From Phycisphaeraceae bacterium (GTDB lineage Bacteria; Planctomycetota; Phycisphaerae; Phycisphaerales; UBA1924), in NCBI GenBank assembly GCA_019636555.1, contig JAHBXH010000001.1, positions 2,948,928 to 3,012,927 of the forward strand: a stretch of 64,000 nt of DNA. Direction: 5' to 3'. Shown piece after piece: positions 1 through 64,000 of the stretch. The first letter of the stretch is position 1. The number at the start of each line of letters is the position of its first letter. Position numbers and translations under genes: made by a program. Below the pieces are notes generated by a model, which was given only the letters and a program-made list of their open reading frames with translations, was not told the origin of the DNA and made no database searches.

Positions 1-70
1 GAACGTAACACCAGTGGACACATGGATATATCTCGCAGGCAACCGCGCAGACGTTGCGCGAAGCGACAGA

Positions 71-109
71 TTATCCACAACTCGCAAACTCGCGCAAAAG
101 TTATACACA
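71..109. promoter_or_regulatory. Two DnaA boxes upstream of mraZ
   Basis: TTATCCACA at 71-79 matches the bacterial DnaA-box consensus exactly, and TTATACACA at 101-109 matches the relaxed form TTATNCACA. Both are in the same orientation and lie in a 14-bp direct repeat (TTATMCACAACTCG) whose copies start exactly 30 bp apart, about three helical turns. They lie 140-175 bp upstream of the chosen mraZ start. I infer a DnaA-responsive promoter region. Only two boxes are visible and no dnaA or dnaN is near, so an origin is less likely. Confidence 0.6.
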
Positions 110-122
110 ACTCGTGCACTTC

Positions 123-157
123 GTGGGGGAAGGTGTTGCAAAGTGTCGAAAAGTGGG
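123..157 (+). promoter_or_regulatory. MraZ-type operator: four GTG repeats at 10-bp spacing
   Basis: GTG triplets occur at 123, 133, 143 and 153, exactly 10 bp apart. The middle and last copies read AAAGTGT (140-146) and AAAGTGG (150-156); the outer copies contain TGGG. Known MraZ proteins bind short direct repeats of this kind (TGGGN in E. coli, AAAGTG[T/G] in Mycoplasma) at one-turn spacing upstream of their own gene. The array ends about 90 bp before the mraZ start, so autoregulation is the natural reading. Confidence 0.7.
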
Positions 158-245
158 TATCTTTCCCAAGTCGGGTCGCGTCGTGCGGGACGCCGCGATT
201 CTCCGGCCTGAGGGATGTTTCCAGTGCTATCGACCGGGGGTTTCA

Positions 246-725
246 GTGCTGTTCACCGGATCGACGGAGCTGACCATCGACGCGAAGCAGCGTCTGGCCA
301 TCCCGGCGAAGTACCGGTCGCAGTGGAACGAGGGAATCGATGGCAAAGCCTGGATCTGCGTTCCGTGGCCGGAAGGGATGCTTCTGCGGCTCTATCCCGA
401 AGGCACGTTCGAGCGGATCGCGAACCTGCAGAACGCGGGGCGCGAGACCTTGATGCCTTCGTCGGATCAGGCGCAGCTCGAAGCAGAGTTCTTCTCGCTG
501 GCGGAACGGGTCGAGCCCGATTCTGCCGGACGGCTCTCGCTACCCAAGCAGCACCTGGAGCTGGTTGGGATGCCGAGCGAGGTCGTGGTCATCGGGGTGA
601 GGGATCGCCTCGAAGTCAGGGGACGAGATGCATGGAAGCCGAATTTGAAGGAGCGGTTCCAGACGATGCCCAGACTCGCGGAAAAGTTCACGCGTACGAC
701 CAATTCGGGAGATGGGAAGAGATGA
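246..725 (+). CDS. mraZ: Transcriptional regulator MraZ
   Basis: MraZ is a small DNA-binding protein with two AbrB-like SpoVT folds that controls the division/cell-wall cluster. The predicted 159 residues match the usual length. The first DxK(x)R motif lies at residues 12-20 (DAKQRLAIP) and the second at 92-100 (DSAGRLSLP). I chose GTG at 246 because the protein then begins VLFTGSTEL, as family members do, and a GGGGG stretch sits a few bases upstream. An in-frame TTG at 54 would add 64 residues read through the operator and is rejected. The next gene is normally rsmH; none follows here. Confidence 0.93.
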   Translation: MLFTGSTELTIDAKQRLAIPAKYRSQWNEGIDGKAWICVPWPEGMLLRLYPEGTFERIANLQNAGRETLMPSSDQAQLEAEFFSLAERVEPDSAGRLSLPKQHLELVGMPSEVVVIGVRDRLEVRGRDAWKPNLKERFQTMPRLAEKFTRTTNSGDGKR

Positions 726-1434
726 AGTGCGTTGAGGTTCGATTTCAACCGGCGACCCAGGCCTGCGGCGAATTCGGCCGCGAGGAAGGTCGCGTCGGGT
801 GGGGACGTACCGCTTGAAACCAGGCCCGGCAACGGGACGTTTGGGGAGGGTGTGAATCAATCCGCCGCGAGCTCGAAAGGGCTCCGGCCGAGTTGGAAAG
901 TTTGGCCCGCGGTTCGCGGAGAGATCCGTAGATCGCTGGCAAGAAGAGAGTTGCGTTGGTTTGGTGTGGGCTGACAAGTGAATCGTTTCTCGATTTGAGT
1001 GCGCCGGGGTTGCCCGGCGCGGGGATTGCAAAGGGATTTGCCCCGCGGCGCATGGATGCGCCGATCGCCCGAACCCGACGACGATCGCATGATGCGATCG
1101 GATGACGGTTCATTCTCTCCCCCACGCGACGGGCAACCTTGCACGGCCGCAGTCCGGTGCACTCGACCGAGTTCTACGTCATGCCGCCGCGGGCGAGAGC
1201 GCACGGGGGCATTTCAAGGCGGCTGCGCCGAATCTTTTGGGGTCGTCGCGCCGCCGGAAAGCAATTTGCCGCCGAAGTTGGCGACACCAACTTCGCGCGC
1301 GGGTCGGGGATCTGAATCACCACCACCACCGGCGGCGGGCGCACCACTCCCACCATTCGTAGATGCCCGTCGCCACCACCGAGACCGCCCCGGTTCACCA
1401 CCGGGGCGGTTGTGTTTCGGCCGGATGCCGGGTC
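726..1434. other. 709-bp intergenic stretch rich in perfect hairpins
   Basis: No convincing gene is visible between mraZ and the convergent dockerin gene; open frames here have low-complexity Arg/Pro/His-rich translations. The stretch holds perfect dyads: an 8-bp stem with GTTG loop at 1001-1020, a 19-bp odd palindrome at 1082-1100, a 9-bp stem with 5-nt loop at 1273-1295, and the terminator-like stem at 1384-1410. A short open frame at 1102-1362 (86 codons, ending in a His-rich run) ends just before the last hairpin, but I cannot support it as a gene. A structured RNA or a decayed gene are both possible. Confidence 0.55.
1384..1417 (+). terminator. Hairpin terminator between convergent genes
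   Basis: ACCGCCCCGGT (1384-1394) and ACCGGGGCGGT (1400-1410) form a perfect 11-bp stem with a 5-nt loop, followed on the plus strand by TGTGTTT. It lies 25 bp beyond the stop of the minus-strand gene, so it can end transcripts from either side, but the T-rich tail favours the plus strand, the direction of mraZ. Confidence 0.6.
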
Positions 1435-3036
1435 TCACACGCACAAAAGCTGGTCGTATGCCGCGGCGAAGATGACAAAGTCCGCGTCATCCACAAAGCC
1501 GTCGTAGTTGAGATCGCCCGGGCAGAAATCGGGGACGCCGGGCGTGCCGCCGGGGCAGATGAGATCGTTGTACGCCGCGGCGAACTGCACAAAGTCCGCA
1601 TCGTCGACAACGAGATCACAGGTGAGGTCCGACGTGCAGAGCGCGACGCGGGCGACGCTGGTCGATACCGTGCCGCAGGGGTTGGTGACTCCGCCGCCGA
1701 ACTTGATGTCCTTGATCGGCCCCACCGCCCGCGCTCCGGTGATCGTGATCTCCGGTCCGTCCCAGCCGGCAACCTCGAACGAAAACTGCCCGGTGGAATC
1801 GACGAAGACCGGGCCGGTGATCGGCTCGAAAACGCCGCTGTCCGGTGGCGACTCGACGCTCCACTGATACGTCACGTCGCCGGGCGCCTCGATCGTCATG
1901 CCGAGAGTCGCGCTCGAATTCGGATCGGCGCAGACCGCGCGATCAACGGGATCGGTGATAATCGTCGCGACACTCGGGCAGGGAAGGCCCTTGATGAGAA
2001 ACGCGCGGCGTTGGCCGTTGAACGTGCCCGTGCCCGCGATCGCCGAACCGTCGTTCGAAACGCCCCACGACTCTTCGAGCACCCAGCCAGTCAGATTGCC
2101 GCCGAGCGAAGTGACCCATGTCGCGAGGTCGAGCATTCCGGTGTTGGTGCTCCAGTAGCAGGCTCGATAGGTGTTGAGGCCGATCTTCGCGCGACCCGTC
2201 ACGACCTTTCCATCAAAGTTGGTCGATCGGCTGTAGGAATCGGTCGTTCCGAAGGGTGTGCCGAGATTCTGCATTGTCGCGTTCACGTATCGAAAGATTC
2301 GATCACCCGATGGGATCTGCGCATCCCCCACGATCACCACGTTGTTCTTGCTGATCGCGTACGCGCGCAAGTCGGTTGCCCCCGCGAGCGGACCGAGGTC
2401 CTGAACGATGTTTCCCGGCAACCAGCGAACGGCGCGATATCCGCTGCCCGACCAGGTGCTTCCGCCCACAATCGTCGAGCCATCGGAGCTGATTCCGTAC
2501 GCGGCAGAGCCGAAGACTCCATTCGGCAGCGACGGGAGCACCGTCAGCCCGCCCCCGCCGGGGTTCACCCACTTCACCGCGTACGTGTTTCCGCCCGTCG
2601 TGTTGCTGTATCCCACAACGATGTTGGTGTCGCCGCTGATCCCGGTTGCCAGCCCGAGCGTGCCGCCTGTCAGCAGGCCGAGGTTTTGCATCCCGCCCCC
2701 GACCGTCCATCGGAACAATTTATTGCTCCCGTTGCCGGCGATGCCGATCCCGTTGTAGTCCATCGAGTTGCCGGCGGTCGTCGTGATGTTCGCGGGCGTC
2801 CCGAGGTTCACCAGCCCACCCGCGATGCTCCATCGGAACGCGTAGTAGAAAGTCTGATTGTTGAAGATGTAATCGCCGTAGCCGGTCACGTAGGTGGCAT
2901 CGTGGCTCACTGCCGCTCCGTGCGATTCCGTGCCACCCGGATAGATGCCGAGGTTGTAAATGACAGGCGGAGCAGCGGAAGCCGAAATCGCGGCGGTCAA
3001 GCCGGCTGACGCAGCGAGCAATGCTTTATTCAACAT
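1435..3036 (-). CDS. Secreted HAF-repeat protein with two C-terminal GC-type dockerin repeats
   Basis: The 533-residue product begins with a signal peptide (Ala-rich core ending near ASAAPP). Residues of about 25-350 carry repeats with FRW, NLG and GVSxDG-type signatures, as in the HAF family of extracellular beta-propeller-like repeats. A Cys-containing beta domain follows. The C-terminus has two repeats built around DDADFV(Q/I)FAAAYxxLxC, the second preceded by CPGDLNYDGFV, matching GC-type dockerin anchors of Phycisphaerae. Known dockerins bind Ca2+ and a cohesin; in this group the partner is not established. Substrate and role are unknown. The S8 peptidase ending at 28917 has the same tail. 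Confidence 0.8.
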   Translation of the reverse strand: MLNKALLAASAGLTAAISASAAPPVIYNLGIYPGGTESHGAAVSHDATYVTGYGDYIFNNQTFYYAFRWSIAGGLVNLGTPANITTTAGNSMDYNGIGIAGNGSNKLFRWTVGGGMQNLGLLTGGTLGLATGISGDTNIVVGYSNTTGGNTYAVKWVNPGGGGLTVLPSLPNGVFGSAAYGISSDGSTIVGGSTWSGSGYRAVRWLPGNIVQDLGPLAGATDLRAYAISKNNVVIVGDAQIPSGDRIFRYVNATMQNLGTPFGTTDSYSRSTNFDGKVVTGRAKIGLNTYRACYWSTNTGMLDLATWVTSLGGNLTGWVLEESWGVSNDGSAIAGTGTFNGQRRAFLIKGLPCPSVATIITDPVDRAVCADPNSSATLGMTIEAPGDVTYQWSVESPPDSGVFEPITGPVFVDSTGQFSFEVAGWDGPEITITGARAVGPIKDIKFGGGVTNPCGTVSTSVARVALCTSDLTCDLVVDDADFVQFAAAYNDLICPGGTPGVPDFCPGDLNYDGFVDDADFVIFAAAYDQLLCV

Positions 3037-3144
3037 GGCGAGCCTCCCAAAGAGCGCGGTTCACGCCCCTCCAGCCTTGCCTGTTCGGGCCAAATCCTTG
3101 CTCGAAATTTGGCAACTTTGCAAAGAAAACTGGCTGTCCGGACC

Positions 3145-4314
3145 TCAGATCGCTCGTTCCCGCATCAGTCCCTTGCCTTTGACGACCTCGCCGATCACGA
3201 ACACCGATTCGCCCAGTCTCTCGAGTTGCTCTTTGATGCTCTCGGCGAACGCCTTCCTCACGATCACGCAGTAACCTATTCCGAGGTTGAAGACACGCTT
3301 CATCTCGTCATCCGCGATGTTGCCATGCTGCTGGAGGAACGTGAACACCGGCGGCACAGGCCAGGTTGAGCGATCGATGATCGCGTCGCAGTTTTTCGGA
3401 ATTGAGCGGACCAGATTGTCGGCGAGGCCGCTGCCGGTGATGTGCGCCATGCCGCTGATCACGTTCTTGACGCGGTAGTTGCGTTGGAGTTTGACGATGT
3501 TCCCGGCGTAAATCCGCGTCGGCGTGAGCAACACCTGCCCGAGCGTGCGCGGGCCGCCGTTGCCTCCTGCCTTCTTCTTTCCCTTTGTCCCTTTGCCCCT
3601 CTGCCCCTTCGCCACTTCGTTCAGCTCTTCATACACCTTGCCGAGATCAAGCCCCGCGTGCTGCACGACTTTCCGCACCAGCGAGTAACCGTTGCTATGG
3701 ATCCCGCTTGAAGCGAGGCCGAGGATCACATCGCCCGGGTGCACTCGTGTCGGATTGATCGCGCGCTTGAGTTCGACGACGCCGACGCAGAAGCCCGCGA
3801 GATCGAAATCGCCCGCGCGATACACATCGGGCATGTTCGCGGTCTCGCCCCCGAGCAACGCGCACCCGCTCTGCTTGCAACCCTCGGCGACGCCTTCGAC
3901 GATCGCCGCGAGCATTTTCTTATCCACCGTCGGCACGGCGATGTAATCGAGAAAAATCAGCGGCTCGGCGCCCTGCACGATCAGGTCGTTCACGTTCATC
4001 GCGACGAGGTCGATTCCCACCGTGTTGAACACGCCGAGATCCGCGGCCAATTTCACCTTCGTGCCCACACCATCACAGCACGCGACAAGCACCGGGTCTT
4101 TGTAGTTGCGGCTGAAGAGACCTTTTTTGTAATCGAGCCGGAAGAGCCCGGCGAAGCCGCCGGGGTTCGGGATCACGCGCGGGCCGAATGTTCGGCGCAT
4201 GGTCGATTCGAGCGACTCGGTGAACGAGTCCTTCTCGTTGATGTCGACGCCGGCGGAGGCGTAGGTGAGCGAAGCGCGGGACTTCGAGCCGGGCGGAAGG
4301 GTTTCGGCGGGCAT
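3145..4314 (-). CDS. purM: Phosphoribosylformylglycinamidine cyclo-ligase (AIR synthetase)
   Basis: PurM closes the imidazole ring of formylglycinamidine ribonucleotide with ATP, giving AIR in cytosolic purine synthesis. Family hallmarks are clear: YASAGVDI near the start, VACCDGVGTKVKLA, GIDLVAMNVNDLIVQGAEP, ALLGGETANMP, GLASSGIHSNGYSL, and AHITGSGLADN. At 389 residues it is longer than the usual 345-350. The excess is an N-terminal extension plus a Lys/Gly-rich insert at about residues 235-254, encoded by an octanucleotide repeat, just before LTPTRIY. The gene stands alone; no other purine gene is adjacent. Confidence 0.96.
   Translation of the reverse strand: MPAETLPPGSKSRASLTYASAGVDINEKDSFTESLESTMRRTFGPRVIPNPGGFAGLFRLDYKKGLFSRNYKDPVLVACCDGVGTKVKLAADLGVFNTVGIDLVAMNVNDLIVQGAEPLIFLDYIAVPTVDKKMLAAIVEGVAEGCKQSGCALLGGETANMPDVYRAGDFDLAGFCVGVVELKRAINPTRVHPGDVILGLASSGIHSNGYSLVRKVVQHAGLDLGKVYEELNEVAKGQRGKGTKGKKKAGGNGGPRTLGQVLLTPTRIYAGNIVKLQRNYRVKNVISGMAHITGSGLADNLVRSIPKNCDAIIDRSTWPVPPVFTFLQQHGNIADDEMKRVFNLGIGYCVIVRKAFAESIKEQLERLGESVFVIGEVVKGKGLMRERAI
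3576..3607 (-). repeat. Octanucleotide tandem repeat inside purM
   Basis: Four consecutive 8-bp units (plus strand TCTTTCCC, TTTGTCCC, TTTGCCCC, TCTGCCCC), with degraded units on either side, give a strand-asymmetric purine/pyrimidine tract unlike the surrounding coding DNA. It encodes the Lys/Gly-rich insert of PurM. Because 8 is not a multiple of 3, gain or loss of one unit would shift the reading frame. Confidence 0.75.
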
Positions 4315-4480
4315 GCGTCGAGGGTATCACTTGGCGGCTCGTCGCAGATCGCGTCCGCCTCCCGGTCATGAAGATTGCGCGAGACCTCGCTGACGAAGGC
4401 CGGACGCTCTTGGCGCTTGCGACAAATCTGGTCGATAGCTGCCCGGACCGTCGAACACGCTCCAGGGCAAGGAGGCCGAC

Positions 4481-5317
4481 ATGAGCTTTTCGTACCGGTC
4501 CGTTTTTCTGAGCGACACCCATCTTGGGTTTGCGGGTGTGCACGCCGCGGAACTTTCCGCGTTTCTCAAGCATCTGCAATGCGAACGGCTCTACCTTGTG
4601 GGCGACATCGTGGACCTTTGGGCGCTGCGCTCCCGCTGGCGGTGGCCGGTGATGCACAACCAGGTTGTGCGTCGCGTACTCAAACTGGCCAAGAAGGGCG
4701 TGGTTGTCACGTACATCCCGGGCAATCACGATGATGCGCTGCGGCAGTACATCGGGATCGATCTCGGCGGCGTGCGAATCGCAAAGCAGGCCGCTCATCG
4801 CACAGTCGATGGGCGGCTGCTGCTGGTCACGCATGGAGACGAATACGACCTTGTCGTGCAGCACTCGCGCATGCTGGCGCTGGTGGGAACGTGGGCATAC
4901 GACCGGCTCATCGCGCTCAACCGCATCGTGAACGGGCTGCGCTCGTGTGTAGGACTTCCAAAGTGGAGCTTTTCCGGAACGGTGAAAGCCCGGGTGAAGG
5001 GCGCGTGCACTTATATCTCGCGCTTCGAGCAGGCGCTGCTCACCGAGGCACGCCGGCGCGGCATGAACGGCGTCATCTGCGGACACATCCACCAACCCCT
5101 CATCCAAGAAACCACCGAATCCGACGGGTCCGTTTCGCTCTACGCCAACTGCGGCGACTGGATCGAGCGCACTTCCCTGCTCGTCGAACATCACGATGGG
5201 CGCTTTGAGATTCTCGATGCCGCAGCGGAGCTTCAGAACGCCGGCATCACAATCCCGACCATTCCAGAGGAGGGAGTGGTCATCGCAGATGATCCGCAAC
5301 TGGAGCTCGCGTTCTGA
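4481..5317 (+). CDS. LpxH-like metallophosphoesterase (UDP-2,3-diacylglucosamine diphosphatase family)
   Basis: The calcineurin-like phosphoesterase core is complete: SDTH (D12, H14), GDIVDLW (D42), GNHD (N82, H83), THGDEYD (H118) and GHIHQP (H202, H204). The length of 278 residues and motif order fit COG2908, whose best-known member LpxH removes UMP from UDP-diacylglucosamine in lipid A synthesis. The start has an AGGAGG ribosome site. The stop overlaps the next gene's start in TGATG, so the two are translationally coupled. Other COG2908 proteins have unknown substrates and no lpx gene is nearby, so lipid A synthesis is only one option. Confidence 0.8.
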   Translation: MSFSYRSVFLSDTHLGFAGVHAAELSAFLKHLQCERLYLVGDIVDLWALRSRWRWPVMHNQVVRRVLKLAKKGVVVTYIPGNHDDALRQYIGIDLGGVRIAKQAAHRTVDGRLLLVTHGDEYDLVVQHSRMLALVGTWAYDRLIALNRIVNGLRSCVGLPKWSFSGTVKARVKGACTYISRFEQALLTEARRRGMNGVICGHIHQPLIQETTESDGSVSLYANCGDWIERTSLLVEHHDGRFEILDAAAELQNAGITIPTIPEEGVVIADDPQLELAF

Positions 5318-6528
5318 TGCGTGCAACCGGCGGCGCCTCGGTCGTTCTCTGCACCGCCGATGTGGGCTGTGGACACGCGCGTGCCGCATCGGCGATCGCG
5401 ACGGCGCTGCGCCATGCCGATCGAACGGTCGGCGCTCCGATCATCGATGTGCTGGCTGATGCGCCGCGCTGGTTCACTGCGGCGTATCGCGATGCGTATC
5501 TGATCGCGACCCGCCGCGCGCCTCGCCTCACCGGATGGCTTTACGACCGGACCGACGAACGCCCGACGCCATCGGAGCCCGGCGTGCTTGCAAGTGTCGA
5601 AGATCGTGCTCTGCGGCATCTGCAAACGCGCGAAGAGGTACTCGGCGCAGAAGTCGTGCTCTGCACGCACTTTCTCTGCGCGCGGGTGCTCGCTCGCCTG
5701 CGCGAGCGCCAAAGTCTTTCATTCCGGCTGGCTGTCGTGATTACAGATCAGCATCCGCACGCAGCGTGGCGAGTGCCCGGAATCGACTTGTTTCTTGTGG
5801 CGGGGCCGGCCGCCGTGAACCGTCTCGAAGAGTGCGGCTTTCCGGCAAGGACAATTCACGTTTCGGGAATCCCGATTGATCAGAGGTTTTCAAACCTGCC
5901 GGAGCGCGAGGTCGCTCGCCGGCGACACGGTTTGCCGCCGGATTCGCCGGTGGCGCTCGTGAGCGGAGGCGGGCTTGGGCTGGGCGGCATCGATCGTGCG
6001 GCGCACGCTTTGCTCGAGTCCTCGGCGCAGGCCCATGTTGTCGTCGTCTGCGGACGCAATCTGGCTCTGTTGCGGCAGATGCGCGGAGCGAATTGGACAA
6101 AATCGAATCGCTGCCATGTAGTGGGAAAAACGAACCGCATGCACGAGTTGATGGCCGCGGCCGACTTGCTCGTCGGCAAACCGGGTGGCCTCACAACCTG
6201 TGAAGCCCTCGCGGCGAAGCTCCCGATGGTGCTCTTCAACCCGATCCCGGGCCAAGAAGTGCGGAACGCCGAGGTGCTTGTCGATTCGGGCGCTGCGGTA
6301 CTGGCCTCGAACGAGTTTGACGCGGGCGAACTCGCCGCGCGCCTGCTGGAGTCCGAGCGAGAACAGCTGCTGAGAATGCAGGCACAAACGGCAAACCTGG
6401 CGAGGCCCGATGCCGCGAAGTTCGCTGCGCGAGAAGTGTTGCGGCTGCTGAGGCCTCCATTGGACGAGCCAAGTTCAATTGCCCCGGTTGTCCGCGCGAA
6501 CACCATCACGCATCCCGCACTTGCGTAG
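5317..6528 (+). CDS. MGDG synthase/UgtP-like glycosyltransferase (GT28 family)
   Basis: The 403-residue protein has the GT-B architecture of processive diacylglycerol glycosyltransferases and plant MGDG synthases. An N-terminal GxGHxRAA motif (VGCGHARAA) is followed by VITDQHPHAAW, then the nucleotide-sugar-binding half with SGGGLGLGG, VVVCGRN and VGKPGGLTTCEALA, and NPIPGQEVRNAE near the C-terminus. Such enzymes move a hexose from a UDP-sugar to a lipid at the membrane face. It starts within the stop codon of the LpxH-like gene, suggesting a two-gene glycolipid unit. The acceptor cannot be read from the sequence. Confidence 0.8.
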   Translation: MRATGGASVVLCTADVGCGHARAASAIATALRHADRTVGAPIIDVLADAPRWFTAAYRDAYLIATRRAPRLTGWLYDRTDERPTPSEPGVLASVEDRALRHLQTREEVLGAEVVLCTHFLCARVLARLRERQSLSFRLAVVITDQHPHAAWRVPGIDLFLVAGPAAVNRLEECGFPARTIHVSGIPIDQRFSNLPEREVARRRHGLPPDSPVALVSGGGLGLGGIDRAAHALLESSAQAHVVVVCGRNLALLRQMRGANWTKSNRCHVVGKTNRMHELMAAADLLVGKPGGLTTCEALAAKLPMVLFNPIPGQEVRNAEVLVDSGAAVLASNEFDAGELAARLLESEREQLLRMQAQTANLARPDAAKFAAREVLRLLRPPLDEPSSIAPVVRANTITHPALA

Positions 6529-6555
6529 CCCAGCGCGAGGGTGCATCGTTTCTAC

Positions 6556-6804
6556 TCAACGATCCAGTGGCGCTGTCGGATCCGCTTCGGTGCGATCGCG
6601 GAGATGGAAGAGCGCGTCGCGTGCCGCGGCACGGGCCTGCTTGTTCTTGGCGGGATCGCGCAAGACAGATTCGAGCAGGGCGATTGATTTGGGGCGCGGG
6701 GAGTCAAGCTTCGCAATGAGGGCGGCGCTGACTGCTGCGAGCGGGCCGTCGGTGCTGAGATTCTTCTGAAGTTGGTTTTCCAGCAACTCGCAGCGTTTTG
6801 CCAT
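6556..6804 (-). CDS. Small hypothetical protein
   Basis: An 82-codon frame begins with ATG at 6804; the frame is closed upstream by a stop at 6838-6840 with no better start between. The translation is helical and Ala/Leu-rich with a charged C-terminus, resembling a single HEAT-like helical pair, and is more protein-like than the overlapping frame of 117 codons. It is downstream of, and co-directional with, the PqqB-like gene. No strong ribosome site is visible. Function unknown, and it may not be expressed. Confidence 0.4.
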   Translation of the reverse strand: MAKRCELLENQLQKNLSTDGPLAAVSAALIAKLDSPRPKSIALLESVLRDPAKNKQARAAARDALFHLRDRTEADPTAPLDR

Positions 6805-6888
6805 CGGAACGGAATCGTGTCGCGCTCCGCGCCGTGTTCAGAACTTTCGAGGCAGGAGATTGCCTCTTCAGCGTACTGTCCCGCGCCT

Positions 6889-7893
6889 TCAGCGTGCGTT
6901 CGCACGGGCAGACCCTTCGGCTGTATCCAACGAAATCACTTCCCCTTCCTGAGCGACATTCATGCCCGCCCGACTCACCTGCCTCGCGGCGTCCGAAGCC
7001 GGATCGAGCACCGGGTTCGTGTGATTCAAGTGGATGAACCGCACCTTTGCTCTCTCCGATGGCGGCAGGTGTTTGAACCGCTCCAGGCTCGAACTGATCA
7101 TCGGGTGCGGGATTCCCTTCATGCTGCGCCCGGGGATCTCCCCTTCACCAAAGAACGTTCCATCCAAGTAGGCCACGTCCACTCCCGCGATCAGGTCTTC
7201 GATGCGAACGCCGGTCGCGTCGAGATCGTCCCACGAATCGATATCCGGAATGAAGAGCACCGATCGACCGGGGCCATCAATCCGGAATCCGAGCACTTCG
7301 GAGTACTCCTGCCGGTGCGGCACCGGGAACGGCGTGACTCGCAACTCTTCCGAGATTCGCACGGGCTCGCCCGGCGTCAGTGATTCGATCTTCATATTGT
7401 GGTAGCGAACGAGCTGATCCCAGGGTCCGTTCGACTCGAGGAAACTCCGCATTCGCGGTGCCGCGTAGACCTTCACGCCTTGCGTGCCCATCGCTTCGTG
7501 CCCGAGATACATGAGCCCGGTGTAATGCCCGATGTGCGCGTGTGTCAGGAAGATGCCGTCCGGCGCCTTTCCTTTTGCGCCGGCATCGTGCAGCAGAGTG
7601 AGCTGCGCCGGGAAATCAGGTGTGGCGTCGAAAAGCCAGTGCTTGCCGGTCTGCAGATCGACCAAGCCCAGACACGAAACCATCTTCCGTTTCGATGCAT
7701 CATGCCGGCCCGGCTCATCAAACGAACCCGCCTGCGGCACACCTCCGTCCTGCGCTATGCCGAGCACGATGAGGAATGGGGAGCGCTCGTTGGCGCTTCT
7801 GCTGTCGACGGAACGAGCTGACGAGCAGCCAATCGCACCAAGAGCGAACCCGATCGCGCCGAGGAACCCGATAGCTTGGCAAAGTACGTTCAT
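6889..7893 (-). CDS. PqqB-like metallo-beta-lactamase-fold lipoprotein
   Basis: After a lipoprotein signal (hydrophobic stretch ending GAIGCSS), the mature part follows the PqqB branch of the metallo-beta-lactamase fold: VLGIAQDGGVPQAG, FLTHAHIGHYTGLMYLGHEAM, and a late FIHLNHTNP. HAHIGH departs from the usual HxHxDH by having Ile-Gly where Asp-His is expected in part, as in PqqB. I chose ATG at 7893 because it begins the lipoprotein signal; the open frame extends to 8148 but that extension runs into the metK leader. No PQQ biosynthesis genes are near, so it is probably a stand-alone surface hydrolase with unknown substrate. Confidence 0.72.
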   Translation of the reverse strand: MNVLCQAIGFLGAIGFALGAIGCSSARSVDSRSANERSPFLIVLGIAQDGGVPQAGSFDEPGRHDASKRKMVSCLGLVDLQTGKHWLFDATPDFPAQLTLLHDAGAKGKAPDGIFLTHAHIGHYTGLMYLGHEAMGTQGVKVYAAPRMRSFLESNGPWDQLVRYHNMKIESLTPGEPVRISEELRVTPFPVPHRQEYSEVLGFRIDGPGRSVLFIPDIDSWDDLDATGVRIEDLIAGVDVAYLDGTFFGEGEIPGRSMKGIPHPMISSSLERFKHLPPSERAKVRFIHLNHTNPVLDPASDAARQVSRAGMNVAQEGEVISLDTAEGSARANAR

Positions 7894-8070
7894 CGGGCTT
7901 GGGCTCCGGAGTTGAGGAACGATAAACGTACCTGGCACGATCGCTGCAATAGCGAAGATACCGACCTTGGAGGGGCCGCCGTGATTTCCAAACGGGGGCA
8001 CACTTGCTTTCATCCGAATATCCGGATAGACGCATAGAAGGCAAGCGGCTCGCGCGCCTATCCTCAGCCC

Positions 8071-8118
8071 CCGATTCCATCCGATGGAATCGGATCCGAC
8101 CGCCGGGCGCGGCGGCGG
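8071..8118 (+). promoter_or_regulatory. Structured 5' leader of metK
   Basis: CCGATTCCAT (8071-8080) and ATGGAATCGG (8084-8093) make a perfect 10-bp stem with a 3-nt loop, followed at about 8101-8115 by a second GC-rich hairpin, all within 85 bp of the metK start. A palindrome TATCCGGATA lies at 8019-8028. I could not match the segment to SAM-I, SAM-II or SAM-IV riboswitch signatures. It may be an attenuator, an operator or an unrecognised leader. Confidence 0.4.
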
Positions 8119-8153
8119 CACAACTTCACTTCCAGAATTGGAGAGCATGCCTC

Positions 8154-9329
8154 ATGGCTCGCACGCAGCTGTTCACTTCCGAGTCCGTCTCGATGGGTCA
8201 CCCCGACAAGGTTTCGGACCAGATTTCCGACGCCGTTCTCGATGCGATGCTGGCGGATGATCCGTACAGCCGCGTCGCGTGCGAAACGCTGTGCGCCACC
8301 GGGCTTGTCGTCGTCGCGGGTGAAGTGACAACCAAGACGTACGTCGACATTCCGGAGATCGTCCGGCGCACCGTGCGCGAAATCGGTTACACCAGCGGCG
8401 ACATGCGTTTCGATTCGGATTCGTGCGCGGTCCTTGTCGCGCTGAACAAGCAGTCGTCGGATATCGCGATGGGCGTTGACCGCGAGGGCGCGGGCGACCA
8501 GGGGATGATGTTCGGCTATGCATGCAGAGACACGCCGGAGCTGATGCCGCTGGCGATCCAATTGAGCCACCAGCTTGTTGAGCAGCAGGCCAATGTCCGC
8601 AAGAACGGAAAGATCCCGGGGCTGCGCCCGGATTCCAAGAGCCAGGTGACCGTTGAGTATCAGGACGGCAAGCCCGTGCGCGTCGACACCGTCGTGCTGA
8701 GCACTCAGCACGATCCGCAATGGAACGACCGCCAGGAAGAACTCAAGAAGCAGGTTGTCGAGCACATCATCAAGCCGGTGCTCAAGGAGTGGTGGAACCA
8801 GGCGATCAAGGTGCACGTGAACCCGACCGGCCGCTTTGAGATCGGCGGGCCGCACGGCGATACCGGCCTCACGGGGCGCAAGATCATCGTCGATTCGTAC
8901 GGCGGCATGGGTCGGCACGGCGGCGGCGCGTTTTCCGGCAAGGATCCGACGAAGGTCGATCGCTCCGCGGCGTACATGGCCCGCTACATCGCGAAGAACG
9001 TTGTTGCCGCCGGACTTGCCGATCGATGCGAGATTCAATTGAGCTACGCGATCGGCGTCGCCGAACCGACGAGCGTGTACGTCGACTGCTTCGGGACCGC
9101 CAAGGTCGATGAAGAGAAGATCAGCCAAGCCGTGCGCAACACGTTCGGGCTCACTCCTCGCAAGATCATCGAGAGCCTGAATCTCAGGACGCCGATTTTC
9201 AGCGCGACCGCGAAACACGGGCACTTCGGACGCGCTCCGGGAAGCGTGACGGTGAACGGCAAGAAGTTCGAAACCTTTTCGTGGGAAAAGACCGACAAGG
9301 CCGACGCGCTCAAGGCGGCGTGCAAGTAA
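8154..9329 (+). CDS. metK: S-adenosylmethionine synthetase
   Basis: MetK makes S-adenosylmethionine from methionine and ATP in the cytosol. Diagnostic motifs are present in order: [53 protein letters not shown] and [19 protein letters not shown]. The 391-residue length is normal. I chose ATG at 8154 because the protein then begins [11 protein letters not shown] as in the family, and GGAGAG lies 8-9 bases upstream; the open frame begins at 8004 but that part covers a hairpin leader. It is divergent from the PqqB-like gene and followed by a clear terminator. Confidence 0.96.
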
Positions 9330-9373
9330 GCAGGAAACTCGACGATCGGAACTCGGACAAACAAGCTCCCTCC

Positions 9374-9399
9374 AGCCCCGGCAACGCCCGGGGCTTTTT
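9374..9399 (+). terminator. Rho-independent terminator after metK
   Basis: AGCCCCGG (9374-9381) pairs with CCGGGGCT (9388-9395) around a short loop and is followed at once by TTTTT. It lies 45 bp beyond the metK stop and separates metK from the glycosylase gene. Confidence 0.88.
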
Positions 9400-9439
9400 C
9401 GTTGGGAGTCGCAAGGAAGCGGCGCCCCTACCACTATGC

Positions 9440-10060
9440 ATGAAACCAAAGAGTCGATGCGCGTGGGTACCCCAAGACAAACCGGACTACATCGCGTATC
9501 ACGACACGGAATGGGGTGTTCCTGTGCACGATGATCGCAAGCTCTTCGAGATGCTGATTCTCGAAGGGGCGCAGGCCGGCCTGAGTTGGTACACGATCCT
9601 GCGCAGGCGCGAGGGCTATCGCAAGGCGTTTTGCAGCTTTGATGTCCGCAAGGTCGCGAAGCTGACCGATGCGCAGCTCGAACAAATTCTGTCCGAGGGC
9701 GACATCATCCGCAATCGTCTGAAAGTGTTCGGCACGCGCAAGAACGCGATCGCTTTCCTTGCGATCCAGAAGGAGTTCGGCTCATTTGATCGCTACTTGT
9801 GGGAGTTCGTGAAGGGCAAACCCATCGTCAATCGTCCGCGGGGGCCGAAGGACTTTCGCTCGGTTTCTCAAGAGTCAGACGCACTCTCAAAGGACCTTCG
9901 CAGGCGCGGCATGACCTTCGTAGGCTCGACGATCATCTACGCGTTCATGCAGGCGATCGGCATGGTGAACGATCACGCCGCGACCTGCTTTTGCGCCCCG
10001 CGGGCCATCTCAGCGGAAAGAGCGACCGGCCACCGGAACCGCACCGTTCATCGTGTGTGA
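9440..10060 (+). CDS. tag: DNA-3-methyladenine glycosylase I
   Basis: Tag removes 3-methyladenine from alkylated DNA. The HhH-GPD-superfamily protein begins with a zinc-binding Cys (C7) and His (H21 in YHDTEWG); the matching C-terminal ligands are in NDHAATC, as in E. coli Tag. YHDTEWGVPVHDDRKLFE and EGAQAGLSWYTIL are typical. I chose ATG at 9440, directly before the zinc-ligand segment; the longer open frame from 9281 reads through the metK terminator and is rejected. The C-terminal tail after FCAP is longer than usual and Arg-rich. No alkylation-repair partner is adjacent. Confidence 0.92.
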   Translation: MKPKSRCAWVPQDKPDYIAYHDTEWGVPVHDDRKLFEMLILEGAQAGLSWYTILRRREGYRKAFCSFDVRKVAKLTDAQLEQILSEGDIIRNRLKVFGTRKNAIAFLAIQKEFGSFDRYLWEFVKGKPIVNRPRGPKDFRSVSQESDALSKDLRRRGMTFVGSTIIYAFMQAIGMVNDHAATCFCAPRAISAERATGHRNRTVHRV

Positions 10061-10302
10061 GCAAACGGGCAAGCCCGAAATCCGATGTTCGGATCGCATC
10101 AGCAGAACCCGATCAAAGAGCTTCCAAAACGTTTCGCACTCACAAAATCTCGGGACTCTTCGGCATGGTTTCCGGGACCGCGATTGCATCAGGCTGATGT
10201 CTCGGTAGCCTCAGGCGGGGCCGGATGGAAACAGGATTTCGGTTCTGTGGCTTGTTTTGCGGTTCGGCCGGTTTGTCGGGTGGAAGCCCGGGAGGAGAGA
10301 AC

Positions 10303-11019
10303 ATGAGCAGGTTTCTGGCGATCGCATGCGCGATGGGGTGTTCCGCTTCGGTACTTGGTGCGGAGGCTTTCTCGAACGCAACCGTGCAGCCGGGCGGACC
10401 TCGCCCACCCACGAGCGGAGAAGCTTTTTTCAATATCGAAGGAAACGCGAACGGCAATTTCGCCAGTTGGGGCGCCGCGCGGTTCGATATGACCGCCGAC
10501 AAGGCAGCCCTCGATGCGCTGTACGGTGTAAACAACTGGGTCGTGACGGGCGCCCGTCTCAAACTCACTCAATCCAATGCCGCCTTTTCAACCGCGGGAG
10601 ACGTTTCGGTCTTTTTCAGCTCGAACAATTCCACGTCCTTTGACTCCGGCACGAGCCCTCTGCGATTCAACGCCGGATTCCTTCCGGGCGGCAACAGCCA
10701 GGGCGCCGACGGCCTCGTTCGCGAGGCGACGGCTCTCGTCACGTACACCTACACACCAATCGCAAGCGGAACGATCGATACTTACAACCTTATTCTCAGC
10801 CCCGGCCTTCTCAGCCGACTGATGGCGGGCTCGGCCAGCAACATCGTCACCCTCACCTTCGAGGGCCAAAGCGACACCGTTGCCGCGACATACGCCGGAT
10901 TCTCCAATTTCACGTACGATGGCCCCGTGCTTGAAATCATTGCGGAGCAAGTCCCGGCACCCGGCTCGCTCGCCCTTTTGGGCCTCTCCGGTCTGATCGC
11001 GGGACGCCGGCGCCGCTGA
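10303..11019 (+). CDS. Secreted PEP-CTERM protein
   Basis: The 238-residue product has an N-terminal signal peptide (cleaved near VLGAEA), a beta-rich, Asn/Ser/Thr/Gly-rich body without Cys pairs, and a C-terminal sorting segment of VPAPGSLALLGLSGL, a short hydrophobic span and a GRRRR tail. This is the PEP-CTERM layout (here PAPG) recognised by exosortase in exopolysaccharide-producing bacteria. GGAGGAGAG precedes the ATG at 10303. The 240 bp upstream hold only two small hairpins just past the tag stop. No exosortase is in the window. The ligand or role is unknown. Confidence 0.82.
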   Translation: MSRFLAIACAMGCSASVLGAEAFSNATVQPGGPRPPTSGEAFFNIEGNANGNFASWGAARFDMTADKAALDALYGVNNWVVTGARLKLTQSNAAFSTAGDVSVFFSSNNSTSFDSGTSPLRFNAGFLPGGNSQGADGLVREATALVTYTYTPIASGTIDTYNLILSPGLLSRLMAGSASNIVTLTFEGQSDTVAATYAGFSNFTYDGPVLEIIAEQVPAPGSLALLGLSGLIAGRRRR

Positions 11020-11065
11020 GTTGCGGCTGATAGTTTCCTGCGTAACAACGAATCCAGTAAGGTCC

Positions 11066-11095
11066 GGCCCATCGCGGCGGGCCTTGTTTCTTTTT
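11066..11095 (+). terminator. Probable terminator after the PEP-CTERM gene
   Basis: A short GGCCC/GGGCC stem (11066-11070 with 11079-11083) is followed by TTGTTTCTTTTT. The stem is short, but the position about 50 bp past the stop and the T-rich tract support a terminator. Confidence 0.5.
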
Positions 11096-11169
11096 ACCTT
11101 GGCGATGTTGGTGCCTCCGGCCGCTCCGCGCCGATCCTTACCATCGCGCACGCGTACAACAGCCAGGCT

Positions 11170-13560
11170 GTGGACATCACCAACCTCATCCCCCGAATGT
11201 TTCATCGCCGGCTCCTGATCATCATGAGCCTGGTTTTTGTTGGCTTGGCTTTCCCGCTGGTGCAGACTGCCCGACTCACAACGACGAGACACGCGGAACT
11301 CCTTCGTGCCGCCGAATCCCGCCTCGTGACGCGGCAATGGACTCCTTCGGTTCGCGGCAACATCCTCGACCGCAAGGGACGGATTCTGGCGCAGGACCGC
11401 CCGAGCTACGACGTCGCCATCGGCTACGACGTACTCAAGGGCACCTGGGCCGCGAAAAAAGCGGAGGAGCTGGCGCGCGGCAACCGCGCGCAGTGGAGCG
11501 AATCGGGCCCTGGCGCACGAAAGCTGCTCATCGAGAGGCTGACCGCGCTGCTCGACGCCCGAGTGGAAAGCGGAATGGCGGAACTGGCACGCGTCGCGGC
11601 GATCGACCGGGGGAGACTCGATGCGCTCGCAAAGGAAGCCGTGGGAAGAGTCGATCAGCTCTACGACGCGATCCGGGATCGCAGGCGCGAAGACATGATC
11701 CGCGAAGCGGTGAAATCCGCAGGTGGCGGGCCGGATCGCGTTCTGACGCAAGAAGAACTTCGCAAGATCGAGTCGGTTGCCTCGCGCCCGATCGCCGAGC
11801 AACAACGCGCCGTCTCGGTACTGAAGCGGATTCCTGATGGCACCGCCTTCGAGCTACAGATGATCGCGGACGGAATGATCGAATTGCCTGGCGCTTCCGA
11901 CTTGCTCGAGTCGGTGCACGATCCCGACAAACTGATGATCTCGCGGCTTCCGGGCGTGAGGATCATCGACACCGGCGATCGCGAGTATCCGCTCGATTCG
12001 ATGACGATCACGCTCGACAAGTCGCGCTTCCCGCTGCCGATGCGGTCGGATGCCACAGTCGAGGTTCCCGTCGAGGGCGTGGCCGGGCACATTCTGGGCT
12101 GGATGCGGGGGCGCGTTTTCCGTGAGGATCAGGAAAGGCGGGAAATCCAGATCGCGAACGATCCGGTCTTTGCGGCGCGCGTGCTCACGAGCGGCGGAGT
12201 CGATCGGGGCGAGTACCGCGAGCACGATCGAGTCGGCAGTTCGGGGATCGAGGCATCGATGGAATCTCGGTTGCGCGGCCTTCGAGGTCTCCGGACTCAG
12301 CACCTCGATCGCATTTCACAGCCGGACGCGATCGAAATGCTTCCCGCATCCGTTGGCTCGAGTGTTCCACTCACGATCGACGCCATGCTGCAGGCACGCG
12401 TGCAGGCGGTGATGTCTCCAAACGCGGGTCTGGCGGTGGTTCAGGATTGGCACGGCACGCCGAACCCGACCATGCCGGTGGGCACGCCGCTCGCGGGCGC
12501 CGCCGTTGTTCTTGATATCGACACGGGAGACATCCTCGCGATGGTGTCGATGCCCGAGGTCTCGCGGCGCCTGATCAAGGAAAACCCCGAGCAGGTCTTC
12601 GATGACAAGATCAATGTCCCATTCCTCAATCGCGCGATCGCCAAGCCGTATCCGCCCGGCTCGATCGTCAAGCCCCTCATTCTGACGGGTGCCGCGCAGC
12701 ACGGGAATTTTCTGCGAGGCCAGACGATCGAATGCACCGGCCACCTCTTGCCGAACGAACCGAACATGCTCCGGTGCTGGATCTACAAGCGTTTCGATCA
12801 GACGCACACCGAGCAACTCGGCCACGCTCTCAGCGACGCGGAAGGCATCAAGGTTTCGTGCAACATCTTCTTCTTCACGCTCGGCAAGCGCCTGGGTCCG
12901 GAGGCGATCGCCGACGTCTTCCGGGAATTCGGCGTGACGCAAACTTGGAATCTCGGGATCGGGCCGGAATATCCGGGGTCGCTGCAGGTGTACGGCAACA
13001 AGCGCGACCTCACCATGGGCGAGGCGATCCAGATGGGAATCGGTCAGGGGCCCGTGACATGGACGCCTCTGCATGCAGCGGACGCATACGCGACGATTGC
13101 GCGATCGGGGGTGCGCGTGACGCCCCGCATCGTCGCCGATGCGCCGCGCGCGGCTCCCGTTGACCTGAATCTCCCTGCTTGGGCCGTTCAGGATGCGATG
13201 GAAGGCCTCGCCGGCTCGGTCGGAGAGGACCTGGGTACAGGGAATCACCTTTCGATCGACGGCATTCGTGACCCAATATTCAACATCCCGGGCGTACGCG
13301 TTCTCGGAAAGACCGGGACTGCCGCGGCGCCGGACTTGAAGTTCGGCGACAGCGCCGACGACGACGGAATCGGCCCCGGACCGAACGATGTCGTGCGCTC
13401 GGGCGATCACTCGTGGTTTGTTGTGCTGGTCGGCAGACCGAACGAACGGCCGAAGTACGTAGTCAGCGTCGTGATGGAATACGCGGGGAGCGGCGGCAAG
13501 GTCTCGGGCCCGATCGTAAACCAGATCATCCAGGCGCTGCGCGACGAGGGTTACTTGTAG
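11170..13560 (+). CDS. mrdA: Penicillin-binding protein 2 (class B transpeptidase)
   Basis: A single N-terminal membrane helix (about residues 13-33) anchors a periplasmic transpeptidase that cross-links peptidoglycan during elongation. Catalytic motifs are SxxK at 498-501 (PGSIVK), SxN at 563-565 (SCN) and KTG at 714-716. The N-terminal part has RGNILDRKGRILA, typical of the PBP dimerisation domain. At 796 residues it is about 150 longer than common MrdA proteins, with extra charged helical sequence at about residues 95-240. The class B form could also serve division as FtsI; the DRKGRILAQ segment and YPPGS favour PBP2. No mreC, mreD or rodA adjoins it. Confidence 0.83.
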   Translation: MDITNLIPRMFHRRLLIIMSLVFVGLAFPLVQTARLTTTRHAELLRAAESRLVTRQWTPSVRGNILDRKGRILAQDRPSYDVAIGYDVLKGTWAAKKAEELARGNRAQWSESGPGARKLLIERLTALLDARVESGMAELARVAAIDRGRLDALAKEAVGRVDQLYDAIRDRRREDMIREAVKSAGGGPDRVLTQEELRKIESVASRPIAEQQRAVSVLKRIPDGTAFELQMIADGMIELPGASDLLESVHDPDKLMISRLPGVRIIDTGDREYPLDSMTITLDKSRFPLPMRSDATVEVPVEGVAGHILGWMRGRVFREDQERREIQIANDPVFAARVLTSGGVDRGEYREHDRVGSSGIEASMESRLRGLRGLRTQHLDRISQPDAIEMLPASVGSSVPLTIDAMLQARVQAVMSPNAGLAVVQDWHGTPNPTMPVGTPLAGAAVVLDIDTGDILAMVSMPEVSRRLIKENPEQVFDDKINVPFLNRAIAKPYPPGSIVKPLILTGAAQHGNFLRGQTIECTGHLLPNEPNMLRCWIYKRFDQTHTEQLGHALSDAEGIKVSCNIFFFTLGKRLGPEAIADVFREFGVTQTWNLGIGPEYPGSLQVYGNKRDLTMGEAIQMGIGQGPVTWTPLHAADAYATIARSGVRVTPRIVADAPRAAPVDLNLPAWAVQDAMEGLAGSVGEDLGTGNHLSIDGIRDPIFNIPGVRVLGKTGTAAAPDLKFGDSADDDGIGPGPNDVVRSGDHSWFVVLVGRPNERPKYVVSVVMEYAGSGGKVSGPIVNQIIQALRDEGYL

Positions 13561-13586
13561 AAGAGAATTCGGGTACCGCGCCTTCG

Positions 13587-15029
13587 CTATCGCGCGATCG
13601 GTTTGAAGTCGACCACGACCGGCAGGTGATCGCTCGGCTGCGCATCCGCGCGGGAGAGCCCTATTTTCGCTAGCGCCGAATCGCTCAGTCGGGCCGGATC
13701 GAACACGAATTGACGCACCGGCTGCGCAGTGGCGTCGCTGTAGGCCAGCCAATCGAGCCGGCCGGGCGAGAATCCGCTACCCCAGTCGCGCCATGTGTAG
13801 AGCCAATCATCGCCGAGCACCACAGGATCGGCCGGCGTGAGATCGCTTCCGTCGGCGTCCGCGTTCAGGCACAGAATATCGAGCGGCACACGGCTTCCGA
13901 CAAGATTCAAATCGCCGCCGAGCACGCGGATATCCGCGGCATCGGCGCGGCTGATCTGCTGCATCGCCTGATTGATCGTGTCCACTTCCGCAATCCGCAG
14001 CGCGTCTTCGTTCGAGCCGCTTCCGCCGCAGCATTTGAGATGCATGGCGCCGACCAGCACCGGACCGACCGGCGTCTGGACGGCCGCGGAGACAAAGCGC
14101 ACTTTGCGTTTTTCGCCGTTCCAACCGAGTTCGAGATTGTTCGGACCGGCGAGCCGCGTCGGAAAAACTGAAGCAACCGCGACACCGGGACCTGCCGCGG
14201 CATTCCATGCTACAGCGATTCCGATCTCCCCACGCATATTGCGATTCAGAAGTTGCTCAAGCGTCGGGGCATCACTCTTCCATTCAGAGAGCATGATGAT
14301 GTCGGGGTTGATCGTGCGAATGACGGCACAAAACTTCTCCGGCGATTCCTGCATTTTGCCCCAAACGTTCCATGCCATAATGCGGACGGCATCGGGTGAC
14401 TTTGGCGGGATTCCGTCGTTCGAGCGCTTCGGTGCGCTAGCGATCGGGGGGAATTCAACTTCAAAGGGATCGCTGTAACCGACGATCCGCCCGCGCTGGT
14501 CGTAGATCACGAACGCGCCTCGACCCTTTCCGTTCGAGGCCAACCCGGCGGTCGGCAGGCCGGAAGAAGCGGCAAAGAAGCGCGACACGCGCGCGTCATA
14601 CCACCGCGACGCGTAGGTCGGGGCGAACAGAAAATCGAAGTCCTCGGCGCGCAACTGCGACCTCCCGCCCGCTTGATCGAGGCGGTAGAACGCAACACCC
14701 TTTCCCGGCGCACCGCCGCGGGGGTTGACCGGAGAAAACTGGATCTCCATGTCGGCGCCCATCGCGGCGAACGGCTTTTCGCGTCGTCGAAAACCCGTAG
14801 CCGCATCGCCGTCTGTGTCGAGCAGGAGCGCAACCGTTTCGTCGCTGTCCTGAATTGTTTTTTTCGCGTCGCCGGGGTTGAAGCGCAGGTAAAGATACTG
14901 GTCGTCCGCGCGCGCGACGGCGCTCGAGGACGCCGCATCCGGAACATGATGCGCTCGAGGCGACTCGGTCGCGCAACCTGCGGCAAACAGGAAGACAAAA
15001 CCAATACAGTACTGGAGCGACCTTCTCAT
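13587..15029 (-). CDS. Lipoprotein with endonuclease/exonuclease/phosphatase fold
   Basis: The 480-residue product starts with a lipoprotein signal (LFAAGC). The first half is beta-rich with DTDGDAATGFR, resembling a carbohydrate-binding-like or calcium-binding module. The second half has the EEP fold: IMAWNVWGKM (Asn), MLSEW (Glu position occupied by the E of SEW), GDLNLVG, and SDHLPVVVDF at the end. Such proteins cleave phosphodiesters in nucleic acids or lipids outside the cytoplasm. I chose ATG at 15029 because it opens the signal peptide; a much longer open frame upstream to 16025 is antisense to the ACP and FkbH genes. Substrate unknown. Confidence 0.8.
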   Translation of the reverse strand: MRRSLQYCIGFVFLFAAGCATESPRAHHVPDAASSSAVARADDQYLYLRFNPGDAKKTIQDSDETVALLLDTDGDAATGFRRREKPFAAMGADMEIQFSPVNPRGGAPGKGVAFYRLDQAGGRSQLRAEDFDFLFAPTYASRWYDARVSRFFAASSGLPTAGLASNGKGRGAFVIYDQRGRIVGYSDPFEVEFPPIASAPKRSNDGIPPKSPDAVRIMAWNVWGKMQESPEKFCAVIRTINPDIIMLSEWKSDAPTLEQLLNRNMRGEIGIAVAWNAAAGPGVAVASVFPTRLAGPNNLELGWNGEKRKVRFVSAAVQTPVGPVLVGAMHLKCCGGSGSNEDALRIAEVDTINQAMQQISRADAADIRVLGGDLNLVGSRVPLDILCLNADADGSDLTPADPVVLGDDWLYTWRDWGSGFSPGRLDWLAYSDATAQPVRQFVFDPARLSDSALAKIGLSRADAQPSDHLPVVVDFKPIAR

Positions 15030-15281
15030 GCCTCCACTATCCGCGAGCGCAGCGACGACTGCAAATCCCGGGAACAGGAAATCAATGGCGCCCTCGTTTG
15101 AGATCGCGCAAAGACCGCCGGGCTCAGGACCAAGCTTTTGGCGCGGGCTCCGAACCCCTGTCGGGCTGAATAAACTTCGACCCCCGCCGCCCGGCAAATT
15201 CTTTGGGCAATGCGCCCTTTTCCGGCGCGTGCAATCGGCCGATCCACCCATGCGGGCGCTCGGCTTCACCGAAAAGGACTT

Positions 15282-15575
15282 ATGGCAAGCAAGCAGCAAA
15301 TTACGGACGCGATCTACGGGGCCATCGACGAGGTCAATGCTGCCCAAGGGTCCGAGAACCAAATCACTAAGGATCCGAAGGCAATCCTGTTCGGCCAAGG
15401 CGGCAAGCTGGACTCTTTGGGCCTGCTCACGTTTGTCCTGCAGGTTGAGCAACGCGTACAGGCCGCTGGTCATCCGAGCTTTACTTTGACCGACGAGAAA
15501 GCCATGGCCGACACGGCGACGGTTTTTCGAACCGTGGACACGCTGGCGGACTACATCGTGTCCCGAGTGGGCTGA
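15282..15575 (+). CDS. Acyl carrier protein-like protein
   Basis: The 97-residue protein has the four-helix ACP layout with the phosphopantetheine site at Ser45 in KLDSLGLLTFVLQVE. Its third helix region keeps the TFRTVDTLADYI-type ending. The Asp-Ser-Leu-Gly motif differs from the DSLxxVE of fatty-acid ACPs, and resembles stand-alone ACPs that partner FkbH or AMP-ligase proteins. I chose ATG at 15282 (AAAAGGAC upstream); an upstream GTG/ATG would add basic low-complexity sequence. The FkbH gene follows after 33 bp, so the ACP is likely its carrier. Confidence 0.85.
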   Translation: MASKQQITDAIYGAIDEVNAAQGSENQITKDPKAILFGQGGKLDSLGLLTFVLQVEQRVQAAGHPSFTLTDEKAMADTATVFRTVDTLADYIVSRVG

Positions 15576-15608
15576 AGACCTCCGCTTCGGGAGAGCGTAC
15601 CGAAAACC

Positions 15609-17345
15609 ATGGACATCAAGACGATTCATTGCCTGCTCATCGCCGACCACACGATCGACCAGCTCGGCGCGATCCTGCGGAACGCGGACGATGCACCCGC
15701 GATGAAGGCCACGGTTGCGCCGTTCGACCAAGTGCAGCAGATTCTGATGAACGGCGCGCTCTCCTGCTGGAAAGAAGGGGCGAACATCGCGGTGGCCTGG
15801 ACGCGCCCCGAGCGAGCGATCGATGCATTTCGGCGCATCCTCGCACGTGAGCGTGTGACCCAAGAAGAACTGCTTGAGGAAGTGGACGAATTCGCGTCGC
15901 TTGTCACTCGGGCAAGCGAGCGAGTTGAAGCCGTGTTTGTTCCGATGTGGACGATGCCGGCGTGGTGGCGCGGCACCGGAGGACTCGAACTCAAATCGCG
16001 TCCCGGCGCGGTCGGCGCGGTGCACGCGCTAACGCTGATGAACGCGCGTCTTGCGGAAAAACTCGGATCGAATTCGAAGGTTCATTTGCTCGATGCTTCG
16101 CGCTGGATGGCGAGCGCGGGGAAAAATGCGACGAATCCGAAGTTGTGGCTGATGACCAAGGCGCTTTACAGCCTCGAGGTCTTCAAGGATGCCGCGGCGG
16201 ATATCAAGGCGATTCTGCGGGGGCTCGCGGGGCTCTCGAAGAAACTGGTTGTGCTCGACCTCGACGACACGCTCTGGGGCGGCATCGTCGGCGAGAACGG
16301 TTGGGAGGGTGTCGCGCTCGGCGGGCACGACCCGATCGGAGAATCGTTCGCTGAGTTTCAGCGGGCGCTCAAGGCGCTCAAGAACTCCGGGATCATCCTC
16401 GGTATCGTCAGCAAGAACGACGAGGAAACCGCGATCGGCGCGATCCGCGAGAACCCGGAAATGGTTCTGAAGGACTCCGATTTCGCAGGCTGGCGAATCA
16501 ACTGGCTCGACAAGGCGACGAACATTAAGGAACTTGTTGAAGAACTCAACTTGGGCCTCGACAGCGTCGTGTTCATCGACGACAACCCGGCGGAGCGGGC
16601 CCGCGTGAAAGAGTCACTGCCGCAGGTCACGGTTCCGGATTGGCCCGCCGACAAGATGCTCTACACGCAGGCGCTGCACGCGCTGCGACTCTTCGACCGG
16701 CCGAGCGTGACGGACGAGGACCTCGGGCGCACGGAGATGTACGTCGCGGAGCGCGCTCGCACCGAGTCTAAGTCATCCTCCGTTTCGATGGAGGATTGGC
16801 TCGCATCTCTCCAACTGAAGGTGACGTACGAGCCGCTCGGACTGGGCAACATCAAGCGGGCGGCGCAGCTTTTCAACAAGACGAATCAGATGAACCTGAC
16901 GACTCGGCGCATGACCGAAGCAGAATTACTTGCCTGGGGCCAGGAAAAGAACCACGCGATGTACGCGTATCGGGTGGCGGACCGCTTCGGCGATTACGGG
17001 CTCACGGGTCTTGCGGCGGTCGAAGTAAACGGAAGCGAAGCGACCGTCACCGATTTTCTGCTTTCCTGCCGCGTGATGGGGCGTGGCGTCGAGAAGGGGA
17101 TGTTGACGACGTTGCTCGACTTTGCGAAGAAGCTCGGAGCGAAAAAAACGACCGCGAGATACCTCGAAACCAAACGGAACAAGCCGTGTCACGACTACTT
17201 CAAGGACGAGTCGGGCCTGCCGAAGAATGACGCCGCCACGGAATTCTGGTGGCTGCACGAGAACGAGTTCCCGACTCCTTCGCATATCACTCTGGTTCGA
17301 GGCGATGGAACGGTTGTCGCCGAACCTACTCTGGCCGGCTCGTGA
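15609..17345 (+). CDS. FkbH-type HAD-IIIC protein (glyceryl/acyl-ACP forming)
   Basis: The 578-residue protein has three parts: an N-terminal alpha/beta region (about 1-200, SGNH-like in FkbH homologues), a HAD domain with VVLDLDDTLWGG (D217, D219) and VFIDDNPAERARV, and a C-terminal GNAT-like domain ending near residue 560. Characterised FkbH proteins take a C3 unit from 1,3-bisphosphoglycerate and load it, dephosphorylated, on an ACP thiol. The adjacent ACP fits this exactly. In known systems the C3 unit goes to polyketides or tetronates, but no PKS is here, and the next genes suggest attachment to a surface glycan or lipid. That last step is inference. Confidence 0.85.
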   Translation: MDIKTIHCLLIADHTIDQLGAILRNADDAPAMKATVAPFDQVQQILMNGALSCWKEGANIAVAWTRPERAIDAFRRILARERVTQEELLEEVDEFASLVTRASERVEAVFVPMWTMPAWWRGTGGLELKSRPGAVGAVHALTLMNARLAEKLGSNSKVHLLDASRWMASAGKNATNPKLWLMTKALYSLEVFKDAAADIKAILRGLAGLSKKLVVLDLDDTLWGGIVGENGWEGVALGGHDPIGESFAEFQRALKALKNSGIILGIVSKNDEETAIGAIRENPEMVLKDSDFAGWRINWLDKATNIKELVEELNLGLDSVVFIDDNPAERARVKESLPQVTVPDWPADKMLYTQALHALRLFDRPSVTDEDLGRTEMYVAERARTESKSSSVSMEDWLASLQLKVTYEPLGLGNIKRAAQLFNKTNQMNLTTRRMTEAELLAWGQEKNHAMYAYRVADRFGDYGLTGLAAVEVNGSEATVTDFLLSCRVMGRGVEKGMLTTLLDFAKKLGAKKTTARYLETKRNKPCHDYFKDESGLPKNDAATEFWWLHENEFPTPSHITLVRGDGTVVAEPTLAGS

Positions 17346-17388
17346 CCGTGCACCGACGCAATTGAGCGGACTCGTAATCTCCACCCGC

Positions 17389-18501
17389 ATGGGAAAGGTC
17401 ATCCTTAAAACCCACACACTCGCCGACATTCCACCCGAAGGAATCGCGAGCCGGTACGCCGATCCCCACGGATACCTCGCGTCCAACACTTCGGAGTGGG
17501 TGAGATTGCTGCACGACAATCCACACGCGCAGCCCAATGACCTCGTCATGCTCCTTGCGCTCGATCAGGAAGAAGACGGGAGTGCCGAGGTTGTGGGGCG
17601 GCTCGGCGTCCATGCCACGACCTGGTCCATTGACGGCAAGGTACATCGCATCCACGAAATGGACGGCTTCTTTCTCGACGAAACGCGTCGGCAGACCGGC
17701 GCGGGCGCGATGATCATCCTGAACGCTATTGCCCGCTGCAAAACGATGCTCGCATGCGGAGGTCCGAGCGCCGCCGCCCAGAAGCTCTACAAGGCGGCGG
17801 GAATGAGAGAGATCGGTCCTCTGAAACGGTGGGTCTGTTTTCTCAGCGGACGGCCCGTTGCACGCAAGTTATTCAAATCCGAGACGCTCGCAAAAATCTT
17901 CGCACTTCCGATTGGAGTATCTGCACGCGTGTTGTACGCGTTCCGCGGCGCTCGCGCCCAGCCGAAACTCGAGTACAAGGCGGTCGATCGCTTCGATTCG
18001 CGCATCGACGCAATCGTCCTGGCATCGAAGCATAGTTATTTTCCACGCGATTCGCGCGTTCTCAACTGGGCGCTCGCTCACCGACGCATCAAGGCGTTCG
18101 AGATTTTTGACAAGGGCAGTTTGATCGGGTACGCACTTCTCAAGCGAAGCATTCTCGACGCAACGCAGCATGGGCTCGGTCGGGTAAGCGTGGGCGCGCT
18201 TCTCGATTACTTCATCGCGGACATCGACGGCCCACGCAAACGCGATCTTGCTCTATTTGTCCTGCGCCACTTTGATTCTGACCAGGGTGACGGCGATCTC
18301 GCCAGTGAACGGGGACGGGTCGAAGTCGTTGAACTCCAGGTCTTTGATCCGGAGTTTGACGCAATTCTCAAGCGCATGGGGTTGGTGCATGCCGGCGGGC
18401 TTCGCGTGCTCTTCCGCCCCCCCCCGGGGACGTCCTTTGATGAACAGACGCCGTGGTTTTTCACCCACGCATCGGGCGACATGCTGCTGATGAGACCGTA
18501 A
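17389..18501 (+). CDS. GNAT-like acyltransferase, two-domain
   Basis: About 370 residues. The first half carries a GNAT-like core (MDGFFLDETRRQTGAGAMII, then GGPSAAAQKLYKAAGM and a WVCFLSG segment). The second half repeats a GNAT-like pattern with AFEIFDKGSLIGYALLKRS and VVELQVFDPEFDAILKRMGL. It follows FkbH by 43 bp, so it may transfer the ACP-bound group to an acceptor amine or hydroxyl. The start is uncertain: ATG at 17389 has no clear ribosome site; an in-frame TTG at 17362 is the alternative. Specific substrate unknown. Confidence 0.7.
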   Translation: MGKVILKTHTLADIPPEGIASRYADPHGYLASNTSEWVRLLHDNPHAQPNDLVMLLALDQEEDGSAEVVGRLGVHATTWSIDGKVHRIHEMDGFFLDETRRQTGAGAMIILNAIARCKTMLACGGPSAAAQKLYKAAGMREIGPLKRWVCFLSGRPVARKLFKSETLAKIFALPIGVSARVLYAFRGARAQPKLEYKAVDRFDSRIDAIVLASKHSYFPRDSRVLNWALAHRRIKAFEIFDKGSLIGYALLKRSILDATQHGLGRVSVGALLDYFIADIDGPRKRDLALFVLRHFDSDQGDGDLASERGRVEVVELQVFDPEFDAILKRMGLVHAGGLRVLFRPPPGTSFDEQTPWFFTHASGDMLLMRP

Positions 18502-18774
18502 TCAAAGCTTCTTTATGATGCACCGGCGGGGTGAGGCGGAATTTGCGCCCGGCCTGCAGCGCTCAGCAAAGCAGACTTCATGTAAAAAACATATGATTTG
18601 GATCAGCGGGCTCCGAATTGGTTGCCGATCTCACTCCGATAATTCGCTCTTCTTTGCAATATCATGGGGCGTCGCGGTGATTCCCTGCCGGCCATCGCCT
18701 CCGGATACACCCACCCCTCCACTCGCCCGATGCTCTTCCCTGAACTGGTGATCCCGTTTGGAGGTTCCCGAACT

Positions 18775-19521
18775 ATGAAGCGACCAATCACGTTCGGCAG
18801 AGTCGTCAACTTCGCGCGTCGCATGCCGGCAGTGCTCACGCAACCCGAGCGGCTCTACGCCCAGGAGGCCATCAAGAAGCTATGGCCGGACGCAAATCCA
18901 AAAGATATCGAGCAGCTTCGCTACGAGTACCACAAGAACGATAGCCTCTTTCTTGATGTTGATCGTTTGTCGCTGACCAAGCGCCGCCGCCGCGCTCAGT
19001 GGGAACCTTGGCTCGAATTCCAGTACCTCCTCGTCCGCATGGCCAAGCCAGAGATTTATGTGGAGACCGGCGTCTTCGACGGAATCAGCAGCGCCGTCAT
19101 TCTGCAGGCGATGGAAGACAACAGCAAGGGGCGGCTCGTGTCGATCGATCTACCGGCGACTGAGCCGATCAAGGGCGCGACCGATCACATGCTCGAGGGC
19201 TCGCTGCCACCGGGCGTTGATCCTGGCTGGTGCGTTCCGCAGCGCCTGCGGACTCGCTACGACTTGCGTCTGGGCGATGCACGCGAACTCCTTCCCAAAG
19301 CGCTGAAGGAGCTCGGAACGATCGACATCTTCTTTCACGATTCTCTGCACACGTACGACCACATGATCTTCGAGTACCGCTGCGCCTGGCCTCATGTCAA
19401 GAACGGCGGCTTTGTGGTCTCCGACGACATCTTCGCCAATCCCGCGATGTTCCACTTCTCCAGGGAAGTGGGCCGCAAGTATCTGAATATCCGCAACGGG
19501 TTCGGTTGCGTCCGGAAGTAG
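18775..19521 (+). CDS. Class I SAM-dependent methyltransferase (Methyltransf_24 type)
   Basis: The 248-residue protein has a Rossmann methyltransferase signature: YVETGVFDGISSAVIL for the SAM-binding loop, GRLVSIDLP for the acidic strand, and DIFFHDSLHTYDHMIFE with VVSDDI, as in the Methyltransf_24/cephalosporin-hydroxylase-like group often found in polysaccharide loci. GGAGG lies 10 bases before the ATG at 18775. A 273-bp gap separates it from the GNAT gene; this gap is AT-richer than its surroundings (18580-18660) and may hold a separate promoter. The ChbG gene follows after 34 bp. The acceptor is unknown. Confidence 0.82.
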   Translation: MKRPITFGRVVNFARRMPAVLTQPERLYAQEAIKKLWPDANPKDIEQLRYEYHKNDSLFLDVDRLSLTKRRRRAQWEPWLEFQYLLVRMAKPEIYVETGVFDGISSAVILQAMEDNSKGRLVSIDLPATEPIKGATDHMLEGSLPPGVDPGWCVPQRLRTRYDLRLGDARELLPKALKELGTIDIFFHDSLHTYDHMIFEYRCAWPHVKNGGFVVSDDIFANPAMFHFSREVGRKYLNIRNGFGCVRK

Positions 19522-19555
19522 TTGTCTCCAGCCCTCGCACGCCCAGACACCTGAA

Positions 19556-20317
19556 ATGACGCGCGTCATCATCAATGCCGACGATCTGGGTCTTTCCGGT
19601 CGCGTGAACGACGCGATCTTTGGCCTGATGCGTCGGGGCCGCCTCACAAGTTCGACGATCATGGCGAATGGACCGGCGCTCGAAGATGCCGCGGCCCGCA
19701 CGAAGGAATTCCCGCGTTGCTCCTTCGGTGTTCATCTGAACCTGACCGACCTGCGCCCGGTCACAGGCGATCCGACGCTGCGCCCGCTGCTCGGTGACGC
19801 CGGAGAGTTCGCGCGCAAAGCGCGCGAGGTTTCCTATGACGACGCCCTCCTCGCGGCCGTGGAGCGCGAGTGGATCACGCAGGTAAACAAAGTGCGTTCG
19901 CTCGGAGTACCGGTCAGCCATCTCGATTCGCACCACCACACCCACACGCACGCGCCGCTCTTCAAAGTGCTGAAGCGCGTGCAAGCAATGACAGGAATCC
20001 GAAGAGTCCGCACGACGATGAACCTGTATCACCCGACCGATCCGCTCGTGGGCGGCATGAAACAACGCCTCAAAAAGCTGGGTTGGCACACGGCGCTCCG
20101 CTGGATGGCGCCTCGCACCACAACCACCGACCTATTTACCTGGTTTTGGATCTACCACGATCTGCTGCCGACGGTCCCGCGGGCACGGACAGTCGAACTC
20201 ATGGTCCACCCCGGCTCGGACGATCCGATCTTCAAGCGCGAGGAGGAGTTGATGGATACTCCGTGGGAAGCTCGTTCCAAGCCGCCAATCTCGCTGGTTA
20301 GTTACAACGACTTGTGA
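19556..20317 (+). CDS. ChbG/HpnK (YdjC) family deacetylase
   Basis: This family removes N-acetyl groups from glucosamine-containing sugars (ChbG acts on chitobiose, HpnK on hopanoid-linked sugars). The metal site is visible: INADDLG at the N-terminus, GVHLNLT, and SHLDSHHHTH in the middle; ELMVHPG and an SYNDL tail complete the pattern. The 253-residue length is normal. It closes the run that starts with the ACP, so it may trim a sugar carrying the FkbH-derived group, or process a glycolipid precursor. It could also act independently on cell-wall sugars. Confidence 0.88.
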   Translation: MTRVIINADDLGLSGRVNDAIFGLMRRGRLTSSTIMANGPALEDAAARTKEFPRCSFGVHLNLTDLRPVTGDPTLRPLLGDAGEFARKAREVSYDDALLAAVEREWITQVNKVRSLGVPVSHLDSHHHTHTHAPLFKVLKRVQAMTGIRRVRTTMNLYHPTDPLVGGMKQRLKKLGWHTALRWMAPRTTTTDLFTWFWIYHDLLPTVPRARTVELMVHPGSDDPIFKREEELMDTPWEARSKPPISLVSYNDL

Positions 20318-20437
20318 AGTCGAACAAGGCGACCGGACGCGTGCAGGCAGGCCTTGCGCCGGGCCCGCGAATTCAAACTCTGTCAAAGAAGTCAACCCCG
20401 GCTTCATTCGCGCCGAAAGCCGGCCGATAAGTCGGAC

Positions 20438-20851
20438 ATGCGCACCGCCTTTGCCTGGCGCCGCCACGTGCCGTCCGCCGCACTCGCCGCGGCATTCGTC
20501 GCAACGGTCATCCTCGGTCGCTCGCTTTCGGCCAGCTCCGCGAGTGCATCGGAGTCACCGCAGCTCCTCGTCGAAACACTCCCACCGCTTGCCCGCGAAT
20601 TCGGCGTCAAGCCGATTGTCACGCTCGTCGGACGCGAATCGATCGTCCGGATCGGTCTGTACGGCAAGACGAGGGTCTTCAGCGTTTTCGATCGCGCCGG
20701 CTTGCCGCTCGCGACGAGGCTGACGCAGATCGAATTCGCCCGCCAGTTTCCGGGCATCCAACTGGAAGAAATGCGCGACGCTGCCGACGGTTTTCGTCCG
20801 TCCAAGGACGTTCTTGCGGACACTCCCGACTCGGGATACGACAACCGCTAG
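20438..20851 (+). CDS. Small secreted or membrane-anchored hypothetical protein
   Basis: The 137-residue protein begins with Arg residues and a long hydrophobic Ala/Val segment (about residues 13-35), probably an uncleaved anchor or signal peptide. The remainder is soluble, with RIGLYGKTRVFSVFDRAGLPLA. A start further upstream (20354) would add a basic tail without hydrophobicity. It directly precedes nadD (9-bp gap), so the two may be cotranscribed. I do not recognise the family. Confidence 0.6.
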   Translation: MRTAFAWRRHVPSAALAAAFVATVILGRSLSASSASASESPQLLVETLPPLAREFGVKPIVTLVGRESIVRIGLYGKTRVFSVFDRAGLPLATRLTQIEFARQFPGIQLEEMRDAADGFRPSKDVLADTPDSGYDNR

Positions 20852-20860
20852 CATGTCGGC

Positions 20861-21571
20861 GTGACGGACCTTCCACCTCATTGCCCGCCGCCGACACCTC
20901 CCGAAATCCCTCGGCACGCGACCGATCTGATCTTCGTCGGCGGCACCTTTGATCCGCCCCATTTCGGTCATACTCGGCTTCCGGTTGAAGCGCGCTCCGC
21001 CGTGAACTTGGATTCTGCGTGGCTCATCTATGTCCCGGCGGCACAGAATCCGTTGAAGGATTCGCTTCCGCGAGCCGGCGATGCGAACCGTCTGGCAATG
21101 CTCGAGCTTGCGATTGAGCCAGTCCTGCAGTCGGCGATTTGGGATGATGAACTCGCGCGGGCTCGCTTTTCTGGCGGCCCGAGCTACACAGTCGATTCGC
21201 TGCGCAGGCTTCGCACATGTTTGAGTCGGCCGCTCAATCTACGGCTCCTGCTCGGGAGCGATCAGGCGCTTTCGTTTCACCGCTGGCGTGACCCGCGGGA
21301 AATCCTCGAACTCGCACGGCCGATCGTGATGCTCCGCGGAGCGGATGCACTGAGTTTTTTGTCGTCGATGAAGCAGAATCTGTTTTGGTCGGAATCCGAA
21401 CTTGGGATTTGGGAGGAGTCGATCGTTCCGATCTCGCGTTCGAATATCAGCTCCACACGCGTGAGAGATTTGCTCAGGTCGGCGCGCGGAAAGGAAACCC
21501 CCGAACTGGCGGAGTCTCTTTCGCCCGCCGTGCTCGATTACATCCGGCGGAACCATCTCTACCGCTGCTGA
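20861..21571 (+). CDS. nadD: Nicotinate-nucleotide adenylyltransferase
   Basis: NadD joins ATP and nicotinate mononucleotide to give deamido-NAD. The nucleotidyltransferase signature FVGGTFDPPHFGHTRL is at residues 26-40; YVPAAQNPLK, LLLGSDQALSFHRW, and SRSNISSTRVRDLLR follow, as in the NadD family. It starts with GTG at 20861. The 20-residue Pro-rich N-terminal lead is unusual and could mean the true start is an internal one, but no internal Met precedes the signature. The C-terminus is typical (VLDYIRRNHLY). Short upstream spacing suggests coupling to the small secreted protein gene. Confidence 0.9.
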   Translation: MTDLPPHCPPPTPPEIPRHATDLIFVGGTFDPPHFGHTRLPVEARSAVNLDSAWLIYVPAAQNPLKDSLPRAGDANRLAMLELAIEPVLQSAIWDDELARARFSGGPSYTVDSLRRLRTCLSRPLNLRLLLGSDQALSFHRWRDPREILELARPIVMLRGADALSFLSSMKQNLFWSESELGIWEESIVPISRSNISSTRVRDLLRSARGKETPELAESLSPAVLDYIRRNHLYRC

Positions 21572-21625
21572 AGCCGGAATCGCTCCACCAGAAGCTTTCT
21601 TTCGTCCTTCGGCGTACCGTCGGAT

Positions 21626-22096
21626 ATGAAGACGCACAATACTTTGCCCAAAAAGATCAAGGCGGATTCGATCGAAGTACTCCAGGCTCGCCTCTCCGAC
21701 ACACTGGATGCGTGGAGCCATACGAAGCAAGCACACTGGAATGTGAGGGGTCCGGGCTTCATCGCGATCCATGAGTTGTTTGACAAAGTCGCCGACGCGA
21801 TCGCCGAAAGCGCCGACGCGATCGCCGAACGGCTCGCGACGCTCGGAGGCTCGCCGAGCGGATGCTCGCGCGACGTCGCCAAGAACACATCGCTCAAGCC
21901 CTATCCGCACGGAATCGCCAGCGAGAAGAAGCACGTCGACGCTTTGTGCGCTTCACTTTCGACACTGGCAACCAGTTGGCGCGAGGCGATTGATCACTGC
22001 GATAAATCGGGAGATGCCGTGACCACCGATCTTTTCACAAGGTTGACTGGCGATCTCGACAAGTACATCTGGCTCATCGAAAGCCACAACGCCTAA
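21626..22096 (+). CDS. dps: Dps family ferritin-like protein
   Basis: Dps proteins form 12-mers that oxidise ferrous iron with peroxide and protect DNA. The 156-residue protein has the family core: THKQAHWNVRGPGF-type segment (here TKQAHWNVRGPGF), AIHELFDKVADAIAESADAIAERLATLGG, with the His, Asp and Glu ferroxidase residues in place, and a Lys-rich N-terminus. It is not adjacent to oxyR or perR-like genes. The gene ends 13 bp before the target duplication of the MITE-like element at 22113-22242. Confidence 0.9.
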   Translation: MKTHNTLPKKIKADSIEVLQARLSDTLDAWSHTKQAHWNVRGPGFIAIHELFDKVADAIAESADAIAERLATLGGSPSGCSRDVAKNTSLKPYPHGIASEKKHVDALCASLSTLATSWREAIDHCDKSGDAVTTDLFTRLTGDLDKYIWLIESHNA

Positions 22097-22108
22097 AGAC
22101 CCTCGCAC

Positions 22109-22246
22109 TTAGCAGGCTGTTGAAATTCTGATTGTGCCTACTGCGCCGACGCATTGCAGACAACTTTCTGGCCCTCAGACCCGGGTCGCGAGGGTAGATG
22201 GCGGTTCGAAATTGCGACTGGTTGGAGTTTTTCAACAGCCTGTTAG
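22109..22246. mobile_element. 130-bp MITE-like element with TTAG target duplication
   Basis: CAGGCTGTTGAAA (22113-22125) is repeated perfectly inverted at 22230-22242. The two ends are flanked outside by TTAG (22109-22112 and 22243-22246), as expected for a 4-bp target duplication. The 130-bp body encodes nothing and has a nested dyad (CCCTC/GAGGG) around ACCCGGGT. Terminal repeats like this occur on transposons, but I cannot name the family. The right TTAG contains the TAA stop codon of the minus-strand gene, which stays intact. It could instead be a bidirectional terminator, since its two neighbours converge; the duplication favours transposition. Confidence 0.65.
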
Positions 22247-23025
22247 GCCAGAATCGCGAAGAGGACGAGCGGCACGACAAGGCACGCCAGCGATATCGGC
22301 AGACTCGCCAGGAAGCACTGCACCTTGTCGTCATCGTCCATCACCAAGACAGTCGCCCCGGTGACGACGATCGGTACGAGCAGCATGGTCTTCAGCGAGA
22401 ACCAGATCCGACCGCCGGTCACGGGGAAGACAAGTTCTGTCACGGCCAAACCGACCAGCACGACAGCGAGCACGTGAAACAGGGTAATCGGGAGCGACGT
22501 ATCCAAAAACCGAAGTATCAGGCCGCACACGATGAAACCGACGGACGCCACCACCCAAGTCGGCACGATGGCCGCGAGCCAGAACTTCATCCCATCCGCG
22601 CCGTACCAGCCGCCCGCGAGCGCAAACAGAATTGCCAGTCCCAGCGCCCCGACCCACACTCCATTTCGACACGCTTCCCAGAACACCTGCCTTGAAGTCC
22701 ACTCTTCCTGCTCCGTCAGGAAATCGAGTTTCGGCGGTGCGAACGGCGCCACCCCGCCGCACTCGGGGCAGGTTGTGCCGCTCATTCCGGACATGTCGTA
22801 ATCGCAGTTCGGACAGGGCGCACGCGTGGCGAAACCAGACGGCGCAACCGAATCGATCCGACCAATCCTCGCACCGCAATTGATGCAGAGCACGGCGCCA
22901 GGGCGGATCGCCACGCTGCACGCGGGACAATTCGTAACTGTTTCGTCGACTTCACTCGCGAGCGGAAGCGGCGCCGGCCTTGACGGCGTGCTGAACTTCT
23001 GAACAGACTTCGGCGTCAACCCCAT
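22243..23025 (-). CDS. Zinc-ribbon membrane protein
   Basis: The N-terminal half holds two zinc ribbons: paired CxxC motifs at NCPAC and CINCGARIG, and then CPNCDYDMSG with TCPECGG, of the CGYDL type common in planctomycetes. The C-terminal half has about four membrane helices. The 260-residue protein has no enzyme motif. Its stop codon lies in a target duplication of the MITE-like element. A second protein of the same plan is encoded at 25848-26693. Function unknown. Confidence 0.72.
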   Translation of the reverse strand: MGLTPKSVQKFSTPSRPAPLPLASEVDETVTNCPACSVAIRPGAVLCINCGARIGRIDSVAPSGFATRAPCPNCDYDMSGMSGTTCPECGGVAPFAPPKLDFLTEQEEWTSRQVFWEACRNGVWVGALGLAILFALAGGWYGADGMKFWLAAIVPTWVVASVGFIVCGLILRFLDTSLPITLFHVLAVVLVGLAVTELVFPVTGGRIWFSLKTMLLVPIVVTGATVLVMDDDDKVQCFLASLPISLACLVVPLVLFAILA

Positions 23026-23111
23026 GCCGAGATTCTAACAGAAAACGATTTGTTGAAATCGCCGCATTATGACGGGTTGATCGTCGAATCGCCTAGCAGA
23101 TATCTTTCAAC

Positions 23112-24398
23112 TCAACCCTTGCTTTCTTTCCAGGCCTTGAGGATCTGAGCCTCGCGCTCACGGCTCATGCCGACGCCCAGCTTGGTCGGATCGGGAAGCC
23201 TCGGCGGCTCTTTGCCGGCTTTCTTTGCTTCTTCAACCAACTGATTCCCGACGCGCTCGCGCCGGGCCACTTCCTTGGGCCACCATTCGAGCGTCGCCTG
23301 GCAGGTGTCCTCCACCGGCCGGTAGGTCAATCCCGCGGCGACTGCCCGCGCGTTCGACCGCCTGTGGAAGCCCGCCGCCTCACCCGTCGAAGGAATGATG
23401 ATCGGAAGATCACCACCGACCGAAACCTGCTGTTCTTCGAGGAATTCAAATGGGACCCAAACCGGAGTCGCCTTTTTTCCGCCGGTCGCGGCACTCGCAG
23501 CGATGCACGCCTCGACAAGGCCCCTCACATTGAGCTTCTTGCCTTCCATCCCGTCAGGTCCAATGGCGTTGAACACGCCCGGAGTCCGAGTCTCACACAA
23601 GCGCACACACCATTCGGCCAAGTCTCGGTTGTCGATGAACTGCACCGGGTCGGAACCATCTCCCGGGCACAGCATTTCGCCGCCCTCGCTGGCCCGAACC
23701 GGCCAATAGGTGAAGCGATCACTCGGATCTCCCGGCCCGACGATGAAACCGGGGCGCACGATCGAGCAGCGATCACCGAAAACGCGCTGGACTTCCTTCT
23801 CGCACAGCACTTTGAGCGGACCATAACGCTCCATCTGAGCGCCCATGTTTTCCGTCGTCGTGTCTTCGACCTTTCCGAGTTCGTCATTCTCATCCGCCGG
23901 CTTGCTGTTTCCTTCGTACACCGACACCGTCGAGATAAACAGGTAGTAACCAGAGTCCTTCAGAAGCTCGGCTGACGCCTTGACATGGCGCGGATAGAAC
24001 CCCGAGGTATCGATGATCGCATCGAACCGTTTGCCCTCGAGTTGGGTGAGACCCTTGGGCGAATCGGGATCGGCCTCATCGGAGTTCTTGTCCGGATCGC
24101 GATTGCCGTACAGGTGACCGACATCTTCCACCATGCCGATTCTTTTTTCCGTTCGTCCCCGATTAAAGAGCGTGACCTTGTGGCCCCGGCTCTTGGCATA
24201 CTCGGCCATCTTGGGGCCGGAGAAACCGGTGCCGCCGAGAATGAGAATGGACAACTGCTTGTCCGGCTGTTCCGGACTTATTGCGGCAAGTCGCGCGAAT
24301 GCAGTCGGCCCGAATCCGACCACCGCGACTCCGATTGCGGCGCCCGCAAGAGCGGTCAAACGAGCGAATTCGCGGCGTGAAAAGTGGTTCTCTGACAT
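23112..24398 (-). CDS. Tat-exported NAD-dependent epimerase/dehydratase-like protein
   Basis: The N-terminus SRREFARLTALAGAAIGV is a twin-arginine signal, followed by a Rossmann core: SILILGGTGFSGPKMAEYA, VTLFNRGRT, FDAIIDTSGFYPRHV, and YLFISTVSVYEG with a downstream YGPLKVLCEKEV, giving the Tyr-x-x-x-Lys dyad of the extended SDR group. RPGFIVGPGDPSDRFTYW is typical. The 428 residues include a C-terminal segment unique to this protein. Export of an intact NAD-dependent enzyme through Tat suggests an outside or periplasmic nucleotide-bound fold. Substrate unknown. It stands alone on the minus strand. Confidence 0.8.
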   Translation of the reverse strand: MSENHFSRREFARLTALAGAAIGVAVVGFGPTAFARLAAISPEQPDKQLSILILGGTGFSGPKMAEYAKSRGHKVTLFNRGRTEKRIGMVEDVGHLYGNRDPDKNSDEADPDSPKGLTQLEGKRFDAIIDTSGFYPRHVKASAELLKDSGYYLFISTVSVYEGNSKPADENDELGKVEDTTTENMGAQMERYGPLKVLCEKEVQRVFGDRCSIVRPGFIVGPGDPSDRFTYWPVRASEGGEMLCPGDGSDPVQFIDNRDLAEWCVRLCETRTPGVFNAIGPDGMEGKKLNVRGLVEACIAASAATGGKKATPVWVPFEFLEEQQVSVGGDLPIIIPSTGEAAGFHRRSNARAVAAGLTYRPVEDTCQATLEWWPKEVARRERVGNQLVEEAKKAGKEPPRLPDPTKLGVGMSREREAQILKAWKESKG

Positions 24399-24524
24399 CG
24401 GAAATACTCCATGCCCGGCAGGAACGACCGCAATCGCGGCCGTGCAACGATCGGAATCGTGCGTTGTACCATGACACCGAAAGCGGGTTGCAGTCGCAAT
24501 GGGCCTAGCTGAAGAAAGGGCTTC

Positions 24525-25841
24525 ATGACCGAGCCGGGCAACCCGTCAGAACGTGATCCGGTCTCGCGGTTTCTCGGCCTTCAACCGGGCGACTTGTCGA
24601 TCGTCGGCCCGGCCGCTCTTTGCGCATTCTCACTCTTCGCGGGTTACTCGGTCGCCAAGCCGCTCCGCGACGCGACGGCCGCGGCACTCGGAGTCGAAGC
24701 GGTCGCGGCCCTCCAGGTCGCAACGTTCGTCACCATGATCGGGGCGGTGGCCATCGTCGGGCTGCTCGTCTCGCGCCTGGCATGGAAGCACTTTGTCTTG
24801 CTCGCGTTTTCGATCTGGGTGGCCGCGGCAGCGCTGGCGGCCTTTTTCTTCGGCGCGCAGGGTGCCGAAAGGTCGCTTCTGGTAGACCGAGTTTTTTATG
24901 TGGGCGTCAGCGTCGCCAATCTGCTAAGCCTCTCGATTCTGTGGGCGACGATGTCGGACATTCTCAGCGCCGACCGAGCCAAACGCGGCTTCCCGATCGT
25001 CGGCCTTGGGATCACGCTCGGGGGCATCTCGGGTTCCTTCATCGTCAAGCTGCTCGCCGTGACCCTGAGCTATTCAAGTTTCATGTGGGTCGCGACAGCC
25101 CTGCTCGTCATCTCCGCAGGGTGCGCCGCGTGGATCCTGCGCTATTCGCCGGAGCACGCTTCTCGAGTTCGTCGTGCATCCGGTGGGACGATCGCCGAAA
25201 TGACGGAGGGAATGTGGCGGGCGATCGCTTCGCCTTACCTGCGTCGGCTGGTGCTTTATCTGTTTCTCTACTCGGCCACAGGCACGCTGGTTTACATGTT
25301 GCAGGTGAAGATTCTCAGCGTTCAGTTCGCTGACCTTCCAAAGGCGGACGCCAAGATCGCGCGAACAAATGTGACCGCATCGATCGATTTGTACGCCAAT
25401 ATTCTGACGGCGGCGCTGCAATTCCTGGTCGCCGGAAGGGTTTTGCGCTGGCTCGGCATCGCCGCTACGCTGACGATCACACCGCTTACAACGCTCGCTT
25501 CCATCGGCCTCCTGCTGTTCTCTCCCACCGTGACCATGCTCATCCCGGTCCAGGTTGCGCGGCGCGGGCTTCATTACGCGCTCGATCGTCCGGCGCGCGA
25601 GGTGCTGTACACGGTCGTCTCGCCCGTTGAAAGGTACAAGTCGAAGAGCTTCATAGACACATTTGTCTATCGATTCGGGGATGTGGTCGGGGGCTGGACG
25701 CAAGTGGGCCTCGAGAAGATCTCTCCGCCGTTGGGCATTTCAAGCGTGTTGATCCTCTGCACACTGTTCGCTGGGGTCGGCGTTTCCCTCGGCCGCACGC
25801 TCAAACAACGAGAGAGAGCGTCGGAGACTCCGACAGTTTGA
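24525..25841 (+). CDS. ATP/ADP translocase-like (NTP/NDP exchange family) membrane carrier
   Basis: A 438-residue protein with about 12 membrane helices resembles the Tlc/NTT carriers and their MFS-like relatives: KPLRDATAAALG near helix 1, a cytoplasmic YSPEHASRVRRA loop, and the C-terminal ARRGLHYALDRPAREVLYTVV and ERYKSKSFIDTFVYRFGDVVGGW segments typical of COG3202. Tlc carriers exchange ATP and ADP in intracellular bacteria; free-living relatives have no fixed substrate. It converges on the zinc-ribbon gene with only 6 bp between the stop codons. Confidence 0.78.
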   Translation: MTEPGNPSERDPVSRFLGLQPGDLSIVGPAALCAFSLFAGYSVAKPLRDATAAALGVEAVAALQVATFVTMIGAVAIVGLLVSRLAWKHFVLLAFSIWVAAAALAAFFFGAQGAERSLLVDRVFYVGVSVANLLSLSILWATMSDILSADRAKRGFPIVGLGITLGGISGSFIVKLLAVTLSYSSFMWVATALLVISAGCAAWILRYSPEHASRVRRASGGTIAEMTEGMWRAIASPYLRRLVLYLFLYSATGTLVYMLQVKILSVQFADLPKADAKIARTNVTASIDLYANILTAALQFLVAGRVLRWLGIAATLTITPLTTLASIGLLLFSPTVTMLIPVQVARRGLHYALDRPAREVLYTVVSPVERYKSKSFIDTFVYRFGDVVGGWTQVGLEKISPPLGISSVLILCTLFAGVGVSLGRTLKQRERASETPTV

Positions 25842-25847
25842 CTGAGA

Positions 25848-26693
25848 CTAGATGAGCGCCGCGAGGCCCAGCTTCGCAAGAATTTGGATTCCGGCCAGAA
25901 TCAGCGCGAGGATGAATGCGTCCCACCAGCCATCAAGGTCCAGCCGGACCTTGAGCAGCCAGAGATATGCCGTCAACCAAACGATCCAGCCCACAAGTGG
26001 AATCGGGCTGAAGACCACGACGACCGGTGAAGCGACTGCGAAGACCGCAAGAAAGTTTGCCGCGGCAAGCAGCCAACCCTGATCAAACCCGCCCGCCCAG
26101 ATGAGACTGAACACCCAATACGCTCCGAGTGCAAGGGGCACACAGATCCCGATCGCGATGCAGTCGATCACGAATGTCTGCAGATCGCTCGTGAGCAAGC
26201 GAATGATCAACAGCGCAACCAAACCCACCGCTGAGTAGATGAGCGGCTCCTTGTAGAACATTTCGAATTGGTTCTGGTGCTTTGCTTTCTTCGCCCGCGC
26301 CTGCGTGTGCGGATCCGCTCCGCACTCCGGGCACGAGGCGCTCAGCGCAAGCCCCTTGAGGTCATAGCCGCACTTCCCACACGGGCGCGAGTACTCGGTC
26401 ATGGGCGCCGGCGGGGCCGCACCGATCGAAATGTCGTAGCGGCAGTTCGAACAAACCGTTTCACCCGGAGGGATTTCGTGCTTGCAGCGCGGGCAGGCAA
26501 CGCGCTCACCTTCGATCGGCGCTTCGTCTGCGAGCGCGATCGGCGCACCCTGATCCGCCGGAAGATCTCGCTCGATCGGCAGCCCGTACTTGATCCGATC
26601 GTGACACTTGAGGCACGCATAGCGTCCCTTCGCGTCTTTGAAGCGCTTGCTCTCGCTGCAATCGATGCCGCAATGGATGCAAACTTTCGACAT
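25848..26693 (-). CDS. Zinc-ribbon membrane protein, second copy
   Basis: The N-terminus has a CIHC/CLKC knuckle, then CPRCKHEIPPGETVCSNCRYDIS and CGKCGYDLKGLALSASCPECG, three zinc ribbons in about 125 residues. The C-terminal half has about five membrane helices. The layout matches the protein encoded at 22243-23025 (a CGYDL-type ribbon followed by a membrane block), but the lengths of the two halves differ. No catalytic motif is seen. The gene lies tail-to-tail with the carrier gene. Confidence 0.72.
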   Translation of the reverse strand: MSKVCIHCGIDCSESKRFKDAKGRYACLKCHDRIKYGLPIERDLPADQGAPIALADEAPIEGERVACPRCKHEIPPGETVCSNCRYDISIGAAPPAPMTEYSRPCGKCGYDLKGLALSASCPECGADPHTQARAKKAKHQNQFEMFYKEPLIYSAVGLVALLIIRLLTSDLQTFVIDCIAIGICVPLALGAYWVFSLIWAGGFDQGWLLAAANFLAVFAVASPVVVVFSPIPLVGWIVWLTAYLWLLKVRLDLDGWWDAFILALILAGIQILAKLGLAALI

Positions 26694-26739
26694 GGCTCCG
26701 AGCGCAGAGCGTACCGGATTTCAAATTCGGTCTGCGCCA

Positions 26740-28815
26740 CTACTTGTGAGTCAGCTCATCCGCCAGCTTTTCGGCGTCGTAGACCTTCCGCAAAGCCTCG
26801 ACGATTCCCCGCGAATCGACGGAAACGCTCCGGGCATTGGTTCCGTCATAAATCACGTCGCCGGTCAGTGAGTAGACGTTCCCATCAAAGATCAGGCCGA
26901 CGATCTCACCTTTGGCATTCACCGTCGGGCTACCCGAGTTGCCCCCGATGATGTCGCAATCGGCGATGAAGTTGTAAGGGGTCGCCATGTCGAGCTTCGG
27001 CTTGGCGGCGTGCCACTTGGCAGGCAGGGTGAACTCGGGCTCTCCCTGGCGCTCTTCGGCACGAGCAAACAAACCGGCGATGTCGGTAAAGGCCGGCGTG
27101 CGGTCGCGGGGCACTCCCTGAACCCTCCCGAAACTCATGCGCAGGCTGCTCGTCGCATCGGGGTACATGTTCTCACCTGAACGGGCGAAGCGTGCCGCGG
27201 CAATCTTGGCGTACGCGTCGCGTTCAACGCTCTCGACCTTGTCCTCGTACATCTTCCGAAGTTCGCGTGATCGCGGATCGAAGACGGCGGCGAGCTGCAA
27301 CATCGGATCATTCGACGCTTTCAACGCCGCCGCGCCGCCCTCCACGAGAGCCTTTCGCGCCGCAGGATCATTGAGCGAGGTGCCGTTGACACACTCCTCG
27401 GCACGAGCGCGTGCGGACTTTCCGGCAAATGCCTTCACCACAAGCGGATGATCTCCGCCGAGCCGCTCCGCGAGCAGACCGAGCATCTGCGTGACTTTCT
27501 CGATCTCGAGCGCTTCCGGAAGCGGCTCGGTCGAATACAAGCGCAGGTAGAGTGACGGGAGCGATGGATCGGAATAATCGCGCAGACGCTCTGCGCTCGG
27601 CTTGGGAAGCTCGTCGGCGAGTTGCACAATATCGAATGCGCGGCTCAAGAGCCCGCTTCCGTTGGTGACCGTATCGATCGTGGCCCTTTCCACATAGAAG
27701 TCGCGGTACGCGCGTTCGGCGTCCGCGATTTCCACGAACGCGCCCGCCCACTCCTGCGCGTGCTCGCTGTCGCGATCAATGAACGATCGCAATTCGCTCT
27801 CCTCGCTGACCTTCGTGCCCATCAGCACGGGATCCTCGAGTCCTGCGAGCAGGCCGGTGTAGACCTTTCGCCCGTTTGCGACGCCCCGCATGTCACGCTG
27901 CGTGATGCGCGCGTTCTCAGCACTGCGCCCCGCAAAGCCCTGCAACTTGATCTCCTGGCGCCAATACCGGTTCATGCGTTCGGGCAGATCGACATCGCGC
28001 AGGAACTTGAGGTGGTCGACGGTGTAGAGACGCCGCGTCCGTCCCGGATGTCCGAACACAAAGACCGGCTCGTTTTCTTTCGCGCCGTTCGCGCTCCACT
28101 TCAGGTAATGCTCCGGCTTGTACGGCTTGCCGTCCTCATAGAGGCGGAAGAACGTCATGTCGAGGCTGTAGCGCGGGAATTCAAAGTTGTCCGTGTCGCC
28201 ACCGAAGGAACCCACCACTTCCTCCGGCGAAAAGACCAGCCGAACATCGTTGAAGACCTTGTACTTGTAGACGTGGTACTTCGCTCCCTGATAGAGCGTG
28301 ACAACCTGGCAGCGGAAACCCGGGGAATCCTGGCATTCCTTTTCGATCTGCGATATCGCCTTGCGCTTCGCGGCGCCGGCCTCCGCCGCGGACATGCCGG
28401 GCTTTGCCGCGGCGTTCACCCGATCGGTCACGTCCAGCGTCTCCCACAGCACTCGAATCTCTGTGTCAGGACACTTGAGTTCCTCCTCTCGCGACGGCGC
28501 GTAGAACCCGTCCTTCAGATAATTCTTTTCCTTCGTGCTCAGCTTCGCGATCGCGCTCAGTCCGACGTGGTTGTTGGTCATCACCAGGCCATCGGGCGAA
28601 ACGATCGAACCCGTGCCGCCCATACCCACGCGAACAACCGATCGCTGCATGTGCTTGAGCCAATCTTCGCTCGGATCGAAGTTGTACTTGGACTTCAGAG
28701 TTTCGCGAGGCGGATTGCTGAGCAGCCACATTCCTTCATCGGCGAGCGCACTCGCCTGGCCGGCAACGGCGAGAACTCCCAGCGAAACCACGGCACAAAG
28801 AGCGAATCGAGTCAT
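26740..28815 (-). CDS. S46 family dipeptidyl-peptidase
   Basis: S46 peptidases (DPP7, DPP11) remove dipeptides from oligopeptides in the periplasm using a chymotrypsin-like double barrel. The 691-residue product has a signal peptide (cleavage near ASALADEGMW), the family N-terminus ADEGMWLL, the His in TNNHVG (H83), the Asp in the region GGDTDNFEFPRYSLDM, and the catalytic Ser in GNSGSPTVNAKGEIVG. The open frame extends to 28920; the start at 28815 opens the signal peptide. It is about 100 bp from the subtilisin-like gene on the same strand, so the two may form a peptide-scavenging unit. Confidence 0.92.
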   Translation of the reverse strand: MTRFALCAVVSLGVLAVAGQASALADEGMWLLSNPPRETLKSKYNFDPSEDWLKHMQRSVVRVGMGGTGSIVSPDGLVMTNNHVGLSAIAKLSTKEKNYLKDGFYAPSREEELKCPDTEIRVLWETLDVTDRVNAAAKPGMSAAEAGAAKRKAISQIEKECQDSPGFRCQVVTLYQGAKYHVYKYKVFNDVRLVFSPEEVVGSFGGDTDNFEFPRYSLDMTFFRLYEDGKPYKPEHYLKWSANGAKENEPVFVFGHPGRTRRLYTVDHLKFLRDVDLPERMNRYWRQEIKLQGFAGRSAENARITQRDMRGVANGRKVYTGLLAGLEDPVLMGTKVSEESELRSFIDRDSEHAQEWAGAFVEIADAERAYRDFYVERATIDTVTNGSGLLSRAFDIVQLADELPKPSAERLRDYSDPSLPSLYLRLYSTEPLPEALEIEKVTQMLGLLAERLGGDHPLVVKAFAGKSARARAEECVNGTSLNDPAARKALVEGGAAALKASNDPMLQLAAVFDPRSRELRKMYEDKVESVERDAYAKIAAARFARSGENMYPDATSSLRMSFGRVQGVPRDRTPAFTDIAGLFARAEERQGEPEFTLPAKWHAAKPKLDMATPYNFIADCDIIGGNSGSPTVNAKGEIVGLIFDGNVYSLTGDVIYDGTNARSVSVDSRGIVEALRKVYDAEKLADELTHK

Positions 28816-28916
28816 CGAAGTCTCCGTTACAAGGATTCTGGTTCGAGCAAGATGATACGAGATCGCCTCGCGCGATGGCGTTGTCCGCTCATTGGTTCTT
28901 GTTGATTTCGGTCGCG

Positions 28917-30743
28917 TCAAGGGCAGAGCAACTGATCGTACATCGAAGCAAAGATCACAAAATCCGCGTCGTCCGTGAAGCCGTCGCCGTTGAAATCGGC
29001 GCCGGTGTAGGGACCCCCGGGAGTCAGCAGATCGTTGTAGAACCCGGCAAACGCGACGAAGTCGGTATCGTCCACGAAATCGTCTGTATTCAAATCTCCC
29101 GGACAGGCAATCCGTCCGTGCAGGTAGCGCGAGGCCGCGTACGCATCGACGATCCCCCAGCCGTAGTAGTCGTTCCGGGGCGGATCGCCGACCTGGCGTG
29201 CGGTGCGCTCAAGCACCCAACGCGTCGTGAGCGGCGGCAACGCGGGCAGTCCGGAAGCGGGAACAAAGTTTCCGATCAGGAGTGCCGCGGCACCGGCAAC
29301 GTGCGGACACGAAACCGACGTCCCTGATTCGTTTCCATAAGTATGCCCGGCGTTGAACTGGTTGATCGTCGTCAGAATCCCGTCGTTCGCCTCGAGTTCA
29401 TCGCCATCGGCCTGCGAGATCGAACAGACCGGCAGACGCAGATGTGGCGTGAAATTCTCCGTGAAGCCGCCCGGCACGTTGTTGGAGACGATGACCGCCT
29501 TCGCGCCCGCGTTGTACGCGTTCTGAACTTTCTGTCCGATGGTGTTGACACCGCGCCGGACATGGGCAATCTGGCCGTTGACAGAGGGCGGAAACGCCGC
29601 GGGGGAATCCCCCAAACCGCAGAACACGGCGTTCCCTGTGTATGGATCGACCGTACCGCCGCGCAATTGATTGGAAGCGTGATCCGTCTCATTCCATCGC
29701 ACGTTCCAGCCGACAATCGGCATCGTTGAATACACGTCTTCGCCCGGGCCGGCGAGTGAAATGTGCGGACCATACGACGACCACGGCAGGAACTCGTCGT
29801 TCCGATACACGGCTGATATAGCCATGACGGATGGAAACCATGCCGGGTAGAACGGTGCGTTGTTCGAAAGATTCCCGGCCGACGCGACGAGCAATACGCC
29901 GGAATCGAGTGCCGCGTTGCAGGTATCGAGATACGCCTGATCAAAGTTCGTCGCGCCGAGCGCCATGTTCAGCACGCGCGCGCCGTTCGCGACCGCCCAA
30001 TTGACGCCGGCGATCGCGTAACTGTGAAAGCCGAACTCCCAGTTGTTCAGCACCTTCGCGACGATGATGTCGGCCGTCGGCGCAACACCGACGACACCGA
30101 TGTCGTTATCCCGCGCGAGCAGCGTTCCCGCCGTGTGCGTGCCGTGGAAATCGAAGTCATCGACAATCAAACCCGGCACAAACGATGCAGTCATCAGCGG
30201 AGTTGGAAGATCAGGATGCGTGAGATCGACGCCTGTATCAAGGTGTCCGACGATCACCCCACCCGCCCCCCCACCCCCGCCACTCATTCCCGAGCCGGTT
30301 CCCCACTTGGGCCAGACCTGAGGCGCCCCGATTTCATTGATTCCAAACGGCGTCTGCTGCGCGCACGCATAGATCGCATAGTCCGGTTCGGCATACAGCA
30401 CGCCGGCCTGATGCCTCAACGAAGAAACGACCTCGTTTACGCGGCCATCATCCGTCTCGACGATCCGCAAGCCGGGAACCAGCTCGATGCTCTGAATGGT
30501 GCGCCGCACTCCCGCATTGCTGAGCATCGCTTCGGTCTGAGATTCGGAACGATCACTGAGCGGATCGAGCCGGAGCAGAATGCGCGTCGGATGCCGATCC
30601 GGATGAGGAGCCCAGTCGAGGGAAAGTACGGCAGAGCGGCCGGCAACCGGTGCCGCCGGCGCAGCGGCATGCAGCCCGGAGGCCGCGATCAGAGAAGCGC
30701 CTGCCGCGGCAACGGTGGCGAGCGAAAGACGAGCTATCTGCAT
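28917..30743 (-). CDS. Secreted S8 (subtilisin-like) peptidase with dockerin repeats
   Basis: The signal peptide (residues 1-26) and an inhibitor-like propeptide (to about 120) precede the catalytic domain: GHLDTGVDLTHPD (D169), HGTHTAGT (H200) and GTSVSCPHVAGAA (S476). Between His and Ser lies a protease-associated-like insert around residues 370-460 (AGAKAVIVSNNVPGGF). The C-terminus has two GC-type dockerin repeats, CPGDLNTDDFV and ADFNGDGFTDDADFVIFASMY. The first repeat is less canonical. It likely acts outside the cell, tethered by the repeats. The S46 gene follows after about 100 bp. Confidence 0.92.
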   Translation of the reverse strand: MQIARLSLATVAAAGASLIAASGLHAAAPAAPVAGRSAVLSLDWAPHPDRHPTRILLRLDPLSDRSESQTEAMLSNAGVRRTIQSIELVPGLRIVETDDGRVNEVVSSLRHQAGVLYAEPDYAIYACAQQTPFGINEIGAPQVWPKWGTGSGMSGGGGGAGGVIVGHLDTGVDLTHPDLPTPLMTASFVPGLIVDDFDFHGTHTAGTLLARDNDIGVVGVAPTADIIVAKVLNNWEFGFHSYAIAGVNWAVANGARVLNMALGATNFDQAYLDTCNAALDSGVLLVASAGNLSNNAPFYPAWFPSVMAISAVYRNDEFLPWSSYGPHISLAGPGEDVYSTMPIVGWNVRWNETDHASNQLRGGTVDPYTGNAVFCGLGDSPAAFPPSVNGQIAHVRRGVNTIGQKVQNAYNAGAKAVIVSNNVPGGFTENFTPHLRLPVCSISQADGDELEANDGILTTINQFNAGHTYGNESGTSVSCPHVAGAAALLIGNFVPASGLPALPPLTTRWVLERTARQVGDPPRNDYYGWGIVDAYAASRYLHGRIACPGDLNTDDFVDDTDFVAFAGFYNDLLTPGGPYTGADFNGDGFTDDADFVIFASMYDQLLCP

Positions 30744-30914
30744 GCAACGACCCCTCCAAACAATCCCTCACGACCGCAGTCTAATCGAGGTTTGCCCCCG
30801 GGCAAGAGGGCAGCTCCCAGGATTGACCACACTTTCGCAAGCGAGCCGAATCCGCCAACGCGGAAATCCGTACGGATGCGGAGGGCGCTGAGCCCGGCGG
30901 GAGAACAATCAACC

Positions 30915-31982
30915 ATGAAGAACCTGTGTGTCGTTGCACCCGCGGTTGCCCTTTTGTTCGCGCCGCCTGCTTGGGCGGACGGAAACTCCGCCCCTCGGAA
31001 TTCCGCGTCTGGCCTGGCGAGCGCACCGGAAAAGCCGGCTGCTGACAAACCGAGCGGCGACAGCCCATCCGACCAGAAAAAAGAAGACGAAATCCCGACG
31101 GGCGCGTTCGATCTGAGGCCGAAATTTCAATTCGGACAGAATCGGCGCATCCGCCTTTCGCTCGACAGCCGCGAGACCAAGCCCGATCCTGCCGCGCTGA
31201 TCGACAACAAGGCGCCGCAGGAAGACGAGATGAAGACCCAGCAGGACTTTGTGCTCGTGTTCAAACCGACAAAGCCGCGCGAAGACGGCAACAGCCAGGT
31301 CGACATCGTCATCGAGAGCATCCGGTCGCATGTCGAGGGCCCGGGGGTGAACGACTCATTCGACAGCAAAGCTCCGGCGAAGAAGCCGGCGCTGAAGAAA
31401 AAGAGCGATCCGCTCAACGGGCTCGGCGAGCCGCCGACACTCGAAGAAACACTCCGGCCGCTGGTGGGGGAAACGCTCACCGTGCTCTTTGATCCGGATG
31501 GAAACGTCCTGCAAGTCCGCGGCGGCGAGAAATTCGTCCGGGCTCTCAACCCCATGGCGCCCGAGGAGATGATGCAGATCGGCGGCGATCAGAAGCTGCG
31601 CGAGCTGTTCAAGTCGATTGTGAGCACGCCTGGCAAGCGGTACGCCAAGCGCGGAGAGCGCTGGTCTTCCGACACATCGCTCGATTTGTTCCCGATCGGA
31701 GGCTCGCGCCTGCACACCGATTACCAGCTGACCAAAGTTCAAGGCTCGCGCGGCCGGATCGAGTTTGATGGTCAACTCGTTCCCGCATCAGATCCGAGCC
31801 CCGGATCGGGCGGGCTGAAACTCAGCAAGGCGGAGTACTCGGGCTTCACCGATTGGGATCAGGAGGACGGATTCCTCCGCTCCTCGCAGGCGAATCAGAA
31901 ACTCGATGCTGAGCTGAAGATCGGAGAACAAACCATCTCGCTCAGGCAAAGCCAGAAGATGATCGTGGAGCGATTGAAATAG
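30915..31982 (+). CDS. Secreted hypothetical protein (DUF6263-like)
   Basis: The 355-residue product has a signal peptide (LLFAPPAWADG) and a charged low-complexity linker (about residues 25-60). The mature part has alternating hydrophobic strands with LRPLVGETLTVLFDPDGNVLQVRGGE and a late LDAELKIGEQTISLRQSQKMIVER, similar to DUF6263-type beta-rich proteins of planctomycetes. The start at 30915 opens the signal peptide; a longer open frame from 30024 is antisense to the subtilisin gene. It converges on the GNAT gene. Role unknown. Confidence 0.65.
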   Translation: MKNLCVVAPAVALLFAPPAWADGNSAPRNSASGLASAPEKPAADKPSGDSPSDQKKEDEIPTGAFDLRPKFQFGQNRRIRLSLDSRETKPDPAALIDNKAPQEDEMKTQQDFVLVFKPTKPREDGNSQVDIVIESIRSHVEGPGVNDSFDSKAPAKKPALKKKSDPLNGLGEPPTLEETLRPLVGETLTVLFDPDGNVLQVRGGEKFVRALNPMAPEEMMQIGGDQKLRELFKSIVSTPGKRYAKRGERWSSDTSLDLFPIGGSRLHTDYQLTKVQGSRGRIEFDGQLVPASDPSPGSGGLKLSKAEYSGFTDWDQEDGFLRSSQANQKLDAELKIGEQTISLRQSQKMIVERLK

Positions 31983-32007
31983 ATTCCGCTTGAAACATCG
32001 GGAATCT
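31981..32007. terminator. Weak dyad between convergent genes
   Basis: AGATTCC (31981-31987) and GGAATCT (32001-32007) form a perfect 7-bp stem with a 13-nt loop, overlapping the two stop regions. No long T tract follows, so it is only a possible bidirectional terminator. Confidence 0.35.
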
Positions 32008-32441
32008 CATACGCCAAGCGAAATGTCATACACCCGCTGCGACTTGGTTTTCATAAATCCAAGCCGTTCATAGAACTCGTGCGTCCGAGTGCGAACCTCA
32101 TTCGTTCGGACGCGAAGCTTGGTGTGACCACGGCCGTGCGCCCACTCTTTGGCGTGCGCAACGAGCTTCCCGCCGATTCCCAGGCTCCGCGCCGAATCCA
32201 GCACAACCAAACCGCGTATCTCAGCCCACTCTCCGGTTTCCCAGGCGAACATCACCGCGACTTCAAGGCAGCCGACAACTTCATTTCCCGATTCGGCGAC
32301 GAACAGCGCCCGATTCGGATCGGGCTTGTATCGCAGCCGCTCTCGCATAACTTCGGAGGAGGCCGGATAGCCGAGCTGCGTCGAGAGGGTGGCCAGCGGA
32401 ACCGCATCGGACTCTGCCGCGACACGAATAGTGACATTCAT
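32007..32441 (-). CDS. GNAT family N-acetyltransferase
   Basis: The 144-residue single-domain GNAT has the acetyl-CoA-binding motif A, LGIGGKLVAHAKEWA, and a final NEVRTRTHEFYERLGF. The substrate is unknown; the family acetylates amino groups of small molecules or proteins. I chose ATG at 32441, where the family-like NVTIRVAAESD begins; the open frame to 32525 adds only Arg-rich sequence. It is next to, but separate from, the LysR gene. Confidence 0.84.
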   Translation of the reverse strand: MNVTIRVAAESDAVPLATLSTQLGYPASSEVMRERLRYKPDPNRALFVAESGNEVVGCLEVAVMFAWETGEWAEIRGLVVLDSARSLGIGGKLVAHAKEWAHGRGHTKLRVRTNEVRTRTHEFYERLGFMKTKSQRVYDISLGV

Positions 32442-32521
32442 GGCGGAACATAGGAGAAGTTCCTCGCGCAATCCCGCCCCGCGCGTCCTTGCGCTACTTC
32501 GGTTCTTGGCACACCGCCGGT

Positions 32522-33412
32522 TCACGGTAGAGTCGCAGCGTATTTCAATAGGCGGCGCTCGAATTCGGCGACGGCGCTGCTCGGTGTCTGATCGCTCCGC
32601 CGCACGATCGCCAATTCGCGCTTGAGCGGCTCGCCTTTCGGTGTCAACGAAGGCAAGCGCTTGGCCCCGTCGCTGAGCCGAGACACAAACCCGACTCCGA
32701 CACCCGCCGCCACCATCTGCTGGATGCTCTGGATCGAGCGCAGCTCCATGACGACTTCGAGAGTCACGCCAGCGTTCGCCGCGGCATGGTCCACGACTTC
32801 ACGAACCGCCGAGCCAGCCTCGAACCCGATGACCGATTCACCCTTCAAGTCGCTCCAGCGGAATGAAGTCTCTTTCGCGAGCCGGTGACGCATCGGCGTG
32901 ATGAGCCGCAGCTCGTCTTCGACAAGGTGCTGCAAGACAAGTTGTTTCGCGCCCACGCGGCGCACCGGAAGCGTGACGATCCCGAGATCAAGTTCGCCCC
33001 CGAGAATGGATTCGACGACCGCAGACGACCCCATCTCGCGCACATGAAACTTGAGGCCCGGATACGCGCGGCGCATCTCGCTCACGACGGCGGGAAGGAT
33101 GTACGAAGCCGCGGTCGCGCCCGCGCCCGCTCGGATTGAACCGGTTTCGAGTCCCGAAAGCCGGCGCACTTCGTGCAGTGCTTCATCCGCGTTGCGGACC
33201 GCATCATCGGCGTGACGCAGAAACACTCTGCCGGCTTCCGAGAGTTCGACACCCTTGCCGGTGCGGTGGAGCAAGCTCGTGCCGACTTCCTCTTCGAGTT
33301 TGCGCAGCATGGCCGAAAGCGCCGGCTGTGAAACCCCGAGCACGCGGGCGGCACGAGTCATGTGGCCGGTACGGGCGATTTCGCGAAAATACCGAAGCTG
33401 GCTCAATTCCAT
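32522..33412 (-). CDS. LysR family transcriptional regulator
   Basis: A 296-residue LysR protein with the N-terminal winged HTH (QLRYFREIARTGHMTRAARVLGVSQPALSAMLRKLEEE, given here as adjoining segments from 5 to 40) and the periplasmic-binding-protein-like effector domain. It is divergent from acnA, with 113 bp between the starts that include an ATAA-N7-TTAT dyad at 33427-33441. In Bacillus the LysR protein CcpC, a citrate-responsive regulator of the aconitase gene, binds such a dyad. By position, this regulator likely controls acnA; the ligand is not shown. Confidence 0.9.
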   Translation of the reverse strand: MELSQLRYFREIARTGHMTRAARVLGVSQPALSAMLRKLEEEVGTSLLHRTGKGVELSEAGRVFLRHADDAVRNADEALHEVRRLSGLETGSIRAGAGATAASYILPAVVSEMRRAYPGLKFHVREMGSSAVVESILGGELDLGIVTLPVRRVGAKQLVLQHLVEDELRLITPMRHRLAKETSFRWSDLKGESVIGFEAGSAVREVVDHAAANAGVTLEVVMELRSIQSIQQMVAAGVGVGFVSRLSDGAKRLPSLTPKGEPLKRELAIVRRSDQTPSSAVAEFERRLLKYAATLP

Positions 33413-33426
33413 GGCTCGGATTGATT

Positions 33427-33441
33427 ATAACAAGCGTTTAT
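33427..33441. promoter_or_regulatory. ATAA-N7-TTAT dyad between LysR gene and acnA
   Basis: ATAA (33427-33430), seven bases, then TTAT (33438-33441) form an interrupted dyad. It lies 15-29 bp upstream of the LysR start and 85-99 bp upstream of the acnA start. The form is the same as the CcpC box of the Bacillus citB promoter as I recall it. It also agrees with the general LysR T-N11-A rule. I infer it is the binding site of the neighbouring regulator. Confidence 0.6.
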
Positions 33442-33525
33442 CAGACACGTAATCTGCATCGATTCGATTCATGCCGATCGAGGGATAGGGTTGTGCGTTC
33501 CGACCCGACAACCCCGAGGTGACCT

Positions 33526-36384
33526 ATGGCATTCCAGGACCCCTTCAAGTCCAAAGCATCGCTCAAGACCAAGCACGGCACGTACTCCTACTACAACCTG
33601 AACGCTCTCAAACAGGCCGGCATCGGGCACGTGGACAAATTGCCTTATTCGATCCGCGTGCTGCTCGAATCGATGCTGCGGAACCTCGACGGCTTTGTGG
33701 TCACCGCCGACGATGTTTCCGGTCTTGCGAACTGGAACGCCAAGAGCCCGGCGAAAGAAGAAATCCCCTTTATGCCGGGGCGCGTCGTGCTGCAGGATTT
33801 CACCGGCGTGCCATGCGTTGTGGATCTTGCCGCGATGCGCGACGCCATGAAATCGATGGGCGGCGATCCGAATCTGATCAACCCGCTCGTCAAGTGCGAT
33901 CTCGTCATCGATCACAGCGTGCAGGTCGATGCGTTCGGCCCCCCCACTTCGCTGGGAACCGCGCTGACCGTCAACGCCAACAAGGAATTCGAACGTAACG
34001 GCGAGCGCTACGAATTCCTGAAGTGGGGCCAGCAGTCGCTCAATAACTTCACCTGCGTGCCGCCGGCGACCGGAATCGTGCACCAGGTCAATCTCGAATA
34101 CCTCGCGACCTGCGTCCTCACCAAACAGCAAGACGGCGAGACCGTGGTGTACCCGGACTCCTGTGTCGGAACGGACAGCCACACGACCATGGAGAACGGC
34201 CTTGGCGTCGTCGGCTGGGGCGTGGGGGGCATCGAGGCCGAGGCCGTCATGCTCGGCCAGCCGATCTACATGCTCACGCCCGAGGTGATCGGATTCCGCC
34301 TGAAAGGCAAATTGCCCGAGGGCACCACCGCGACCGATCTGGTCCTCACCGTCACGCAGATCCTCCGCAAGAAGGGTGTCGTCGACAAGTTCGTCGAGTT
34401 CTTTGGTGACGGGCTCGCGGCACTCTCCGTTCCCGATCGCGCCACGATCGCGAACATGGCGCCTGAATACGGTGCGACGATGGGCTTCTTCCCCATCGAT
34501 CAGGCCACGCTCGATTACTTGCGATTCACCGGGCGCGACGAGGCAACCGTGGCGCTGGTCGAAGAATACTGCAAGGCGAACGGATTGTTCTGGACCAAGG
34601 GAAGCGCCGAGCCCGAATTCACCGACGTCGCCGAGCTCGATCTCTCGACCGTTCAGCCCTCGCTCGCCGGACCCAAGCGCCCGCAAGATCGCGTTCTGCT
34701 CAAAGACGTCAAAACCGCGTGGAACAAGGAACTCGTCGATAGCTTCGGCAAGAAGGCCCCGGCCGAATCGGTCAACGTTTCACGCTGGATCGACGAGGGC
34801 GGAAACGCCGCGAAGCCCGCGAACGCGGCGGACCCGTCCGGCGCGCCCGACCCGGGCTGCATCGGCGTTGATGTCAAGCTCGACAACAAGTCTTTCCAGT
34901 TGCATCACGGCGATGTGGTGATCGCCGCGATCACGAGCTGCACGAATACGAGCAATCCCGACGTCTTGATCGCCGCGGGCCTCGTTGCTCGCAAGGCTCG
35001 AGCGCTCGGCCTCACCCGCAAGCCGTGGGTCAAAACTTCGCTCGCCCCGGGTTCCAAAGTTGTCACCGAGTATCTCAACAAGGCCAATCTGTCCGCCGAT
35101 CTCGAGTCGATTGGCTTCTACACCGTCGGCTACGGCTGTACGACCTGCATCGGAAACTCCGGCCCGCTTCCGGACGCAATCGAGAGCGCGATCAAGGGCG
35201 GCGATCTGATCGTCGCCAGCGTGCTCAGCGGCAACCGCAACTTCGAAGGTCGCGTGCACCCGAACGTCAAGGCGAATTACCTCGCCAGTCCGCCCTTGTG
35301 CGTGGCGTACGCGATTGCCGGCAGCGTTGCCATCGATCTCGCGACCGAAGCGATCGGCCGAAGCAAGGACGGAAAGTCCATCTACCTGAAAGACATCTGG
35401 CCGACGTGGAAGGAAGTGCAAGAGCTGAAGAGCCAGTGCCTCAGCCCGGAGCAATTCCGCAAGCAGTACGCAAATGTCTTTACCGGCAACGAGCAGTGGA
35501 ACAAGGTCCCGGTTTCCAAGAGCGACTCGTATAAGTGGAACGACAAATCGACGTACATCCACAAGCCGCCTTTCTTCGAAGGCATGAAGCCGACCCCCAC
35601 TCCTCCGAAGGCGATCAAGGGCGCACGTGTGCTGGCGTACGTCGGCGACTCGATCACGACCGACCACATCAGCCCGGCCGGCGACATCGCGGAGAATTCT
35701 CCGGCCGGTGAGTATCTGAAGGGACTTGGCATCCGCAAGGCCGACTTCAATACCTACGGAACTCGCCGCGGCAACGACCTCGTCATGACCCGCGGCACCT
35801 ACGCGAACATCCGCGTCAAGAACAAGATTGCGGTCGATCCGGCCACCAACAAGATCAAGGAAGGCGGCTGGACGCGCGACATGTCGAAATCGGGCGGCGG
35901 CAAGATTTCGTTCATCTACGACGCCGCGATGAACTATCGAAAGGAAGGCACGCCTCTCGTCGTGCTCGCCGGCAAGGACTACGGCATGGGTTCGAGCCGC
36001 GACTGGGCGGCCAAGGGAACGCTCGAACTCGGCGTCAAAGCCGTGATCAGCGAATCCTTTGAGCGCATCCATCGGAGCAATCTTGTCGGCATGGGCGTTC
36101 TGCCTCTCAACTTTGTTGAGGGCCAAACCGCCGAGTCACTTGGGCTCAAGGGCGATGAGACGTTCGACATCGACCTGCACGTGAGCGTTGAAGGACTCGT
36201 GGAGCCGCGCTGCGAGGTGAAGGTCACCGCGAACAAACCCGACGGGAGGAAGGTGGCTTTCACGACGCGCTGCCGCATCGATACACCGGTCGAAGCGGAG
36301 TACTACCGCAACGGCGGCGTTCTGCACACCGTTCTTCGTCGATTGCTGAACGACAGCAAATCCAAGAAGCCGGCGATGGTGTGA
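33526..36384 (+). CDS. acnA: Aconitate hydratase A
   Basis: Aconitase isomerises citrate and isocitrate in the TCA cycle using a [4Fe-4S] cluster. The 952-residue protein has the AcnA domain order; cluster cysteines are in [12 protein letters not shown] (near 471) and [12 protein letters not shown] (near 537 and 540). Swivel-domain signatures include [32 protein letters not shown] and [16 protein letters not shown]. Length is slightly above the usual 890-900 because of an insert at about residues 415-450. The last base of its stop starts the thioesterase gene (TGATG). Confidence 0.96.
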
Positions 36385-36833
36385 TGACAGCCGAACTCCG
36401 AGCCGATCTCGCTCATCCGGCGCACACGTCGATCGAAATACCGATCGCGTGGGGCGAAATGGATGCGCTGGGCCACGTCAACAACGTGGTCTTTTTCCGC
36501 TACATCGAAACGGCGCGGATCGATTTCCTGCGGAAAGCGGGCTGCCACGCGCTACGCGATCAGACCGGCGTCGGATTCATACTGCAATTCGTGGAAATGC
36601 GGTTCCGTCAACCGCTCGTCTTTCCCGACACGATCCGCATCGATTCAAAGCTCGAATCGATCGAAGAAGATCGGTTCACGCTCGCGCACGCGATCGTCAG
36701 CGGCAAAACCCGCGAAGTCGCTGCGGTCGCTCGCGGAACCATCGTGTCGTACGACTACAAAGCCTCGTCGAAGGTTGGGATGCCGCCGACGATTCGGAGT
36801 GCGATCCTGGGAATGGAAGGCCGTGCGCGATAG
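36384..36833 (+). CDS. Thioesterase (YbgC/4HBT hot-dog family)
   Basis: The 149-residue protein has the hot-dog signature IAWGEMDALGHVNNVVFFRYIETARIDF, with the Asp residue of the YbgC-like catalytic site (D in EMDALGH). 4HBT enzymes hydrolyse acyl-CoA or acyl-ACP thioesters. It is translationally coupled to acnA through a TGATG overlap; GTG at 36381 is an alternative start. The link to acnA may be only transcriptional. Confidence 0.87.
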   Translation: MTAELRADLAHPAHTSIEIPIAWGEMDALGHVNNVVFFRYIETARIDFLRKAGCHALRDQTGVGFILQFVEMRFRQPLVFPDTIRIDSKLESIEEDRFTLAHAIVSGKTREVAAVARGTIVSYDYKASSKVGMPPTIRSAILGMEGRAR

Positions 36834-36875
36834 TCGCGTTGCCCGGTGCGCGAGAAATCCCGGTCGGAGTCTAGA

Positions 36876-38582
36876 TTACTTCGACGCCGGGGTGGCAGCG
36901 CTCCTGGCGATTTGTGCGTTGATCGCCTCCATGCACGGATCTCTGTTTTCCGCGAAGTCTTTGAAGGACAATTCCGCCGCGATCTGGGGCTGGACCCATG
37001 TGCGCCGATCGGTTGAATCAAGAATCTGCCAGTACCGCGACGAGCAATGGATGCGCAGCTTGCTGTACGGCAGCAGCACGTAAGTGCTTTCGCCGACGAA
37101 CTGGGGGCGTGAGCCGGTGGGTTCGCCCACGAATGTCGCGTTGGTGAACTTCTCGAGCATGTTCACGGTGTTCTGCGCCGCGGAAAAGGTGTTCCGCCCG
37201 ATGATGACAAAGAGCTTGCCGTGCTGATTCAGTTTCTCGTTGCGAATGACGGATTCGACGAACGGTCCGACGAGCCCGGTGTTCCCGCCGCCGTTGAACC
37301 GCATGTCGATGATGAGGTATTCCGGCGACTTCTCCTCGATGAGGCTGTTCATTGATTCGATGACGTGCCGGAAGGGTTCGTTCTCGTTTCCGGAGACGGC
37401 CTGAAAGCCGAAGTAGACGGCGTTGAGATCATCCAGATACTTCAGCGTGAGCGGCGTCTCCAGATCCTGCTGATACAGCGGCGCCCGTACATTCGCTCCT
37501 GCGTTCGCATAGATATAACCCTTGCGGAAGAGCCGCGATTTCCCGAATCCGTCTCGGGCCATCGGGCGCGGTGCGATTCGGATCGCCTTCTCGCTGCCGT
37601 CGGCGAGGCGGAGGGTGTATTCGATGTCACCCTCCCCGGTTGCCCCGATCTCCTGCAGTGCCGCAGGCTGGAGCAATCTGGCCGGCACCGAATACAGGTA
37701 CCCCATGTCGTTGTCCACGGAGCAGAATTGGCGTAACTTTGTCGCCACATCTTCCACGCCCATCGTTCCGACTCGTGTGATCTTCGCTCCGACAGTCTCC
37801 TTCAGATCTTCCGGAGCCCCGATCACGTAGATCCCCTCCGGGAACGCCCAGAGATGGAGCGGGATCCGGTTCAACGCTTTTTCGCCTTCGGCGTACGCCG
37901 CGAGAGTTGTGTGCCCGTCCCCCACCATCGCGAGCAGCCGTGAGATCCTCGCGCGCAGCCTGTCCTCGCTCACACCGGACGCCGCGGCGCTCTTGAGAGC
38001 CTCGATCTCCGCAAGGAATTTTTCCTTTGAGACATTCGCGTAGAGATTCCAATGCATCTGCTTCATCCGCCTCGCCAGAAAATCGAAGTCCCACGCCCAT
38101 CTCTTCGCCGGATCACTCTCTTCCGGCGGGTTGAGCCCCGTGAGCGCAACGAATCGCGGGTCCTTGCGGAGCGAATTCAGATCGTCGTCGGCCGCCAAAG
38201 TTTCCTGATCCGCGTAGCGGTTCTCGAATGCCTTTGTGAGCCACTCGATCGCCTGATCGCTCTTGCCCTGCAGCGCGTACGCGCAGGCGATGTTGTACGA
38301 CTCGGATTCTGGCCGGAACCCCAGCTCGAGCGCCTTCAGCCCCGCTTGAATCGACCCTTCCAGATCCCCCGCCATGTGCAGCGCGTAGGCGTAGTTCGAC
38401 CACGCGGAACCGTCGAATCGGTTGGTCTTGAGGTACGCTTCATACTCCACGACCGATTGGGCGTACTGCTTGGCGCGCAGGAGCTCACCCGCGTGCGGCG
38501 CGGTCGGTGGCGGAAACGCCGAGACGGAATACGTGACGAGAGATGCACACGCGGCGACGAAGCGGGTCGTACAGGTTTGCAT
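36876..38582 (-). CDS. Secreted S41 family (C-terminal-processing) peptidase with TPR-like N-terminus
   Basis: After a signal peptide (about 22 residues), residues of about 30-125 form TPR-like helical repeats (WSNYAYALHMAGDLEGSIQAGLKALELG, spread over two repeats). The S41 domain follows, with IIDMRFNGGGNTGL, the Ser in RNTFSAAQNT, and FVGEPTGSRP. A PDZ domain is not evident between them, which is unusual for CtpA-type proteins. It likely degrades or trims substrates outside the cytoplasm; target unknown. The gene converges on the thioesterase gene. Confidence 0.85.
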   Translation of the reverse strand: MQTCTTRFVAACASLVTYSVSAFPPPTAPHAGELLRAKQYAQSVVEYEAYLKTNRFDGSAWSNYAYALHMAGDLEGSIQAGLKALELGFRPESESYNIACAYALQGKSDQAIEWLTKAFENRYADQETLAADDDLNSLRKDPRFVALTGLNPPEESDPAKRWAWDFDFLARRMKQMHWNLYANVSKEKFLAEIEALKSAAASGVSEDRLRARISRLLAMVGDGHTTLAAYAEGEKALNRIPLHLWAFPEGIYVIGAPEDLKETVGAKITRVGTMGVEDVATKLRQFCSVDNDMGYLYSVPARLLQPAALQEIGATGEGDIEYTLRLADGSEKAIRIAPRPMARDGFGKSRLFRKGYIYANAGANVRAPLYQQDLETPLTLKYLDDLNAVYFGFQAVSGNENEPFRHVIESMNSLIEEKSPEYLIIDMRFNGGGNTGLVGPFVESVIRNEKLNQHGKLFVIIGRNTFSAAQNTVNMLEKFTNATFVGEPTGSRPQFVGESTYVLLPYSKLRIHCSSRYWQILDSTDRRTWVQPQIAAELSFKDFAENRDPCMEAINAQIARSAATPASK

Positions 38583-38698
38583 TGGCTGTCCTCGATGGAG
38601 GAGCCCGTTCGCGTCAAGCGGTCGGATCGCTCCTCACTCCAAATGATGCCGCAACGGAGCAAACCCTTCTTGAAGGCTGTTTGCGCTTCGCGGTTCAG

Positions 38699-39505
38699 CT
38701 ACCGCCGGGATTCGCGCCGGGCGCGTCCCGGGGTAGTGTTGTAGAACCGGCGGAACATCCGCGTCAGATGCGCCTGATCCGAGAATCCGCACTCTGCACT
38801 GATTTCTGAGAGAGGCGTCGAAGTTGTCAGCACCCGATCGAGCGCCCGGTCGGCCCGAACACACGCCGCAAATTCGCTGATCGTGCGCCCGCGAGTGCGG
38901 CGGAACTGTCGGCAGAGATGCGCCGGATGGACTCCGGCGTGATCCGCAAGCGTCTCGAGGCTGGGCGGCAAACCCTGCCGCTCCCGGACGATCTGCTCGA
39001 CGCTGTTCAGCCAGCGGGCTCTCCTCGAAGAAAGGTGCTGTATGCAGCTGAGCGAATCGAGAATCGTGGTGACCGCCTCTTCAACGACAAAGGGCGCGAG
39101 CGGATCGGTCGAAGACATGGCGAGTTGGAGCGCGCCGACCGCGTGGAGCGCACCTCCCGCGAATCGATAGAGCACGGGGCTGGTGCGCAGATCGGTGGCA
39201 ACTCGATCGAGCCAGGGCCCCGGCAGTTCGATGTTCAGCGCTTCGGCACCTGCGTTCGAGACGTGATCGCGATGCGACTCGGCGGCACGATTGAACACAA
39301 CGCAGCCCCGGACGCAGACATGATCCTCGTGCAGCGCGCGTTCGATGGCCACGCCGCGGAGCGACACGAGCAGGTACGCCTGTTCGTGACAATGCGTCGG
39401 GAGCACCGTCCCCGGCGCATAGCGCGTCGCTGTCACCCGGAAATCGCCGAAGGTGCGGACTTGCGTCGTTTCGCCGAAGTACTTGCCTGAACTGAGCCGG
39501 ATCAT
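38699..39505 (-). CDS. AraC family transcriptional regulator
   Basis: The 268-residue protein has an N-terminal cupin-like sensor (THCHEQAYLLVSLRG) and a C-terminal two-HTH DNA-binding domain of about 100 residues, with LETLADHAGVHPAHLCRQFRRTRG and LSEISAECGFSDQAHLTRMFRRFYNTTPGRARR, as in AraC/XylS proteins. The regulated genes are not evident; the S41 gene lies downstream on the same strand and the kinase gene upstream. Confidence 0.9.
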   Translation of the reverse strand: MIRLSSGKYFGETTQVRTFGDFRVTATRYAPGTVLPTHCHEQAYLLVSLRGVAIERALHEDHVCVRGCVVFNRAAESHRDHVSNAGAEALNIELPGPWLDRVATDLRTSPVLYRFAGGALHAVGALQLAMSSTDPLAPFVVEEAVTTILDSLSCIQHLSSRRARWLNSVEQIVRERQGLPPSLETLADHAGVHPAHLCRQFRRTRGRTISEFAACVRADRALDRVLTTSTPLSEISAECGFSDQAHLTRMFRRFYNTTPGRARRESRR

Positions 39506-39554
39506 CGTCGCTTATTCATACCGGTTCGCCAGCTTCTCGGTGCATCGTTTCGGC

Positions 39555-42218
39555 CTACCGGGAGGCGGAGGGGGGGAGCGCCAATCCGTGTTTCTTTGAC
39601 TCGCGAGCCAGGATTTCGATCCGCTCCTGCGACTTCAACACCCGAGGATGTCCATCCTTGAAGAAAGCCAGCAGCACCGCATGGCTTTCGGCAAGCTCTT
39701 TCGCTGCTTGTTCGTAGCGTCCCGCTTCGGTCAGGCACTGACCGTAGTTGTTTCGATAAATGGCGAGCGCCCAGTGGTCTTCGGGAAGCTTGCCCCGACA
39801 GCCGGCCAGCAATTCTTCGTAAAGACCGAGCGCTTCGTCGAAGCGTTCCTGCGCCTGGAGCAGCATCGCGAGGTTGTTGTATTGGTTCCAGGAATCGGCA
39901 TCCATCTGCCCGCTCTCCTTGCGGAGTGCAAGGATGCGCCGGTAGAGGGCTTCCGCCTCGGCGGGCTTTTTCGATTCTTCCAGCACATAGGCCAAATTGC
40001 CCATCGTGCTCAGAGTTTTCTGGTGGGTTTCACCCAGCGTCCTGACCTGCGCTTCGGCGACTTGACGGAGGAGGGGTTCGGCTTCGGCCACGCGGCCCAC
40101 TCCCACCAAGCCGACGGCGAGATTGCCCTTTGACACCAGCACGCTCGGATGATCGGGCTGAAGATGTTTCAGTCGCATCGCGAGCACCTGTTGCAGGAGT
40201 GCCAGCGCCTCTTCCTTTTTGCCCTGGCGCTGCAGCACGGACGTGAGCGAATTGAGCGTGTAGGCGACCAGCAGATGGTCCTTGCCGTAGGTCGCTTCGC
40301 GAAGAACTGCCGTCTCGCGAAGCAGGCGCTCGGCCTCATCGAGCTTTCCGAGGGCCGACAAGGACGTTCCAAAGTTGTGCATTGCCTGCTGCACTTCGCG
40401 GTCAGAGTCTCCCAGCCTCGGGCGGAGAACCGAGAGCCCGGCACGAAAAAAATTCTCGGCGTCGGTCAATTCGCCGCGCTCGATCAGGACGCGACCGAGT
40501 TCACAGCGCACACGAGCCGCTTCAAGAGAATCCTCCCCGTGATTGCGAACGACGACCGGCAGAATCCGCTTTGTGAGTTCTTCTGCGTCTTCAGTGCGCC
40601 CGGCGTCGGCATATGCAAAGGCGAGGTTGCGGCGCGCATCGAGCGTGCGGTCGTCCGCTTCTCCGAATTCGCGCACGGCAACTTCGCAGGCACGTTCCAT
40701 CTGCGGAATAGCTTCTTTGTATTTCCCCATGCCGCGAAACGTTCCGGCGATCGTCACTCGCACCGGTACTTCGACTGTCGGAGGCGGAGTCGTCAATTCG
40801 AGCTCTTCGATCGCGCTCGCCAGCAATTGCTGCACGGAAACGTCGCCGCTGCCGTCGCTTTCGGGATTCGCCCCTTCGAGCATTCGGGTCAAAAAGAGGT
40901 TGACGGCCCGGGCGGTCTGCGCCTCTCGCTCCGCGATCTGTTTCTGCTTTTCGAGCGCGACGCCCCGCACCTCCGCGAGCCTCCGGCCCCGCATGGCTTC
41001 GGCCGCCTGCCAGGTCGTCCCCACCACTCCCCCGAGCAGCGCCAGCACGGCGATGGTCGCGCCGGTGACGAGCGCCCGATTCCGCCGCACGAACTTGCGG
41101 ACTTTGTACGCGCGGCTCGGCGGGCGCGCGAGGATCGGTTCGTCCCTCAGAAACCGCCCGATGTCGGCCGAAAGATCAGACGCGCTCTGATAGCGCCGCG
41201 TTCGATCCTTCTCCATCGACTTCGAAACAATCGTCGCCAGATCGGCGGGAATGGTGCGGTCGATCGAGTTGAGCGAGGGCGCGTCGGACTCCGAGATGAT
41301 GCGGACTGCTTCGGGCAGCGTGTGGGTCTCGAGCGCGTGGGGCAACTTGCCGCTCAAGAGTTCGAACAGAATCACGCCGAGCGTGTAGACGTCCGAGCGG
41401 ACATCCACCCCGGACGGATCGCCGATCTGCTCCGGGCTCATGTACGGCAGCGTTCCAACAAGTGTCCCCGCCTCCGTCCTCATTGTCGCGGCGGGCGACT
41501 GCGCCGAATCATCCGCGGCCCGCGCGATCCCGAAATCCAGGATCTTCGGTTGCCCGGACGCCGTGACGAGGATGTTGCTCGGCTTCAAATCCCGATGGAT
41601 CACGCCTTTCTGGTGAGCGTGCTGCACGGCGTCACAAATCTTCTGAAAGAGCTCGAGCCTTTGCTTCAAGGAGAGATGCCGCTCGAAGGCGTAATGCGTG
41701 AGCGGCTTTCCTTCAACAAGTTCCATCGCGAAGAAAGGTTGCGCGCCGGCTTCCGACTCGTGCGTCGCAGCCTCGTAGATCTGCGCGATGCCCGCGTGCT
41801 GCAGGCGCGCCAGCACCTCCGACTCGTGCTCGAAACGGCGGAGCAGGCGGGGAGTCAGAAGCCCGGGTCGGATGACCTTGAGCGCCACGGTCCGCCGCGG
41901 CCGATCCTGTTCGGCGAGATACACCACGCCCATCCCGCCCTCGCCCAGAATGCGCCGGATGCTGTAGCGCCCGACGCGCTCCGGCGACTTGGCGCTCGAA
42001 ATCGGCGGAACGATCTCGTCCGCTGTCCCATCGAGTGTCTGTTGCTGATCCTGCCGGAGCAGCATCATCTCGACACGAGATCGCAGCACCCGATCGCCGT
42101 CACATTCGGACTCGAGCAGCGACCGGCGCCGTTCCTTCGGCGCAGAGGCAACTTTCCGGGCTATTTCCCGGACCCGGGTAATGGACGCATGCGGGATGTC
42201 GTTCGGATTCTCTTCCAA
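39555..42218 (-). CDS. Membrane Ser/Thr protein kinase with periplasmic TPR repeats
   Basis: An 887-residue PknB-type kinase: GEGGMGVVYLA loop at 92-102, Lys114 (VALK), HRDLKPSNI with catalytic D210, DFG at 228-230. A juxtamembrane basic stretch leads to one membrane helix (about residues 385-405), then a long C-terminal block of tetratricopeptide repeats (about 470-870). The first 80 residues resemble the short lead of planctomycete kinases. An ECF sigma gene usually sits beside such kinases; here the neighbour upstream is a small divergent membrane protein gene instead. Confidence 0.92.
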   Translation of the reverse strand: MEENPNDIPHASITRVREIARKVASAPKERRRSLLESECDGDRVLRSRVEMMLLRQDQQQTLDGTADEIVPPISSAKSPERVGRYSIRRILGEGGMGVVYLAEQDRPRRTVALKVIRPGLLTPRLLRRFEHESEVLARLQHAGIAQIYEAATHESEAGAQPFFAMELVEGKPLTHYAFERHLSLKQRLELFQKICDAVQHAHQKGVIHRDLKPSNILVTASGQPKILDFGIARAADDSAQSPAATMRTEAGTLVGTLPYMSPEQIGDPSGVDVRSDVYTLGVILFELLSGKLPHALETHTLPEAVRIISESDAPSLNSIDRTIPADLATIVSKSMEKDRTRRYQSASDLSADIGRFLRDEPILARPPSRAYKVRKFVRRNRALVTGATIAVLALLGGVVGTTWQAAEAMRGRRLAEVRGVALEKQKQIAEREAQTARAVNLFLTRMLEGANPESDGSGDVSVQQLLASAIEELELTTPPPTVEVPVRVTIAGTFRGMGKYKEAIPQMERACEVAVREFGEADDRTLDARRNLAFAYADAGRTEDAEELTKRILPVVVRNHGEDSLEAARVRCELGRVLIERGELTDAENFFRAGLSVLRPRLGDSDREVQQAMHNFGTSLSALGKLDEAERLLRETAVLREATYGKDHLLVAYTLNSLTSVLQRQGKKEEALALLQQVLAMRLKHLQPDHPSVLVSKGNLAVGLVGVGRVAEAEPLLRQVAEAQVRTLGETHQKTLSTMGNLAYVLEESKKPAEAEALYRRILALRKESGQMDADSWNQYNNLAMLLQAQERFDEALGLYEELLAGCRGKLPEDHWALAIYRNNYGQCLTEAGRYEQAAKELAESHAVLLAFFKDGHPRVLKSQERIEILARESKKHGLALPPSASR

Positions 42219-42382
42219 ACCGAGCCCATTTCCGGACTTACATCAATCTTGCAGGCACGACTCCGCCCATTCTGACACACAAGTGGCGCGAAAGCCAGTT
42301 GAATCCTGAGCTTGATAACCGCGGCAGGGCAACCGCTCGATCGGATCGGCACACCGCGGCGCACCGCCAAGAATCGCCCCGC

Positions 42383-42862
42383 ATGAACCCGAATTTCCAA
42401 CTCGCGGCGATCATCCTCCAGACGATCTCCTCGCTCTCGATCGCGGGCGGTCTGATCTTCGCGGCATTTCAGTTCTACTACGCGCGAAAGGCCCAGCACG
42501 TGGCCAACTTCACGAAGCTCGTGGAGTTGCAGATGTCGCTGCGCCGGATGCGCGTGGATAACCCGCAGCTCGCCCATGTCTACAAGGACGACGTGCGGAA
42601 TCTGAAGGGCGAAGAAGAAATCAGGCAGTATTTTTTCAACCTGATGCAGTTGTCGCTCTTCGAGATCGCGTGGTACAGCCATCAGCACGGGCAGTTGTCG
42701 GACGAATACTTCGAATCGTGGGTGAAACGCTTCAGGGTCATCGCGGCGGAAGACTCATTCCGGCGAATGATGGCGAATCCCTCGATGAAGATCCTTCACG
42801 ACGAGTTCCAGGAGTACGCGCACACGTTCATATCCGAAGCGCGCGTCGCAAGAACGGCCTGA
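42383..42862 (+). CDS. Small single-pass membrane protein
   Basis: The 159-residue protein has one N-terminal membrane helix (about residues 5-27) followed by a basic stretch (YARKAQHV) and a soluble helical domain with conserved-looking aromatic and acidic residues (LMQLSLFEIAWYSHQHGQLSDEYFESW across two helices). I chose ATG at 42383. It is divergent from the Ser/Thr kinase gene, so it may share a promoter with it. I do not recognise a named function. Confidence 0.68.
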   Translation: MNPNFQLAAIILQTISSLSIAGGLIFAAFQFYYARKAQHVANFTKLVELQMSLRRMRVDNPQLAHVYKDDVRNLKGEEEIRQYFFNLMQLSLFEIAWYSHQHGQLSDEYFESWVKRFRVIAAEDSFRRMMANPSMKILHDEFQEYAHTFISEARVARTA

Positions 42863-42942
42863 ACCTTGGTTTTTCTGAGCCGCCGCAGATCATCGCGCCA
42901 CGGCGCTGTCATAAGAGTCGCAGGAAGAATTGCGGGCGGGAA

Positions 42943-43473
42943 TTACAGCCCGTCCTGATTCTTCGTCGTCACGATGTCATCCGAAAAGTCCACCGTGATC
43001 TCGATTCCATCGGTCTTCCATATCCAGCGGTCGCGTACCGGCGGACGGGACGCGACAACAGGCGCAGCTGCCAGAACGGAAGCCGACTTCCCCGAGGCTG
43101 CGGCAACCGAGCGCGCACCGGGAGATCCGGCGGGAACCGGCGCCGGATTGCCCTCCGCTTCGCGCTGAATCTGCTTATCGCGATTGGCGGCTTGCCCGGT
43201 GAGATCACCCAAGCCCTGCTTGATCTGATTCTGATTCTGGCGCTGCTGCGCGAACGTGATGTCCCCGAGCATGTCCTTCGCGAGCTTCGAAGCGCCGCCC
43301 TCAGTGATCTTTTCTCCCGGCCCCAAAATAGCCGTGACCTGATCAACCGTCATTCCAACCTGGATCTTTTCGTAGTTATCCCGCGTGAGCTTGTTTTCGC
43401 ACCCCATGATCAGGAACGAAAAAACGCCCATCGCAAAAAGCCGCAGAATCGAGACTTGCCGGTTGGTTTTCAT
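42943..43473 (-). CDS. Lipoprotein with BamE/SmpA-like domain
   Basis: The 176-residue protein has a lipobox (FLIMGC) and a first 60 mature residues of the SmpA/OmlA (BamE-like) type: NYEKIQVGMTVDQVTAILGPGE. A helical Gln/Asn-rich segment and a Pro/Ala-rich linker follow; the C-terminus (RWIWKTDGIEITVDF, then DDIVTTKNQDGL) resumes a beta strand pattern. A role in outer-membrane assembly is possible but unproven. It is divergent from the Bat-like operon. Confidence 0.7.
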   Translation of the reverse strand: MKTNRQVSILRLFAMGVFSFLIMGCENKLTRDNYEKIQVGMTVDQVTAILGPGEKITEGGASKLAKDMLGDITFAQQRQNQNQIKQGLGDLTGQAANRDKQIQREAEGNPAPVPAGSPGARSVAAASGKSASVLAAAPVVASRPPVRDRWIWKTDGIEITVDFSDDIVTTKNQDGL

Positions 43474-43628
43474 GACCGCTCCCACTGGTCCCATCGTACG
43501 AGAATACCGCATCCAGTTCCTGATACGAGCAGAAAGAGGGGTGCAGTCGCAGAAAGTTCGGTAAAACCAGCCACTCGGGCGGCTGGTGCGAACCGATAGG
43601 ATGGTCGTGCAGGGAGGCAATTGGACGC

Positions 43629-44687
43629 TTGGAAACCCCGAAAACCAGCGGAAATCCCGGAATCGGATCGGCTTCAGACCCGTCAACCGAGGCCTCTCTC
43701 TATCTCCATCCGCAGACCCTCGCCCGACTTTCGAGCTTCGAGCTCCGGGCCAAGATGATCGTGGAAGGGCTTTCAAGCGGTCAACATCGGTCGCCTTACC
43801 AAGGTTTCTCCGTCGAATTCGCTCAGCACCGTCCATATTCGCCGGGGGATGACCTTCGCCATCTCGATTGGAAGGTGTTCGCCCGCTCGGACAAACTGCA
43901 TCTCAAGCAGTATCAGCAGGAGACAAACTTCGACCTGATCGTGATGGTCGATTGCTCCGGCTCGATGTCGTTCGGAAGCAGATTGTTCGCCGAGGCCTCG
44001 GGAGCGGGAAGAAGAAACAGCCCGGACGGCCGGACGCACTGGAGCAAGTTCGATCACGCGACGGCACTCGCCGCGGCACTTTCGTACATCACGCTGCGCC
44101 AGGGCGATCGCGTCGGGCTGGAAATGTTCGATGAGCGCGTGCGCCTGGTGCTCAAGCGTTCCAGCAGTCAGGGAACGTGGCGCCAGATCGTGAGCGCGCT
44201 CTCATCGCACCCCGCGCGACGCTCGCACCCCGGCGCAGAAGACTCGACGAGCCGACCGAGCGATCTGCGACGTGCGATCGACGAGACCTTTGCTCAGATC
44301 ACCAACCGCTGCATACTCGCGATCGTCAGCGACTTTTTCATGGACATCGACACGATCAAGGATGCGCTTGCTCGCACTCGGCATGCACAGGCCGACGTGA
44401 TGGCGTTTCAGATTATGGACGAAGCGGAGCTGGACTTCGATCTCCGCGAGAACGCCGGAGGTGTGCTGCTCGAAGGGCTCGAAGGCGAATCAACTCTTCG
44501 GATCGATCCGCGCGCGATCCGAAAGGGCTATCTCGAGGCGCTCCACGAGCACAACGCCAAACTCCGGGCGCTCCTGCGCGGCATGGGGTACGACTACACA
44601 CTGGTCAACACGCACGAGTTCCTAGGACCGGCACTCGCCTCGTTTGTTTCTCGTCGCAATGCGCAGATCAAGAGGCACCTGGCATGA
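43629..44687 (+). CDS. DUF58 family protein (Bat-like operon, first gene)
   Basis: The 352-residue soluble protein has DUF58 hallmarks: SPYQGFSVEFAQHRPYSPGDDLRHLDWKVFARSDKL (split here as SPYQGFSVEF, then SPGDDLRHLDW), followed by a von Willebrand-like core with VMVDCSGSM (MIDAS-like DxSGS). In many bacteria DUF58 follows a MoxR AAA ATPase and precedes BatA/BatB proteins. The start is TTG at 43629 with GGGAGG 11 bases upstream; no nearer in-frame ATG fits. No MoxR gene adjoins it in this window. Confidence 0.88.
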   Translation: METPKTSGNPGIGSASDPSTEASLYLHPQTLARLSSFELRAKMIVEGLSSGQHRSPYQGFSVEFAQHRPYSPGDDLRHLDWKVFARSDKLHLKQYQQETNFDLIVMVDCSGSMSFGSRLFAEASGAGRRNSPDGRTHWSKFDHATALAAALSYITLRQGDRVGLEMFDERVRLVLKRSSSQGTWRQIVSALSSHPARRSHPGAEDSTSRPSDLRRAIDETFAQITNRCILAIVSDFFMDIDTIKDALARTRHAQADVMAFQIMDEAELDFDLRENAGGVLLEGLEGESTLRIDPRAIRKGYLEALHEHNAKLRALLRGMGYDYTLVNTHEFLGPALASFVSRRNAQIKRHLA

Positions 44688-44748
44688 AACAGCCCGAGGC
44701 CCCACGCCCCCACGCTTCACCGACCGTACGGATTGAATCGCCCGACGC

Positions 44749-47052
44749 ATGACGTTTCTCAATCCAACTCTGGCGATGGCGGCGCTCGCGTGCATCGCGG
44801 CGCCGATCATCATCCACCTGCTCTTCCGCCGGAAACGAAAGCCGCTGGAATGGGGAGCGATGAAATTCGTGCTGGAAGCGTTCAGGCGGCACAAGCGCAG
44901 GCTCCGGCTCGAACAGATCCTTCTGCTGGCGGCCCGGACTCTCGCGGTGCTCTGTCTGGCTCTGGCGGTTGGAAGACCGCTGTTTTCGGGCGCGAGTGCC
45001 GCCGACAGCAGACGGCCCCGCGATCTGACCATCGTGATCGATAACAGCCTCGCGTCGCAAGCGCGTGCGCCCGAGGCAGGAAGCGCGACCGAACTCGACT
45101 CGCAAAAGCAGCGCGCGGCGCACTTGCTGGAGGAACTGGATGCGGGACGGGGCGACCGCGCGACGATCGTTACGCTCGCATCGCCTGCGGAGAAGCTTCT
45201 CGCGGAACCATCCGGTGACCTCACCGGCGTTCGGCGCGTACTCGACCTGATCGAACCGGCCGACTCGGGCGCCGATTTTTCGGGGGCCGCGGCTCTGGCG
45301 CGCGACAATTCGTCCGGGGACTCTTCACGAGAAAAAACCGTTGCCTTGCTCTCGCCACTGCGAGCCGGGAGTATCGACCTCTCGCGCGAAACGCCCGAAC
45401 GCGATGTCGCGAACGAGACCGTCGGGGCTGATACACGGCTGACGCTCGTCGCGTCGCCCCCTTCGGACGACTCGGTCGAGAACGTCGCGATCACAGGACT
45501 CGAACCCCTGCGTTCGATGCTCCTGCGGACCGGTCAAATTACGTCGACTCAGCAGGCTCGCGTTTCCCTGCGACGATTCGGGCGAGGGATCGATCGCCCG
45601 GCATCCGTCCAGCTACGGCTACGCGTGACAGACGGGCGCGACGGTGATGACGAGCAATCATGGACAAAAACGCCGGTGCGCTTTGCCGCCGGCGAAGACG
45701 CCGTGACCGTACTCGCCCCTGTCGCGATGCCGGCAACAAAGGATGAAGCGATCCCGACCGCGTCGTGGATTGAAGGCAGAATCGATGATGATGCGATCAC
45801 GAGCGACAATGTCTTCCGGCGTCCCTGGAAAGTTCGGGAGCAACTCCGTATCGCGCTGATCGCGCCTGTCGAAGCCCGCGACGGCACAACCGGCCCAGCC
45901 GGATATTCGGCCGCCGACTGGCTCACGCTCGCGCTCGCGCCGACCGCTTCGACTCAGGGTGTGGATCTCGGATCTGAGAACGACCCGATCCGGATCAGCC
46001 GGATTGATCCGGGCCGGCTGACTGGACAAGCGCTCGGTGCGATCGACGCGGCATTCGTCGTCCGGCCCGATCTCGTCGACGGTGCCTCGTGGCCGCTCAT
46101 CGCCGACTTTGCCCGCAAGGGCGGGCTCGTCGTTGTTTGCCCTGCACCGCAGACCGGTGTGCAGCGCTGGACGGATGAATTTGTCAAGGCCATGGGTTTC
46201 GGCTGGATCTTCGAGCGCGAGGTGATCGAGTTCAAGGACCCGCGCCCGCTGGGAGGCGCGAATGCCGATCAGGCCATCATCGGAGCCTTGGGAGCCGATT
46301 TGACCGAACTCACTCGGCCCGTGGTCGCGACGCGGCTTCTCGGTGTGGATCTCAAGGGCGACGGTTCGTGGCTGCTCCGACTAAATGATCACCGACCGCT
46401 GCTCGCCTCCGCGCGTCCGATCGCGACGGGCGCCGCCGGCAAGGGACTCATCGTCGTTTTCTTCGTTTCGCCCGAATTGAGCTGGACAAATCTGCCGGCG
46501 ATGCCGTTGATGGTGCCTCTGATTCAGGAAATCGTGCGTCAGGGAGTGGGCATCGCTTCGGGGTCGATAGATCTGGTCGCGGGCGCGGCGCTCGAATCTC
46601 CCGACGAACTTCGAGCCATTGAGTCCAAGGATGGCGCGATCGTCCCGACCATCGCCAAACGCTCCGGAATCTGGCGCAGAGTGGATGATCGGGGAGTGAC
46701 AAAGGACGTAATCGCCGTCAACGTCGACACTCGCGGGTCAAGCACCACGACACAGCCCAGGGCGGCACTGGAGTCGTTTCTTCGCAAGTGGATGCGCACG
46801 CGCGACTTTGCATGGGCGGCGACAAACTCTCAGTCCCCCGGCGCACCGATCATGCTCAGCGGCTCTCGTCGCACACCCCCAATCGATCTTCCTCTCTTGC
46901 TCGCGGGCCTCTTGCTCCTCATGGTTGATGTGGTCTTCTCACGTCTCTTCAGCCACGCAACCGTTCGAGCAGACCGTCTCGATCGCCCTGCGTTGCCGCA
47001 ATCCGCCCAAGACCAGCCTTCCACAGATCAGATCCGCGAGGTGGCGGCGTGA
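44749..47052 (+). CDS. BatA-like membrane protein with degenerate VWA domain
   Basis: The N-terminus has the two-helix BatA module (LNPTLAMAALACIAAPIIIHLLFRRKRK, here residues 4-31, and a second helix at 63-80). The following VWA-like region starts DLTIVIDNSLASQ, where the DxSxS motif is incomplete. A long extracytoplasmic beta-rich part follows, with VVVCPAPQTGV, and a final membrane helix (near 715-735). It resembles proteins that flank DUF58 in planctomycetes. The stop overlaps the next gene's GTG start by 4 bp. Confidence 0.82.
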   Translation: MTFLNPTLAMAALACIAAPIIIHLLFRRKRKPLEWGAMKFVLEAFRRHKRRLRLEQILLLAARTLAVLCLALAVGRPLFSGASAADSRRPRDLTIVIDNSLASQARAPEAGSATELDSQKQRAAHLLEELDAGRGDRATIVTLASPAEKLLAEPSGDLTGVRRVLDLIEPADSGADFSGAAALARDNSSGDSSREKTVALLSPLRAGSIDLSRETPERDVANETVGADTRLTLVASPPSDDSVENVAITGLEPLRSMLLRTGQITSTQQARVSLRRFGRGIDRPASVQLRLRVTDGRDGDDEQSWTKTPVRFAAGEDAVTVLAPVAMPATKDEAIPTASWIEGRIDDDAITSDNVFRRPWKVREQLRIALIAPVEARDGTTGPAGYSAADWLTLALAPTASTQGVDLGSENDPIRISRIDPGRLTGQALGAIDAAFVVRPDLVDGASWPLIADFARKGGLVVVCPAPQTGVQRWTDEFVKAMGFGWIFEREVIEFKDPRPLGGANADQAIIGALGADLTELTRPVVATRLLGVDLKGDGSWLLRLNDHRPLLASARPIATGAAGKGLIVVFFVSPELSWTNLPAMPLMVPLIQEIVRQGVGIASGSIDLVAGAALESPDELRAIESKDGAIVPTIAKRSGIWRRVDDRGVTKDVIAVNVDTRGSSTTTQPRAALESFLRKWMRTRDFAWAATNSQSPGAPIMLSGSRRTPPIDLPLLLAGLLLLMVDVVFSRLFSHATVRADRLDRPALPQSAQDQPSTDQIREVAA

Positions 47053-49403
47053 ACGATCTGATCACAAGACTCTTCGCGCTGAAGACACTTCGACCCGGCG
47101 ATCCTGGCGTCGCGCTCGAATGGATACGTCCGATTCCCGCCTGGGGATGGACCCTCGTGCTGGCAGGGGCCGTTGCGCTTGCCTGGTGGGGCTACCGCCG
47201 ACTCGAGGGAACTATCAATCGCCGCGCGATTCTGGCGACACTGCGAGGGCTCTCGCTGGTGCTGGTGACCGCGATGATTTCGGGGCCGCGTCTCGTCAAG
47301 ACCGAAGAGACGGTGGAAAAGGACTGGGTCGTTGTACTCGCCGATCGCTCGCAGTCGATGGAAGTCGCGGACGTTGACGGCAAGTCGCGCGACGATCAAT
47401 TGCGCCATGCCGTCGAGGAAACCAAAAAAGCCCTCGCCAAGCTCGATCCGGAGCGAAATGTGCTTTGGCTCGGGTTCGACGCGCGGACCTTTGATCTTCC
47501 TCCGGACGCGAGCACTCTGCCGCCCCCCGACGGGACGCGCACCCTGATCGCTGCGGCACTCGAACAGACACTTCGGCGCGCCGCCTCCAAACCGCTGAGC
47601 GGCATTGTGCTGGTCAGCGACGGGCGCAGCGCCGACGAGCCGTCGCGATCGCTGCTCCGACAGCTTCAAGGACGGCAGGTTCCCGTGTTTTCAGTGGCGC
47701 TCGGCAGCGACGAGCCTCCGACTCGCATCTCGCTCAAGAGGGTCACCGCACCGTCGGTTGCGTTTGTCGGAGACTTTGTCCCGGTCACGGTCGATCTGGA
47801 AGCGATCGGAAAGCCGGAGGCATTGCGGGGCTCGAAGATCGACCTCATCGACGAAGCGACCGGCAAGCTGCTCGACAGCCGACCGGTCCCTGAGAGTGCG
47901 GGCACAACAGGCAACGCCACGCTCACCATGATGACTCGCCCGGGGAACGCTCAGGAATTCCGTTGGGTGGTGAAACCCGTTCTTCCCGAAGGAAACGGCC
48001 CGACCGCTGCGACCAAGAACGACGAGTATTCGATCGGGCTGCGCGTCTTGGATCGGCCCGTGCGCGTCGCGCTCTTCGACGGCTACCCGCGCTGGGAGTA
48101 CCGATACCTCAAGAACCTGCTGCTGCGCGAGCGCTCCATCCGGTCGAGCGCCCTCATTCTCTCCTCCGATCGACGCTATCTGCAGGAAGGCACCGATCCA
48201 CTCGCTTCGATTCCACGAACACGAGAAGAGTGGCTGCCGTTCGATGTCATCGTGATGGGCGATGTCCGATCCGAGCTCTTCAGCGCCGAACAACTCGCCC
48301 AGATCAAGGAGCTTGTCGCGGTCAAGGGCGCCGGATTGCTCTGGATAGCCGGACCCAACTCAACCCCTCAGACCTGGCGGAATACTCCCCTCGCCGACCT
48401 GCTTCCGTTCGCGCTCGATGACGGCTCTTCGGGCGCGAGAACATTCGCTGAATCAGTGCTCGTCTCGCCCGCGCCGGCCGCGGAGCGCCTCGGTGTGCTA
48501 CGGCTCGGCGAAGAGGGCTCGCAAGCATGGCCCGAGATCCTGAGCGATGTGAGCGCGGGCTGGAATGCTCTGCGATACGCCCAGCTCATCGACCCCAAGC
48601 AGCTCAAACCCGCGGCGGAAGTTCTCGCGGTGGCGAGCCCGTCGTCCGGCCCGATCGGAAGTTCGGGAGCGATGCCGCTGGTCATCACGATGCGCTACGG
48701 AGCCGGACGCGTGTTGTACGTCGCGACGGATGAAATCTGGCGCTGGCGATACGGTCGTGGCGAGACTTTGCCGGAACGCTTCTGGCTCCCGCTCGTTCGC
48801 CTGCTCGCGCGCGAAAGTCTCTCCCGGAGCGGGCAGCAAGCCATTCTCGACGCAACTCCCGAACGCGCGACCGTGGACCAGTCAGTACAGATTTCCGTGC
48901 GCTTGCTCGATCAATCTCTGCTGAACACCCGGCCAGTCTCTTTAACCGTTCGCGCCAAGCCTGAGTCTTCGAGCGACATCGGAGAGCAAAGCATCACCCT
49001 TCGTCCGCAGGAGAGCAACCGAGGCGTAGGCGAAGCGCCGAGCGGGCTTTACACCGGCAGCTGGACATTCGCGGAAGCGGGCGACTACACCATCAGGCCC
49101 GTCGACGCGATTCTCTCGGGGCTAGGTCTGAGCGCCAAAGTGGAGGTTCGGGCACGCGACGACGAAATGCGCGAACCTGCGGCGGATCATGTCCTGCTCG
49201 CGGAGATCGCCGACGCGACCGCAGGCCGCGTGCTCCGGACGGATGAAATCGGCCAGCTGACTGAATTGCTTCCAAACCGTCAGGTGCGCACCGCCGGCGA
49301 AACGTTGTCCGAGCCGCTTTGGGACAAACCCATCGTCTGGACGCTGTTGATCCTCCTGCTCAGTCTGGAGTGGATCGGCAGGCGACTCATCCGGCTCGCC
49401 TAG
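47049..49403 (+). CDS. VWA/glutamine-amidotransferase-like membrane protein
   Basis: The 784-residue protein has membrane helices at about 30-48 and 60-80, a VWA domain with a complete MIDAS-like DRSQSM (VVLADRSQSMEV), a beta-rich middle with VTAPSVAFVGDFVPVTVD, and a class I glutamine amidotransferase-like region around 330-450 (RVALFDGYPRWEYRYLKN, then LLWIAGPNS). One C-terminal helix precedes the stop. The start is GTG at 47049, overlapping batA by 4 bp. A role in a membrane chaperone-like complex is inferred from the operon. Confidence 0.84.
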   Translation: MNDLITRLFALKTLRPGDPGVALEWIRPIPAWGWTLVLAGAVALAWWGYRRLEGTINRRAILATLRGLSLVLVTAMISGPRLVKTEETVEKDWVVVLADRSQSMEVADVDGKSRDDQLRHAVEETKKALAKLDPERNVLWLGFDARTFDLPPDASTLPPPDGTRTLIAAALEQTLRRAASKPLSGIVLVSDGRSADEPSRSLLRQLQGRQVPVFSVALGSDEPPTRISLKRVTAPSVAFVGDFVPVTVDLEAIGKPEALRGSKIDLIDEATGKLLDSRPVPESAGTTGNATLTMMTRPGNAQEFRWVVKPVLPEGNGPTAATKNDEYSIGLRVLDRPVRVALFDGYPRWEYRYLKNLLLRERSIRSSALILSSDRRYLQEGTDPLASIPRTREEWLPFDVIVMGDVRSELFSAEQLAQIKELVAVKGAGLLWIAGPNSTPQTWRNTPLADLLPFALDDGSSGARTFAESVLVSPAPAAERLGVLRLGEEGSQAWPEILSDVSAGWNALRYAQLIDPKQLKPAAEVLAVASPSSGPIGSSGAMPLVITMRYGAGRVLYVATDEIWRWRYGRGETLPERFWLPLVRLLARESLSRSGQQAILDATPERATVDQSVQISVRLLDQSLLNTRPVSLTVRAKPESSSDIGEQSITLRPQESNRGVGEAPSGLYTGSWTFAEAGDYTIRPVDAILSGLGLSAKVEVRARDDEMREPAADHVLLAEIADATAGRVLRTDEIGQLTELLPNRQVRTAGETLSEPLWDKPIVWTLLILLLSLEWIGRRLIRLA

Positions 49404-49622
49404 GTCCCTCTCCCCGCCAGCCTCTCCGGGCCTCTGGACGCCGGCGGCTTGATTGGGCGCAAACAGTGCTGGAACCCGAATCTCCTCCGCACCGATCCCG
49501 GTATTCACCGTACAGTCTTGCGGCAGATCGTTCGAAAGTGGTTATTGGGAGCGTGCTCGCGATGGCCCGAACCTGACCGTGCGGGGTTGCGCTCCAGATT
49601 GCGATTGAGTTCCTGAAGCGCC
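49404..49622. other. Longest internal gap of the Bat-like operon
   Basis: 219 bp separate the VWA gene from the DUF4175-like gene, in contrast to the 4-bp overlaps elsewhere. TTGCGG followed 18 bp later by TTATTG (about 49525-49554) is a weak sigma-70-like pair. The gap may therefore hold a secondary promoter. No gene is visible in it. Confidence 0.35.
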
Positions 49623-52600
49623 ATGAACCATGAGCCCGGCACGCCAGCCTCCGTTCCGGCTCCCTCGCCCGTTGCGGGCGTGGCGAAGGCGATCGCCCCT
49701 TCGCTCGCCGCGCTCCGATGGCGAATCCGGCTCTGGTTGATCGTTGATCGGGCGAGCACTCTGCTCGGTTCGGGGTTAGCGGTCTGTCTCGCGGCGGGTC
49801 TTTTCGATTACCTGATCCGAATGCCTCGCGCAATGCGCTGTGCGCTCTGGCTCATCGGAGTCGCGCTGATTCTCGGCGCGATCCGCAGGTACGTTTTGCC
49901 TGCGATTCGGTTTCGTCCGTCGCTCACGGATTTGGCGCTCCGGATCGAGCAGACACCGGCGGGTCGGGAAGCCGGGCTGCGCGATGTACTGGCGGCCGGC
50001 CACGAGTTCAACATCGCACAAGCCGGACCGGGCGCGAGTTTGCGCCGGCAGATTGCTTCGATGGCGTCGGGTCTTTTTTCCGACCTGCGCATTGGCACCG
50101 TGCTGCGACCGGTGGGCGGCGCGAGGCGCGGGTTAACGCTCTTGATGCTCACGGTTGCCGTGCTTGCTGCCGTGGTGTCTCTCGCGCCCGTGATGACTCT
50201 GCTGGGCGCCAAGCGAACGCTGCTCCCGTGGACCGATGCGCAGTGGCCAAGCCGAACGGCACTCTTCGACGCGACCGCGGAGCGCGCCCACGCTCTCACA
50301 GCGGCGCTGCCGATGCGCGCCGTCTTGACGCGCACCAACCGGTCTCCAGGGCAAACGCGCGTCGAACTAAAATATCGATTGATCGATGGCGAACGGATCG
50401 GCGAGTTACAAACCGCGTTGTTGACGCCGCAGGGCGTGAAGCGCGATCGCGAGGTGCATGGAGAGGTGTACGAGCGATTGCTCGAGCCGCGTGCCCTCGC
50501 AGAAGCCACGGGCGGAGTGTCCTCCAAAGCTGATCGGCGGCTGGAGTACTGGTTCGAGACGAGCGACGCTCGCACGGAGTCGGCCATCATTCAACTTGTC
50601 GAGCCGCCCGCGGTGACGCGGCTGCGTGTCACGGTCGAGCCTCCAAGCTATGCCGCCACCGCAATCGGAAGCGAATCCGGGTTCGTCAGCGGAACGAAAG
50701 ACTTGGGCCCGGGGAAGCCCGAAGCCCCGGCGGTTGCACCGGTTTTGCAGGGCTCGCGCGTGGGTGTTGAGTTCACGCTCAACAAGGAGATCCCGCTTCC
50801 GATGTCAGCGTCGGGAGCAGAAGCAAACGCGTTCGCGACCAAGCTGATGCAGGGAACTACTCCGCCGGCGGATCTTGAGATACAGCGGCTGGAGAACGGC
50901 TTCCGGCTGAACTGGCTCGCTCAGGAGACCACCCGATTCGGGGCGCTTCTCGAGGACTCCTTCGGCATCAAGAGTCAGGATCCCTCGGCGGTTGGCCTTG
51001 TCGTCGTGCCGGATCGTCCGCCCACGCTGAGCGTGCTCAAACCCGCACAGGATGAATCGGTGCTGGCGTCGGCCGTTATCGACGTGGTGGGTGAAGCCCG
51101 CGACGATGTGGCGCTTGCGTGGCTGACGCTCGAGGCCCGCGTGCTTGCGGCGCGATCCGATTCACCCGGCGCGCCGCCGGAGCCCCGCGGCCAACCGGTG
51201 GAAATCGCGAGTTGGAAAGCGGAAACCGACGTTGCCAGTCTGCACGAGGCGCGCGCGGAGACCACCATCGAACTCGGCTCGTTCGACGTGAAACCAGGAG
51301 ATGAAATCCATCTTTACGCCGTCGGCAAGGACAATTTCGCGCTCGACGGGCATACACGCGATCCGGTCCTGTCCGCGCCGCGCAAGCTCCGCATCATCGG
51401 CGAATCGCAGTTCATCGAGCAGATTCTCGCCGAACTCGGAACTCTCCGCTCCGCGGCTCAGCGCATCGATCAGGATGAGCAGAGGCTCCAGCGCCAGATC
51501 CCGAACCTCACCGAAAAGGGCGGCAGCGAGCGCGCCGCTCGAATGCGGAAAGACCAGCAGAGTCTCACAGAACGGATCACACCGCCCGCGGCACTCGTCG
51601 ATCGACTCACCGAGCGCGTAGATCGCAACGCGCTCGCCGATCGAACCCTCCGCCAGATGCTCGAAGAATCGCGGCGTCTGCTCGACGAAGCCGCCGACCG
51701 TTCCAGGGAAGCGTCCGACGCACTCGATCGCGCCCAGGCGATCGACCCGGACGCACCGGCGGACGCCTCCGAAACGGAGCAGGCTCGCCAAGCGCAATCC
51801 GCGGTGCGTGACGCGATGGCTCGTCTCGCGTCGGTGCTGGATCAGGGAAAGGACGGCTGGGCCACTCGGCGTGAAATCGAAAAGCTGCTCGAGGATCAAT
51901 CGCGACTCTCGGAACAGACACGTGATCTTGCAGAACAAACCGGCGGGAAGAAGCCGCAAGACCTGACCCCGGCGCAGCGGCAGGATCTCGATCGCCTCGC
52001 GCGCGCGCAGCAGGAGCTTTCCCTGCGCGCCCGCGCCGCAACCGACGCTCTCCAGGACCGCGCCGCGAAAACCCGATCGACCGATCCGGCGCAGGCCGAG
52101 GCGATGGAGCGTGCCGCCGAGCAGTCCTCGCGCGATCAGCTCGAAGAAACGATGCAGCAGGCGGCGAAGAGCGCGGGCGAAAACCAGACGGCCAGCGCCA
52201 ACGACTATCAGAAAAAATCGGAAGAGACGCTCCGAAAGATGATGGAGGAATTAGACAAGGGAACTCAGAAGAAGAATGAATCACTCCGCCGCATGCTCGC
52301 CGATCTCGTCGAGCAGATTGAAGACTTGATGATCCGCCAGTCGGCGGAGCTCGAGAAGCTGGCCGATTCCGCCAAGCTCGGCCCCAATGAGACCCTCGAT
52401 GGCGCCCAGATCCGATTGAATCAGGACACGATTTCCGTCGCGGATTCGGCCCGCAAGGGCGGTGCCGAGACTGCACAGGTCGCCGACGCCGTCGACGCCG
52501 GAGCGAGCGATCAAGCGTCGGCCGTGAAGAGCCTGCGTCTTTCGCCCGCCGATACGCCGGGTGCCGACCGCTGGGAGCGTTCCGCGCTTGCACACCTCAC

Positions 52601-53342
52601 CGACGCTCGCGATCTCGCGAAGAAACTGAGCGACGAGTCGAACCGACGCGAAACCGAGAAACAGCGCGAGGAGCTGCGCAAGGCCTACGACTCCGCCCTT
52701 CAGCAGCAGATCGCGATCCGCGCCGATTCTTCGGGCTTCATGGGGAAGGAGCTCTCGCGGCGTGACCGAGCCGCCGTTCGCTCGCTCGGAGATAAACAGG
52801 AAGAGCTGCGGATCCGCATCGCGGATCTCCAGACGCAGACGAAGGAGCTTGCCGAGGAAGGAGTCTTTCACTTCAGCCACAAGCGGCTCGATACGCTCAT
52901 GAATCGCGCCGCGAACGCATTAAGAGACGGCGTGGCGTCCAAGGGCGTCGACGCCGATCAAGCCGCGAGCGCCTCGCTCCTCCGCTCGCTCGTTGATGCG
53001 CTCTCGCAGCTGAAGAACGAACAGGACTTCCGTAACGCCCAGGGCGGGGCCGGCGGCGCCGGCGGACAACAAGGCGGGCCGCGTCCGGTCATCCCGCCGA
53101 TTGCCGAACTCCGGCTCTTGCGTGCGCTTCAGCAGGATGCCGCCGGGCGAACACGCGAAGCCGCGGAGCAGCCGGGTGATGTCGCGACGATCGTGGAGAT
53201 CGGACGCCTCCAGCGCGAGCTTGCGGATCAGGGAGAGGGCCTGATCAAGAAACTGTCGCAGCAGCAGGGTGGCGGCCCGAAGCCGCCGGGTCTCCCCGGC
53301 AAGCCCGTTGATCCAATCAGGCCGGGGGAGGGTCCGCAGTGA
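49623..53342 (+). CDS. DUF4175-like large coiled-coil membrane protein
   Basis: A 1239-residue protein. Residues 1-200 have a basic Arg-rich lead and three hydrophobic segments (near 45-65, 74-90 and 165-185). Beta-rich sequence follows (200-600) with PPTLSVLKPAQDESV, then a long highly charged coiled coil (about 610-1150, with many Gln, Glu, Arg and Asp residues), and a Gly/Gln/Pro-rich tail. This is the DUF4175 layout found in planctomycete Bat-like operons. The last four bases overlap the next start. It may span the envelope as a scaffold; no enzyme motif is visible. Confidence 0.8.
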   Translation: MNHEPGTPASVPAPSPVAGVAKAIAPSLAALRWRIRLWLIVDRASTLLGSGLAVCLAAGLFDYLIRMPRAMRCALWLIGVALILGAIRRYVLPAIRFRPSLTDLALRIEQTPAGREAGLRDVLAAGHEFNIAQAGPGASLRRQIASMASGLFSDLRIGTVLRPVGGARRGLTLLMLTVAVLAAVVSLAPVMTLLGAKRTLLPWTDAQWPSRTALFDATAERAHALTAALPMRAVLTRTNRSPGQTRVELKYRLIDGERIGELQTALLTPQGVKRDREVHGEVYERLLEPRALAEATGGVSSKADRRLEYWFETSDARTESAIIQLVEPPAVTRLRVTVEPPSYAATAIGSESGFVSGTKDLGPGKPEAPAVAPVLQGSRVGVEFTLNKEIPLPMSASGAEANAFATKLMQGTTPPADLEIQRLENGFRLNWLAQETTRFGALLEDSFGIKSQDPSAVGLVVVPDRPPTLSVLKPAQDESVLASAVIDVVGEARDDVALAWLTLEARVLAARSDSPGAPPEPRGQPVEIASWKAETDVASLHEARAETTIELGSFDVKPGDEIHLYAVGKDNFALDGHTRDPVLSAPRKLRIIGESQFIEQILAELGTLRSAAQRIDQDEQRLQRQIPNLTEKGGSERAARMRKDQQSLTERITPPAALVDRLTERVDRNALADRTLRQMLEESRRLLDEAADRSREASDALDRAQAIDPDAPADASETEQARQAQSAVRDAMARLASVLDQGKDGWATRREIEKLLEDQSRLSEQTRDLAEQTGGKKPQDLTPAQRQDLDRLARAQQELSLRARAATDALQDRAAKTRSTDPAQAEAMERAAEQSSRDQLEETMQQAAKSAGENQTASANDYQKKSEETLRKMMEELDKGTQKKNESLRRMLADLVEQIEDLMIRQSAELEKLADSAKLGPNETLDGAQIRLNQDTISVADSARKGGAETAQVADAVDAGASDQASAVKSLRLSPADTPGADRWERSALAHLTDARDLAKKLSDESNRRETEKQREELRKAYDSALQQQIAIRADSSGFMGKELSRRDRAAVRSLGDKQEELRIRIADLQTQTKELAEEGVFHFSHKRLDTLMNRAANALRDGVASKGVDADQAASASLLRSLVDALSQLKNEQDFRNAQGGAGGAGGQQGGPRPVIPPIAELRLLRALQQDAAGRTREAAEQPGDVATIVEIGRLQRELADQGEGLIKKLSQQQGGGPKPPGLPGKPVDPIRPGEGPQ

Positions 53343-54043
53343 ATCTCATCAAACCATTGCTGCTCATCGCGATCCTCTCTTGGCACGGGGCACATGCCGC
53401 ACCCGATACGCCCGCTCCAACGAAAGACGCCCCAAAGCAGCAGGCGAAGCCGCCTCAAAAGCCCGCGTCAGAGATTCCCGATCTCGATTCGCTGCTGGGG
53501 ACCAAGCCGGACAAGCAAGAAGCCAAACCCGATGCCGCCGATCCTTCAAAGCGAGAACTCGATCGCCAGTTGTCGCTGCAGGAACAGGCCGACGAATTCG
53601 CGAAGGCCGTGGAACTGATGAACGAAACGGCGGATCGCGTGGAAAACGACAACGACACGGGGCTCGCGACCCAGCGGCTTCAGGAAGACATTCTCACCCG
53701 ACTCGATCGGCTCATCAAGGCGGCGCAGCAGAACAGCTCGAGTCAATCGAAAGAGCAGCAGGATCAGGACAAGGATCAACAGAAGAACAAGAACATGCGT
53801 CAGCAGTCGCAAGCGCAGTCGAAGCAGGCCGCGACAAACAACCCCGCCGACCGGGCAGACGGCCCAGATCGGGAAGACGGCGCCCTCGGCTCCCCTCCCG
53901 CAGCGCCTCCCGCCTCGTGGGGAGACCTGCCCGCCCACGTGCGTGACGCTCTGCTTCAGGGCTTTTCCGACAAATTCAGTTCGATGTATCAGAACATGAC
54001 CGAGTCGTACTACCGCAGACTGGCTGAAGAAAAGAAGAAATGA
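53339..54043 (+). CDS. Secreted Gln/Asp/Lys-rich hypothetical protein
   Basis: The 234-residue product has a signal peptide (LLLIAILSWHGAHA) and a long polar, probably disordered or coiled-coil body with SSSQSKEQQDQDKDQQKNKN, ending in a folded-looking C-terminal segment (LPAHVRDALLQGFSDKFSSMYQNM). It starts with GTG inside the stop of the DUF4175-like gene and overlaps the next gene by 4 bp. The composition suggests a linker or partner of the coiled-coil protein. Family unknown. Confidence 0.72.
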   Translation: MNLIKPLLLIAILSWHGAHAAPDTPAPTKDAPKQQAKPPQKPASEIPDLDSLLGTKPDKQEAKPDAADPSKRELDRQLSLQEQADEFAKAVELMNETADRVENDNDTGLATQRLQEDILTRLDRLIKAAQQNSSSQSKEQQDQDKDQQKNKNMRQQSQAQSKQAATNNPADRADGPDREDGALGSPPAAPPASWGDLPAHVRDALLQGFSDKFSSMYQNMTESYYRRLAEEKKK

Positions 54044-55242
54044 GCCGCCGGAACTCCAATCGCGTCGTCTTCTCTCTCGCACTGCTCTGCTGCGCAGCTC
54101 AAGTGATCGGCCGCCCGGACCAACCCACTCCGCCATCTGAGCCTGCGCCCGCCGAGCGGCCCTCGCCGCCTCAATTGCCTCCCTCGCCCGAGGAGCCCGG
54201 ATCTCCCAAATCGCTGCCCACCACCAGCGACAAATTTGATCTCCCCTTCACCGGCGATCACAAGTCTGCACAGAATGCGCCGACCGAAGGCGAGATGACA
54301 CCCCAACTCGACGCCGCGATTTCGCGCGGCCTCGCATGGCTCGCGCGAAAACAGAGCCCCGACGGGAGTTTCGGTGATGATCGCTGGGGCCGTTCAGTCG
54401 CGATCACGGCGCTCGCCGCCATCTCGTTCATGGCGGACGGCAATCTTCCCGGTCGCGGACCCTACGGCGAAAACGTCGAGCGCGCTCTCAAGCACGTTCT
54501 CGACAACTGCACCGAATCCGGGCTGATCGCCGGCGATACCGCCGCCGCACCGATGTACGGGCACGGCTTCGCGACGCTGTTTCTGTGCGAGGTCTACGGC
54601 ATGACCGGCGGCGGACCGGATGCCGCGCAGGCCTCTCGGTTACACAACGCGGTGCTTCGCGCCGTGCGCCTGATCTCCTCGACTCAGAATGATGAGGGCG
54701 GTTGGCGCTACAACCCCATCCCGAATGACGCCGATGTTTCGGTCACGATCTGCCAAATCATGGCGCTTCGATCGGCCCGCAACGCCGGGCTCGACGTTCC
54801 GAAACAGACGATCGATCGCGCGGTCGACTACATCCGTCGCTGCCAGAACGACGACGGCGGTTTCAAGTATCAATTGACGCCCGGCCCGAGCGCGTGGCCT
54901 CGCTCCGCCGCCGGAATCGCCAGCCTGTACTACTCCGGTGTCTACGAGGATGCTCAGATCGACAAGGGACTCGACTACCTCCGCGACAACGCGATGCCCG
55001 GCAAGGTTGACCGCTCGAGCCCCCATTACTTCTACGGACACTACTACGCCGCGCAGGCGATGTACCTCGCCGGAGGCACAAACTGGAGCAAATGGTGGGT
55101 CGCAGTCCGAACCGAACTCATCGCTTCGCAGCAGGGTGAAGGCTACTGGCAGGACCCCGGGGTCGGAGATGTGTACGGAACCGCGATGGCCCTCATCGTC
55201 CTTCAAATGCCCAAGCGTTATCTGCCGATCTTCCAGAAATGA
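54040..55242 (+). CDS. Squalene-cyclase/prenyltransferase-fold repeat protein
   Basis: The 400-residue product has a signal peptide, a Pro-rich linker (residues 27-65) and an alpha-barrel of QW-like repeats: GLAWLARKQSPDGSFGD, ISSTQNDEGGWRY, IRRCQNDDGGFKY, and LIASQQGEGYWQDP. The cyclase DxDD catalytic motif is absent; only the fold is recognised. It is exported rather than membrane-embedded. Homologues sit in planctomycete Bat-like operons, where their role is unknown. The stop overlaps the next start by 4 bp. Confidence 0.85.
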   Translation: MSRRNSNRVVFSLALLCCAAQVIGRPDQPTPPSEPAPAERPSPPQLPPSPEEPGSPKSLPTTSDKFDLPFTGDHKSAQNAPTEGEMTPQLDAAISRGLAWLARKQSPDGSFGDDRWGRSVAITALAAISFMADGNLPGRGPYGENVERALKHVLDNCTESGLIAGDTAAAPMYGHGFATLFLCEVYGMTGGGPDAAQASRLHNAVLRAVRLISSTQNDEGGWRYNPIPNDADVSVTICQIMALRSARNAGLDVPKQTIDRAVDYIRRCQNDDGGFKYQLTPGPSAWPRSAAGIASLYYSGVYEDAQIDKGLDYLRDNAMPGKVDRSSPHYFYGHYYAAQAMYLAGGTNWSKWWVAVRTELIASQQGEGYWQDPGVGDVYGTAMALIVLQMPKRYLPIFQK

Positions 55243-56489
55243 TGCGCCGCATATTCACTCTTTGTCTCTTCGTTGCCGCGATCCCGCCAGGCGCCACAGT
55301 TGCCTTCGCGCAGGAAACCGCGCCGGGCCGAATCGTGATCCTCGATCGGGACCTGCACCGGATCGCCGGTTCGCTCGAGAGTTTTTCCGCGAACACTCTG
55401 CAATACACCGACTCCACGGGACGTTCGCGCTCCATTGAGCGGGCGAGAGTGCTCGCGCTCTTCGGCACGCGATTGCACAGTGCTTCGGTCCCGTCCGCAT
55501 TGTCCGCCGGTGATGGAAGCGGCGGCGTGCCGGGCATTCTGCGCCTGACGGACGGTCAGGTCGTCCCCGGGTTTCTCATCGCCTCTGATTCCCCGGGCGA
55601 AAGCCTTTCGTGGCGCAGCCGCCGGATCGGACAGTTTGTCGTGCCGCTCGAGCGTGCTTCATCTCTCGCGCTCTCCGACGCTGTTCACGAGGAACAAAGC
55701 CCGCAGCGTGACACCGCCGTCCTCGCCAACGGCGACCGGCTCGAAGGCTTCGTCGTCTCGATCGGGAAGCAGCTTGTCATCGAAGTTGGTGGCAAGAACA
55801 ACGCGATCCCGATCGACCGGGCCACGCAGATCGAACTCGCGAACCCCGTTGAACCGGGCGCGCTCCCGCTTGTCTTTCTGAGTGACGGCTCGGCGCTCGC
55901 GGCAACCGACCTCGCCAGCGCGTCATCGCCCGGCAAGCCTTCGGCACCGAGCGCCACGGCGACGGCACAATGGGCGCTCGCCTCCGACGGCGGAACCGGT
56001 CTCGTTGATATTGAATCCATTGATTCGATTCTCTTTGAGCCCCGCGCCGTCGTGCCGCTCGCTTCCATTCCGATCGAACATTCGGTCGGGCTCGAAGGAC
56101 GACGCTGGACTCCGACGCCTTTCATCTCGCCAGTAAACTCTGCTCCGCTCGGGCTGGCATCCATCACGATTTCCGGTCCCGCGCAAGTTGATTGGATACT
56201 TCCAGACGGCAGCCAGAAATTCGGCGCCTCGATCATGCTCCCCCCGGGCGCAGCACCCTGGGGGAATGCCGCCGTGTCCATTCTGGTCGCCGATGCATCG
56301 GGGAGTTTCCGCGAAGTCGCGAAAGCCGAGCTTTCAGCGGACAAGCCGGCGGCAGATATCGTCGCAAATGTCACGGACGGAAGCGTTCTGCGACTGGAAG
56401 TCCGCAGCAGAGCGTACTCGGATGTTCAATCTCGCGTCACGCTCGGCGAGCCGCTTGTGCTGAGAAAGCCCAACTCGACGCGGCGCTGA
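55239..56489 (+). CDS. Secreted beta-rich hypothetical protein (NPCBM-like C-terminus)
   Basis: The 416-residue product has a signal peptide (cleavage near VAFAQE). Residues 30-240 contain three similar small beta modules with repeated RLTDGQVVPGFLI-, LANGDRLEGFVV- and LSDGSALAATD-like strands. The C-terminal 160 residues look like an NPCBM or jelly-roll fold (HSVGLEGRRW, then FGASIMLPPG). It may bind a cell-surface glycan. It is the last gene of the Bat-like operon, and converges on mraY with a 50-bp gap. Confidence 0.7.
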   Translation: MMRRIFTLCLFVAAIPPGATVAFAQETAPGRIVILDRDLHRIAGSLESFSANTLQYTDSTGRSRSIERARVLALFGTRLHSASVPSALSAGDGSGGVPGILRLTDGQVVPGFLIASDSPGESLSWRSRRIGQFVVPLERASSLALSDAVHEEQSPQRDTAVLANGDRLEGFVVSIGKQLVIEVGGKNNAIPIDRATQIELANPVEPGALPLVFLSDGSALAATDLASASSPGKPSAPSATATAQWALASDGGTGLVDIESIDSILFEPRAVVPLASIPIEHSVGLEGRRWTPTPFISPVNSAPLGLASITISGPAQVDWILPDGSQKFGASIMLPPGAAPWGNAAVSILVADASGSFREVAKAELSADKPAADIVANVTDGSVLRLEVRSRAYSDVQSRVTLGEPLVLRKPNSTRR

Positions 56490-56539
56490 AGCGAATACCA
56501 GGCGGATTCGTTCACCTGCCTTTGTCCTTCATTCGTCGC

Positions 56540-57727
56540 CTAGCGCACTTTGATCGAGACCATCGCGAGCACCACGAGCAAAACCGTAATGATCCAGAAG
56601 CGGACGACGACCTGCTGCTCGGTCCAGCCCGAGAGATGCAGGTGATGGTGATACGGCGCAACCTTGAAAATGCGCTTCCCCTTCGTGTACTTGAAATATC
56701 CGACCTGCAGCACGACCGAGCCGGCTTCGATCAGGAACACGCCGCACATCGCGAGCACGACGAATTCCTGGCGCGTGATGACCGCGACGTACCCCGCCAT
56801 CGCGCCCAGCGAAAGCGCGCCGGTGTCCCCCATGAAGACACTCGCGGGGGAACAGTTCCACCACAAAAACCCGAAGCAGGCTCCGGCCATCGCGCCGGCA
56901 AAGACCGCGAGTTCATCCCCCATCGGAATGTGCGGCACAAGCAGATACTGCGACGCCGACTGACTCCCGGCGATCAGTGCCAGCACGACCAGGCCGATTG
57001 AAACGATCCCGCTCGTGCCCGCCGCCAATCCGTCCATCCCGTCGGAAATGTTCACGGCGTTGCTCAGCCCCGTGACGATGAGCGTCGCAAAGAGCACGAA
57101 GAGCGGAACCGACAGGTAAAAGAGCGAAGTCGATACATTGCCGGGGCTTTCCCAGGTCTTTTGCCCCGGCAGGTTGAGCACATGGAGCAGCTCTTCCTTC
57201 GTGGCCCCTCCCTGCCGGAACAGGAAGTACGAAACGAGGGCCGAGATAGCAAGCTGGAAAACCAGCTTTTCCCACGCATACAGCCCCTGACGGCTCTTGC
57301 TGCCTCGCCGCGAGGCCGTCAGTTTCAGCCAGTCATCCACGCCCCCAAGCACCGCGAACGCGACAAAGACCATGAGGCCCGCCTGAACAAAGAAATGGCG
57401 GAGGTCTGCCAACAGCAGCACCGAAACCAGAATCGCCCCGGCTATGAGAATCCCGCCCATCGTCGGTACGTTGGCGCGGCTTGCAGCGTGCCGCTGGAGA
57501 GCTTCGGCATCGCTGAGACCGGCATCCCCGATTTTCAGCCGCACAAGCATCGCGATGACGCGCCGCCCAAAGACGATCATGATGGCAAAGCTCAAAACCG
57601 CCGACGCCAGCGCGCGGAACTGAATCTGGTCAAGGATTGCCAGCGGGCTGTAGAAGCCTCTCTCGCCGAGCCATTGCCCATGTTCGGAGAGCCAACGCCG
57701 GGAGTAATCGAGAAGGACGTAGAGCAT
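56540..57727 (-). CDS. mraY: Phospho-N-acetylmuramoyl-pentapeptide-transferase
   Basis: MraY forms lipid I at the inner face of the membrane from UDP-MurNAc-pentapeptide and undecaprenyl phosphate. The 395-residue protein has about ten membrane helices and family motifs: PTMGGILIAG, NAVNISDGMDGLAAGT, and FMGDTGALSLGAMAG. The last-gene position of the murE-murF-mraY run suggests cotranscription, though 95 bp separate it from murF. It is followed by the convergent Bat-like operon. Confidence 0.96.
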   Translation of the reverse strand: MLYVLLDYSRRWLSEHGQWLGERGFYSPLAILDQIQFRALASAVLSFAIMIVFGRRVIAMLVRLKIGDAGLSDAEALQRHAASRANVPTMGGILIAGAILVSVLLLADLRHFFVQAGLMVFVAFAVLGGVDDWLKLTASRRGSKSRQGLYAWEKLVFQLAISALVSYFLFRQGGATKEELLHVLNLPGQKTWESPGNVSTSLFYLSVPLFVLFATLIVTGLSNAVNISDGMDGLAAGTSGIVSIGLVVLALIAGSQSASQYLLVPHIPMGDELAVFAGAMAGACFGFLWWNCSPASVFMGDTGALSLGAMAGYVAVITRQEFVVLAMCGVFLIEAGSVVLQVGYFKYTKGKRIFKVAPYHHHLHLSGWTEQQVVVRFWIITVLLVVLAMVSIKVR

Positions 57728-57822
57728 GAGGTATCAGAAGACCTGCCGGGGGCAGGCCGCGCCCCCCGTCCCGTTTGTTCGTTCCGATAGCTTTGCCAAC
57801 CGCACAATTTGCGCCTCGGACT

Positions 57823-59271
57823 TCAAACCCCAGTCTCCTGGGTTGTTCGAAGCGGACTCCCGGCGGAATCAAGTGCTCGGGCTACGCGCTCGACGCCCAT
57901 GCCTCGAGACCCCTTCAGAAGCACAAAATCGCCCGGTTTGAGCATCGAAGCAATGCGTCTCGCGTGCTCGTCGTCCATCCGCGGCAGGTTGACGACGCGC
58001 TCACCCGCCCACTTCTTCCGGACGCGCTCGGCCGCGAACATCATCAACGGCCCCGCCAGCACGACGAAATCGATCGATTGATCGCTCGCAACGGCCTCGC
58101 CGATTTCCCGGTGCGCGTCCGGCCCCGCATCTCCCATTTCGAGCATGTCGGCCAGCACCACCACCCGCCTCGCCGGATTCCTTTGACGCGCCAACACAGA
58201 AAACGCCTTGAGTGCCGCGAGCATGGAATCCGGATTGGCGTTGTAGGCGTCGTTCAGGATCGTGATCGGGCCGTGCGATTCGAGCCGCATCCGCATCTCG
58301 GGAGTGGCAGCCTCGGCGAGGGCGGTTCGAATGACCGTGTCATCAAGCCCGAATCGGCGCGCCACGGCAACCGCCGCCGCGCCGTTCAGCGCGTTGTGCG
58401 CACCGAGCAACGGCACCCTGAATTGCGCGCGCTCGTTGATCGAGAAAGAGGTTCCCAGTTCATCCGTCGCAACCGACCCGACTCTCAGATCGGCCTCCTC
58501 GGTCATTCCGAAGCGCAGCATGCTGCCTCGCTTCCCTCCGAGCATCAGCCCGCGCACGACATCGCCCAGCTCGACCGGCTGATCGGCGATGATCGCGACG
58601 CCGCCCGCGCGAATCTCCGAGGCGATCGCTGCTTCTTCCTCGAGAACTCCCTGCACGGAGCTCAGCCCCTCCAGATGCTCGCGCCCGATGCTGGTGATCA
58701 CCGCGATCTCGGGGTTGACGACGGAAGCCAGTTGCGCGATCTCCCCTTTTTCGTTCGTCCCGACTTCGCAGACCAGGTACTGATCCCCCTTGCGGGCCGA
58801 AAGTATCGTCAGCGGCACCCCGATCGCGTTGTTGAAACTCTTGGGCGACGACACTCCCCGAAAGTGACGGCTCAGAACCGACTCGACAAGCCGTGAGGTC
58901 GTGGTCTTGCCGTTCGACCCGCCGATCGAAACGACTCTCGTGCCCTCGAGTGTCCTGCGATATTCGCCGGCGCACCTGAGCAGCGCCGCACCGACGCTTT
59001 CCACCTGTACGATCGGCAATCCCTCGGCGACGCCGGATGCACCCGAAGCATCCTCGACGACCGCGAGCGCCGCCCCCGCTTTCTCCGCCGCACCAAGAAA
59101 CTTGTGCCCGTCCACTTTCTCGCCCTTGAGCGCGAAGAAAATGTTGCCCCTCTTCAATGATCGGGTATCGATCGACGCGCCCTGTGCTTCGGAGCGTGCA
59201 TTCGCGCCCGGCCTGACGAGCCAGTTCCCGCTCAAGACCGAACGCAGATTCTCGAGTTGCCAGAAACTCAT
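57823..59271 (-). CDS. murF: UDP-N-acetylmuramoyl-tripeptide--D-alanyl-D-alanine ligase
   Basis: MurF adds D-Ala-D-Ala to UDP-MurNAc-tripeptide in the cytosol. The Mur-ligase layout is present: an N-terminal SIDTRSLKRGNIFFALKG region, the P-loop GGSNGKTTTSRL (near 115-126), and the C-terminal NDAYNANPDSMLAAL. The 482 residues are normal. It starts in the 4-bp overlap with murE (ATGA), so translation is coupled. Confidence 0.95.
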   Translation of the reverse strand: MSFWQLENLRSVLSGNWLVRPGANARSEAQGASIDTRSLKRGNIFFALKGEKVDGHKFLGAAEKAGAALAVVEDASGASGVAEGLPIVQVESVGAALLRCAGEYRRTLEGTRVVSIGGSNGKTTTSRLVESVLSRHFRGVSSPKSFNNAIGVPLTILSARKGDQYLVCEVGTNEKGEIAQLASVVNPEIAVITSIGREHLEGLSSVQGVLEEEAAIASEIRAGGVAIIADQPVELGDVVRGLMLGGKRGSMLRFGMTEEADLRVGSVATDELGTSFSINERAQFRVPLLGAHNALNGAAAVAVARRFGLDDTVIRTALAEAATPEMRMRLESHGPITILNDAYNANPDSMLAALKAFSVLARQRNPARRVVVLADMLEMGDAGPDAHREIGEAVASDQSIDFVVLAGPLMMFAAERVRKKWAGERVVNLPRMDDEHARRIASMLKPGDFVLLKGSRGMGVERVARALDSAGSPLRTTQETGV

Positions 59272-60884
59272 GGTTCCAGAATGCTCCCGGTTTCAGATTT
59301 CGCCCGCCCGACTCGCATCATCGCTCGCCTTTCCGCGATCGCCTCTCTCGCCACCTCGCGGTCATCGAAGTGATGCGTCTCCGTACCGCCGCGACCGTCC
59401 GGAAGTATCTGGTCGGTCTCATGCCCCTTGCCGGCGATCACCACGATGTCGTCCGCCCGCGCGATTGAAACCGCATGAAAAATCGCCTGCCGTCGATCGG
59501 CTTGCACACTCGTCTTGTGACGATCCGAGTCGTCGACGCCGATCAGAATCGAATCAATGATGTCGCCCGGCTTTTCTGTTCGAGGGTTGTCGCTCGTGAT
59601 GATCGCGACATCCGCAATCTCCGTCGCGACCCGCCCCATCTTGGGCCGCTTGGTGCGGTCCTTGTCGCCGCCGCATCCGAACACCGCGATCAGCCGCCCC
59701 GAGCCGACGACCTTCTTCGCGGTTCCGAGCGCATTCCGCAGAGCGTCTTCGGTGTGCGCAAAGTCAACCAGCACGAGCGGTTCATCACCCCGGGTCGGAA
59801 CTCTCTCGAGCCTTCCCGGCGGCGCATCGAGCCGCGAACATCCTTGCGCGATCTGCTGGACATTCATTCCGCACTCAAACGCGCAGCAGACCGCCTGCAA
59901 GACGTTCATGGCATTGAACGATCCGATCAGAGGCACCCAGGCCTCGAACGATCCAAAGGGGCCGACAAGCCCGAGCTTCATCCCGGTGCGGTCCATCTCC
60001 ACGATGCGCACCGAAGCGCGCCCCGGCACCGCTTCCTTGCTCTCACTTTTTACTCCCTCGCAAAGAATCTTCCTCGCGATGCAACCAGCCAGCATTCGCT
60101 CGGCGGCGTCGTCCTGCGTGTTCACCAGCGCAAGCCCATCGGCTGGCAACATGCGAAAGAGCTCGGCCTTCGCGTTTGCGTACTCCTCCATCGTCTTGTG
60201 AAAATCCAGGTGATCCTGCGTCAGATTCGTGAAAACGCCGACCCCGAAACTCAGGGCGGCGACGCGTTTCTGCGCGAGCGAGTGGCTGGAGACCTCCATC
60301 GCCGCGAATCTGCAGCCGCTCTCGGCCATCATGTTCAGCGTGCGGCTCAGCTCGATCGCCGGAGGAGTCGTCATTTCCGCTCGCGCGACCTCGTTCCCGT
60401 CGTCGATCATCACCGTGCCGATCAGCCCCGTCCGCAAATCCACACCGTTCAGCAGCCTCCAGAGCAGCCAGGTCACGGTCGTCTTGCCGTTGGTCCCGGT
60501 GACTCCGATGCATCGCATCTTGTTGCTCGGTTCGCCGTAGAAAGTCTCCGCCAGGTACGCCGCCGCCCGTTCCACGTCGGCCGATTCGACGACAGCGCTG
60601 CGTGCGACGGAACCACCCTCCGCGGCAAGATCGAGCCCGGATTCTGATTTCACCAGAATCGCCGCCGCCCCGGATTTCAGCGACTGCTGGACAAATTGGT
60701 GTCCGTCCGCCTTCGCGCCCGCTCGGGCCACGAAAAGCGATCCCGGCAGGACAGTCCGGCTGTCCTCCGTGACATCGCAGATCCGAACCGACGCGAGGCC
60801 CGAAGCGATCCGAAGCGACGCCCGACCGAAGCCCCTTTCGGTCATCCGGGCGTTGGCTCGGGATATCAGATCGTCCAGCCGCAT
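59268..60884 (-). CDS. murE: UDP-N-acetylmuramoyl-tripeptide synthetase
   Basis: MurE adds the third amino acid to UDP-MurNAc-dipeptide. VTGTNGKTTVTWL (near 130-140) is the ATP loop; the C-terminal TSDNPRTEKP contains DNPR, which in characterised MurE proteins selects meso-diaminopimelate. So meso-DAP peptidoglycan is expected. The 538-residue length is slightly above average. GAGGAGAAGG lies upstream of ATG at 60884. The gene is divergent from the DUF155 gene with a 156-bp spacer; ftsI, which usually precedes murE, is not here. Confidence 0.95.
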   Translation of the reverse strand: MRLDDLISRANARMTERGFGRASLRIASGLASVRICDVTEDSRTVLPGSLFVARAGAKADGHQFVQQSLKSGAAAILVKSESGLDLAAEGGSVARSAVVESADVERAAAYLAETFYGEPSNKMRCIGVTGTNGKTTVTWLLWRLLNGVDLRTGLIGTVMIDDGNEVARAEMTTPPAIELSRTLNMMAESGCRFAAMEVSSHSLAQKRVAALSFGVGVFTNLTQDHLDFHKTMEEYANAKAELFRMLPADGLALVNTQDDAAERMLAGCIARKILCEGVKSESKEAVPGRASVRIVEMDRTGMKLGLVGPFGSFEAWVPLIGSFNAMNVLQAVCCAFECGMNVQQIAQGCSRLDAPPGRLERVPTRGDEPLVLVDFAHTEDALRNALGTAKKVVGSGRLIAVFGCGGDKDRTKRPKMGRVATEIADVAIITSDNPRTEKPGDIIDSILIGVDDSDRHKTSVQADRRQAIFHAVSIARADDIVVIAGKGHETDQILPDGRGGTETHHFDDREVAREAIAERRAMMRVGRAKSETGSILEP

Positions 60885-61040
60885 ATCTCGCCTTCTCCTC
60901 GCAATCCCTCCATACAGATCGGCGCAACGTGCCGCGCCACCGGTTCATTTTTGCGGGTTGGACGCCTCAGTTCTTTCCGCCCGGAATCTTCCGCGTCCCG
61001 CCGGATGCTTCCGCTACGCTGTTTGCATCGAGGCCGGCGC

Positions 61041-62177
61041 ATGACTTCCCTTGCTCAATCAACGATAGATCAACCGGGCGGCCCCGAAATCCAGGGCACC
61101 TGCGCGGTCATTTTCTGCTTCGATGTCGGGCAGGCGATCGATCTGAATCAGGCGACAGAAACCCTGGCGCGCAGCCAGGCGCTTCCAAGCCCTCAGCGTG
61201 AGCAGCTCCAACTGACCCGCCGCGCGCCCCGCTATTTCAATTTCGATCCCGCTCCGGTTCGGTTCTTGCAGTCTTTCGCGCCCGCTTCCCGAGCCGGCTT
61301 CCAGTTCGCGAATCGGAGCGAAACCACGCTGTACGATTTCGGCGGCGCCAGCGTCGTCTTCACGATTCCGATTGCCGGCAGACTGGGCGATCTCGTCTCC
61401 CTCGCAAACGCGCTCTCCTCGGACGATTCACTGCTCAAGCAAGCCCGCGAGCAACTAAGCGCGATACTGCCCTCCCTCGAGAGTGCCATCTTCCGCCCCC
61501 GATTCGATGACCTGACGGAGGACTACGTCACGTTCCAACTCGATCGATTCGGCCGAGAGTCGGACCAGCTCGAAGACCTGCTCCGGGCCAACCGCACCCT
61601 CATGGCTCAGATCCTGCGCGGCGACGCTTCCGCACTTTCGGCCCAGGAAATCGACGAAGCCCTCGCTTCACGCATCAGCTACTCGCAATCCGACGCCGCC
61701 ATTCTCGATTTCTCCGCCGGCTTTGTCATCGGACCAGACGCCTCGGACCTGATGGACCTCATCGAATTCGCCAACGTCGAACTCCTCGAGATCCGTCACC
61801 TCGACGAAGCCCTCGACGATGCGCTCGAAGAGGTGTATCCGATCCTCTCACAGCACCCCCGCGGCCGCGCAAGCAACCGTCGTCTTCGACGTGTCGCCGT
61901 CCTGCAGGCGGATGCAGCGATCCTGTTCGAGGGCGTGAACAACGCGATCAAGCTCGTCGGCGATCACTTTCTTGCCCGTTTCTATCGACGGCTGACCGAT
62001 CGATTGCACCACCCGGAGTGGGATTCATCCGTGCTGCGCAAACTCGGCGTGCTCGAGAGCATCTACCAGAAACTCAACGATCAGCAGGCCACGCGGCGCA
62101 TGGAGCTGCTCGAGTGGATCATCATCATCCTGATCGCGCTCTCGACCGTGCTCTCGCTCTCACCGCTGCATTTCTGA
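61041..62177 (+). CDS. DUF155/RMD1 (YagE) family membrane protein
   Basis: The 378-residue protein has the RMD1/YagE plan: an N-terminal alpha/beta region with ETTLYDFGGASVVFT, a helical middle with FVIGPDASDLMDLIEFANVELLEIRHLDEAL (split across two helices), and a C-terminal MELLEWIIIILIALSTVLSL membrane helix. Relatives include mitochondrial RMND1, which supports organelle translation; bacterial function is unknown. It lies divergent to murE. I chose ATG at 61041; the open frame extends upstream into the murE region. Confidence 0.86.
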   Translation: MTSLAQSTIDQPGGPEIQGTCAVIFCFDVGQAIDLNQATETLARSQALPSPQREQLQLTRRAPRYFNFDPAPVRFLQSFAPASRAGFQFANRSETTLYDFGGASVVFTIPIAGRLGDLVSLANALSSDDSLLKQAREQLSAILPSLESAIFRPRFDDLTEDYVTFQLDRFGRESDQLEDLLRANRTLMAQILRGDASALSAQEIDEALASRISYSQSDAAILDFSAGFVIGPDASDLMDLIEFANVELLEIRHLDEALDDALEEVYPILSQHPRGRASNRRLRRVAVLQADAAILFEGVNNAIKLVGDHFLARFYRRLTDRLHHPEWDSSVLRKLGVLESIYQKLNDQQATRRMELLEWIIIILIALSTVLSLSPLHF

Positions 62178-62180
62178 ATC

Positions 62181-63446
62181 TCAGGCGGGGTCCACGCCGG
62201 GACCGAGCATGATGACGTTCTTGCCTTGCCGCTTGCCTTCCATCGCGCGCTCGTCCGCCTTGCAGACAAGATCCGTCGCGGTCAGACCGTCCCACGGATA
62301 GGTCGCAAGCCCGCCCGAAATCCGCAGCGTCGCCGGAGCTTCGGCCGTGAGTTTGGGAAACTTCGCCTCGCGAACCTGCTGCTGAAATCGCGCCGCGATC
62401 TGGTAGATCGTCTTCGGGTGGCGGCTCGCAGGGTCGCGCGGGCCTTCGGGTTCGTTGAAGATCACCGCGAACTCGTCGCCACCGATGCGACAGACCCGAT
62501 CGGTGGGTCGAATCACGCTGCGCAAGAGCCGGACGGTCTCCTTCAAGATGTCGTCGCCCGCCTGATGCCCGAAGCGATCGTTGAAGCTCTTAAAATCATC
62601 GATATCGAAAACCAGCACGGTCACGCTGTGACGCTGCTTGCTCGCAATCTGAAGCGCCGCGCCGAGAAACTGATCAAAGTAGCGCCGGTTCCACGCGCCG
62701 GTCAGCGGATCCGAGTAGGCCGCGAGCCGCAGCCGCCTCATCTGCTCCCGCAGTGCGACCCACGGCGCGAGCGTCGCAGTGTGCAGCGCGAGCCTTTCCG
62801 GTCTCAGCCCCTCACCAAGCAACGTCCCAACCACAGCGCCGCCCCACACAATCGCGGCGCCGTTTTCGACAAGCCCTCGCTCAACCCGCAGATTTTCAAC
62901 TCCAAGCTCCGTCGCAATCCCACGAAGCACGACCGCGACCGGATCATTTCCTGCCGCCATCGCGTGCTCCGGCCTCGATTGCAACAATTCTTCGGTCTCG
63001 CTCGGCGCTTCGTTACGGCGATCGTGCGCACTCGGCTGCGAAGCTTCTTCCGAAGATTGCGGCTTCCGGGGTGACCGAATCTGTTCACGGATTTCTTCCG
63101 CCGGACGACTCGCATCGAGAACCGCATCCACGGTTCTTGCGATCCCATCCGGAGCCGGAGACGTCAGCATCACATCAACCGCAGGATCAACGAGCCGCAA
63201 TCCCGCGACTACTTCTTTCAGCGATTCGTCCGCACGCTCGCCGGTTCCGGGCATCGCGCCCTCGCCAAACACGACAACCGCGCGCGCGGGCGATTGGTCG
63301 TCGATCGGATCCGCAAGTTCCGCGATTGCTTCCATCGGGTTGCGCACCCGGAGCAATTCCAATTCCGGATCGAGCCGCAACTTGGCATCAAGTCCGGTCC
63401 GTCCGACCAGTATCACCCGCCTTGCTTGCTCACCGTGCGACGACAT
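62181..63446 (-). CDS. GGDEF diguanylate cyclase with receiver-like N-terminus
   Basis: The 421-residue protein ends in a GGDEF domain: SDPLTGAWNRRYFD, FDIDDFKSFNDRFGHQAGDDIL, RIGGDEFAVI (intact active site), and a final YPWDGLTATDLVCKADERAM. The product would be cyclic di-GMP. The N-terminal 110 residues look like a degenerate CheY-like receiver: VVVFGEGAMPG and VMLTSPAP occupy receiver strand positions, but no clear phosphoacceptor Asp is seen. A linker with Arg/Glu/Ser-rich sequence joins the domains. No RxxD inhibitory site is obvious. It lies 21 bp from the upstream minus-strand gene, so coregulation is likely. Confidence 0.9.
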   Translation of the reverse strand: MSSHGEQARRVILVGRTGLDAKLRLDPELELLRVRNPMEAIAELADPIDDQSPARAVVVFGEGAMPGTGERADESLKEVVAGLRLVDPAVDVMLTSPAPDGIARTVDAVLDASRPAEEIREQIRSPRKPQSSEEASQPSAHDRRNEAPSETEELLQSRPEHAMAAGNDPVAVVLRGIATELGVENLRVERGLVENGAAIVWGGAVVGTLLGEGLRPERLALHTATLAPWVALREQMRRLRLAAYSDPLTGAWNRRYFDQFLGAALQIASKQRHSVTVLVFDIDDFKSFNDRFGHQAGDDILKETVRLLRSVIRPTDRVCRIGGDEFAVIFNEPEGPRDPASRHPKTIYQIAARFQQQVREAKFPKLTAEAPATLRISGGLATYPWDGLTATDLVCKADERAMEGKRQGKNVIMLGPGVDPA

Positions 63447-63467
63447 GCCTTCCCTTCGCTGGCAAAC

Positions 63468-64000
63468 TCAGGTACCCGGCTCCGCCGCACTCGATTCATC
63501 ACCCAGCAGCATCGCCAGTTCTTCATCCGTCAGAACCGGAGATTCCGGAGCGCCGCTCTGCGGCACTTCCGAATCACCCTGCCAGTCTCCGGCCAGCCGA
63601 AGCGAAGGGGTGTTGCCTCGTTTGTCATACGTTGCTTCGCTGTTTTCGTTCGCCTTCACAGGTCCAGGCTTGCCGGAAGATGCTGCCGCCACAGCAGTTA
63701 CAGCCCCCGCGTCCGCGATTTTTCCGGACGAGCGCCAGGCTGCGACGTCCGCCTCAGAAACCGCGCGCAATTCCATGCCGCTGCCGGCCTTGCGGCAGAT
63801 CCAGCAAACCGCGCTCGGCGCGCTGTTCGACAACGCAGCAACAAGCTCGTGCGGCCGCGCGAGCGTTGCGGGCTGTACCAACACCACCACAACCTTGCCA
63901 CTGCCATCCCGCCGCGCATGCTGCACGGCAAGCCCGATTGCCATGTAGGTTGTTTGGGTTTCCTCCACGCGAAACCCACGCCGTGCAAGCGCGTCTTTCA
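63468..64000 (-). CDS. Hypothetical protein, 5' end at or beyond the window edge
   Basis: The frame stays open to 64000; the last partial codon is NTG, so the start could be exactly there or beyond the window. The visible 177 residues have an alternating hydrophobic core (KVVVVLVQPATL) with CWICRKAGSG (two Cys) and a final acidic segment LTDEELAMLLGDE. The middle is Ala/Ser/Gly-rich and probably disordered. The GGDEF gene follows after 21 bp on the same strand, suggesting a shared transcript. Family not recognised. Confidence 0.6.
   Translation of the reverse strand, partial: KDALARRGFRVEETQTTYMAIGLAVQHARRDGSGKVVVVLVQPATLARPHELVAALSNSAPSAVCWICRKAGSGMELRAVSEADVAAWRSSGKIADAGAVTAVAAASSGKPGPVKANENSEATYDKRGNTPSLRLAGDWQGDSEVPQSGAPESPVLTDEELAMLLGDESSAAEPGT

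Follow-up and report, generated by a model that had tools for sequence, protein, structure and literature searches.

MoxR-VWA systems are widespread, and few of their clients are known. A cluster of seven genes in a Phycisphaeraceae bacterium, at positions 43629-56489 of the 64,000-nucleotide stretch analysed here (the window), resembles such a system and includes a protein with the fold of a terpene cyclase, but moxR is absent from it. Has moxR been lost, replaced or moved, and what might the remaining genes do? We consider it somewhat better than an even bet (probability about 0.55) that they encode the membrane and exported components of an envelope system of the Bat/Cmd MoxR-VWA type, which is conserved in many Planctomycetota and bears an exported toroid and a glycan-binding head, a function that we infer. 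Our literature search found no description of this operon.

Organization of the Operon

The open reading frame list gives seven co-directional genes, all on the forward strand, and Pfam matches and relatives bear out the initial annotation of them as a conserved set. Gene calls in the compared loci come from a codon-usage caller, and their starts are approximate; this caller returned a single gene in region L248 and none in L173, L191, L257, or L261. The junctions comprise four 4-bp overlaps, one 61-bp gap, and one 219-bp gap between the VWA and coiled-coil genes, and the tight packing originally described thus holds at every junction except this last. The median width of the VWA/coiled-coil gap is 187 bp in the window's family versus 86 elsewhere, which would fit a second transcription unit without proving one. 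A promoter scan of the whole region returned one promoter-like site against 1.3 expected; none lay inside the 219-bp gap, and an obvious promoter there was therefore rejected.

The first gene (43629..44687) encodes a soluble DUF58 protein (PF01882, 8.2e-39) with no transmembrane (TM) segment and an intact MIDAS motif DxSxS (DCSGS at residue 108; DxSxS in 31 of 31 relatives). It has a TTG start, and its true start may lie further in. The BatA-type membrane protein (44749..47052; PF07584, 2.2e-15; two_anch TIGR02226, 1.3e-18) has an N-terminal pair of TM segments (residues 4-22 and 57-75), a single C-terminal one (712-730), and a degenerate VWA domain, with DxSxS in only three of 31 relatives. 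In the VWA membrane protein that follows (47049..49403), the motif is intact (DRSQS at residue 99; DxSxS in 30 of 31), and a GATase-like part may be present. The Pfam matches agree with the identities first assigned to these three proteins and to the cyclase-fold protein, that of the VWA protein being weak (PF00092, 0.0079, and DUF7408, 0.0019, both under the cut-off).

The large coiled-coil protein (49623..53342) carries three N-terminal TM segments (residues 47-65, 69-87, and 173-191) and has orthologues in 56 of 61 relatives. Its initial description as DUF4175-like did not survive: the window protein has no Pfam match at E<=1, its sole result being DUF2229 at a chance-level 9.5, and membership of DUF4175 (PF13779) was rejected, with one of 32 orthologues matching at 0.0067 and none over the cut-off in the genome itself. 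The next protein (53339..54043), rightly described as Gln-rich (24 Q in 234 residues), has a signal-like N-terminus; a Pfam search of it returned no family above the cut-off. Its C-terminus carries a WGxLP...YYRRLAE motif (53918..54040), the WGxLP element of which is shared by all 28 Gln-rich proteins encoded separately and by eight fused ones. In those eight relatives the coiled-coil and Gln-rich proteins are a single fused protein, with the motif at the C-terminus of the coiled-coil protein, and we count these fusions as support for a putative physical coupling of the two.

Sequence and fold suggest a cytosolic-type DUF58 protein, inner-membrane BatA, VWA, and coiled-coil proteins, and exported Gln-rich, toroid, and CBM51-type proteins. 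Export of the last three, stated at the outset for the Gln-rich and cyclase-fold proteins, is a prediction from N-terminal sequence only. Anatomy, conservation, and fusions together lend good support to the earlier view of a Bat-like set that would span the envelope.

The Toroid Protein

The cyclase-fold protein (54040..55242, forward strand) matches PF13243 at 2.4e-8, and its AlphaFold2 model (pLDDT 84.8) superimposes on squalene-hopene cyclase 3sqc with a VIA Z of 27.2 (277 residues aligned, 2.6 A). By model and structure comparison it has the alpha/alpha toroid fold of class II terpene cyclases. Its likeness to the squalene-hopene cyclase/prenyltransferase family lies in this fold and the Pfam match; it differs from that family in being a single toroid, predicted to be exported, with a conserved C-terminal tail, and in lacking the catalytic DxDD motif, whose absence the initial annotation had reported and which occurs neither in the window protein nor in any of the 58 orthologues of our alignment A3. 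Its chemistry would be something other than the classical cyclisation of terpenes.

Conservation is concentrated in the inner helices of the toroid (0.88 vs. 0.65 in the outer helices, p 1e-9), although their N-terminal ends are no more conserved than the rest (p 0.18). Two motifs are present in all 58 orthologues: MYGHG (54553..54567) at the N-terminus of the second inner helix as defined by the AlphaFold2 model, and DADVS ([DE]ADxS; 54727..54741) at that of the third. H175, D232, R288, and D372 are invariant, and a functional cavity in the toroid is probable. The C-terminal tail, ending in YLPIFQK (55204..55239, residues 389-400), has a mean column identity of 0.97 and the consensus LPIFQ[KR], with LPIFQ in 54 of 58 orthologues; its position is uncertain because the pLDDT falls to 64 in the last block of the model.

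These features bear on a different account, in which the toroid is an envelope lipid or glycan enzyme, the other genes serve to export and anchor it, and MoxR acts only in its maturation, for example in metal or cofactor insertion. Of the exported proteins, the toroid is the most highly conserved (51-88% identity to the window protein among relatives, vs. 18-62% for the beta-rich protein), its most conserved parts are the inner helices, four of its residues are invariant, and structure comparison finds the fold common to glycosidases, epimerases, the transaldolase AprG, and cyclases. Fold matches are no proof of function, however, and with DxDD absent, no known catalytic set identified, and no ligand, we judge this account unlikely.

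The Beta-Rich Protein

The last gene (55239..56489, forward strand) was initially annotated as encoding a beta-rich protein, a description that is correct but too vague. Its AlphaFold2 model (pLDDT 87.7) consists of four small barrels (residues 32-265), which may be SH3/Sm-like, followed by a CBM51/NPCBM-type domain (residues 268-412; 56040..56474). The latter was recognized by structure comparison with 7jrm (VIA Z 15.8, 128 aligned, 2.3 A), the CBM51 part dominating the VIA list for the whole protein. The NPCBM profile PF08305 matches 11 of 60 orthologues, at best 3.9e-8, and the window protein not at all at E<=1, while a PDB sequence search with a profile of the beta-rich protein gave nothing convincing (best E 0.39). 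As modelled, the C-terminal domain is of a carbohydrate-binding type.

Location of moxR

That the operon is without moxR, as first annotated, is true of the locus but not of the genome, which has four confident moxR genes, all outside the cluster, the nearest at C1:2813534. In a tree, the product of the gene at C1:156165-157271 falls within the clade (98/92) of head-type MoxRs, defined as those directly upstream of DUF58 in relatives, whereas the genome's MoxRs at L007, L008, and L009 fall outside it. The full order MoxR-DUF58-BatA-VWA-coiled-coil-Gln-rich-cyclase-fold-beta occurs in L249, L251, and L266, from other families of the phylum, and its seven non-MoxR genes stand in order at the window locus. 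Elsewhere in the order, moxR heads the operon in most families, as it does in further families of the phylum; its position immediately upstream in these relatives tells against the earlier view of an operon that lacks MoxR. Given this order and the orthologue elsewhere, the window shows a derived, unlinked state: moxR has moved within the genome and has been neither lost nor replaced. According to the tree, it has been unlinked at least twice, yet kept, and an absent neighbour is thus not an absent partner.

The proposed replacement was a divergent lipoprotein gene (42943..43485, reverse strand; lipobox IMGC, weak BamE match at 0.0014). It does flank the operon, and it was called in all five regions from the same genus (L051-L055). 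No other compared region from a relative has it there; other genes occupy its place outside the genus. It is a genus-restricted neighbour that probably does not belong to the system, and with the moxR orthologue located by the tree, loss of moxR or its replacement by the lipoprotein was rejected.

In the window's family, 3 of 37 genomes have a head-type moxR on the same strand as the VWA gene and within 9.5 kb of it, versus 14 of 24 from other families; in a further genome of the window's family (G029) three open reading frames lie between the two. moxR was scored as unlinked in 27 of the 37 and in four of six f5 genomes. For these linkage counts and the co-retention counts below, best hits were entered by hand, and some split calls may reflect contig ends (e.g., G003, G014, G042, and G047).

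Such figures could mean that in this lineage the operon works without MoxR, as a passive envelope or adhesion structure, and that the orphan MoxR serves another client. A candidate is at hand, since a Transglut_core gene (7e-11) follows the orphan moxR and a 74% identical gene has that place in G007. The neighbours of the orphan moxR vary between genera, however; its type is retained in 51 of 61 genomes at identities of 61-93%, not counting the window's own genome and a small number of hits that are split or more distant; and the metal sites of DUF58 and the VWA protein remain intact throughout nearly all relatives. We therefore regard a MoxR-free operon as improbable and favour an unlinked MoxR that still serves the envelope system.

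Comparison with Known Systems

The window set shares with the Bat (Bacteroides aerotolerance) operon MoxR-DUF58-BatA-BatB-BatD a DUF58 protein, a two-anchor BatA VWA protein, an envelope location, and, in relatives, a MoxR partner. It differs in adding the coiled-coil, Gln-rich, toroid, and CBM51-type proteins and in not being headed by moxR at this locus. That it is a divergent Bat operon, as the DUF58 and BatA domains might suggest, is very improbable: a separate, classical operon (MoxR/DUF58/BatA-VWA/VWA/BatD) is present at L007 in the same genome, none of the seven window proteins matches BatD (PF13584) or TPR at E<=1, and the operon-type MoxR groups apart from that of L007 in the tree. 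The BatD-bearing operon led us to reject this identity.

The MoxR-led operon RL3499-RL3502 (cmdA-D) of Rhizobium, tied to cell morphology and envelope integrity (PMC5700661, PMC3893208), resembles the MoxR-led operon of relatives in its leading gene and probable envelope role; as described in the portions of these reports consulted, it is unlike the window set in that no exported toroid or CBM51-type gene is mentioned. The MoxR-vWA ternary conflict systems, some of them in planctomycetes, share MoxR, vWA, and, in the sections consulted, a chaperone/co-chaperone logic, and are defined there by VMAP, iSTAND, FtsH, or beta-propeller components (Kaur et al. 2020, PMC7159879). A general Pfam search, as opposed to dedicated models, matched none of these four to the seven window proteins at E<=1, and the term DUF58 was not found in the main text of that paper.

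A Possible Mechanism

In the envelope system that we favour, a MoxR AAA+ ring and DUF58 would drive ATP-dependent assembly or conformational change of an inner-membrane VWA/coiled-coil complex, which would use the conserved C-terminal tail of the exported toroid to dock and activate it; the CBM51-type protein would tether the whole to a glycan of the envelope or surface. More specifically, though less likely than not, this may be a distinct MoxR-powered envelope machine of the Planctomycetota, in which the non-cyclase toroid is a dedicated client, recognized by its tail and switched by the VWA/coiled-coil complex, that acts on or clamps a glycan of the wall or surface while the CBM51-type partner holds it. 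The conserved toroid and tail, the fused or co-retained membrane partners, and the glycan-binding-type protein offer a candidate client, docking signal, and target.

Distribution in the Planctomycetota

In 51 of 61 genomes the cyclase-fold and coiled-coil genes share a strand and are no more than 6 kb apart, a proximity that exceeds chance. Of the 53 genomes with a completeness of >=90%, 47 keep all four tested components, linked or not (values of 91-99 for G037-G060 being set to 95), in agreement with the co-occurrence in relatives that the initial annotation expected. At least one component is lacking at our cut-offs in the other six (G025, G028, G040, G041, G050, and G052). Those cut-offs left out MoxR hits that reached no more than about 52% identity (G003, G012, G014, G015, G028, and G050) or at 57-58% (G040, G041, and G052), toroid hits below 45% identity (G040, G041, and G052) or at 8.8e-4 (G050), and divergent-type VWA hits (G040, G041, G050, and G052).

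Among 294 genomes of the phylum, compared by hand from two match lists, 227 have both toroid and coiled-coil protein, 22 the toroid only, two the coiled-coil protein only, and 43 neither; such genome co-occurrence counts are confounded by kinship. The pair is thus present in most sampled planctomycetes, a group whose envelope biology is unusual. Seven same-class genomes are without the toroid, the coiled-coil protein, and a close MoxR, and family f50 keeps a close MoxR with toroid and coiled-coil protein absent among the matches listed. Twenty further regions compared were a non-random choice, taken from the top toroid hits. A divergent operon in one relative (L084, G040) also encodes, beside toroid-MoxR-DUF58-BatA, proteins that bear LysM and BamB-like domains.

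Operon Composition and Its Place among Known Systems

The genes appear to encode a widespread variant of a MoxR-VWA envelope machine, one apparently undescribed in the literature searched; our search, for which subscription papers were mostly out of reach, found no paper describing this gene set. All seven genes attributed to the operon by the initial annotation were found at the locus (window 43629–56489), in the same direction and mostly overlapping, in the order DUF58, BatA, VWA, coiled-coil protein, Gln-rich protein, cyclase-fold protein (here called the toroid), and beta-rich protein. Pfam and NCBIfam matches support the DUF58, BatA, and cyclase-fold assignments, and the VWA assignment weakly. 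As single sequences, the coiled-coil, Gln-rich, and beta-rich proteins gave no Pfam or NCBIfam match over the cut-off, and the DUF4175-like label initially given to the coiled-coil protein was not upheld by family searches.

Among known systems, Bat comes closest, together with the Rhizobium RL3499–3502 operon, mutation of which is reported to alter envelope integrity (PMC5700661, PMC3893208). Three genes, named mraY, murF, and murE from relatives and sequence, lie on the opposite strand at window 56540–60884 and converge on the operon, an arrangement common to many members of the window's family.

Location of moxR

The operon had been described as lacking MoxR, which is correct for the locus but not for the genome, where the MoxR tree identifies an orphan orthologue at C1:156165–157271 (locus L010). 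The genome encodes four confident MoxR proteins: this orphan, one within a classical, BatD-containing Bat operon (L007), one within a second MoxR-DUF58-BatA locus (L009), and one among other genes (L008). In relatives, the MoxR closest to the orphan sits upstream of DUF58 in regions L064–L066, L069–L073, L079, L081, and L083, as do orphan-like MoxRs in L211 (with one called ORF intervening), L212, and L213 (three intervening). A tree of 36 MoxRs, which has long branches and a midpoint root, places the orphan within the head-type clade (MoxRs encoded just upstream of DUF58) and the other three outside it. The orphans of another family, f5, group separately from those of the window's family, each set in a clade of its own, so by this tree moxR has been unlinked at least twice. 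Gene positions show moxR linked to VWA in 3 of the 37 genomes from the window's family versus 14 of 24 from other families. The absence of MoxR from the operon is a local rearrangement; the finding is otherwise real.

In several relatives the genes preceding moxR code for DnaA (supported by a Pfam match in L066) and for a protein that reads as a metallo-beta-lactamase fold. Adjacency of moxR and dnaA recurs in several families (L066, L206, L207, L214, and others), and in L206 a gene for an NADH dehydrogenase subunit follows moxR. A transglutaminase-core gene follows the orphan (L010:5488–6993); bifidobacteria are reported to have a MoxR-DUF58-transglutaminase set (PMC12067865).

Predicted Exported Proteins and Their Folds

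The AlphaFold2 model of the toroid is a single alpha/alpha toroid (pLDDT 84.8), with squalene-hopene cyclase as its closest fold match (Z 27.2, 277 residues aligned, 2.6 Å) and with glycosidases, epimerases, and the transaldolase AprG near as well. As first noted for the window protein, DxDD is missing, being found in 0 of 58 orthologues; MYGHG and [DE]ADxS each occur in all 58. From a profile alignment to squalene-hopene cyclase and that enzyme's DxDD numbering, MYGHG lies, approximately, near the DxDD site. Conservation is 0.88 in the inner helices versus 0.65 in the outer, and the final twelve residues have a mean identity of 0.97 across the 58 orthologues. Over the final ten residues, in orthologue sets from relatives' regions, mean conservation is 0.91 for the toroid versus 0.24–0.72 for the six other proteins measured. 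Within these ten, [LV]P[IV][FLY] is present in all 17 phylum-wide homologues scoring above 300 bits (LPIFQ in 12).

In its model (pLDDT 87.7) the beta-rich protein consists of four barrels of five strands each, followed by a jelly roll at the C-terminus that matches CBM51 (7jrm; Z 15.8, 128 aligned, 2.3 Å). The NPCBM family profile (PF08305) hits 11 of 60 orthologues but not the window protein itself.

Membrane Proteins and a Proposed Machine

Transmembrane segments number none in DUF58, three in BatA, at least one in VWA, and three in the coiled-coil protein. DUF58 retains an intact DxSxS metal site in 31/31 and VWA in 30/31, but BatA in only 3/31. WGxLP stands near the end of the Gln-rich protein in 28 of 28 sequences, and this ending is fused onto the coiled-coil protein in L063, L069, L073, L079, L120, L121, L187, and L194, which strongly suggests that the two proteins work together. 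The coiled-coil gene is broken by TGA or in two pieces in genomes G013 and G032 and region L154, possibly through sequencing error or decay.

Beyond what the analysis shows (conservation, gene order, fusions, folds, and moxR relocation), we propose that MoxR and DUF58 would act on the cytosolic side of a membrane crossed by BatA, VWA, and the coiled-coil protein, and that the toroid and CBM51-type protein would be exported, acting at the wall or surface.

Conservation across the Phylum

Among 61 genomes of relatives, the toroid (any match counted) and the beta-rich protein are each matched in 59, VWA in 57, and the coiled-coil protein in 56. Almost every named record carrying the cluster is a MAG assigned to Phycisphaerales or Planctomycetota. 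In these records the genes from coiled-coil to beta-rich protein are the steadiest block and DUF58-BatA-VWA is at times elsewhere; three units (moxR, DUF58-BatA-VWA, and the last four genes) are therefore separable. They are nonetheless retained together within genomes: MoxR, VWA, coiled-coil protein, and toroid are all present in 47 of 53 genomes of at least 90% completeness, by our own cut-offs. Of 294 genomes sampled phylum-wide, 249 have the toroid (E ≤ 1e-30), 229 have the coiled-coil protein (E ≤ 1e-20), and 269 have a close MoxR (E ≤ 1e-90). The complete eight-gene order occurs in 3 of 20 regions fetched from the top toroid matches (L249, L251, L266), the others being rearranged or partial.

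A divergent operon in G040 (L084) has the toroid immediately upstream of MoxR-DUF58-BatA and is flanked by genes for large proteins with LysM, BamB-like, and TPR domains; coordinates indicate comparable toroid-MoxR adjacency in G052, G057, and G048. Phycisphaerales-type versions of the cluster also turn up in L124, L134, and L155, whose record titles are Cyanobacteria, Leptolyngbya, and Isosphaera; these are probably mislabelled or mis-binned MAGs.
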